In this document: positions 1 through 34,141 of the stretch, piece by piece | How positions within the stretch are numbered: position 1 is the stretch's first letter | Layout of the letters: each line of letters starts with the position of its first letter | Assembly (NCBI GenBank): GCA_024275315.1 | Contig: JAJRZK010000047.1 | Location: 1 to 34,141, forward strand | Length of the DNA stretch: 34,141 nucleotides | Reading direction: 5' to 3' | Origin: Nitrospirota bacterium | GTDB lineage: Bacteria > Nitrospinota_A > UBA7883 | Made by a program: the position numbers and the translations under genes | Notes under the pieces: model-generated | The model's database searches: none | What the model was told of the DNA's origin: nothing | What the model saw: only the letters and a program-made list of their open reading frames with translations

Positions 1-129
1 GAGAAGGCCATGGGCAGGATCGCGCAGACAGCCTCTACGGATAAAACAGGTGACGGGAAAATCTTTGTCTCATCGATAGAAGAAGTGGTGCGCATCCGCA
101 CCGGCGAACGCTGCGAAGAAGCCATTTAA
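1..129 (+). CDS. glnK: Nitrogen regulatory protein P-II (GlnB/GlnK), C-terminal fragment
   Basis: The window opens inside this gene; the first base starts a codon and 42 residues remain before the TAA. The fragment reads [18 protein letters not shown] followed by VEE-like and [12 protein letters not shown] segments, which match the C-terminal part of PII signalling proteins (TGxxGDGKIFV then RIRTGExGxxAI). PII proteins are trimers that sense 2-oxoglutarate and ATP/ADP. The paralogue encoded next to amtB is normally GlnK, which plugs the ammonium channel when nitrogen is plentiful. The stop lies 11 bases before the amtB start with GGAGGCGG between them, so the two genes are surely one operon. 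The T-loop with its modification site is outside the window, so GlnK versus GlnB rests on gene context. Confidence 0.93.
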
Positions 130-140
130 CGGAGGCGGAA

Positions 141-1466
141 ATGACGAAATTCATGGTTTATCTTTTCATATTTTTGATGGGGTCGCTTCTCAACGTCGAC
201 ACGGCATTCGCCGGGGAAGCGCTCCTGGCGATAGACACAGGCTCGGTCGCCTGGTTGCTGACGGCCACGGCCATGGTAGTGTTGATGACCCTGCCCGGTC
301 TCGCGCTTTTCTACGGCGGGCTGAGCCGTTCAAAGAACGTTCTGTCCACCATCATGTATTCGTACACAAGCCTTGCGCTGGTGAGCATTGTCTGGGTTCT
401 CTGGGGTTACTCCCTCGCGTTTGGAGAAGATATAGGCGGTGTCATCGGCAGTCTTGCACATATAGGATTAAGCGGCATACCACTTCCCGGTATGGACGTG
501 GCCGCCAACATCAACATGGGGCTGGCCATTCCCGACTCGCTTTTCGTCGTGTTCCAGGGGGTGTTCGCGGTCATTACCGTCGCTCTGATTTCCGGAGCGT
601 ACGCGGAGCGATTCAAATTTTCAGCCTTCATACTGTTTTCGGTCATGTGGGTGACGTTCATCTACGCCCCCCTGGCCCATTGGGTGTGGGGCGGAGGATG
701 GCTGGCGAGAATAGGAGCGCTCGACTTTGCGGGAGGGACGGTTGTACATATCGCCTCAGGCATATCCGGCCTCGCCGCCTCTATGTTCCTGGGAAAACGG
801 ATAGGCTATGGGAGCGAAATAATCATCCCGCACAATGTCCCCATGGTGGTCACCGGCGCCGGGCTTTTGTGGTTCGGCTGGTTCGGTTTCAACGCAGGGT
901 CGGCTGTCGCGGCTGACGGCCTTGCCGCAAACGCCTTTCTGACAACCAACACCGCCGCCGCCGCCGCCGCCCTTGGCTGGCTTGGGGTCGAATGGATTCA
1001 TGGCAAGAGCCCCACAACCATAGGCCTCGCCTCGGGTTCTGTCGCAGGGCTTGTGGCAATCACGCCCGCGGCCGGTTTCGTAACGCCCATGGCAAGCATG
1101 ATGATCGGCGCCGTGGCCGGTATTCTCTGTTATTTCGCGGTCTATTACAAACACAAGATGGGCTACGACGACGCTCTGGACGCATTCGGCATTCACGCGA
1201 TTGGAGGAACCTGGGGGGCGATAGCCACCGGCGTATTCGCATCGACCAGCGTAACGGGCCCAACCGGGGCCAGAGGGCTGCTGGAGGGTAATCCGGCGCA
1301 ACTGTGGATCCAGATCGAAGCGGTGGTGGCGACGCTGATCTTCTGTTTTGTGGGAAGCGCGATAATCCTCAAAGTTGTGGATCTGCTTGTGGGCCTGCGC
1401 CCGGATCCCGACTCGGAAATCATCGGGCTCAACCAGGCCGAACATCGTGAAAACCCGTACAACTAA
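141..1466 (+). CDS. amtB: Ammonium transporter AmtB
   Basis: Inner-membrane ammonium channel of the Amt/MEP/Rh family, 441 residues, the usual bacterial length. It begins with a cleavable signal peptide (MTKFMVYLFIFLMGSLL, Ala-rich end near residue 24) followed by about 11 membrane spans. Family landmarks are visible: FYGGLSRSKNVLS near 57-70, AYAERFKFSA near 153-162, LDFAGGTVVHIASG with the first pore histidine H203, and DAFGIHAIGG with the second pore histidine H352. A strong Shine-Dalgarno sequence (GGAGGCGG, 130-137) precedes the ATG. The gene follows a PII gene immediately, the classic glnK-amtB arrangement, implying nitrogen control from a promoter upstream of the window. The next genes encode nitrogen-type multihaem cytochromes, so ammonium uptake and N-oxide chemistry may share regulation. 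Confidence 0.97.
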   Translation: MTKFMVYLFIFLMGSLLNVDTAFAGEALLAIDTGSVAWLLTATAMVVLMTLPGLALFYGGLSRSKNVLSTIMYSYTSLALVSIVWVLWGYSLAFGEDIGGVIGSLAHIGLSGIPLPGMDVAANINMGLAIPDSLFVVFQGVFAVITVALISGAYAERFKFSAFILFSVMWVTFIYAPLAHWVWGGGWLARIGALDFAGGTVVHIASGISGLAASMFLGKRIGYGSEIIIPHNVPMVVTGAGLLWFGWFGFNAGSAVAADGLAANAFLTTNTAAAAAALGWLGVEWIHGKSPTTIGLASGSVAGLVAITPAAGFVTPMASMMIGAVAGILCYFAVYYKHKMGYDDALDAFGIHAIGGTWGAIATGVFASTSVTGPTGARGLLEGNPAQLWIQIEAVVATLIFCFVGSAIILKVVDLLVGLRPDPDSEIIGLNQAEHRENPYN

Positions 1467-1568
1467 TTTTTAATGGAAGGATTATTAATAACATGAAACG
1501 GTTTTTGTTTGCACAAGCGCCCGTAATTAATTCCAACAAAGCTTTTCCGAAAAGGAAGGATTGACAAC
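1467..1568 (+). other. Intergenic spacer with a duplicated ribosome-binding/start region and a 23-codon ORF
   Basis: Between amtB and the Hao-like gene a GGAAGGATT...AACATGAAACGG block occurs twice. The first copy (about 1476-1501) opens a 23-codon ORF at 1493-1564, MKRFLFAQAPV followed by INSNKAFPKRKD. The second copy (about 1555-1580) is the true start of the cytochrome, MKRLLL. The short ORF thus mimics the start of the downstream signal peptide and then loses it; its stop lies 4 bases before the next ATG. It may be a remnant of a local duplication or a translated leader coupled to the cytochrome. No terminator hairpin is visible, so read-through from amtB is possible. Confidence 0.5.
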
Positions 1569-2945
1569 ATGAAACGGCTTTTACTTATACTATCCGCGTT
1601 TTTCGTATTGACCTGCCCCGCCTACGCCGGAGAGGCGACGGTTGAAAAGCTCAAAGGCAAATGTATGACATGCCACAAGAGGGAAAGTCCCGGCCTTTAC
1701 AACCAATGGGCCGACTCGACCCACAGCAAAAGAAACGTAACCTGCTACAGTTGCCATCAGGCCAGTAAAGGCGACCCGGACGCTTTCACGCATGAGGGGC
1801 TTTTGATAGCCACCCTCGTAACGCCAAAAGATTGCGGCAAATGCCATGAAAAGCAACAGGACGAGGTGGCGCAATCGCATCACGCCAAGGCGGGAGGAAT
1901 ATTGGCGTCGCTCGACAACTACCTGGCTGGCGTGATGGTCGGCCAGCCTGCGGTGGAGACGGGTTGTGAAAGTTGCCACGGCTCCACTGTGATAATCGAC
2001 CCTGCAAGCCCCAACAGGCTTGCAAAAGGGAGCTGGCCAAACAGCGGAATCGGAAGGATCAACCCCGACGGATCCAAGGGATCCTGTAACGCGTGTCACG
2101 CCAGGCACGCCTTCTCCAAGGAACAGTCCCGAAGACCTGAAAACTGCGGTAAATGCCATCTGGGACCGGACCATCCTCAAAAGGAGATATATGAGGAATC
2201 CAAACACGGCATAGCCTATCGGGCCGCCAAGGATAATGGCGAAATGAACATGGAGAAGGATAAATGGGTCGTCGGGGTGGACTACTATCGCGCCCCAACC
2301 TGCGCAACGTGCCACATGAGCGCCACGCAGAAACAGAAGCCGACCCATGACGTGGGCGCTCGCATCTCATGGAACCTGCGGCCACCTGTAAGCAAACCGA
2401 AAGAAAACGGAAAGGAAAAGCGGGACAAGATGATGGATGTCTGCCAGGCCTGCCACGGCAAGCGTTTCGTTGAAGGATTCTATTACCAATTTGACGGTCT
2501 TGTTAATCTTTACGACCGGAAATTCGCCCTGCCGGCCGGGAAGATCATGTCCATCCTGAAAAAGAACGACTCACTGGAGAACAAAGCGAAGTTCGCCAAC
2601 GAGGTGGAATGGCTCTATTGGGAGCTGTGGCATCACGAGGGACGAAGGGCGAGGCACGGGGCGGCCATGATGGGGCCGGACTATGCGTGGTGGCACGGTA
2701 TGTACGAAGTGGGAAAGCATTTCTACATGAAGTTTATTCCCGCGGTCGAGAAGCTCGATGATAAGGAAGCGAACGCATATATCGAAACTCTGCTGAAGAG
2801 CGACTGGCACAAATGGTTTCGGGAATCATCCAACGAAGAAACGCTAAAGTCGCTCAAATCGGGAGAATCGACGAAATTGTATCAGCGTCTGTCAGCCCCC
2901 CCATGGGAGCGCACGCTTCAGCCAACGGCCAAAACCGGGAAATAG
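1569..2945 (+). CDS. Octahaem c-type cytochrome, hydroxylamine oxidoreductase-like (HaoA' type)
   Basis: Exported cytochrome of 458 residues with a Sec signal peptide (MKRLLLILSAFFVLTCPAYA, cleavage after about residue 20). It has exactly eight CXXCH sites, starting at C32, C59, C89, C133, C173, C193, C245 and C292. They are followed by a haem-free C-terminal half with WLYWELWHHEGRRARHG and GPDYAWWHGMYEVGKHFYMK. This layout (eight haems in the first two thirds, then a helical domain rich in His/Trp/Tyr) is that of hydroxylamine oxidoreductases and the epsilonproteobacterial HaoA' group. It is shorter than ammonia-oxidiser Hao (about 550-570 residues). The C-terminal segment holds Y372 and Y379. 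Whether either corresponds to the tyrosine that cross-links the P460 haem in oxidative Hao cannot be decided without an alignment, and this matters because its absence goes with reductive activity. It is followed after 63 bases by a NapC-type quinol dehydrogenase, the expected electron donor. SD: AGGAAGGA at about 1553-1560. Confidence 0.85.
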   Translation: MKRLLLILSAFFVLTCPAYAGEATVEKLKGKCMTCHKRESPGLYNQWADSTHSKRNVTCYSCHQASKGDPDAFTHEGLLIATLVTPKDCGKCHEKQQDEVAQSHHAKAGGILASLDNYLAGVMVGQPAVETGCESCHGSTVIIDPASPNRLAKGSWPNSGIGRINPDGSKGSCNACHARHAFSKEQSRRPENCGKCHLGPDHPQKEIYEESKHGIAYRAAKDNGEMNMEKDKWVVGVDYYRAPTCATCHMSATQKQKPTHDVGARISWNLRPPVSKPKENGKEKRDKMMDVCQACHGKRFVEGFYYQFDGLVNLYDRKFALPAGKIMSILKKNDSLENKAKFANEVEWLYWELWHHEGRRARHGAAMMGPDYAWWHGMYEVGKHFYMKFIPAVEKLDDKEANAYIETLLKSDWHKWFRESSNEETLKSLKSGESTKLYQRLSAPPWERTLQPTAKTGK

Positions 2946-3008
2946 ACCAGCGCATCGAAGCCGGCCAATACCCGCGCCGGCGAATGCCGCTACTGCATAT
3001 GGAGGTGT

Positions 3009-4487
3009 ATGATGCCCGACTCGTGGCTTAACCGAGGTCTGCGTTCCGCCCTGGTCTGGATCTCGTCGAACCCGGTCAGCGCAATCGGAGGCGTGCTGGC
3101 AACTGGCGGAGTTATCCTTTTTCTCCTTTTCGCCATGATTTACATGGCCAGTTCGGAGTCCGTCAACCCCTATGTCGGAGCGCTTGGATTCCTGGGGTTG
3201 CCCATGCTTTCTTTTGCAGGGATCGGCCTGGTTTTTGTCGGCAAGCTCGTCTTCAGGGGGAGGGTTGAAAAGGAGCCGTTCTGGGCTGACCAGCTCAACA
3301 TAAAGAACGAGAAGAAAGCGCTGACGCTGTTCGGCGTATCTATCCTGGCCTTCGTCGCTTTCGTCTCCATAAGCGGTGTCCAGGCCGCCAGTTTCATGGA
3401 CTCGGCGAGGTTTTGCGGCCAGACGTGCCACTTTGTCATGGAGCCGGAGGCCGTCGCGCATAAAAACTCCGGCCACGCGGCCGTGAAGTGCGTCAATTGC
3501 CATGTGGGAGAAGGAGTCGAAGGCGCCTTCATGGCGAAAATGCGGGGGGCGTGGCAGGTGATATCGCTGACACTTGATCTTTACGAACGCCCCATTCCGG
3601 CCCCGGTGGAGACGTTGCCCTCCTCCGAGGACACATGTCATAAGTGTCACAACACCGAAAGAACGCATCTAAAGAGAATGACGCTGTATACGACGTTCAA
3701 GGACGACGAGGGTAGCGGCAAGCTTGTGTCGGCCGTGATACTGAATACCGGATCCTCCGGGAAAGGCTCGTCGGCCGGTATACACGCACACGGTTCAAAA
3801 GATCTTCAGATCCGTTATTACACAACCGATCCGCGACGCGGAAATATCGTATGGGTCGAAGCTAAAACACCTCAAGGAACCCGGACATGGTCCAAGGAGG
3901 GAGAAACGCCGCCGATAATCGAGAAAGTAAGGAGAACCAGCAAAGGCCGCCCGATATACATCGTGAAAGGCGATGGGAACATGCGCGCGATGGACTGTGT
4001 GGACTGTCATAACAGGACAGGTCATAATTTTCCAACGGCTGAGCGGCTGGCCGACGAACTGCTGGAGAAAGGTGTTGTGGATCAATCACTGCCATACGCC
4101 AAGCTCGTCACAATCAAAGCGCTCGAGGCGGCCTCCCGCGGCCCGAAGGAACGTATCGAGACAATGATCTCCGGCGAGATCATGGCGGCGTGGCCCCGCG
4201 TGGAGGGGACGGAAAAAATCGTCCGGCGAATAGCGACAGAAGCGAGAAAATACCTCTACCCGCGGATGAATATAGACTGGGGCCATTACAAAGATCAAAA
4301 ACGGCATTCCAGAGACGAAGGATGCTTCAGGTGCCACAATCAACGCATGAAAGATGAAAAGGGAAAAAACCTGGAACAGGAATGCGAGTCGTGCCACGAA
4401 ACAGTCGCCGACAGGATACCGTTCGAAGATTGGCAAAAGAAATTGTACGTTGAAAATGGAAAAAAGGAAAACACTGAAATAAACTGA
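3009..4487 (+). CDS. NapC/NirT-type membrane multihaem cytochrome (quinol dehydrogenase)
   Basis: 492 residues with three predicted membrane segments (about 23-46, 55-82 and 103-125), then a periplasmic haem domain. The first haem site is FCGQTCHFVMEPE, with three residues between the cysteines (CX3CH, C136-C140-H141) and the downstream MEPE typical of NapC/NrfH quinol-oxidising cytochromes. Five ordinary CXXCH sites follow at C161, C210, C330, C439 and C459, giving six haems. Between the third and fourth ordinary sites is a roughly 115-residue insert without haem (about 215-329), predicted mostly beta, which NapC and NrfH lack. The family moves electrons from menaquinol or ubiquinol to periplasmic reductases; here the partner is most likely the preceding Hao-like cytochrome. 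Two adjacent ATGs (3009, 3012) are possible; GGAGGTG at 3001-3007 is better spaced for 3012. Confidence 0.85.
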   Translation: MMPDSWLNRGLRSALVWISSNPVSAIGGVLATGGVILFLLFAMIYMASSESVNPYVGALGFLGLPMLSFAGIGLVFVGKLVFRGRVEKEPFWADQLNIKNEKKALTLFGVSILAFVAFVSISGVQAASFMDSARFCGQTCHFVMEPEAVAHKNSGHAAVKCVNCHVGEGVEGAFMAKMRGAWQVISLTLDLYERPIPAPVETLPSSEDTCHKCHNTERTHLKRMTLYTTFKDDEGSGKLVSAVILNTGSSGKGSSAGIHAHGSKDLQIRYYTTDPRRGNIVWVEAKTPQGTRTWSKEGETPPIIEKVRRTSKGRPIYIVKGDGNMRAMDCVDCHNRTGHNFPTAERLADELLEKGVVDQSLPYAKLVTIKALEAASRGPKERIETMISGEIMAAWPRVEGTEKIVRRIATEARKYLYPRMNIDWGHYKDQKRHSRDEGCFRCHNQRMKDEKGKNLEQECESCHETVADRIPFEDWQKKLYVENGKKENTEIN

Positions 4488-4713
4488 ATATATCGGAGAT
4501 TCATACAAATAGACTGGCTTGTTGAAGAAACGGGAAAACTGGGTTAAAGTAGCTTCCCGTCCATCAGGCGGCGGGGATGGCCGGACAAGGACTGGCGCCA
4601 ACGCAGGCGAGTTTGCGCGGTCGCAAAGCCGCCATACAGCAAAGCGGGGCGGCGCAGGCTGACCATCAGAGGATACGAATTGAAACGATGAACAACCCGG
4701 CAGGCGAGCTTAA
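4488..4713 (+). other. Structured intergenic region upstream of the arginine decarboxylase; possible regulatory RNA leader
   Basis: These 226 bases contain no convincing gene but several hairpins. One has perfect 7-base arms ACGGGAA (4530-4536) and TTCCCGT (4554-4560). A second is CCATC/GATGG at 4561-4580, a third CGCA/TGCG near 4602-4617, and a fourth GCCGCC/GGCGGC around 4628-4653. Outer GGTC (4619-4622) and GACC (4661-4664) could close the last one. The stretch GCGGTCGCAAAGCC resembles the central part of c-di-GMP-I (GEMM) riboswitches, but the paired first half is not recognisable, so I do not call a class. A nine-codon [12 protein letters not shown] (4688-4717) ends in an ATGA overlap with the next start, which could couple translation. 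Confidence 0.3.
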
Positions 4714-5256
4714 ATGAATCTTGTTCCTAAAAAAATGTTTTTAACCAACGGGGTTGGAACCCACAAGGACGAGTTGCGCTCGTTCGAGCTGGCCTTACGA
4801 GACGCCGGCATCGAAAAATGCAACCTCGTTTACGTCTCGTCCATACTTCCACCCAAATGCAGAATCGTATCCCGGCGGGAGGGATTGAAACTTTTAAAAC
4901 CTGGCGCGGTGACTTTTTGTGTGATGGCGCGCGTGGGCAGTAACGAGCCGCACAGGCTAGTCTTTGCGTCTATCGGATGCGCCATACCGTCGAACAAGGA
5001 CGAATACGGATACTTAAGCGAGCATCACGGGTTCGGACAGACAGAACAGGTGGCGGGGGATTACGCAGAGGACATGGCCGCCGCCATGCTGGCGTCCACC
5101 CTGGGCATAGAGTTCGACGAAGACAAGGCCTGGGACGAAAAAAAAGAGGTGTTCCGTATGTCCAACAGGATCGTTCGCACAAGAAACGTCACCCAATCCG
5201 CAATAGTAAAAAGGGGTTACACCACCGTAATAGCCGCCGCGGTGCTGATCCTGTAA
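4714..5256 (+). CDS. Pyruvoyl-dependent arginine decarboxylase (PvlArgDC)
   Basis: A 180-residue proenzyme that converts arginine to agmatine, the first step of a polyamine route. The sequence begins [17 protein letters not shown] as in archaeal and chlamydial PvlArgDC. The self-cleavage site is the Ser-Ser pair S42-S43 in [11 protein letters not shown]; cleavage there gives a beta subunit and an alpha subunit whose N-terminal serine becomes the pyruvoyl cofactor. [19 protein letters not shown] (about 88-106) is the conserved core near the active site. Length fits the family. The start is assigned by homology because the upstream Shine-Dalgarno is weak (GGCGAG, 4703-4708); the preceding structured region and nine-codon ORF may govern initiation. 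No other polyamine gene adjoins it, but argS lies about 4.7 kb downstream and a spermidine-synthase-like protein is encoded at 29788. Confidence 0.93.
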
Positions 5257-5352
5257 CCAGACCTGGCGGCCACATACGCCCTGCATGGCGGCGGCGTCCA
5301 CACGATTACGCCCACAGCTTCGTAACATCCGCAGCGACCCCATCGACCCGTG

Positions 5353-5358
5353 TATAAT
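5353..5358 (+). promoter_or_regulatory. Possible sigma-70 -10 box (TATAAT) before the DUF2065 gene
   Basis: A perfect TATAAT lies 32 bases upstream of the ATG at 5390, but the sequence 16-18 bases upstream of it (around 5329-5336) is a poor -35 match. It could start a short transcript for the DUF2065/hydrolase pair, separately from the arginine decarboxylase. Confidence 0.3.
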
Positions 5359-5389
5359 GATTGTTTCTATAAACCTTTTCGGGCCAATA

Positions 5390-5575
5390 ATGAAGACGAT
5401 ATTTCTGGTTGTCGGTGTTGTCATGATTCTGGAGGGCATCCCGTATTTCACAATGCCCGAGCAGGTAAAATCCATCGCCGAAAAAATCATGGTGACGGAT
5501 AACCGTGTGTTGCGCGTTATGGGGTTTTCCCTGATGATGGGCGGGCTTGTCATGGTGGCGCTGTTTCGGTCATGA
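5390..5575 (+). CDS. DUF2065 (YjeT-like) small membrane protein
   Basis: A 61-residue protein starting MKTIFLVVGVVMILEG and ending in a second hydrophobic helix (VLRVMGFSLMMGGLVMVALF). Two membrane helices, the EGIPYF-P pattern after the first and the NRVLR..G motif before the second match the DUF2065/YjeT family (about 60-65 residues), whose function is unknown. An in-frame start at 5285 would add 35 residues, but those are not family-like and the downstream ATG gives the normal length. The stop overlaps the next start (ATGA at 5572-5575), so the two genes are translationally coupled. In other bacteria yjeT sits next to hfl genes; here it does not. Confidence 0.8.
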   Translation: MKTIFLVVGVVMILEGIPYFTMPEQVKSIAEKIMVTDNRVLRVMGFSLMMGGLVMVALFRS

Positions 5576-6459
5576 CCGCATACGTCGCCACGGCCGCGGC
5601 GGGACTGGTTTTCGTAATCACCGCCATCCAGATAGTTCTGTACGCGTTTCGGTGGTACGAGATATCCAACAGGGCGTACGACCCCGCCAACAGCTGGATC
5701 AAGGCGCTACGCCATAAAAAATTCAAACCTGTCCGGATGTTCGCCCGGGAGCTTTTTTATTTGGTGGTATACATTTTTCTTTATATCGTCGATTTTATTC
5801 CCCGCGTTTTCGCCCGTTCGGCCAACAGGTTCGAGCCGGGATCGCTGGTTAAGGGCAAGCCCCTGGTTATCCTGATCCACGGCCTGTTCGGAAGACCTGC
5901 GCACTTTGCCCTGTTGCGCCGTCGATTGGCGTCGCGGCAAATCCCGAACGTTCTGACTTTTCAATACAAGACCGGGAGCGGGTCGCTGGAGCAATGCGTA
6001 TCTCAGCTTCGCGACTTCTTGCTGGGTGTCCACGCCAAAACCGGAATGAGCGATGTAATATTGATCGGTCACAGCCTGGGAGGGATCATCGCCCATGAAT
6101 ACGCCAGGGAATACAAAAAAACGGGCGAAGTCCGTGGTGTCGCAGGGCTCGGCGCGCCATTTCGCGGAAGCAGGCTGTCTGCGTTGGCCATGACCGGCAT
6201 AGCCAGGAAGTTGCACCCGACAAATCCCATGTTCGGCCGTATCATAAGCGCCAGGCTGGATTGCTCGCTCCTTTCAGTCTTTTCCCGGTATGACCAGCTA
6301 GTGACCCCATACACCAACTCCGAACATCCCATGGCTGACGCAAACGTGGAACTGGACGTGTGCGGGCACACCGGTTTCCTTTTTAACCGGACGGTGTTTA
6401 AATCTATCCATGAATGGATCATCTCCATCACACGGCCAAAACCGAAACAGGCTCCATAG
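5572..6459 (+). CDS. Membrane-anchored alpha/beta hydrolase (lipase/esterase-like)
   Basis: 295 residues. A hydrophobic N-terminal segment (about 5-25) and a second one near 60-80 probably anchor it in the inner membrane. The catalytic domain starts at about 97 with VILIHGLFGRPAHF, the oxyanion-hole region. The nucleophile elbow GHSLGG places the catalytic serine at S168. D241 in FSRYDQLV and H266 in VCGHTGF complete a credible Ser-Asp-His triad. This arrangement fits triacylglycerol-lipase or PGAP1-like hydrolases; the substrate cannot be read from the sequence. It overlaps the preceding DUF2065 gene by four bases. A tatB-like gene follows after an 89-base gap. Confidence 0.8.
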   Translation: MTAYVATAAAGLVFVITAIQIVLYAFRWYEISNRAYDPANSWIKALRHKKFKPVRMFARELFYLVVYIFLYIVDFIPRVFARSANRFEPGSLVKGKPLVILIHGLFGRPAHFALLRRRLASRQIPNVLTFQYKTGSGSLEQCVSQLRDFLLGVHAKTGMSDVILIGHSLGGIIAHEYAREYKKTGEVRGVAGLGAPFRGSRLSALAMTGIARKLHPTNPMFGRIISARLDCSLLSVFSRYDQLVTPYTNSEHPMADANVELDVCGHTGFLFNRTVFKSIHEWIISITRPKPKQAP

Positions 6460-6548
6460 GAGCGTATGGTAATAGCTTGCCAGCCGACTCACCTTTTGAG
6501 ACAATCAGGCAAGCAAGATAATCTGTCATAACAAAGGTTCAAAAGCCC

Positions 6549-6845
6549 ATGTTCGGTATCGGCATGCCAGAGATGATCGTGATACTCGTGATCGCCCTGG
6601 TGGTGATAGGGCCGGCTAAACTGCCGGAAATCGCCAGGTCCATCGGCAGGGGTTACGCCGAGTTCTCCAAATCCATGCGAAGCGTCCAGCGTGATTTCAA
6701 CACCATGACCGCGGAGCTAGAAGAGGAGAAGGACATTATCAAGAACCCGATGAAAACCCTGGGCAAGGTGGTTGAGGATTCTTTTGGAGAAGAAGAGGAA
6801 CAAAAAAAAGAACCCTCCGCGGACACGCAGGACAAAACCACCTGA
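6549..6845 (+). CDS. tatB: Twin-arginine translocase subunit, TatB-like
   Basis: 98 residues beginning MFGIGMPEMIVILVIALVVI, a single N-terminal membrane helix followed by the hinge GPAKLPE, an amphipathic helix and a charged Glu/Lys-rich tail. TatA and TatB share this plan. The Gly-Pro hinge and the longer charged tail favour TatB, the substrate-receptor subunit, but a bifunctional TatA/B cannot be excluded. No tatA or tatC is in the window. The protein would help export folded, cofactor-bearing proteins; the cytochromes here have Sec rather than Tat signals. Its TGA stop lies one base from the stop of the convergent PseG-like gene, with no terminator between. Confidence 0.85.
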   Translation: MFGIGMPEMIVILVIALVVIGPAKLPEIARSIGRGYAEFSKSMRSVQRDFNTMTAELEEEKDIIKNPMKTLGKVVEDSFGEEEEQKKEPSADTQDKTT

Positions 6846-6846
6846 C

Positions 6847-7884
6847 TCAGCTCCCGATCTTTTCCAGCAACACGTCGGCCACCCGCTCTGCGCCACGACC
6901 ATCGACCAGGTCGCAAGCCCTGGCGCCCATCTCCGCCAGCCGCCGCTGATCATTCATCAGATCGTCTATGGCCGCCGCCAGTTGTAACGGGTCAAACCGC
7001 GCCGTTCCGGCAAAATGGACGCAGGCGCCCAGCGATGCCATTTTTCTGGCGTTTTCATATTGTCCATCGTTGAAAGTTATCACCATCGCAGGCGTCCTGA
7101 GGGAAGCTAGCTCCCACAGGGTGTTCCCGACCGAGCAGACCGCCAGGCTGGATTGCGCCATCAGCTCCCACGGTCTTTCCGACCCCACGTGAAGTTGCGC
7201 GCCTCGCCCGATCTTTTCGATACGCCCGGCTACCACGCCTGCGCCGGCGTAACCTTTTCCCACCAGGATTACAGCCGAAGTTATACTGCTGACATGAGCC
7301 AGTGCGTCCATGGTTCTGATCGTGAGGTTTTCCGGATCGGACCCGCCGAAACAGACAAACAGGCTCCCCTCCTGTTTCACCATTTCGCGGGTCGCGCCCA
7401 TTTGTGCGAATTCCGGCCGGATAAGACAAAACCTGGGACCGGCGAGAACACACCCCCTGCCCCGTGTATAACCATGTTCATCACCTAACAGGCCCGGATG
7501 AACGATGATATCGGCTTTGTAATTGTTCCGACCGATATCATCAATGGCCACCACAGGAGAGGCCGTTGACGCAAGCAGCTCCATCAGGGCGCGGGTGGAC
7601 TCGATCAGATCCACCACCGACGCCACCGGGCCGGCGCGTTTTATGACGTTCTTTACAGACTCGAGTTCCTGCGACGCCGTACAGTTGTCCGGGAGGTGAT
7701 GCGCCGCATAGCGGTTTGCGATTATATTCGCACAAACACCGGAGCTGTCCGGCCCCGCCACAAAAACCGGTGACAGCCCGGCTGTCTCCAGACGTTGCGC
7801 AAGAGCCAGGCTCCGGAACAGGTGGCCATAACCTGTCCGCCTGTCCGCGTCCAGCCTGAACAAAACAGCGTTGCGCCCTTTCAT
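6847..7884 (-). CDS. pseG: PseG-like UDP-sugar hydrolase (pseudaminic-acid-type pathway)
   Basis: 345 residues counted from ATG at 7884, preceded by AGGAG six bases upstream; an upstream ATG at 7926 would add 14 non-conserved residues. The N-terminus VLFRLDADRRTGYGHLFRSL matches the glycosyltransferase-B-fold PseG family (FRxDxxxxxGxGHxxR), which cleaves UDP from 2,4-diacetamido-2,4,6-trideoxy-beta-L-altrose on the way to pseudaminic acid. The C-terminal half carries GxxSTLWE-like VCSVGNTLWELASLRTPA, the nucleotide-binding part. No other pse genes are in the window, so the exact sugar is uncertain; flagellin or surface-glycan nonulosonate synthesis is the likely setting. It stands alone on the minus strand, convergent with tatB and divergent from the SLC13 permease. 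Confidence 0.75.
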   Translation of the reverse strand: MKGRNAVLFRLDADRRTGYGHLFRSLALAQRLETAGLSPVFVAGPDSSGVCANIIANRYAAHHLPDNCTASQELESVKNVIKRAGPVASVVDLIESTRALMELLASTASPVVAIDDIGRNNYKADIIVHPGLLGDEHGYTRGRGCVLAGPRFCLIRPEFAQMGATREMVKQEGSLFVCFGGSDPENLTIRTMDALAHVSSITSAVILVGKGYAGAGVVAGRIEKIGRGAQLHVGSERPWELMAQSSLAVCSVGNTLWELASLRTPAMVITFNDGQYENARKMASLGACVHFAGTARFDPLQLAAAIDDLMNDQRRLAEMGARACDLVDGRGAERVADVLLEKIGS

Positions 7885-8048
7885 CCCCCGCTCCTGGTTG
7901 TTTTCTTGATCCGTTATCGCCCGCATCCGGACACAGGCGGCCAGGGCCCATGAACAACCCGAATATTCCTGATAAAATCCTTTCGTTTATATTAACATCA
8001 CTGTATTTTACAGATTACCTTTAACAAACCACAGGTTGCGCCGGGATC

Positions 8049-9884
8049 ATGGTCGAGACAGCCCTTACACCGCAGATAGCCACGGTACTGCTCGTCATCC
8101 TGGGCGCTGTCATACTGTTCATCAGCGAGCTGATCCGGGTGGACGTGGTGGCGATGATAATGATGGTCATACTGCCGACGCTGGGGCTGGTCACGCCGCA
8201 CGAGGCGTTTTCGGGGTTTTCCTCGAACGCGGTGGTGTCGATAATCGCGGTGATCATTATCGGAGCCGGACTCGACAAGACCGGGATAATGAACCAGCTA
8301 TCCGCACCGATAGTGAGGTTCGGAGGCGACAGCTACCCAAGGCTGATAGCCGGCATCAGCGGCGCCGTCGCGGCAATTTCGAGCTTTATGCAAAACATCG
8401 GCGCGGCCGCCCTTTTCCTTCCCGCCACGATGAGAGTCAGCAAACAGCTCAACATCCCCCTGTCCAAGCTCCTGATGCCCATGGGGTTTTGCGCAATCCT
8501 GGGAGGCACCGTCACCATGGTGGGATCTTCTCCGCTGATCGTGTTGAACGATCTTATGGCCAACTCGGGCCTGGAGCCGTTCGGCCTGTTTTCCGTAACT
8601 CCAATAGGAATCATGCTGGTGGTCTCGGGTATAGTCTACTTTGTCGTCTTTGGAGACATCATCCTCCCCTCACGAAAGAGATCGTCCGGCGAGGAGATAG
8701 GGGGCGCGCTCAAAACCCTTAAAACCTACGCCCCTTTCGGCCATACATTCGAGCTCATCGCCCCCGAGGATTTCGCGTACGCAGGCAAAACGCTCGAAGA
8801 GCTTCAACTCAGGCGCATGTTCCTGATAAACGTAATCGCCATCGCGCAGGCTGGGGCGAAAGAACTCGTGATGGAACCGTCACGCAACCGCCGCATCAAC
8901 GCAAACGACACCCTGGCCGTTATGGGTCATGAAAACAGCGTAAAAAAAATGGCGGATCATTACGGTTTTGTCATCAAGCCCGAGCTGGCCGTTTTCAGGG
9001 ACGTTTTTTCCAGCTCCAACGCGGGCCTGCTGGAAGCTGTGGTGGCGCCGATGTCTTCGATGGTGGGCGCCACGCTGCGCCGGGTCGATTTCAGGAGTAA
9101 GTTCTTCGTTGGCCCTGTGGCGCTGTACCGTGGAGGAAAAGTGTTCATGACGAAGCTTTCCGATATCGAGCTGAGACAGGGGGACACGATACTTCTGCAC
9201 GGGACCTGGGACTCGTTCGCAAAGCTCAAGGAGTCTGTGGACCTGATATTTCCCGCTACCGAGGCGGACGAGGTGTTCAAGATGGAAAAAACAGGCGCGG
9301 CCATCGCGAGTTTCGCCGTGGCGATCGGGCTTGTGCTGGTAAAGGACATGCTGAGCCATCCCATTTCCCTGTCTGTCTGCCTTATGGCGGGCGCGTCGCT
9401 GATGGTGCTGACTCGTGTCATCACCATCGACGAGGCGTATAAAGCCGTGGACTGGAGAACGGTGTTCCTGCTGGCCGGGCTCATCCCGCTGGGCATAGCC
9501 ACGGAGAAAAGCGGAGCCGCGGCGTATATATCCCACGGCGCGCTCACAGCGCTGGGGGAGGTGACGCCGCTTATGTTGATGGCGGTAATCGCCATCCTCG
9601 CCACCGGGTTTACAATGGTCATCTCCAACGTGGGCGCCACGGTCCTGCTGACACCGCTGGCCATACATATGGCCAACGAAACGGGGGCCGACCCGAGGAC
9701 GGCGGCGCTGGTGGTGGGGCTTGCCACGTCGAACTCTTTTTTGTTGCCCACGCACCAGGTCAACGCACTGCTCATGGGACCGGGGGGGTACCACACCACG
9801 GACTACATCAGGGTCGGCGGCGGAATGACGATCATTTTCATCATGGTGACAGTCTTCGGGTTGTGGGCGTTTTACGGTATCTGA
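8049..9884 (+). CDS. SLC13/DASS-type permease with two TrkA-C (RCK_C) domains
   Basis: 611 residues. Membrane segments fill about 10-215 and 405-611; between them are two soluble TrkA-C-like domains. One lies around 236-310 (ELIAPEDFAYAGKTLEEL, ending in LAVMGHENSVKKMADHYG) and the second around 320-395 (LEAVVAPMSSMVGATLRRV, ending in ILLHGTWDSFAKL). This layout is that of divalent anion:sodium symporter-like permeases (CitMHS/SLC13). The membrane motifs MQNIGAAALFLPA, VISNVGATVLLTPLA and ATSNSFLLPTHQVNAL resemble the paired Ser-Asn-Thr type substrate motifs of that family. Sulfate, dicarboxylates or another anion could be the substrate. It is transcribed divergently from the PseG-like gene with a 164-base AT-rich spacer. 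Confidence 0.85.
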   Translation: MVETALTPQIATVLLVILGAVILFISELIRVDVVAMIMMVILPTLGLVTPHEAFSGFSSNAVVSIIAVIIIGAGLDKTGIMNQLSAPIVRFGGDSYPRLIAGISGAVAAISSFMQNIGAAALFLPATMRVSKQLNIPLSKLLMPMGFCAILGGTVTMVGSSPLIVLNDLMANSGLEPFGLFSVTPIGIMLVVSGIVYFVVFGDIILPSRKRSSGEEIGGALKTLKTYAPFGHTFELIAPEDFAYAGKTLEELQLRRMFLINVIAIAQAGAKELVMEPSRNRRINANDTLAVMGHENSVKKMADHYGFVIKPELAVFRDVFSSSNAGLLEAVVAPMSSMVGATLRRVDFRSKFFVGPVALYRGGKVFMTKLSDIELRQGDTILLHGTWDSFAKLKESVDLIFPATEADEVFKMEKTGAAIASFAVAIGLVLVKDMLSHPISLSVCLMAGASLMVLTRVITIDEAYKAVDWRTVFLLAGLIPLGIATEKSGAAAYISHGALTALGEVTPLMLMAVIAILATGFTMVISNVGATVLLTPLAIHMANETGADPRTAALVVGLATSNSFLLPTHQVNALLMGPGGYHTTDYIRVGGGMTIIFIMVTVFGLWAFYGI

Positions 9885-9956
9885 CAAATGCGCAAAGCAA
9901 CCAATAGTTGACTGGACGCCCATCGTGCAGTAGCCTTATCATCCTTTAGAATCCAT

Positions 9957-11615
9957 ATGAAAAAAACAGTAGAGCGAACCATAAAAAAAGCGTTCTTCGC
10001 CCTGGCGAAGAACGAAGGCTGGACACTGCAAATGGCGGGTGGACAGGTGGGGGTGACCGTCCCGAAGGATGAGAGCCATGGCGATTTCTCGTGCAACCTC
10101 GCGATGATTCTCGCCGCGAACACAAAAACCAAACCGCGCGTCATCGCCGAGAAACTCTCCAGGCAACTCGCCGGCAACGGCCTGTTCTCCTCTGTCTCGG
10201 TGGCGGGACCCGGTTTTATAAACATGACCGTGCACCCGGACCACTGGGCCGCCGCGCTGGACCAGATTTTCACGGCGGGAGAGGATTTCGGCAGAATCAG
10301 CGTCGGCCATGGGGAAAAAGTGATGGTGGAGTTCGTCTCCGCAAACCCCACGGGACCGCTCCATATCGGCCACGGCAGGGGCGCCGTCGTGGGGGACACG
10401 CTTGCCCGCATCCTGTCATGGGCCGGATATGACGTTCATAGCGAGTACTACATAAACGATGTGGGGTTGCAGATGGACAACCTGGGCCAGTCCACCCTGG
10501 CAAGATGCAGGGAGCTTTTGGGCCAGCCCGCAGGAGAGCTTCCATACAAGGGGGATTATATCATAGACATAGCCCGTCAATTTCTTGAAGCGAATGGCGA
10601 GCGGATCATGGAAGCTCCGTTGGAGGAGTCGCTTGCAAAAGCCAGAAAATTTTCCGCCGACAAAATCCTCGATGGTATCCGCTCCGATCTTGAAGAGTTC
10701 CGGGTCGGGTTTGACGAGTGGTTTTCCGAAGCGACCCTTCATGACAGCGGCGAGGTGGAAAAAACCATAAACCAGCTCCAGCGGAAGGGGCATATCCGCG
10801 AGGAAGACGGGGCGTTATGGCTGAAAACCGGAAGCGCGGGGGATGAGAAAGACCGGGTGGTGCGCCGCGCCAACGGAGTCACCACCTATCTCGCCGCCGA
10901 CCTGGCGTATCACAAGAGTAAAATTGACAGAAAATACTCCATGCTGGTCAACGTGTGGGGCGCAGATCATCACGGATATGTTCCCCGAATGAAAGCCGCC
11001 GTTTCGGCCCTGGGGCATGATCCTGAAAAGCTCATCGTACGGCTGGTCCAGCTTGTCAGCCTCAAGCGGGGCGGCCAGACGGTGGCCATGTCCACGCGCG
11101 AGGGGGTTTTTACAACCCTGCGGGAGATACTCGACGAAGTCGGGGTGGACGCGACCAGGTACTTTTTCCTTATGCGCTCTTCGGACAGCCAACTGGAGTT
11201 CGACGTGGAGCTTGCAAAACGCCACAGTAGCGACAACCCTGTTTACTATATCCAGTACGCCCACGCCAGGTGCTGTAACATTTTTGTAACCGCAAAAGAA
11301 ACCGGCGTTAAGCGGATACCCTTCGACCAGGTCGACAAATCCCTTTTGACCGGCGGGGACGAGCTTCGCCTGATAAGAAAGCTTCTCATGCTTCCAGACG
11401 TGGTGGACGCATGCGCCCGGTCCTGCCAGCCTCATCCCGTAACCGGGTACCTGACCGAGGTGGCCGCGTTTTTTCACTATTTCTACAAGCACAACCGGGT
11501 GGTGACCGACGACGAGCCGCTGACCCACGCCAGGTTGGCCCTGGTGGAGGCCACGATGATGGTCATCAGGAACGGTCTTGAGATATTGGGAATAGACGCG
11601 CCAAGGAAAATGTGA
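9957..11615 (+). CDS. argS: Arginyl-tRNA synthetase
   Basis: 552 residues, normal for class Ia ArgS. The N-terminal Add-1 domain is followed by VEFVSANPTGPLHIGHGRGA with the HIGH motif at 136-139. The KMSKS counterpart is VAMSTREG in the second half, a normal form for this enzyme. The C-terminal anticodon-binding domain ends GLEILGIDAPRKM, typical of the family. It charges tRNA-Arg with arginine in the cytoplasm. A moderate sigma-70-like pair (TTGACT 9908-9913 and TAGCCT 9931-9936, 17-base spacer) lies just upstream. The SPOR gene follows after 15 bases, an arrangement seen in several proteobacteria. Confidence 0.97.
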   Translation: MKKTVERTIKKAFFALAKNEGWTLQMAGGQVGVTVPKDESHGDFSCNLAMILAANTKTKPRVIAEKLSRQLAGNGLFSSVSVAGPGFINMTVHPDHWAAALDQIFTAGEDFGRISVGHGEKVMVEFVSANPTGPLHIGHGRGAVVGDTLARILSWAGYDVHSEYYINDVGLQMDNLGQSTLARCRELLGQPAGELPYKGDYIIDIARQFLEANGERIMEAPLEESLAKARKFSADKILDGIRSDLEEFRVGFDEWFSEATLHDSGEVEKTINQLQRKGHIREEDGALWLKTGSAGDEKDRVVRRANGVTTYLAADLAYHKSKIDRKYSMLVNVWGADHHGYVPRMKAAVSALGHDPEKLIVRLVQLVSLKRGGQTVAMSTREGVFTTLREILDEVGVDATRYFFLMRSSDSQLEFDVELAKRHSSDNPVYYIQYAHARCCNIFVTAKETGVKRIPFDQVDKSLLTGGDELRLIRKLLMLPDVVDACARSCQPHPVTGYLTEVAAFFHYFYKHNRVVTDDEPLTHARLALVEATMMVIRNGLEILGIDAPRKM

Positions 11616-11630
11616 TATCTGCTGTAATAC

Positions 11631-12326
11631 ATGACAAAGAGAAAAAAGAGACCATCGGAATTCACATTTTCCAGCAACCAGTTGGGTCTGCTGGTGGGTT
11701 GTGTCGCGGCGATAGCCTTATTGGCTTTTCTCATGGGGTACGGTTCCGGCAAGGTATACAACAAGAAAGTGTCGTCGCCGCAGGAGACGACCGCCGCCGA
11801 CACCGATTCCGGCGTGCCCCCACGCAAACAGATCGATCCTGGCGCGGTAAAGATGGAGACCAGCGCGGCTGTCCCTGCCGTGGACAGGTTTACGTTCAGC
11901 GAAAAACTTCAGCACGAGACCGCGCCCGCGACAGCTTCGCTTCCGACCGGATCGGCGCCGGAGCCGCCGCAAAAACCTGAAAGCAAACGCGCGCCGACTC
12001 CGCCAGCTCCCGAAAAACCCGTGGCGGTGAAAAAATCAAAACCCGCAAGGAAAAAAGCAGCGTCTCCGGCAGAACGTGGCGTCAAATCGAAAAAAATCAC
12101 TATCCAGGTGGGATCGTTCAAATCCAGGAAGGACGCCGACGCGCTGGTTTCCAGGCTTTCCAAGGATAACTACAACGCCTATGTGACGCTATTTAATCTT
12201 AAAGGATCCACATGGTACAGGGTGCGGGTGGGTGTCTACGAAACCGCCGCCATAGCCAACAGGGTGGCCGCCAAGCTCGAACACGACCATCACCTGCCGG
12301 TGTTGATCGTAACGTACAAAAAATAG
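11631..12326 (+). CDS. SPOR-domain membrane protein
   Basis: 231 residues: a short Lys/Arg-rich cytoplasmic N-terminus, one membrane helix (about 18-38, QLGLLVGCVAAIALLAFLMG) and a long Pro/Ala/Lys-rich linker. A C-terminal SPOR domain (about 157-231) begins ITIQVGSFKSRKDADALVSRL and contains WYRVRVGVYETAAIANRVA. SPOR domains bind glycan strands stripped of peptides, typically at the division septum, so a role in cell division or envelope remodelling is likely. It follows argS closely and precedes a DUF4149 gene by six bases, so the three form an operon. Confidence 0.87.
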   Translation: MTKRKKRPSEFTFSSNQLGLLVGCVAAIALLAFLMGYGSGKVYNKKVSSPQETTAADTDSGVPPRKQIDPGAVKMETSAAVPAVDRFTFSEKLQHETAPATASLPTGSAPEPPQKPESKRAPTPPAPEKPVAVKKSKPARKKAASPAERGVKSKKITIQVGSFKSRKDADALVSRLSKDNYNAYVTLFNLKGSTWYRVRVGVYETAAIANRVAAKLEHDHHLPVLIVTYKK

Positions 12327-12332
12327 CGGGCC

Positions 12333-12812
12333 ATGATCGCGATCGCCCAATATATTCACCTTTTATCCATTTGCGTCTGGATCGGATCGATGGTGTTTTT
12401 CTCGTTTATCGGCGCCCCCGCCATTTTCAGAACCCTCGACAAGAAAGCGGCGGGAGACGTGGTGGGCGTTATATTTCCCAAATACTACATGACAGGCTAT
12501 GTATGTTGCGCGCTGGCTCTGCTGTCGCTCGGGTGGATGGCGACGAAAACCGGGGAGAGCGTGTCTGTCAGGGCCGGTTTCGCCCTGTTGCTGGTTATGG
12601 GGGGCGTAACCATTTATTCCGGCGGACCGCTCCACGGCAAAGTGGTGGCCATAAAGCGCCTTATCCGCGAGGAGAAAGACGAATCCAGGCTCGCCCCGCT
12701 CAAAAAAGAATTCGGAAAAACGCACGGGATTTCCGCCGCCCTGAACATGTTTACGCTGGCGCTGGGGCTGGGGCTGGTTTTCGTGGCGACCAGGTATATT
12801 TCCCTGCCGTAG
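12333..12812 (+). CDS. DUF4149-family integral membrane protein
   Basis: 159 residues with four predicted membrane helices. The start IAQYIHLLSICVWIGSMVFF and the internal PKYYMTGYVCCALALLSL match the DUF4149/TMEM205-like family (HxxxxxxWxGxxxFFxxxxxPxxF, later FPxYY). The function is unknown. It begins six bases after the SPOR gene stop, so it is cotranscribed, and ends 21 bases from the stop of the convergent phosphatase gene. A charged loop (KRLIREEKDESRLAPLKKE) lies between helices three and four. Confidence 0.75.
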   Translation: MIAIAQYIHLLSICVWIGSMVFFSFIGAPAIFRTLDKKAAGDVVGVIFPKYYMTGYVCCALALLSLGWMATKTGESVSVRAGFALLLVMGGVTIYSGGPLHGKVVAIKRLIREEKDESRLAPLKKEFGKTHGISAALNMFTLALGLGLVFVATRYISLP

Positions 12813-12833
12813 CAGGGCTTGGCGGTCCGTTTC

Positions 12834-13406
12834 CTATAACAATCGAAAATCCACCTTTCCTGCGCTCTCGAACACCAGGTGGAACACGTCGTCTATCCCG
12901 ATCGTCACAGGCTGGCTCGCGCTGCAACCGGCGAACCTGCGCAAAATGGTCTCGATAACACCGTAATGGGTTATCACCAGGATAGTGGCGCCGTTGTCGC
13001 GCTTAAGCCGCATGTTGATAAACCGCTCTGTCCTGCGGGTAAGATCATCTCCCGACTCACCATCCGGATATGATTTGCCGGTGTCGGCCTTGTGGCGCAG
13101 AATCAGCGGCATTATTTCGTCCTTCAACCGGCCCGTGTACCGGCCAAAATCGATTTCCCGCAATTCGGCCAGGTATCTGGCCCGGGGCAGGTATGGAAGT
13201 TTTTCGGCGATAAGCTCCATCGTGCGCCTGGCGCGGCCGATATCCGAGCAGTAGACTTTCGATATGTTGAAACCGCGTATTTTCTCCGCCATGCTGTAGC
13301 ATGCCGCGATACCATCGCAAGACAGGGGCGAATCCCCATGGCCCTGGACGACGCCTTCCAGGTTCGCCTCTGTTTGGCCGTGTCGCAACAGAAGAACCTC
13401 GAGCAT
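12834..13406 (-). CDS. Histidine phosphatase family protein (phosphoglycerate mutase/CobC-like)
   Basis: 190 residues. LLRHGQTEANLEGVVQGHGD at the N-terminus carries the catalytic RHG (residues 8-10) and the family pattern RHGxTxxN. LREIDFGRYTG supplies the conserved Glu region, and ILVITHYGVIETILR the second active-site histidine. These are cytoplasmic phosphomonoesterases with a phosphohistidine intermediate. Members of this size include alpha-ribazole phosphatase (CobC) and broad sugar-phosphate phosphatases. No cobalamin genes are nearby, so the specific substrate is unknown. It begins 53 bases downstream of the cytochrome c peroxidase gene on the same strand, so they are probably cotranscribed. 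Confidence 0.85.
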   Translation of the reverse strand: MLEVLLLRHGQTEANLEGVVQGHGDSPLSCDGIAACYSMAEKIRGFNISKVYCSDIGRARRTMELIAEKLPYLPRARYLAELREIDFGRYTGRLKDEIMPLILRHKADTGKSYPDGESGDDLTRRTERFINMRLKRDNGATILVITHYGVIETILRRFAGCSASQPVTIGIDDVFHLVFESAGKVDFRLL

Positions 13407-13459
13407 TTATCCCCAAAAACACTTGTTCCAAAAACGGACGGCCTGAAACGCCCGAAGGC

Positions 13460-14485
13460 TCAGCCGCGATCCGGTTTCGGAGTGGATTTACCCGACGCCG
13501 GAAGTTTCGGCAACACGATATCCGGCAAATCACCCATAAGTGAATCAAAAAACGCCAGAATGTCGCCCACCTCCTCGTCCGTGAGCTTTGCTCCAAGCTG
13601 TGTCCATCCCATGATACGAACCACCTCGCCCAAATCCCACACATTCCCATCACTGAAATAGGGATACGTAAGAGTAATATTCCTCAGCGATGGAACTTTG
13701 AAGACGTGCATGTCATCCTTGTCTCCGGTCACCCCGAACCGACCTTTGTCCGTCAGGTTTTCCGGAGTGTTAACCACACCGAATTGCTGATATGACCCGC
13801 CGCCCACCACCACGCCGTTATGGCACCCGGCGCACCCGCTATCCATAAAAGTCCGTAAACCTTTTTTCTCCCTGGCGGTAAGGGCCGATTCATCGCCCTT
13901 CAGAAACTTGTCGAACCGGGACGGTGTAAGCAGGGTTCGTTCGAAAGCGCCGATGGCGTTGGCGATGTTTTCGTAATTCATCGGTTTCTTCTGCCCCGCA
14001 AACGCCCTGGAAAAACGCTCGACATACTCCGGAATGGATAATAACCGCGCCATTACAAGTTCTTTGGTGGCGGCCATCTCCACATCAGCCAGGATCGGTC
14101 CCTGCGCCTGGGCTTCAACATCCCTCGCGCGGCCATCCCAAAACTGGGATATATGCAGAGCGGCGTTCCATACCGTCGGAGCGTTGCGTCCACCCACTTT
14201 CCATTGGTGGCCGGTGGAGAGGGTGTTGTTATCCACTCCGCCACCCGCCAGATTATGGCAGGAGTTGCAGGAAAAAACGTTGGACTTAGAAAGGCGCGTC
14301 TCGAAATAGAGCATCTTGCCAAGCTCCAGTTTTTCGGGATTACCAGGGTTTCCCGCTTTAAACACAGGCTTTTCAGGCAAAGGGGCGAATGTATCTTTCG
14401 CGTCTTCCAACAGACCGGCAAAAGCAAATGTGGGCGCGATTACGCTCGCAACAAAAATAAAAATGAATCTTCGCATGCCTATCAT
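13460..14485 (-). CDS. Dihaem cytochrome c peroxidase (CcpA/MauG family)
   Basis: 341 residues from the ATG at 14485, which has AAGG five bases upstream; an ATG at 14476 is an alternative and an ATG at 14590 adds residues before the signal peptide. The signal peptide (RRFIFIFVASVIAPTFAFA) is followed by a peroxidase domain with two haem sites: CNSCH at C73-H77 and CAGCH at C218-H222. Family landmarks include LGKMLYFETRLS, WDGRARDVEAQAQGP and VPSLRNITLTYPYFSDG. Bacterial dihaem peroxidases reduce hydrogen peroxide in the periplasm with electrons from small c-type cytochromes. A strong sigma-70 promoter lies at 14543-14570. The protein fits the cytochrome-rich physiology and may protect the haem proteins. 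Confidence 0.92.
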   Translation of the reverse strand: MIGMRRFIFIFVASVIAPTFAFAGLLEDAKDTFAPLPEKPVFKAGNPGNPEKLELGKMLYFETRLSKSNVFSCNSCHNLAGGGVDNNTLSTGHQWKVGGRNAPTVWNAALHISQFWDGRARDVEAQAQGPILADVEMAATKELVMARLLSIPEYVERFSRAFAGQKKPMNYENIANAIGAFERTLLTPSRFDKFLKGDESALTAREKKGLRTFMDSGCAGCHNGVVVGGGSYQQFGVVNTPENLTDKGRFGVTGDKDDMHVFKVPSLRNITLTYPYFSDGNVWDLGEVVRIMGWTQLGAKLTDEEVGDILAFFDSLMGDLPDIVLPKLPASGKSTPKPDRG

Positions 14486-14542
14486 CCCCGCCTTAAATAA
14501 GTTCAGAACATTTCCATAATATAGACTGATTCTACAATGCGT

Positions 14543-14570
14543 ATTATACGCTCTTCGCGGCTTTTGTAAA
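14543..14570 (-). promoter_or_regulatory. Sigma-70-type promoter for the cytochrome c peroxidase gene
   Basis: On the minus strand TTTACA (14570-14565) is separated by 16 bases from a perfect TATAAT (14548-14543), giving a start near 14536 and a leader of about 50 bases to the ATG at 14485. The -10 box lies inside the near-palindrome GCGTAT-T-ATACGC (14540-14552), which could serve as an operator. Confidence 0.6.
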
Positions 14571-14814
14571 CAGTATGTATGACGAATCAACCGCCGATGG
14601 AGAACTCACGGGGCGGTCAACATTTACCAATTCCCTATCACACATAAAGCTCATCGACCAGGTCATGCTCTTTGGCATTTTGCCGGTGGCGTGATATTCT
14701 TCATTCATGGCAGGAAGATTTCCTGTGACACAGTTTAACAACCGGCGCAGTTCAACAACTCCTGTTGCGGGTGTATCTGATCACAATTAACAACAGAACT
14801 CATCGACCGTCGCA
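14571..14814. other. Intergenic region between divergent ccp and tsaE
   Basis: No credible gene is visible in the 329 bases between the two start codons. A 65-codon minus-strand ORF at 14544-14741 has no recognisable family features. Besides the ccp promoter, the region holds a short perfect inverted repeat CAGGAA-GAT-TTCCTG (14711-14725). A clear promoter for tsaE was not found. Confidence 0.5.
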
Positions 14815-15282
14815 ATGTCCGCCTTACGCGAAGTATGTATAACCACCAGCTCACCAGATCAGACACGCAAGGCAGGCGCCAGCCTGGGGCGGAACCTGGA
14901 GACGGGGGATATGGTCTTTTTGACAGGTGACCTGGGAACCGGCAAAACCGTGTTCACCCAGGGGTTGTGCCATGGTCTTGGTGTCGATGAAAACGTGATC
15001 GTGCGTTCCCCCTCGTTTGCCATTATCAATGAATACACAGGATCACGCCTGGTGCGCCATGTGGACCTTTATCGTGTGGAAAGCGATGATGAGCTCGAGA
15101 CCGTCGGAATCTTCGATTCAGGCCGGGAGAGTGTGACAATCATCGAATGGGCCGACAAGCTGAAAAGCACCCGTCCATGGAGCAGAGGGATAGCTGTGAC
15201 GATAACGGACCTGTCCGAAACCCAACGGGAGATCAGGATAAAGGGCCCGGAAGAGAAGCTTGAAAACCTCCCGACACGCTGA
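14815..15282 (+). CDS. tsaE: tRNA threonylcarbamoyladenosine biosynthesis ATPase TsaE
   Basis: 155 residues with the Walker A motif GDLGTGKT (38-45), the SPSFAIINEYTG segment and VRHVDLYRVESDDELETVGI, all characteristic of TsaE (YjeE). With TsaB and TsaD it makes the t6A modification at position 37 of ANN-decoding tRNAs in the cytoplasm. TsaB and TsaD are not in the window. The IIEWADKL segment is the family's (E)WxE-like motif region. It precedes lptC by about 55 bases. No good Shine-Dalgarno is visible before the ATG, so the start rests on family length. Confidence 0.93.
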   Translation: MSALREVCITTSSPDQTRKAGASLGRNLETGDMVFLTGDLGTGKTVFTQGLCHGLGVDENVIVRSPSFAIINEYTGSRLVRHVDLYRVESDDELETVGIFDSGRESVTIIEWADKLKSTRPWSRGIAVTITDLSETQREIRIKGPEEKLENLPTR

Positions 15283-15320
15283 ATCATCCACCGATACCCA
15301 TTTACAAAAGCAACTGATTA

Positions 15321-15335
15321 TGGCACACTAATTGC
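15321..15335 (+). promoter_or_regulatory. Sigma-54-type -24/-12 promoter at the start of the lpt-rpoN operon
   Basis: TGGCAC (15321-15326), five bases, then TTGC (15332-15335) matches the sigma-54 consensus TGGCAC-N5-TTGC at all ten core positions, with GG and GC at the correct spacing. Transcription would start near 15346-15348, just inside the apparent lptC start at 15338. It would therefore serve lptA-lptB-rpoN and later genes rather than full-length lptC, unless lptC starts further downstream. Confidence 0.55.
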
Positions 15336-15337
15336 CT

Positions 15338-15904
15338 ATGGCCTATTCGCTCATAAGAATTCGCATATTGCTGGCATTTGGCATTGTTCTTGGCGTGGCT
15401 GTCATATTTTGGAACATATATTCATCCAATACCGATAAAACCACTGATTTAACATCGGTTATATTGAGCCCTGAGTTGGGCATGAACATGGAGGGGGTAC
15501 ACCTGTTCGAGAAGAAGAACAACGATAACGTTCTGGAGATCAAAGCCGAGATGGCCTCCATATCGGCTGACGAATCGAGTACGGAGCTGACAAATTTCAC
15601 CCTGATATCCCACTCCCAGGATTCCGGTCCGGTCACAATCGTCGCCCGGAAAGGGGTTATAAACAACAAGACAGAGAACATGACGGTAACAGGCAATGTC
15701 CTCGTACGGGACTCCAAGGGCCGCGCCCTGATAACCGATACGCTTCACTGGAACAGTTTTGACGAGCAAATCAGCACCGATGACCAGGTCTGGATATTCG
15801 GGGACCGGTTTACGGTTCGCGGCCGGGGCATGTTGGCGGAGATGGAGACGGAGCGGGTCACAATCATGAATGACGTAACAGCCACATTCCGGGAGACCAA
15901 ATGA
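15338..15904 (+). CDS. lptC: LPS export system periplasmic protein LptC
   Basis: About 188 residues from the ATG at 15338; a TTG at 15332 would add two. An N-terminal anchor helix (IRILLAFGIVLGVAVIFW) precedes a periplasmic OstA/LptC-fold domain with repeated short strands, for example LTNFTLISHS, then NKTENMTVTGNVLVRDSKG and RALITDTLHWNSFDEQISTD. LptC links the LptB2FG ABC transporter to LptA and hands lipopolysaccharide across the periplasm. Order (lptC-lptA-lptB-rpoN) and length agree with the family. The stop overlaps the lptA start by four bases. The start is uncertain because a near-perfect sigma-54 promoter overlaps it and no good Shine-Dalgarno is seen. Confidence 0.88.
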   Translation: MAYSLIRIRILLAFGIVLGVAVIFWNIYSSNTDKTTDLTSVILSPELGMNMEGVHLFEKKNNDNVLEIKAEMASISADESSTELTNFTLISHSQDSGPVTIVARKGVINNKTENMTVTGNVLVRDSKGRALITDTLHWNSFDEQISTDDQVWIFGDRFTVRGRGMLAEMETERVTIMNDVTATFRETK

Positions 15905-16452
15905 GAGCAACGGTTATAGCGCTGGTTTTGGCCTTTGCGATTCCTGTGGCGGCGCTGGCGAAGGAGAAGTCTCTTTTTACGGAAGATGATTCCGACAAGA
16001 AAGCCCCCCTGAAAGTCACCTCCGACAAGATGGTCACCAACAACAAGGAGAACAAAATCGTCTTCACGGGGTCTGTGGTGGCCGTAAAGGGGAAGCTTAC
16101 CGTGGAATCGGACAAACTGACTGTGTGGACTGACGAGGACCAGACCGATTTTACAGAGATATTGGCCGAAGGGGCTGTGAAAATCGTCCGGGGAAATAAA
16201 ATCGCGACGGGCAAAGTGGCCCATTACTATTCCGCCGACAAGAAAATAGTGCTCACCGGCGATCCTGTTTTAAAAGACGGCAAGGATATCGCCACCGGCA
16301 ACCGGGTGATCTACTTTTTCGATCGGGAAGATATGGTGATAGTGGGAAGCAAGAAGAAACGATCGAGCGTAGTGCTGTTTCCAAAGAAAAAGGAAAAAAA
16401 GGGAAAAGAGCTTAAAAAACGTAAATCCTCCAGATCGGACAGCCAGCCATGA
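15901..16452 (+). CDS. lptA: LPS transport periplasmic protein LptA
   Basis: 183 residues with a signal peptide ([20 protein letters not shown], cleavage after about 20). An OstA-type beta-jellyroll follows: [20 protein letters not shown], then [40 protein letters not shown] and [20 protein letters not shown]. LptA forms the periplasmic bridge carrying lipopolysaccharide from LptC to LptD. The C-terminus has an unusually basic tail of about 30 residues ([18 protein letters not shown]), which may bind nucleic acid or acidic lipid, or simply be disordered. It overlaps lptC and lptB by four bases on each side. Confidence 0.93.
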
Positions 16453-17177
16453 CGAGAACATTGCGAGCGTATAACCTGGTCAAATCGTACAAGGGGAGGC
16501 GTGTTGTGGATAATGTCTCGTTTAGCATGACCAACAAGGACATCGTCGGTCTGCTGGGCCCCAACGGCGCGGGCAAGACTACGACATTTTACATGACGGT
16601 AGGGCTCACCCGCAGTGATTCCGGCTCCGTGTTTCTCGACGATCAGGAAATAACACACATGCCGATGTACCAGAGAGCCCGTATCGGCATCGGTTATCTT
16701 CCCCAGGAGCCTTCCGTGTTACGGAAACTGACGGTGTTTCAAAACATAATCGCCATACTGGAGACCCTGCCCTACACCCGGCACGAGAGAGAAAAAAAAG
16801 CCAACGAGCTTCTGGACGAATTCGGTATACTGCATCTGTCCAAAAACATGGCCCTGTCGTTGTCGGGCGGGGAGAGGCGGAGGCTGGAGATCGCCCGCGC
16901 CTTATCGGCAGAACCTTCGTTTATCCTGCTGGACGAGCCGTTCGCCGGCATAGACCCTATCGCCGTTACGGAAATACAGAATATCGTTCTGCAACTGCGC
17001 GAACGGGAAATAGGCATCCTCGTCACCGACCATAACGTGCGCGATACCCTGGGTATCACGGACATGGCCTATATTCTTAGTGAGGGACAGATACTCGAAA
17101 AAGGAACTCCGGAGAAAATAGCCAACAGCGAGCAGGCCAGAAATATTTATTTGGGCAAGGATTTTTCGTTAAAATAG
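16449..17177 (+). CDS. lptB: LPS export ABC transporter ATP-binding protein LptB
   Basis: 242 residues, the usual length. Walker A is GPNGAGKTT (37-45), the Q-loop lies in [14 protein letters not shown], the signature is [17 protein letters not shown], Walker B is [12 protein letters not shown], and the switch histidine is in [10 protein letters not shown]. LptB energises extraction of lipopolysaccharide from the inner membrane with LptF and LptG, which are not in the window. It overlaps lptA by four bases and precedes rpoN by 33 bases, as in many Proteobacteria. Confidence 0.97.
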
Positions 17178-17210
17178 CATTAGAAAGTAACTGGTAGCCA
17201 GAGGGAAATC

Positions 17211-18674
17211 ATGGGAATGGAAATGAAGTTGCAGATGCGCATGTCGCAACGCCTGGTGATGACGCCAATGTTGCAACAGGCCATCAAACTGCTACCCATG
17301 ACCCGGCTCGAACTGATACAGGCCATCCGCTCTGAAATCGAGGAAAACCCGCTCCTGGAAGAGACGGAGCCCGATCTCGAAGAGCGTGCCGAGGAAACCG
17401 GGGCAGAGGAAAAAATCGAGGAAGAGCAACCGGTGAAAGAAGAGGTGTACGAAGAGCAAACCAAGCTCGAAACCCCCGAAAAAGACCAGCCGCCTGACGA
17501 TATCGACTGGGACGCGTATGTTCATACGGACCTGTACGAGGGAAGAAGCGGCGACGGGTACGTGGAGTTTCCAAGCCTGGAAAACACGCTACGGCAAAAA
17601 GAAAAACTCGAGGAACACCTCATGTGGCAGCTAAACTGCTCTGCTGTGACAGAAATGGAGCGGGAGCTGGGCGAGTATATCATCGGAAACATAAATATCG
17701 ACGGATACCTGACCGAAAGCATCGAATCACTGGCCGAAGCGGCGGGATCGACCGTGGAGGATATGGAAGATTCGCTGATACTCGTGCAAAGTTTCGACCC
17801 GCCGGGGGTGGCGGCGCGGGATTTGCGGGAGTGCCTGCACATACAGGTGTTGGCGGCGAACATGAGAGGAACGCTGGCGGAAACCCTGGTCAAGGGCCAC
17901 CTGGCGGAGCTTGACGAGCGCAATTTCAAGAAACTCGCCAAATCCCTGAACGTAACCATAGACGACATAATAGGCGCCGTCCGAACAATCAGGGAATTCG
18001 ATCCCAAACCGGGACTGGAGTACAATACCGAAGAGGCTGTATACATCACGCCTGACATCTATGTCGTCAAGGTGGACGGCGACTACCAGGTGCACCTGAA
18101 CGACGACGACGTTCCCAGGCTGAGGATCAACCCCTATTACCATTCGATACTGAAAAATAAAAACCAGGACCAGAAAAACACGCGCGATTACGTGGAGGGC
18201 AAGTTCCGCTCCGCCCTCTGGATGATAAAAAGCATAGAACAACGCCGCCAGACCATGCTCAAGGTCGGCAGGAGCCTGTGCCGGTTCCAGCGCGAATTCC
18301 TGGACAAAGGGCTCAACTACCTCAAACCACTGATCCTCAAAGACGTCGCGGACGATATCGGCATGCATGAATCGACCATAAGCAGGGTCACCACCAACAA
18401 ATATATGCACACACCCCAAGGCCTTTTTGAGCTAAAATTCTTCTTCCACTCTTCTGTCGGGTCGTACCTTGGCAACGAGATGTCATCGGTGCGGGTCAAG
18501 GAGATGATAAGAAAGATATGCAAGGAAGAAGACCAGGCCAAACCATACACAGACGACCAGATAGTAAAACTGCTTCAGGCGAAAAACGTGAAAATCGCGA
18601 GACGAACCGTCACAAAATACAGAAAGGAACTGAACATACTTTCCACATCAAAACGTAAAAAGCTTTTTTTGTAA
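17211..18674 (+). CDS. rpoN: RNA polymerase sigma-54 factor
   Basis: 487 residues with all three sigma-54 regions. Region I is the Gln/Leu-rich activator-interaction part (MRMSQRLVMTPMLQQAIKLL, then IEENPLLEE). A very acidic region II (about 45-95) follows. The core-binding and DNA-binding regions contain GLNYLKPLILKDVADDIGMH and the helix-turn-helix STISRVTTNKYMHTPQG. The RpoN box ARRTVTKYRKELNI lies at about 463-476. Sigma-54 recognises -24/-12 promoters and needs AAA+ activators, none of which is in this window. Sigma-54-like elements at 15321-15335 and 29596-29610 suggest it acts on its own operon and on the cytochrome locus. SD: AGAGGGAAATC just before the ATG. Confidence 0.97.
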   Translation: MGMEMKLQMRMSQRLVMTPMLQQAIKLLPMTRLELIQAIRSEIEENPLLEETEPDLEERAEETGAEEKIEEEQPVKEEVYEEQTKLETPEKDQPPDDIDWDAYVHTDLYEGRSGDGYVEFPSLENTLRQKEKLEEHLMWQLNCSAVTEMERELGEYIIGNINIDGYLTESIESLAEAAGSTVEDMEDSLILVQSFDPPGVAARDLRECLHIQVLAANMRGTLAETLVKGHLAELDERNFKKLAKSLNVTIDDIIGAVRTIREFDPKPGLEYNTEEAVYITPDIYVVKVDGDYQVHLNDDDVPRLRINPYYHSILKNKNQDQKNTRDYVEGKFRSALWMIKSIEQRRQTMLKVGRSLCRFQREFLDKGLNYLKPLILKDVADDIGMHESTISRVTTNKYMHTPQGLFELKFFFHSSVGSYLGNEMSSVRVKEMIRKICKEEDQAKPYTDDQIVKLLQAKNVKIARRTVTKYRKELNILSTSKRKKLFL

Positions 18675-18701
18675 CTCTTAGAACAACCCGGGAGCTGTAT
18701 C

Positions 18702-19034
18702 ATGCAAATTTCGATAACAGGCCAAAAAATAGAGATCACGCCTGCCTTGCGCGAATATACGGAAGAGAAGGTCGCAAAAGTCAGACGATACCTCAACACC
18801 ACCATCAACGCCCATGTGATCCTGAAAGTGGAAAAACTCGACCACATAGCCGAAGTTACCATCCACGCCAACGGTGTGGACCTGCACGGTGTCGAAAAGA
18901 CAGACAATCTCTACGCCGCCATTGACAGCGTAATGGACAAAATCGACCGCCAGGCCAAGAAGTTCAAGGGGAAGATACAGGCCAAACGCAAGGGCGGGAA
19001 AACGGCGATAGACGCTGTCAGGGACGTCAAGTAA
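18702..19034 (+). CDS. hpf: Ribosome hibernation-promoting factor, short form (HPF/YfiA)
   Basis: 110 residues starting MQISITGQKIEITPALREYT, with the beta-alpha-beta-beta-beta-alpha pattern of the HPF/RaiA family. The conserved segments are LREYTEEKVAKVRRYL and VTIHANGVDLHG, then DNLYAAIDSVMDKIDRQAKK near the end. It binds the 30S subunit and helps form inactive ribosomes under starvation. It lacks the extra C-terminal dimerisation domain of long HPF. The position directly after rpoN, 27 bases downstream, is conserved in many Gram-negatives. Confidence 0.95.
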   Translation: MQISITGQKIEITPALREYTEEKVAKVRRYLNTTINAHVILKVEKLDHIAEVTIHANGVDLHGVEKTDNLYAAIDSVMDKIDRQAKKFKGKIQAKRKGGKTAIDAVRDVK

Positions 19035-19066
19035 ACATAACCAACAGATCAGCGGGATAGCGGACA

Positions 19067-19528
19067 GTGAAAATAGCGGAATTTCTGAACAAGGAAAACT
19101 GTATCGCGTCCTTGCGATCGGAGGACAGGGAGGGAGCGCTCAGGGAGCTTGCGTCCGTGCTTGCCAACGGCAAGGGAGTGGATGCGGAGACGGTTTTCAA
19201 CGCTCTGATGGAGCGGGAAAAGCTGGGATCGACCGGGATTGGCAACCATATCGCCATACCCCACGCAAAAATCAGTGGTGTGGATTCACTGATAACGGCG
19301 TTCGGCAAATCTGAAAAGGGTATAGAATATTACGCGGTGGACGACAAGCCCGTCCGGTGGATTTTCGTGTTGCTCGCCTCTGAAAACTCCACCGGCACGC
19401 ACTTGAAAGCGCTGGCGAGAATATCGCGCCTGTTTAAAAGCGAACGGTTCAAGCAAGGAATTGAAACCGCAAAAACACCGGAAGACATTTACAATCTCGT
19501 CGAAGAGGAGGACAGCAACCTTGAGTGA
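19067..19528 (+). CDS. ptsN: PTS EIIA-Ntr protein PtsN
   Basis: 153 residues from a GTG start. It is a PTS_EIIA type-2 domain with the phosphorylated histidine H66 in GNHIAIPHAK. Other family parts are ALRELASVL, then REKLGSTGIG and PVRWIFVLLASEN. In the nitrogen PTS it is phosphorylated by HPr/NPr and modulates potassium transport, carbon-nitrogen balance and other targets, rather than sugar uptake. It sits directly downstream of rpoN-hpf, its conserved place. The next reading frame (EIIA-Man) continues in the same frame 36 bases after the stop. Confidence 0.93.
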   Translation: MKIAEFLNKENCIASLRSEDREGALRELASVLANGKGVDAETVFNALMEREKLGSTGIGNHIAIPHAKISGVDSLITAFGKSEKGIEYYAVDDKPVRWIFVLLASENSTGTHLKALARISRLFKSERFKQGIETAKTPEDIYNLVEEEDSNLE

Positions 19529-19564
19529 CACAACACCGGCGCTCCGGCCCCGGGGGACAAAACC

Positions 19565-20008
19565 TTGACCAGCCCGGAACAGGAGCAAGCGCCCGAAAAG
19601 AAAAAACCGGGGGTGCTCCTGATAGCTCACGGGAACCTGGCCAATGAGATGCTCAACACGGTGGAGTTTATCGCGGGGCCGATTCCGAACTTTCGCGCGC
19701 TGGCTCTTGACCATGAGCTGGAGGTGGACCGGGCGAGAAACATCGTGATGAACGCCATAGACGAAATAATGACAGACCATGGTGTCCTGGTGCTGACCGA
19801 CCTGTTCGGCGGCTCCCCCTCCAACATCGCGTTGTCAATGCTCGACGAGAAATTCATAGAAATCGTGGCGGGGGTAAACCTTCCCGTCCTGTTGCACGCT
19901 GTAACCCTGGACGACGATACGCCGCTGAAGGAAAAAGCGGAGAAACTGCGCGACTATGGCCGTGTCAACATCTTCGTGGCCTCTGAAGTTCTGTCGGGCG
20001 GAAAATGA
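19565..20008 (+). CDS. PTS EIIA component, mannose/fructose (ManX/AgaF) family
   Basis: 147 residues from a TTG codon, the only candidate start between the in-frame stop at 19526-19528 and the conserved core. The EIIA-Man fold begins GVLLIAHGNLANEML with phosphorylatable H22, and continues with VLVLTDLFGGSPSNIALSML and VAGVNLPVLLHAV, all family hallmarks. No membrane EIIC/EIID or EIIB component is encoded nearby, so this is a stand-alone regulatory EIIA as seen in several delta-type lineages. It would receive phosphate from the HPr encoded next. The first 15 residues are charged and not conserved. Confidence 0.87.
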   Translation: MTSPEQEQAPEKKKPGVLLIAHGNLANEMLNTVEFIAGPIPNFRALALDHELEVDRARNIVMNAIDEIMTDHGVLVLTDLFGGSPSNIALSMLDEKFIEIVAGVNLPVLLHAVTLDDDTPLKEKAEKLRDYGRVNIFVASEVLSGGK

Positions 20009-20038
20009 CACAGGCACGGATATGACCCGCGGCCGCGC

Positions 20039-20341
20039 TTGAGCCTCCAGGGACGTCGCAACAGGTTTGGAAGGTTGATCAGGGCAAACGTCATCTTGTC
20101 GAACAAATGGGGATTGCACGCCAAGACGGCGTTTATGCTGGCGAAAACCGCCATGCGGTTTGAATCGGATATTATTGTGCAAAAAAACGAAACCCGGGCG
20201 GATGGAAAACATATGGACCAGTTGCTGACTCTTTGCGTATCGGGCGGAGACACGCTCGACATCATCGCCGAAGGGCCGGACGAGGATGAGGCCCTAGGAG
20301 AGCTTAAACGCCTGGTGGAATCGGGATTTGGAGAAAAATGA
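20039..20341 (+). CDS. ptsH: HPr-family phosphocarrier protein
   Basis: Up to 100 residues from a TTG at 20039; the conserved domain begins at about residue 15, so a TTG at 20075 (87 residues) may be the true start and would place the catalytic histidine at position 15 as usual. The active site reads GLHAKTA rather than GLHARPA, so the normal Arg17 is Lys. The regulatory Ser46 segment (normally KSIMG) reads KHMDQ, so the HPr-kinase serine is absent. HPr carries phosphate from EI to EIIA proteins. No hprK is in the window, consistent with the missing serine. The stop overlaps the EI start by four bases. Confidence 0.88.
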   Translation: MSLQGRRNRFGRLIRANVILSNKWGLHAKTAFMLAKTAMRFESDIIVQKNETRADGKHMDQLLTLCVSGGDTLDIIAEGPDEDEALGELKRLVESGFGEK

Positions 20342-22143
20342 CGGGAAAAGAAACGAGACGCCTGAAACCCAACGAGCACAAGGGCATCCCCGCCTCTTCA
20401 GGCATTGTCATCGGCAAGGTGTACCTGATCGATCGTGACAATTTCTGCGTACTCAAACACGAGTTGCGCCCCGACGAAATCGACACCGAGATAGAAAAAT
20501 TCAAAGCCGCCCTGGACACATCGCTGATGGAGATGAGCGAGATCAAGGACCAGGCGTTGCGGGAATTTGACGACGAGCTTCCGTTCACGATTTTCGACGC
20601 GCACACCCAGATACTGCGCGACCCGTCCATGGCCAAAGAGGTGGAAAGAATAATCAGGGACAGCAGGTGCAACGCCGAATGGGCGCTCAACATTCTGCTC
20701 AAGGGGTATCACGCCAGGTTTTCAAATATCAAGGACAAATATTTCCGTGACCGGTTGCAGGACATCGACCAGGTGGTCACCAAGGTGTTGCGAAGCCTCG
20801 TCCAGGGGGAGGACGCCCCCTTTTCCAACCTCGATGAGCCTGTTGTGCTTGTGGCTCACGATCTCAGCCCGGCGGACACGCTGTCGCTAAACCAGGATAT
20901 GGTGATCGGAATCGCCACAGACGCCGGCGGAAAAACATCCCACGCGGGCATTCTGGCCTCTTCGATGGACATCCCGGCTGTTGTCGGACTCAAAGACGTT
21001 TCCAGAAAAGTGAGCACGGGCGACCCGGTGGTAGTGGATGGCAACGCCGGAATAGTGGTCACCATGCCGACCAATGAACAGTTCATGGAATACAACACCC
21101 GCCGGCAAAAATATGTATATTATGATCAGGCCCTGCACGCGCAAAAAGACCTCGAGGCGATCACGCTGGACGGCGAACGGGTCGCCATACGCGCCAATAT
21201 TGAATCATCCCACGACCTTGTGCACCTCGAAGAACATGGGGCGGAGGGGGTCGGGCTGTATCGGACCGAATACCTTTTTCTAAACTCCAGCAGCCTGCCG
21301 GACGAGCGGGCGCAGTATGAGGATTATAAAAAGGTGGCCGAAGCCGTCGGGAAAAACCACGCCGTCATCCGCACGTTCGACCTGGGGGGAGACAAGGTGG
21401 GGAAATATATGGACTACGCGGACCCGGAACCCAACCCCGCCCTGGGCCTGCGGGCCATCAGGTTCTGCCTGAGCCATCCCGATATTTTCAAAACACAGCT
21501 CCGAGCCATATTGAGGGCTTCGGCTCATGGGAACCTGAAAATCATGTATCCCCTGCTCACTTCACTCGAAGAGCTGATACGGGCCAACGAACTGCTGGCA
21601 GAGGCCAAGGAAGAGCTGAGGAAAAGCGGCGACCCGTTCGACGAGTCCATCCCGGTGGGAATAATGATAGAGACACCATCGTCGGTCATGATAGCCCCGG
21701 AACTGGCCAGGCACTGCTCCTTCTTTTCCATCGGAACAAACGATCTCATCCAGTACGCGATGGCCATAGACAGGGTCAACGAAAGAGTCGCCTATCTGTA
21801 TCAACCCCTGTCGCCTTCCATACTGCGGATGCTGGCGATGATCGTTCGCGCGGCGGACGAGGCGGAGGTGTCGTTGTCCATATGCGGCAAAATGGCGGGA
21901 GACCCAACCTATGTGATGCTGCTGATGGGGCTGGGCGGGGTTCGTGACCTGTCGATGGATGTGCACTCGATCCCCAGGATCAAGAAATTCATCCGGTCTA
22001 TCAAGCTCAAAGAGGCGCAAACCATCGCTTCTCACGCCATAAGCCTCGGATCCACGGAGCAGATCAAGGAATACGTGGTAAGCCAGGTCGGCAGATTCTT
22101 TGTAGACGGGGTAAGTTCCGACCTGGTGGAGAATGACGGCTGA
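20338..22143 (+). CDS. ptsI: PTS enzyme I (phosphoenolpyruvate-protein phosphotransferase)
   Basis: 601 residues. The N-terminal HPr-binding and swivel domains contain GIPASSGIVIGKVYL and the active-site histidine H202 in DAGGKTSHAGILA. The C-terminal PEP-binding TIM barrel has EGVGLYRTEYLF, then NPALGLRAIRFCL, MIETPSSVMIAPELA, FSIGTNDLIQYAMAIDRVN and the cysteine in LSICGKMAGDP. No GAF domain precedes it, so it is PtsI-type in structure rather than PtsP, though here it probably feeds the two EIIA proteins in the same operon. It overlaps HPr by four bases and murJ by 11. It is a cytoplasmic dimer. Confidence 0.96.
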   Translation: MTGKETRRLKPNEHKGIPASSGIVIGKVYLIDRDNFCVLKHELRPDEIDTEIEKFKAALDTSLMEMSEIKDQALREFDDELPFTIFDAHTQILRDPSMAKEVERIIRDSRCNAEWALNILLKGYHARFSNIKDKYFRDRLQDIDQVVTKVLRSLVQGEDAPFSNLDEPVVLVAHDLSPADTLSLNQDMVIGIATDAGGKTSHAGILASSMDIPAVVGLKDVSRKVSTGDPVVVDGNAGIVVTMPTNEQFMEYNTRRQKYVYYDQALHAQKDLEAITLDGERVAIRANIESSHDLVHLEEHGAEGVGLYRTEYLFLNSSSLPDERAQYEDYKKVAEAVGKNHAVIRTFDLGGDKVGKYMDYADPEPNPALGLRAIRFCLSHPDIFKTQLRAILRASAHGNLKIMYPLLTSLEELIRANELLAEAKEELRKSGDPFDESIPVGIMIETPSSVMIAPELARHCSFFSIGTNDLIQYAMAIDRVNERVAYLYQPLSPSILRMLAMIVRAADEAEVSLSICGKMAGDPTYVMLLMGLGGVRDLSMDVHSIPRIKKFIRSIKLKEAQTIASHAISLGSTEQIKEYVVSQVGRFFVDGVSSDLVENDG

Positions 22144-23710
22144 GCCGACCGGAAAAGAAAAACTGACCCGCGCCGCTGGGTCTGTCAGCCTGGCCACGCT
22201 GATCTCCAGGATTTTCGGGTTTGCCCGGGATGTGATCATCGCGGACCTCTTCGGCGCAAGGGCCGTGGCGGACGCCTTTTTTGTCGCGTTCAGAATTCCC
22301 AACCTGCTGCGCCGGTTCACCGCCGAAGGGGCTCTGACCGCGGCTTTCGTGCCTGTATACACCGACAAGCTGAAAAACGAAGGCAGACACGCCGCCTTCG
22401 CCCTGGCCTGCAACGTGCTGACTATCATGGCCCTGTTTTTAATTGTTGTAACCGTAGCGGGCATGGTGTTCGCCCCTTCGGTTGTGAGGGTAATCGCCCC
22501 CGGTTTCACCCGGGACGGGCAAACCTTTGAGCTGACGGCGCTGTTGACCCGGATGATGTTCCCCTACCTTTTTTTCATTTCCATCGCCGCGGTTCTGATG
22601 GCCATGCTCAACTCCATGGGAAAATTTTTCATACCCGCCATCGCGCCGGCGCTTCTGAACATAGCCATAATCACCTGCGCCCTCTCGCTCCACGACATGT
22701 TCGCCCGGCCCGCCATGGCCCTGGCCATCGGTGTGCTGGCGGGAGGGGTGTTGCAACTGTCGTTGCAGGTGTGGCCGCTGTACAAGATGGGTTGGCGCTA
22801 CCTGCCCCGGTTCGATTTCGGCGACGCGGCCACGCTTAGGGTTGGAGCGTTGATGATACCGGCGGCGTTCGGCATGGCGGTGGCGGAAATAAACGTTTTT
22901 GTAGATACGCTACTGGCGTCTACCCTGCCTGAGGGTTCCGTGTCATACCTCTACTACGGCAACAGGATTGTCCAGTTTCCCCTGGGGGTGTTTGGCGTGG
23001 CCGTGGGGATTGCGGCGCTTCCGTCAATGTCCGGGGAAGTCGCGGCCGGTGGGCCCGGCAAGCTGGCCGGGCTGGTTTCCCATGCGCTGAGGCTCACGCT
23101 TTTCATCTCCATCCCCTCCACCGTGGGGCTGATCGCACTGGCGGAGCCGATAAACAACGTGCTGTTCGAACGAGGCCAGTTCGACGAAACCGCCAGGATA
23201 GGCGCCACCTTCGCGCTGGTGATGTACGCCGTCGGTCTTGCCGCGTTCGCTGGTGTCAAAGTGGTCGTGTCGGCCTTCTACGCCCTCAAGGACACCGCGA
23301 CACCTACGAGGGTGGCGTCATACTGCATGGCGCTGAACATAGCGCTTAACCTTACGCTCATGGGTCCCATGAAACATGGTGGGCTGGCGCTGGCCACTTC
23401 GATCTCGTCGATGGTGAACATAGGGTTTTTGCTATGGCTTCTGCACAGGCGGATCGGATCGGTGGACGCTTCGGGAATCGCCCGGGCGGTATGGCCGATG
23501 CTCTGCGCTTCAGTGTTGATGGGTGTTGTCGTGTACGGTTACGCACATTTGTTTTTCTCATACCAGTCAGCCGCGTGGATCCGGGCGCTCCATCTGGGCG
23601 TTTCCATATCCATTGGCGCCGTATCCTATTTCACCGTTGCCTTGCTGATGGGTTCCGGGGAGGCGGGCTCGTTATGGATCAGGATCAAAACCGGAGTGGC
23701 GGGACGATGA
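22133..23710 (+). CDS. murJ: Lipid II flippase MurJ (MviN)
   Basis: 525 residues, about 14 membrane helices of the MOP superfamily. The start [20 protein letters not shown] and [20 protein letters not shown] are strongly conserved in Mur[22 protein letters not shown] and LFERGQFDE later in the protein are also hallmarks. It flips lipid II across the inner membrane for peptidoglycan synthesis and is normally essential. The ATG lies inside the end of ptsI (11-base overlap) and the stop overlaps the dtd start (ATGA), so the three genes are cotranslated. Confidence 0.96.
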
Positions 23711-24171
23711 TCGCCGTTATCCAGAGAACGCTGGAAGCGTCTGTCACAGTGGACGGGATCGCCGTGGGCTCGATCGGCCATGGATTGCTGATACTGCTGG
23801 GGGTCGCTAGGGGCGACGGCGCGGACGAGGTAAAATACCTGGCCGGAAAGGTCGCGCATCTTCGCATATTCGACAACGAATCGGGCAAGTTCGACCATTC
23901 CCTTCTTGATACGGGAGGCGAGGCGCTGGTGGTCAGCCAGTTTACACTTCTCGGTTCATGGCGCAAAGGCAGAAGACCGGGATACGAAAACGCCGCCCCG
24001 CCCGATGAAGCCGAGGCGCTGGTGCGGCTGTTTGTCGATGAGCTTGTATCCATCGGCGTGAAAAAAGTGGAAACAGGGAAATTCGGGGCGCATATGCGCG
24101 TGCGCCTGGTCAATGACGGCCCGGTCACTTTCACGATGAACACAAACCTCTGTAGCAGATGGGATCTGTAA
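23707..24171 (+). CDS. dtd: D-aminoacyl-tRNA deacylase
   Basis: 154 residues from the ATG that overlaps the murJ stop; a longer frame starting at 23434 runs inside murJ and is not real. [17 protein letters not shown] begins the protein. The two family motifs that build the active site across the dimer are present: SQFTL (77-81) and NDGPVTF (136-142, with the Gly-cis-Pro). Dtd removes D-amino acids and glycine wrongly attached to tRNAs. The protein normally ends just after the second motif. Here a tail ([10 protein letters not shown]) is encoded partly by the start of a degenerate tandem repeat, so its C-terminus may have been altered by repeat growth. Confidence 0.95.
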
Positions 24172-24263
24172 CAGATGGGGATCTGCAGCAGGTAGGCCTG
24201 TAGCAGGTGAACGCCTATTGCAGGCGGGACCTGTTAAACGGGTTGGGCCTACAGGTAGGTTGG
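24149..24263. repeat. Degenerate 16-17-base tandem repeat spanning the end of dtd
   Basis: About seven imperfect units follow each other: TCTGTAGCAGATGGGA (24149), TCTGTAACAGATGGGGA (24165), TCTGCAGCAGGTAGG (24182), CCTGTAGCAGGTGAACG (24197), CCTATTGCAGGCGGGA (24214), CCTGTTAAACGGGTTGGG (24230) and CCTACAGGTAGGTTGG (24248). The first two units encode the last residues and stop of dtd. Units decay with distance. Confidence 0.6.
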
Positions 24264-24270
24264 ACGAGCC

Positions 24271-24293
24271 AGAGGCTTTCGAAAGGAAGCTCT
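24271..24293. other. Bulged hairpin between convergent dtd and the beta-barrel gene
   Basis: AGAGGCTTTC-GAAA-GGAAGCTCT can form a nine-pair stem with one bulged G and a GAAA loop. There is no T-run on either side, so it is at best a weak or factor-assisted transcription end for one or both converging operons. Confidence 0.3.
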
Positions 24294-24335
24294 ATCCACC
24301 CGTAAGACGCGTGTTGAGCCGGACCGGGCGGGCTA

Positions 24336-25598
24336 TCAGAATTTGTAACCGGCGTAGAGGAAAAAAGTCATCGTGCTGAACTCGTCCGATTCCTTGGCCA
24401 GGTATATCGAATCCACGTCCAGATATTTCTCGTTGGACATCTCCACCTTGCCGGAGACGTATATCGCGGGAGACAGGTACCAGTCCAGCGACCCTTCGTA
24501 TATGAACTGCGTCATGGAAGTGTCGGAGTTGTCCTGTTCGCTTTGCATGTACGTGGCCCCGAGCTCGGCTGTTATTTTTTCCAAGTTGACCCCGAACGAT
24601 CCGTGCGCCTGCTGGGCGGTGGAGGTAAAATAATTGATCGATCTGTAGGAGAGGTCGAAAAAGGCTATCCGGAACAGGTTCGACTGCTTGAATCCCACGA
24701 GCATCAGCGAAGCCGATTTGCTGTCGCTTTCCCTTGTCCTGGCGTCCACCCTGCCGTACAGCTTCGAGGTCTTGGAAAACTTCATATACCCCGACAGCCT
24801 GATGGTGGATTGCAGGTCGTGATTGATATCGTAATCCATCGACTCGTAAAGCTTGACAGCCCTGTACTGGTTGAATGTAATCCCCAGCCTTGTCCGCCAT
24901 TGCGAGTGGAGGTTGAGGCTGACCATCAGGTTTGTCAGCTCGTAGCTTCCCGTGTCCACATTGTGGTCGCTACGCAGGTTCACATACATCGACATGTTTT
25001 TCGAGGGTACCAGGTGGCCGTTGAAAGAGGCGTACGTCGTGTCCTCCGATCCCTTGAACAGGCTGGAAACATAACCCGCGCTCATGCCCAGCGCGGGGCT
25101 GTTGGTAAAAAAGTACGCGCCGTATGTCATGTAGTCGCCTGTAAACTTGTCTTCATACGGATCCGGCTGCTGGCCGGCGAAAACGCCTATCCCGGTCGCT
25201 TTACCCATATACAACTTGATATTTGCGCCATCAACGCGGGCGCCTCCTATCTCGCCTATGTACGATCGGCCAAGCTGCATATCGATAAAGGAGAAAATTT
25301 TCTTTATCTCCACGTTGGCGTAATAGATGCGGTCGTTGGGGGTGGAGGTGTTAAAATCGTTCTGGCTCGAGGAGCGTAACGACCCGCTGAAATGGCAATA
25401 CACATCATCCCCGGCGAATTCAGACGCGTCGAACTTCAGGCGAAACCTGGTAATCGCCGCGTCCTGCTCTGAAGCGCCTCCATCGTAATTGTACATGGAG
25501 CCGGAAAAGCTTCCACGCAGGTTCACCGCCTGCACAGGCTCCGGCGCGTACAGGCAGGCTATCAAAAGCGCAACGGTGGATATACGCCTTAATCGCAC
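24336..25598 (-). CDS. Putative outer-membrane beta-barrel, probable porin partner of the multihaem cytochromes
   Basis: 420 residues from a GTG start with AAGGAG eight bases upstream, inside the end of the 36-haem cytochrome gene (10-base overlap). A signal peptide (RRISTVALLIACLYAPEPVQA) precedes about 400 residues of alternating polar and hydrophobic strands such as LRGSFSGSMYNYDG, DVYCHFSGSLRSSS, then ATGIGVFAGQQPD and SMYVNLRSDHNV. It ends MTFFLYAGYKF, the C-terminal aromatic signature recognised by the BAM complex. I do not recognise it as MtrB, OmbB or a named porin. Overlap with a multihaem cytochrome gene and the upstream lipoprotein cytochrome suggest it is the barrel that lets a cytochrome wire cross the outer membrane. 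Confidence 0.7.
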   Translation of the reverse strand: MRLRRISTVALLIACLYAPEPVQAVNLRGSFSGSMYNYDGGASEQDAAITRFRLKFDASEFAGDDVYCHFSGSLRSSSQNDFNTSTPNDRIYYANVEIKKIFSFIDMQLGRSYIGEIGGARVDGANIKLYMGKATGIGVFAGQQPDPYEDKFTGDYMTYGAYFFTNSPALGMSAGYVSSLFKGSEDTTYASFNGHLVPSKNMSMYVNLRSDHNVDTGSYELTNLMVSLNLHSQWRTRLGITFNQYRAVKLYESMDYDINHDLQSTIRLSGYMKFSKTSKLYGRVDARTRESDSKSASLMLVGFKQSNLFRIAFFDLSYRSINYFTSTAQQAHGSFGVNLEKITAELGATYMQSEQDNSDTSMTQFIYEGSLDWYLSPAIYVSGKVEMSNEKYLDVDSIYLAKESDEFSTMTFFLYAGYKF

Positions 25599-28342
25599 GT
25601 TACAATCTCCTTGGCGTCGTCAAAGGTGACCGTGTTATGGCACAAAGAGCAAGCCTGGGGACACGGAGACGCCGCCGGACTGCCGTTTGCGTGTTCCTTG
25701 TAATAGTCCGCCTGATGACACGCAGAGCAGTCGCTTTCCGATGAGGCCGGATATAAAAGCTGGTAGCTGGTCCCCGTGTGGCACAGGCTACAACTCCCCT
25801 GAATAGCCGCATGGGAGCCGGAAAAAGTCATCGATGTATGGGAATACCCGGACGCAGGCGTCCAGCCGTATTGCTTGTGGCAATCCTGGCATTCGGTGTT
25901 CGACGGGCTGTGTATGCCGGTGGACGTGGCGCTGAAAAAGTCTGTCTTGTGGCAGGTGTAGCAGTCCACGGGGGTGTTCCGGTAATCCCTGTTCTTGTGA
26001 CAATTCTGGCACTCGGTGGAGCGATGGGCCCCTTCCAGCCGAAACCCCGTCTCGCTGTGGCGGAACTTCAGCGGCTCCCAGGAGAACGCGGAATGACAAT
26101 CCGAGCACAACGATCCGAACTGGGTCAAATGCGGATCGACATGGCACTGGATGCAATCTTCGCCGGGCGGGAGAGACATATCCTTCGACTTGTGGCAGTC
26201 TTTGCATTTCTGCTGTTTATGAACACCTTCAAGCCTGAACCCGGTGGCCTCGTGGGCGAACTTGTCGGTCTTCCAGGACTCGGCGTTATGACAGTCGCCG
26301 CACCTTTTCCCGAGCGTTCCCTTGTGCTTGTCCTCTTTGGCGTGACAGTCGTAACATCTGCTTTTCACAGGTTTCCACACCTTGCCGACATGGCACTTTT
26401 CGCATTTCGCCTTGACGTGTTTGCCGTCCAGGTCGAACGAGGAATCCCTGTTATGGTCAAACGTCAGCTTTTTCCAGTCTTCCTCTGTGTGGCACCTGTC
26501 ACATTTCTTGTCTTTCAAGGTTCCTTTGTGCGGATCCTTGTGGCAGCTTGACGAAGCGCAACTCTTCGTATTCAGCGGCTTGTACTTCACCTGGCCCAGG
26601 AGGCTCTTCTTGTGGCAGTCCGCGCACTTTACCTTGGCGTGTTTTCCCTTAAGCTTATACCCCTTGTAACGGGTGGAGCCGTGCTTGAACAGCGACGGTT
26701 TCCATCCGCTCTCGCTGTGACAGCTTGCGCACAGCTGGCCGGAGAACTGTTTGCCGTGAATGGCGCCCCGCTTTTTGGTGTCGTGACATCCGGAGGAATC
26801 GCACCGGGTATAGTCGATCGGCCTGTACTTGACCTCTTTCTTGAAATCGGACCTGTGACACTTGTCACACTTTGCCTTCTTGTGGAGCCCCAGCAGTTTG
26901 AACCCTTTGTAGCGCTTGTCCTCGTGTTTGAACAGAGACGGTTTCCACCCTGCGACGGTATGGCACTCGTCACACTTTCTTCCGGAGAACTGTTTGCCGT
27001 GGACAGCCCCTCCCCTCCTGGCGTCGTGACAGCCGGATGTGTTGCAGGTGTCATATTTGGCGACTTTGTAGACCCCTTTCTTCGCCTGCGGATGGCATGT
27101 TTTGCACTTGGCTTTCCTGTGCTTGCCTTCGAGGCGGTATTTGGTCCTGTTATGGTCGAACTTGACGCCTTTGCCCTTCCAGGTGGAGGTATCGTGGCAC
27201 TTGTCGCACTTGTCGCCGAGCGATCCCTTGTGGATATCGTCTTTCTTGTGACAGGTGACACACTTCTGGTATTCCGGAACCTTGTACAGGCCCTTGACCT
27301 TGTGACAGTCCTTGCACTTTACCTTGGCGTGGCCCCTCTCGAGCTTGTAGACCTTGTTGTGGTCGAACCTGACATATTTGCCTTTCCAGCTTGTCGCGTT
27401 ATGGCAGGTTTCGCACTTGTCGCCGAGCGTGGTCCTGTGAACGTCGTCTTTCTTGTGACAGGTGACGCACTTCTGATATCCCGGAACCTTGTACTGACCC
27501 TTGACCTTGTGACAATCGGCGCATTTCACCTTGGCGTGGCCCTTCTCGAGTTTGTACGCCTTGTCATGGTCGAATTTTACGTACTTACCTTTCCAGCTAA
27601 CCGTGCCGTGACACTTGTCGCACTTGTCGCCGAGCGATCCCTTGTGCACGTCGTCTTTTTTATGGCAGGTGACGCATTTCTCGAATCCCGGCTCCTTGTA
27701 ACGCCCCTTGACCTTGTGACAATCAGCGCATTTTACCTTGGCGTGGGCGTTATCGAGCTTGTACGCCTTGTTATGGTCGAACTTGACGTCCTTGCCTTTC
27801 CAGCTTGAAGCGTTGTGACACTTGTCGCACCTGTCGCCGAGCGACCCTTTGTGAACATCGTCTTTTTTGTGGCAGGAGACACATCCGCTGTCCGCCAGCA
27901 GAAAGCTGGGCTGGCCCCTTTTTGTTTTCCCCTTGTGGCAGTCTTCACATTTTGTCTTGCGGTGTTTGCCGTCAAGTTTGTAACCGGTGTTCTTTTGGCC
28001 ATGGTCGAATTTTTCCTTGTTCCATTCGATCATGGAAAACTTCAACCCTTTGTGGTCCGAATGGCATTTGAAACACTGCTTGCCGGTGACGGTGGAGTGA
28101 TATCCGCGTTTGGAGGCGATCCTGGATTTTATATCCTCGTGACATTCCAGGCATTTCGAGTCCGGCAGACCGCCCGTGAGAGCGTGACACTTGGCGCAGT
28201 TGGTGATCCCCTCTATTTCCTTGTGGAGCGACGAAAGGTCACCAGGGCTGATCAGCTTGCCAAGACCCTGCGCGTGGACATTGGCGCTGACCCCTATCAC
28301 AAGCGCCATCGCCAGGATTAACCTAGATAACAACGAATCCAA
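25589..28342 (-). CDS. Large modular multihaem c-type cytochrome (36 predicted haem sites)
   Basis: 917 residues. A TTG at 28342 or 28333 is the start (GAGGGGGG just upstream); the signal peptide is about residues 1-24 (AMALVIGVSANVHA end). I count 33 CXXCH sites plus three CX4CH sites (CNTSGCH at C433, CDSSGCH at C514, CASSSCH at C595), about one haem per 25 residues. Four near-identical 69-72-residue modules (starting C154, C223, C292, C361) each hold three haems and repeat CVTCHKKDDVHKGSLGDKC, a WKGKxVKFDH segment, then HAKVKCADCHKVKG. Two 81-residue modules follow (C433, C514) opened by CX4CH. The rest is a looser series with GFRLEGxH-type linkers. Extra histidines (FDH, VHKG, GHAK) recur at fixed places and can be the second axial haem ligands. 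The many lysines make it very basic. Lacking a lipobox, it is most likely periplasmic, threading a barrel or forming a wire. It sits between a 12-haem lipoprotein and an outer-membrane barrel. Confidence 0.88.
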   Translation of the reverse strand: MDSLLSRLILAMALVIGVSANVHAQGLGKLISPGDLSSLHKEIEGITNCAKCHALTGGLPDSKCLECHEDIKSRIASKRGYHSTVTGKQCFKCHSDHKGLKFSMIEWNKEKFDHGQKNTGYKLDGKHRKTKCEDCHKGKTKRGQPSFLLADSGCVSCHKKDDVHKGSLGDRCDKCHNASSWKGKDVKFDHNKAYKLDNAHAKVKCADCHKVKGRYKEPGFEKCVTCHKKDDVHKGSLGDKCDKCHGTVSWKGKYVKFDHDKAYKLEKGHAKVKCADCHKVKGQYKVPGYQKCVTCHKKDDVHRTTLGDKCETCHNATSWKGKYVRFDHNKVYKLERGHAKVKCKDCHKVKGLYKVPEYQKCVTCHKKDDIHKGSLGDKCDKCHDTSTWKGKGVKFDHNRTKYRLEGKHRKAKCKTCHPQAKKGVYKVAKYDTCNTSGCHDARRGGAVHGKQFSGRKCDECHTVAGWKPSLFKHEDKRYKGFKLLGLHKKAKCDKCHRSDFKKEVKYRPIDYTRCDSSGCHDTKKRGAIHGKQFSGQLCASCHSESGWKPSLFKHGSTRYKGYKLKGKHAKVKCADCHKKSLLGQVKYKPLNTKSCASSSCHKDPHKGTLKDKKCDRCHTEEDWKKLTFDHNRDSSFDLDGKHVKAKCEKCHVGKVWKPVKSRCYDCHAKEDKHKGTLGKRCGDCHNAESWKTDKFAHEATGFRLEGVHKQQKCKDCHKSKDMSLPPGEDCIQCHVDPHLTQFGSLCSDCHSAFSWEPLKFRHSETGFRLEGAHRSTECQNCHKNRDYRNTPVDCYTCHKTDFFSATSTGIHSPSNTECQDCHKQYGWTPASGYSHTSMTFSGSHAAIQGSCSLCHTGTSYQLLYPASSESDCSACHQADYYKEHANGSPAASPCPQACSLCHNTVTFDDAKEIVTCD
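27047..27883 (-). repeat. Tandem repeat of about 207 bp within the 36-haem cytochrome gene (four copies)
   Basis: Copies begin at 27883, 27676, 27469 and 27262 on the minus strand (207, 207, 207 and 216 bases) and encode the 69-72-residue three-haem modules. The nucleotide sequence is still very similar between copies, so the repeat is either recent or kept uniform by recombination. Copy number could vary between strains. Confidence 0.8.
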
Positions 28343-28434
28343 CCCCCCTCGAAATACCGGATTTGCAGTTGAGCGTCAAATCAGTAGCGCATGGTAGCGC
28401 ATCTCCGGTTATATTAAAATAACAATTTCAAACA

Positions 28435-28465
28435 AACGCGCCGGAATTCCCCGTCCCGGCGCGTT
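28435..28465 (-). terminator. Rho-independent terminator between the two multihaem cytochrome genes
   Basis: AACGCGCCGG (28435-28444) and CCGGCGCGTT (28456-28465) form a perfect 10-bp stem with an 11-base loop. Read on the minus strand it is followed by the T-rich TTTGTTTGAAATTG. It lies 32 bases after the stop of the 12-haem gene and about 90 bases before the start of the 36-haem gene, so it may leave only part of the transcripts to run on. Confidence 0.65.
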
Positions 28466-28496
28466 ATCCTACAGAAGAATCCTCTCGATATACGAA

Positions 28497-29480
28497 TCAG
28501 TCGTAATCATCACGATGATCGTCGCCTCCTCCCTCATCACCATGGCCATCGCCGCTGTGGCAGGCGTTGCAGGCGCTGGAGTTGACCCTGGAATGGCTGT
28601 ACGACCAGCTTATGCCGGATGTGTGGCACCACTCGCAAGCGTAACCGGAGTAATGCCTGCTGTGACAGCTCGAACATCCGGTGCTGATTCCCGTATGGTC
28701 CATACCGGTGGCGGCGCTCCAGCTCGGGTATGTGTGGCAGTTTTCACACGTGTCGCCGTAGTGGTTGGCAGGCTTGCTACCCGAATGGCAGGACGAACAC
28801 CCGGAAGTGTATGTGTGCCCACTTGCGGCGCCGCTCCAGCTCGGGTATGTGTGGCAGCTTTCACACGTATCGCCATAATGGTTCGCAGGCTTGCTGGACG
28901 CGTGGCACGACGAGCACCCTGAAGTGTATGTGTGTGAGCCTCCGCTCAATCCCCACGAGCCGCTGGAGTAGGTGTGGCAGTTTTCGCACCCGCTGTTCCT
29001 GCCGTCGCTGTGGCTGGACGGCTCTCTTCCGGAATGGCACGTGGCGCAGGATGTGGAAACGGCGCTGTGCCATTCGGTATGCGACACTCTCAAATGTGAT
29101 CTGAAATTATCTGAATAGTGGCACGAGTTGCAATATGTGTCCATCCCTGTGGTGGTGTGGTTGGGCAGTGATGTCGAGTTATAGTTTCCAGCGTGGCAGG
29201 TATAGCAGATTTCATTCGCCGCCAGTTCCCTGTTGCCGGCAGAAGCGCCCTTGGTGCGGGCGGTGGATGTGTGGCAGTTGTCACATGAATACCGGGTGTG
29301 CGAACCGACCAGGTATGAATCGTGCCAGCTCGTGTCCGGGGTCAATCCTATCTTGCTCAGGTCCGAGGAGCCACCGCCACCGGAGCTCGTGGTATCTTCA
29401 TTGGTACAACCGGCTATACCCGCTATGACGAGCAAACCCAGAAGAAGCGTATAGCAGACGAACCTGTTGTTTGACATCAT
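28497..29480 (-). CDS. Dodecahaem lipoprotein c-type cytochrome, probably surface-exposed
   Basis: 327 residues with a lipoprotein signal peptide (FVCYTLLLGLLVIAGIAGC, lipidated Cys at about residue 25) followed by TNED and a Ser/Gly linker. Twelve CXXCH sites follow, including paired repeats: SHTYTSGCSSCHASSKPANH with YGDTCESCHTYPSW is repeated after 39 residues. At DNA level the 117-bp copies lie near 28721 and 28838. The protein is rich in Ser, Tyr, Thr and Gly and poor in Lys, unlike its basic neighbour. That composition is common in extracellular cytochromes such as the outer-surface Omc proteins of Geobacter. The C-terminus is a His/Asp/Gly tail (GDGHGDEGGGDDHRDDYD) that might bind metal ions. 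Two ATGs (29480, 29477) follow AAGGGA; the first is better spaced. A sigma-54-like element lies about 115 bases upstream. Confidence 0.87.
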   Translation of the reverse strand: MMSNNRFVCYTLLLGLLVIAGIAGCTNEDTTSSGGGGSSDLSKIGLTPDTSWHDSYLVGSHTRYSCDNCHTSTARTKGASAGNRELAANEICYTCHAGNYNSTSLPNHTTTGMDTYCNSCHYSDNFRSHLRVSHTEWHSAVSTSCATCHSGREPSSHSDGRNSGCENCHTYSSGSWGLSGGSHTYTSGCSSCHASSKPANHYGDTCESCHTYPSWSGAASGHTYTSGCSSCHSGSKPANHYGDTCENCHTYPSWSAATGMDHTGISTGCSSCHSRHYSGYACEWCHTSGISWSYSHSRVNSSACNACHSGDGHGDEGGGDDHRDDYD

Positions 29481-29787
29481 CCCATTTTCCCTTGCTGTTT
29501 ATACTTGACTTTATATTTCACTTTTTATTTCACTTCAAGCATTATTGAACCATCCGCCGACATACCGGCGTGAGATATGCTATCAAGCTTGTTAAGCATT
29601 CTGTGTGCCAGTTTGGCGAAATAGAGTTCGATTAACATTTGCGACAGCATATTCTCTCTCAACATATTGATATTACAGGATAAAAGCAATGAATATCTTT
29701 GGCGGGAACCGGGTGGTTCTCTGTTTTACAGCCCCGTGACAATATGACAATATGCGTCCTTTTTCAGGACGGATACAGGATAGGTGT
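29481..29787. other. Divergent intergenic region between the cytochrome locus and the SpeE-like gene
   Basis: 307 AT-rich bases without a gene. It carries the sigma-54-like element on the minus strand. It also has T-rich stretches near 29505-29535 that would lie in the leader of the cytochrome transcript. No clear plus-strand promoter was found. Confidence 0.6.
29596..29610 (-). promoter_or_regulatory. Sigma-54-like -24/-12 promoter upstream of the multihaem cytochrome locus
   Basis: Read on the minus strand, TGGCAC (29610-29605), five bases, ATGC (29599-29596) fits the consensus TGGCAC-N5-TTGC at nine of ten core positions with the GG and GC pairs correctly spaced. It would start transcription near 29585, leaving a leader of about 105 bases before the 12-haem gene. 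Confidence 0.5.
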
Positions 29788-31290
29788 ATGGTAATAGAAC
29801 ATACTGAAAAGGTTAACCTGCGTCAGGCCGGAAAGTGGCGGGAGGAGGCGATCCTTTTTCTCGCGGGGATTTGCCTGATCATGCTCCAGTTTTTCATGAT
29901 CCGGGAGATAACCGCACTTCTGCTGGGCACGGAAATCGTTATTTTCATTGTCACGGTCTCATATTTTCTGGGATATTCGGTCGGTTATTACATGGCAGGC
30001 GTATTGACGACGGGGAATGTCCGGAAGCTGGCGCCCTTTTTCTGGATGATCCATCTGACCATGCCCTTTTCGCTTCGATATCTGTCCGGATTTGCCATGC
30101 TCCGCACTCCTCTGGTCGCTCTTGTTTTGCTAACGTTCATAATGGTCTTTGTCCTGTCTTCCTTTTTCTCCATATTGCTCCCCCGGTTCGCAGACTCGCG
30201 CGGAGGCGACACAGGTTCGCTGGTCCGGTTGTACAGCGTGGAACTCGCGGGGGCGATCACTGGTGTTGTTATGGTATTGAGCCTGAATACGCACAATTGG
30301 GCGCAACCGATAGTTTACCAGGCGGCTTTTGGAGCGATTGTGGCCCTGCTGTGGGGCCGGCGCCTGGCGTGGGTCGCGACGATATCGGCGATCGCGGTTT
30401 ATTCCACCCTTTTCCCCCATTTGGAGGCGTATAGCCTCTCGTATCATTACAACACCGCTCATGACATCACCGACAGCTCGGTTTTGTACAGTGTCAACAG
30501 CCCCTACCAGAAAGTGGACATGATCCGGGCCGGTTCCGGTAGAAGGTACATTTTTTTGGACGGGAACCAGAATTATGGATCCGACTCTCTTAGAATTTTC
30601 AACAAATTCCTCTCCCGGCTCCCCGCGGCCCTCACCAGGCCCGGCCACGCGCTTATCGTTGGAGCGGGATCGATGCAGTCGCTCCGGTATGTGTCTCAAC
30701 TCGCAGGGAACGTGGATATCGTGGAGCTCGACGGCGCCGTTCCGGAAGGAAGCATGCGCCACATGGCCGACATAAACCTGCACGACAGAACCGATAACTG
30801 GAAACTGATTATCCAGGACGCCAGGAAGTTTCTGGGTGGGAAAGGAACGAAATATGACCTGATAATCATGGACGTGCCGGCTCCGCTCAACATCCAGGTG
30901 GGCCTGCTCCACTCCGTGGAGTTCTACAGGATGGCCAAGGGCAGGCTTTCGCCCGGTGGGGTTATCTCGGTATCGCTAAGTGGCCGGTTCCGTCCCGGAG
31001 CGAACACGCCGCAAACCGTGGCGGCGGCCCTGCTGAAAGTGTTCGACGACGTGGTGATCCTTACGCCCGACATAGCGGGGCGCAGTTTCGCCATCGCGGG
31101 ACGGAAAATCCCTTTCACCGATTACCAGTTGCGTTTTGCCGCGTCGGAGCAAGGGGCGCGCGAAACGATCATTTTCGACAGAGAGAAAATCGCGCGTATC
31201 GTGGGACAGACTCCACCCATTTCCCTGGACCACATCAGCTACCCGGTAAAACGAAGCTGGCGCAGGGTAAAGATACGGTACTTAAGATGA
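29788..31290 (+). CDS. Membrane protein with a C-terminal spermidine-synthase-like (methyltransferase-fold) domain
   Basis: 500 residues from the ATG at 29788 (AGGATAGGTGT upstream); an in-frame ATG at 29752 is less likely. About seven membrane helices fill 20-210. A cytoplasmic domain from about 225 then reads SPYQKVDMI, RRYIFLDGNQNY, ALIVGAGSMQSLRYV, VDIVELDGAV and KYDLIIMDVPAP, the order of motifs in spermidine synthases (SPYQ, LDG, GGGDGG, VELD, DSTDP). The nucleotide-binding GGGDG is GAGSM, and the second acidic residue of the catalytic DxxD pair is replaced (D362-V-P-A365). Aminopropyl transfer is therefore doubtful; it may be another SAM-dependent transferase or a sensor. The stop overlaps the next membrane gene (ATGA). 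It is transcribed away from the cytochrome locus, sharing its upstream region. Confidence 0.75.
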   Translation: MVIEHTEKVNLRQAGKWREEAILFLAGICLIMLQFFMIREITALLLGTEIVIFIVTVSYFLGYSVGYYMAGVLTTGNVRKLAPFFWMIHLTMPFSLRYLSGFAMLRTPLVALVLLTFIMVFVLSSFFSILLPRFADSRGGDTGSLVRLYSVELAGAITGVVMVLSLNTHNWAQPIVYQAAFGAIVALLWGRRLAWVATISAIAVYSTLFPHLEAYSLSYHYNTAHDITDSSVLYSVNSPYQKVDMIRAGSGRRYIFLDGNQNYGSDSLRIFNKFLSRLPAALTRPGHALIVGAGSMQSLRYVSQLAGNVDIVELDGAVPEGSMRHMADINLHDRTDNWKLIIQDARKFLGGKGTKYDLIIMDVPAPLNIQVGLLHSVEFYRMAKGRLSPGGVISVSLSGRFRPGANTPQTVAAALLKVFDDVVILTPDIAGRSFAIAGRKIPFTDYQLRFAASEQGARETIIFDREKIARIVGQTPPISLDHISYPVKRSWRRVKIRYLR

Positions 31291-31805
31291 ACACGATCTG
31301 GCCTGGTGTATACGCAACCCTGATGGGGATTCATTTCGCCCTGTTGCAGACCGGGTATTTCTTCGAGCTTCAAATCGGCCTGACCGCGGCGTATCCGAGC
31401 TTTATCACGGTTATTCTCTCATGGCTCGCCGGGAGCGTGATCGGGCTACGCGCAGGGCGGGGAGGCGCCGATTATTCTCTTTTACTGCATGTCGCCAGCC
31501 TGGCGGCTTATGGAGCATGCGTCCTTCTGCTCAACACATGGCCCTACCAGACGGGACTGTTGCCGCTTTACGCGGCGCTGATAATGGTGTCCGGAGCTCA
31601 GGCGGGTTATTTTTTCGCGGTGAACACCAAGCTTTTCAGCTCCGTATCCCGCCTGTTTCTTATGGAAAACAACGGCTTTGTCGCCGGTTGGATCATCGGG
31701 TTCTTCGGGTTTGTCGCGTTCGGCCATTCTTTCGACATTATTGGCCCCGCCACGATGGGAGCAGTGAGCGCATGGTTGATTTCCGGCCGGCCACGACCAC
31801 TTTGA
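31287..31805 (+). CDS. Integral membrane protein, likely partner of the SpeE-like protein
   Basis: 172 residues with about five membrane helices: YATLMGIHFALLQTGYFF, PSFITVILSWLAGSVIGL, LLLHVASLAAYGACVLLL, YAALIMVSGAQAGYFFAV and GWIIGFFGFVAFG. No family was recognised with confidence. The start MGIHFALLQTGYFFE and the glycine-rich helices resemble the C-terminal membrane half of spermidine-synthase-like fused membrane proteins, suggesting that such a protein is split in two here. The four-base overlap with the preceding gene supports a joint complex. An imperfect hairpin (CAGCTT-GGCTCA-AAGCTG, 31829-31846) follows without a T-run. Confidence 0.65.
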   Translation: MNTIWPGVYATLMGIHFALLQTGYFFELQIGLTAAYPSFITVILSWLAGSVIGLRAGRGGADYSLLLHVASLAAYGACVLLLNTWPYQTGLLPLYAALIMVSGAQAGYFFAVNTKLFSSVSRLFLMENNGFVAGWIIGFFGFVAFGHSFDIIGPATMGAVSAWLISGRPRPL

Positions 31806-31989
31806 GGTAAACCTTCCTGGCCTAGCTCAGCTTGGCTCAAAGCTGGCCTGCTGTCTGCGGTGGTCACACAATCGCAATTCCCGGCCTCCAGAATAGAGCA
31901 ACCAAGCTAATTTGCTTGCGTCATACCTAACATAATGTAAAATTCTATATCAGAATATGAAAATGACGTGAAACAATGAAGGGTGACGC

Positions 31990-32787
31990 ATGAACCGTGT
32001 TTGGCGACCAGTCGCGTTGCTTCTGGTGATGTACGCCCCTTTATGCCTGGTGTCTGGTTGCCAGGCCGACAAGGCTCCACCTACCGAAGTTACGGGTCTG
32101 TGGATCGGCACCGGCACTTTTGTAAACAGTTGCGACACTCCCTCATGCCAATGGACAGGCTCGTTCGGGCTGGATGTCACCCAAAACGGATCCACGGTCA
32201 CCGGCCTTATGGATATTACGCTGATGGAAGACAAGGACCTGATCGCCGGGGCGAATTGCGGGTCCATTCTCTATTCGGTGGACAGCCCCATATCCAACGG
32301 GGTGGTGGACGGGTCCACATTTACGTTTCTGGATCCGCGTGGCAACAGCTGGACCATGGAGTTCAGCCAGGACCAGATGACCGGCGTTGTAAGCAACACT
32401 ACCGCCGGGTGCGACGGGGTGAAATCGACCGAGGTCACCGCTCTTAAAAGCGACAAGGGTGAACCAGGAGGAAACGAGCTGAACATGACCTGGCGCATAG
32501 TGGACATTTGCGATGACAACCTGAAGGTAAAATACCGGTTTTTCGACGTGGACAACAACAAACAATGGCCCGATTCCCCCTCCTACTACACGGCGGACAC
32601 GCTGAACGATTCATTTTTCAACACGTTGACTTGTAGCGCGAACGCGAAAATATGTGTGGGCGGCGAGGCGGAAAACGGATCGTACAAACTGGGGGTCGGC
32701 CTGAACCGTGAACAGGGTTGTCTGAACTGTTGCTATTTCTGCGAAACCTCGGAGGTCGCGTTTTTCCAGTTCATATGCCCGTCGTAG
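31990..32787 (+). CDS. Hypothetical cysteine-rich lipoprotein
   Basis: 265 residues beginning with a lipoprotein signal peptide (RPVALLLVMYAPLCLVSGC, lipidated Cys at about residue 24). The mature part has a beta-rich N-terminal half built of short repeats (VTGLWIGTGTFV, LDVTQNGSTVTGLMDITL, STFTFLDPRGNSWTMEF), like lipocalin or META-type small domains. A C-terminal part rich in cysteines follows (DICDD, LTCSANAKICVGG, EQGCLNCCYFCETSE, FICPS) and probably forms disulphides. There is no CXXCH, so no haem. GAAGGGTGACGC supplies a good ribosome-binding site, and CATAATGTAAAAT near 31931 could hold a -10 box. No family recognised; surface location is inferred. Confidence 0.7.
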   Translation: MNRVWRPVALLLVMYAPLCLVSGCQADKAPPTEVTGLWIGTGTFVNSCDTPSCQWTGSFGLDVTQNGSTVTGLMDITLMEDKDLIAGANCGSILYSVDSPISNGVVDGSTFTFLDPRGNSWTMEFSQDQMTGVVSNTTAGCDGVKSTEVTALKSDKGEPGGNELNMTWRIVDICDDNLKVKYRFFDVDNNKQWPDSPSYYTADTLNDSFFNTLTCSANAKICVGGEAENGSYKLGVGLNREQGCLNCCYFCETSEVAFFQFICPS

Positions 32788-32927
32788 ATTGTATAACGTA
32801 GCCTGTGGGATCCCGGGCCGGTGTGGTGGTGAACCTGTTCGTTTCAATTGATCGCCCATGGCGTTTTGAAATGGTGATGATAATGTGGTATCGGCGGTTT
32901 ATAGAGTAAAAAACAGGGTAGAACCGT

Positions 32928-34141
32928 ATGACAGAACACGATCACAGCATGCCCATGGCGCAGAGAAGTCAACGCCTGCTACAACAACACAATCCATCCT
33001 CGTTCTGGATACAGCTGGCGATCGACGGCGTGATCTGCATCGCCCTGCTCTTTATCCTGACAATGTTGCGAAACCACAAAATCGATTTTCAATACCGCGT
33101 GCTCGGCTCGATGACTTTGCTTTTGATGTGGATTTTCCACAACCATTTCGGAGTCTACAGAAGACGTTCAGACACGATAGGCGTCGCGGCGATGCTGACC
33201 AAATCGTGGATATCCATATCCGTCGCGCTGACCATCATCGGGTTCGCCACGAATACCAGTGAAGATTTTTCGCGCCAGGTGATCTTGAGCTGGGTTCCGT
33301 TCTGCATCATTTTCCAGTTCGCCGCGCATCACATAACCCCCGACATCATCAAAAAAATTCAGGGCCAGGACTCCGGAAGGGAGGCCTCCATCATTATCGG
33401 AGCCGGAGACCTGGGGCGTTATCTCGCCGACCGGATCAACAACAACCACTGGCTCAACATCAAGATTGTCGGCGTACTAGATGACGATAAAGAAGCCCTG
33501 AAAAACTGGAGCCTCGAAAACGTGCCGGCCATGGGCACAGTGAAAGAGTTGCCGAGAATCATCGATGAGCTTCATATCGTAAGCGTGTATATAGCCATGC
33601 CCATAGTCGAAAAGGAAAAGCTGGAAACCCTGTACATGAGCTTGCTGGAAAAAAACATCGACATAAACTGGGCCCCGGACATTTTTCAAATGACGCTTAT
33701 CAACCCGAGCGTGAAAGAGCTGGCGGGTGTGCCGATCCTGGCCCTGTCCGAAACACCCCTGATAGGAAGCAAGGCGCTACTTAAATCAACCGTGGACAAA
33801 ACCCTGGCGTTAATCGCGATTATCCTGACCAGCCCCATAATGCTCGCCGCCGCGCTGGCGGTGAAGCTTTCGTCTCCGGGCCCGATACTGTTCAAGCAAA
33901 AACGGCTGGGATGGAACGGGGCGGTTTTTGAAATATGGAAGTTCCGGAGCATGCGCGTAACCAGCGAAAAAGAGGGCGTGGTCACCCAGGCCACACGTAA
34001 CGACCCGAGGGTTACCCCTCTCGGGAAATTCCTGCGCAGGACGAGCCTGGACGAACTGCCCCAGCTTTTCAACGTTTTGCAGGGGACCATGTCCATGGTG
34101 GGCCCCAGGCCGCACGCTGTCGAACACGACAACCAGTACTC
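32928..34141 (+). CDS. Undecaprenyl-phosphate sugar phosphotransferase (WcaJ/PssY-type), 5' part
   Basis: The frame stays open from ATG 32928 to the window end, giving 404 residues of an unfinished protein. Membrane helices fill about the first 140 residues (FWIQLAIDGVICIALLFIL is the first). A CoA-binding-like Rossmann domain follows (ASIIIGAGDLGRYLADRI, VGVLDDDKE). The bacterial sugar transferase domain begins near 286 (KSTVDKTLALIAIILTSP) and contains SPGPILFKQKRLGWNG, then FEIWKFRSMR, LRRTSLDELPQLFNV and SMVGPRPHAVEHDNQY. These enzymes load the first sugar phosphate, usually glucose-1-phosphate, onto undecaprenyl phosphate to start an exopolysaccharide or capsule unit. It probably opens a polysaccharide cluster beyond the window. 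No close Shine-Dalgarno apart from CAGGGTAGAAC. Confidence 0.92.
   Translation, partial: MTEHDHSMPMAQRSQRLLQQHNPSSFWIQLAIDGVICIALLFILTMLRNHKIDFQYRVLGSMTLLLMWIFHNHFGVYRRRSDTIGVAAMLTKSWISISVALTIIGFATNTSEDFSRQVILSWVPFCIIFQFAAHHITPDIIKKIQGQDSGREASIIIGAGDLGRYLADRINNNHWLNIKIVGVLDDDKEALKNWSLENVPAMGTVKELPRIIDELHIVSVYIAMPIVEKEKLETLYMSLLEKNIDINWAPDIFQMTLINPSVKELAGVPILALSETPLIGSKALLKSTVDKTLALIAIILTSPIMLAAALAVKLSSPGPILFKQKRLGWNGAVFEIWKFRSMRVTSEKEGVVTQATRNDPRVTPLGKFLRRTSLDELPQLFNVLQGTMSMVGPRPHAVEHDNQY

Follow-up and report, generated by a model that had tools for sequence, protein, structure and literature searches.

Porin-cytochrome conduits are already known from iron-cycling bacteria, and several kinds have been described to date. 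In the MtrCAB, MtoAB and PioAB systems a cytochrome is housed in a barrel and a surface cytochrome is optional, and the 20 haems of the Mtr complex carry electrons over 185 Å, or about 9 Å per haem (PMC7198977). Geobacter-type Pcc complexes (OmbB-OmaB-OmcB) combine porins of 18-22 strands with periplasmic cytochromes of 5-14 haems and a lipoprotein cytochrome of about 12 haems (PMC4245776). PCC3, put forward in 2017, combines a porin with very-many-haem cytochromes on both the periplasmic and the extracellular side and with a di-haem-b inner-membrane protein (PMC5566968; Gallionellaceae survey, PMC10734462). The latter protein is recognizable by SGxxG and two copies of the motif WX3HX13H (He et al. 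2017, PMC5566968). The idea that a PCC3 cytochrome spans the periplasm has been raised in both of these studies, and in the literature searched we found no experimental test of it.

Nitrite oxidation in the sea is known from the Nitrospinota, and sulphur oxidation has been predicted for members outside Nitrospinia; a comparative genome study of the phylum (Kop et al., PMC10839748) does not mention porins or multihaem conduits. In this work we analyze a stretch of 34,141 nucleotides (the window, contig C39) from a 2.9 Mb Nitrospinota genome (G000), in which three adjacent genes had been read as an undescribed conduit for electron transfer across the outer membrane. Our results indicate that the arrangement is a putative fused variant of the known PCC3 kind, whose presence in Nitrospinota is unreported in the open-licence literature searched.

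Results

Organization and conservation of the locus

Inspection of open-reading frames places three genes on the minus strand of the window, running from 29480 to 24336; in that order they encode a lipoprotein with 12 haem sites, an exported cytochrome with 36 and an outer-membrane barrel. The original prediction had located the same three frames and assigned them 12 and about 36 haems, and both the frames and, by motif count, the haem numbers proved correct. The cytochrome gene (25589..28342, minus strand) has a TTG start and encodes 917 aa with 33 CXXCH and 3 CX4CH sites. The barrel gene (24336..25598, minus strand; 420 aa, GTG start) begins 10 bp inside the end of the cytochrome gene and is preceded, 8 bases upstream, by its own AAGGAG ribosome-binding site (25607..25612, minus strand, by sequence reading) within the cytochrome gene 3′ end. 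An overlap of the same 10 bp recurs in relatives (L024, L028, L029). The overlap and the internal AAGGAG suggest that cytochrome and barrel are probably translationally coupled and made in a fixed ratio.

Of 23 phylum relatives searched, 19 have a homologue of the barrel; with the window's own genome this amounts to 20 Nitrospinota genomes. Wherever the contig permits a view, the cytochrome gene lies directly 5′ of the barrel gene, and all of the full-length Nitrospinota cytochrome homologues compared (12/12) present 30-42 haem sites with the barrel directly downstream; a shorter homologue in G008 has 18 haem sites. The synteny check suggested with the original prediction hence yielded a pair kept throughout the Nitrospinota class, in the same order and with overlap or near-abutment. 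Five other Nitrospinota loci (L129, L130, L131, L132 and L134, in G023, G018, G002, G001 and G019) encode MtrB-family porins, most of them adjoined by a decahaem cytochrome gene, and these are separate from the giant-cytochrome system.

The host genome contains dsrA above cut-off and haem-copper oxidases, as determined by profile searches, and narG, used as a proxy for nitrite/nitrate metabolism, returned no match above cut-off and weak generic ones alone; on these grounds the host appears to be a Nitrospinota member that respires and metabolises sulphur. Elsewhere in the window, positions 3009-4487 (plus strand) encode a 492-aa membrane-anchored multihaem cytochrome, NapC/NrfH-like by eye at its N-terminus and a possible quinol-side electron carrier, and positions 13460-14590 (minus strand) a MauG-type di-haem cytochrome c peroxidase.

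A giant cytochrome of composite make-up

The cytochrome has a predicted signal peptide cleaved between SANVHA and QG. Its 36 haem sites are spaced at 24.8 residues per haem, equally dense as the 25.1 of MtrA (PMC7399161). The mature protein contains exactly 72 His, twice the number of haems; 36 of these fall in haem motifs, and the 36 spare His would be enough to serve as distal ligands for bis-His ligation of all 36 haems. Across 13 homologues the His count is 0 to 6 above twice the number of haems; with one exception (32), the haem number itself is 30, 33, 36, 39 or 42, which points to three-haem steps. Pfam Cytochrome_C7 matches the protein in 11 stretches (E 1.4e-41). The DmsE/MtrA-family profile TIGR03508 scores 34 bits against a cut-off of 192, so that the cytochrome is not of the decahaem MtrA type; a PDB sequence search with the cytochrome returned no match, and an AlphaFold2 model of the 917-aa protein was unusable (pLDDT 39.5).

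To locate the two ends of the protein relative to PCC3-like cytochromes, two type profiles were used, derived from seven 20-haem (periplasmic) cytochromes and from seven second (porin-side) cytochromes. The first 110-150 residues score 101-110 bits with the periplasmic type and 20-21 with the porin-side type. The corresponding N-terminal part (27893..28342, minus strand), comprising the signal peptide, an ISPGDLS motif and the first haems, matches the 20-haem periplasmic cytochrome of PCC3-like clusters. The last 230 residues instead favour the porin-side type (95/59, 79/59, 67/38 and 39/20 bits), and the C-terminal 217 residues (25592..26242, minus strand), with 9 haems, match the second cytochrome of the same clusters. 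The latter region is Lys/Arg-poor and Ser/Thr/Ala/Gly-rich: Lys+Arg falls from 23% in the rest of the protein to 8%, and small residues increase. Lys+Arg likewise falls toward the C-terminus in all 13 homologues, and the same difference in Lys+Arg separates the periplasmic from the porin-side cytochrome where the two are distinct proteins. Seven other single-chain homologues display a similar N-to-C gradient of type, less clean in some of them. Both profiles match the repeats in the middle, which leaves the boundary blurred. The single chain, with its periplasmic-type start and porin-side-type end, is thus a putative fused variant of two PCC3-like cytochromes, an assignment that relies on repetitive sequence scoring partly with both profiles. 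Single-chain cytochromes also occur outside the phylum, in two genomes (L043, L122).

A barrel related to cytochrome-associated porins

The barrel protein has a signal peptide, a C-terminal Phe and no haem motif, and its AlphaFold2 model, computed empty with 18 homologues, predicts 22 beta-strands (pLDDT 86). It has no match in Pfam or NCBIfam, a PDB sequence search with its profile found none, and Foldseek with the model returned generic large barrels alone, the FimD usher first (TM about 0.5, 10% identity). Profile-profile comparison with hhalign was more informative. The barrel aligns over its full length with porins of PCC3-like clusters (99.7%), matches porins of Geobacter-Pcc-like clusters at 98.6%, and reaches 84% with the porin that lies beside 23- and 76-haem cytochromes in L126; the value for MtrB is 1.4%, and for five further controls, of which four are annotated as outer-membrane barrels or an exporter, it is below 1%. 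The Geobacter-Pcc-like set includes the L125 cluster, which we take to be of that type from its gene order (porin, 8-haem cytochrome, lipoprotein) and its resemblance to it. The barrel is hence a likely remote relative of PCC3-like and Geobacter-Pcc-like porins, and the three groups would constitute one barrel superfamily apart from MtrB, a profile link that appears to be new within the open-licence literature searched.

The profile check against Mtr families that accompanied the original prediction gave a consistent outcome: in addition to the 1.4% hhalign value and the sub-threshold TIGR03508 score, PF11854 (MtrB/PioB), which does detect MtrB-family porins in relatives, has no match in G000. 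The barrel was accordingly rejected as an MtrB homologue on the basis of the Pfam, PDB, PF11854 and hhalign results. The statement that none of the components resembles known ones has to be revised in view of the remote relationship of the barrel to PCC3-like and Pcc-like porins.

PCC3-like clusters in other phyla

Outside the phylum, the barrel profile identified 21 further genomes among 385 searched. Taking all sets together, a multihaem cytochrome adjoins the barrel in 35 of 37 neighbourhoods from several phyla, the other two lying at contig ends. In many of the outside neighbourhoods the barrel is accompanied by two cytochromes, one with 20 to 23 haems and the other with 10 to 40 or more, and by a di-haem-b inner-membrane protein; an FAD/2[4Fe-4S] oxidoreductase is often present too. 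These predicted clusters fit the published PCC3 description (PMC5566968, PMC10734462). The L126 cluster (4897-16708) encodes an oxidoreductase-di-haem-b fusion of 753 aa and a 550-aa porin, together with two cytochromes, one with 23 haems and the other with 76 haems in 1934 aa. A second barrel cluster in G178 (L119, 10986-14543) includes a cytochrome with at least 49 haems and ends at the contig end.

A plasmid search with the oxidoreductase-di-haem-b fusion led to plasmid pEMTOL02 of Emticicia oligotrophica (Bacteroidota; L153, NC_018749.1), which encodes di-haem-b protein, oxidoreductase, 23- and 40-haem cytochromes and barrel, and which could in principle carry the whole predicted PCC3-like trait. 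The plasmid, 100 kb long, also encodes CcsA, for cytochrome c biogenesis. No plasmid match was obtained with the window barrel or an L125 barrel as query. On a Sphingobium plasmid the di-haem-b protein matches, and a candidate 612-aa protein has no match to the barrel profile.

The probable di-haem-b inner-membrane partner

The Nitrospinota di-haem-b protein has the same two WX3HX13H motifs and SGxxG as its PCC3 counterpart. In the window's genome it is encoded on another contig (G000:C42:71517-72404, with motifs WLDLHMFLGIVGAVLITAH, WHVFHKPLAVMMFIVMFLH and SGLVG), where it adjoins an FAD/2[4Fe-4S] oxidoreductase gene and is not linked to the cytochrome-barrel pair; several sister-family (f6) genomes have the gene beside the pair. 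Strong di-haem-b matches are confined to barrel-bearing genomes (18/5/0/37 in 60 genomes; Fisher 3.6e-11, kinship ignored), and outside the phylum they number 3/3 versus 0/33. The protein was searched for and not found in four genomes (G007-G010), one of them estimated 100% complete; it is therefore not indispensable, and another inner-membrane donor must serve there.

An accessory 12-haem lipoprotein

The lipoprotein gene (28497..29480, minus strand) encodes a 327-aa cytochrome of outer-membrane type, with a lipobox (IAG/C, Cys at residue 25) and 12 CXXCH motifs. The gene lies beside the cytochrome-barrel pair in G000, G001, G005 and G006, the relatives in G001 and G005 being 46-54% identical, and a distant relative does so in G016; copies away from the pair occur in G002, G005, G007 and G011, and elsewhere in the Nitrospinota set the protein is unlinked or absent. 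The lipoprotein is thus a putative accessory, variably present, and its inclusion among the parts of the conduit in the original prediction must be narrowed to the window's own family and, more distantly, G016. Divergently from the lipoprotein gene starts that of a 512-aa spermidine-synthase-like integral membrane protein (29752-31290, plus strand), paired with a 172-aa membrane protein (31287-31805, plus strand). The same pair, 41-55% identical, adjoins lipoprotein relatives in G002 (L163), G005 (L161) and G007 (L156), away from any barrel, and therefore appears to form a second conserved partner module of the lipoprotein.

Discussion

Comparison with described conduits

The Nitrospinota locus resembles PCC3 in combining a porin and a very-many-haem cytochrome with few residues per haem, and the genome also encodes a di-haem-b protein. 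The barrel is profile-related to porins of PCC3-like clusters, including that of the 23/76-haem cluster, in a comparison that covered the PCC3-like clusters identified in this work. The two arrangements differ in that PCC3 employs two cytochromes, a periplasmic one of about 21 haems and an extracellular one with a median of 34, whereas here one chain bears 30-42 haems; in the barrel, here of 420 aa and 22 strands; in the inner-membrane gene, which belongs to the cluster in PCC3 and is unlinked in the window's family, though linked in f6; and in the giant extracellular cytochrome, in place of which a 12-haem lipoprotein is found here. Porin, giant cytochrome and di-haem-b protein were already described together as PCC3 in 2017 (PMC5566968), and the locus is better read as a fused form of that kind than as an undescribed system.

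With Geobacter-type Pcc the locus shares a lipoprotein cytochrome of about 12 haems and a barrel that, at 22 strands in the AlphaFold2 model, falls within the reported range, but it differs in gene order and in the 36 haems of its cytochrome versus 5-14; the porin homology, likely remote, refers to the set including L125, itself assigned to this type by gene order and resemblance. The principle of a cytochrome in a barrel is also that of MtrCAB, MtoAB and PioAB, but MtrB has 26 strands and is paired with 10 haems, against 22 strands and 36 haems here, and the barrel is not of the MtrB family. PCC_1 of Candidatus Manganitrophus likewise joins porin and multihaem cytochrome in a lithotroph; it differs in being dodecahaem and is reported to be restricted to Manganitrophaceae within Nitrospirota (PMC9040806).

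Proposed mechanism and alternative explanations

We regard it as reasonably probable that the locus encodes a PCC3/Pcc-type porin-cytochrome conduit whose periplasmic and barrel-side wires are joined in one polypeptide. The conduit reading of the original prediction is sustained by the co-occurrence of the barrel with multihaem cytochromes and by its profile relationship to cytochrome-associated porins. In such a conduit the 36-haem protein would be exported by Sec, and its lysine-rich N-terminal two thirds would reside in the periplasm and take or give electrons at the inner membrane, probably via the unlinked di-haem-b protein and its FAD/iron-sulphur partner; the FAD/NAD(P)-type nature of the latter would permit exchange with the pyridine-nucleotide pool. 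Inserted into the 22-strand barrel or passing through it, the C-terminal haems would exchange electrons with the surface in one direction or the other; there the lipoprotein with its 12 haems, if present, would enlarge the contact area. The oxidases in the genome are compatible with electron uptake as well as export. We infer the insertion of the C-terminus in the barrel, the continuity of the haem chain, the surface exposure of the lipoprotein, the direction of electron flow and the substrate, which may be Fe or Mn minerals, humics, electrodes or partner cells.

Placed in line at Mtr spacing (MtrA measuring about 80 Å for 10 haems), 36 haems would reach 29-33 nm by arithmetic, not structure, and therefore far enough for periplasm and outer membrane together. 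The earlier notion of a single wire through both draws support from the apparently fused make-up of the cytochrome. Counting against the proposed conduit are the 22-strand barrel, narrower than MtrB's 26, and the location of the di-haem-b gene, which is not beside the pair in the window's genome and family. We put forward only tentatively, as a possibility with less than even prospects, the broader proposal that one 30-42-haem polypeptide leads from the inner membrane through periplasm and barrel to the surface, taking over the roles of CymA-side carriers, of MtrA and, in part, of MtrC, and that this is an ancestral trait of a whole Nitrospinota class not yet regarded as electroactive.

The giant cytochrome might conversely be wholly periplasmic, as a long bridge or electron store, with another cytochrome, such as the 12-haem lipoprotein or an unlinked one, crossing the barrel. 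The lipoprotein gene next door in the window's family and the proposal of large cytochromes as capacitors (PMC7399161, PMC10734462) speak for this possibility, which we nonetheless hold to be unlikely: in most of the class the lipoprotein is not beside the pair, giant cytochrome and barrel alone are always together, and the cytochrome C-terminus shifts in composition and type as expected of a barrel-side part. Still less probable is a role of the barrel as an export pore through which cytochrome or lipoprotein would be secreted as an extracellular wire or filament. Its nearest Foldseek folds are indeed large export barrels such as the FimD usher, and other bacteria are known to have multihaem cytochromes that polymerise (OmcS, OmcE, OmcZ), but the resemblance to FimD is generic, genes for an usher plug or a chaperone were not seen, and the related porins sit in clusters read as electron conduits. 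A lack of co-occurrence with cytochromes had been named beforehand as fatal to the conduit, and clearly does not apply. That a barrel without family match might be a solute porin lying beside cytochrome genes by chance we consider highly implausible and have rejected, as it is contradicted by the adjacent cytochrome in 35/37 neighbourhoods across several phyla (the remaining two at contig ends), by the gene overlap, and by the relationship of the barrel to cytochrome-associated porins and not to other barrels.

Implications for the Nitrospinota

The combination of porin and giant cytochrome (PCC3, 2017) and the thought of a cytochrome spanning the periplasm were known already; what appears to be new, within the open-licence literature searched, is their predicted presence throughout a Nitrospinota class and the apparent fusion of two wires. 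The fused cytochrome makes for a simple two-gene object on which to test whether a single protein suffices to wire the Gram-negative envelope across its full width and, if true, a class-wide conduit would add extracellular electron exchange to the ecology of the Nitrospinota.
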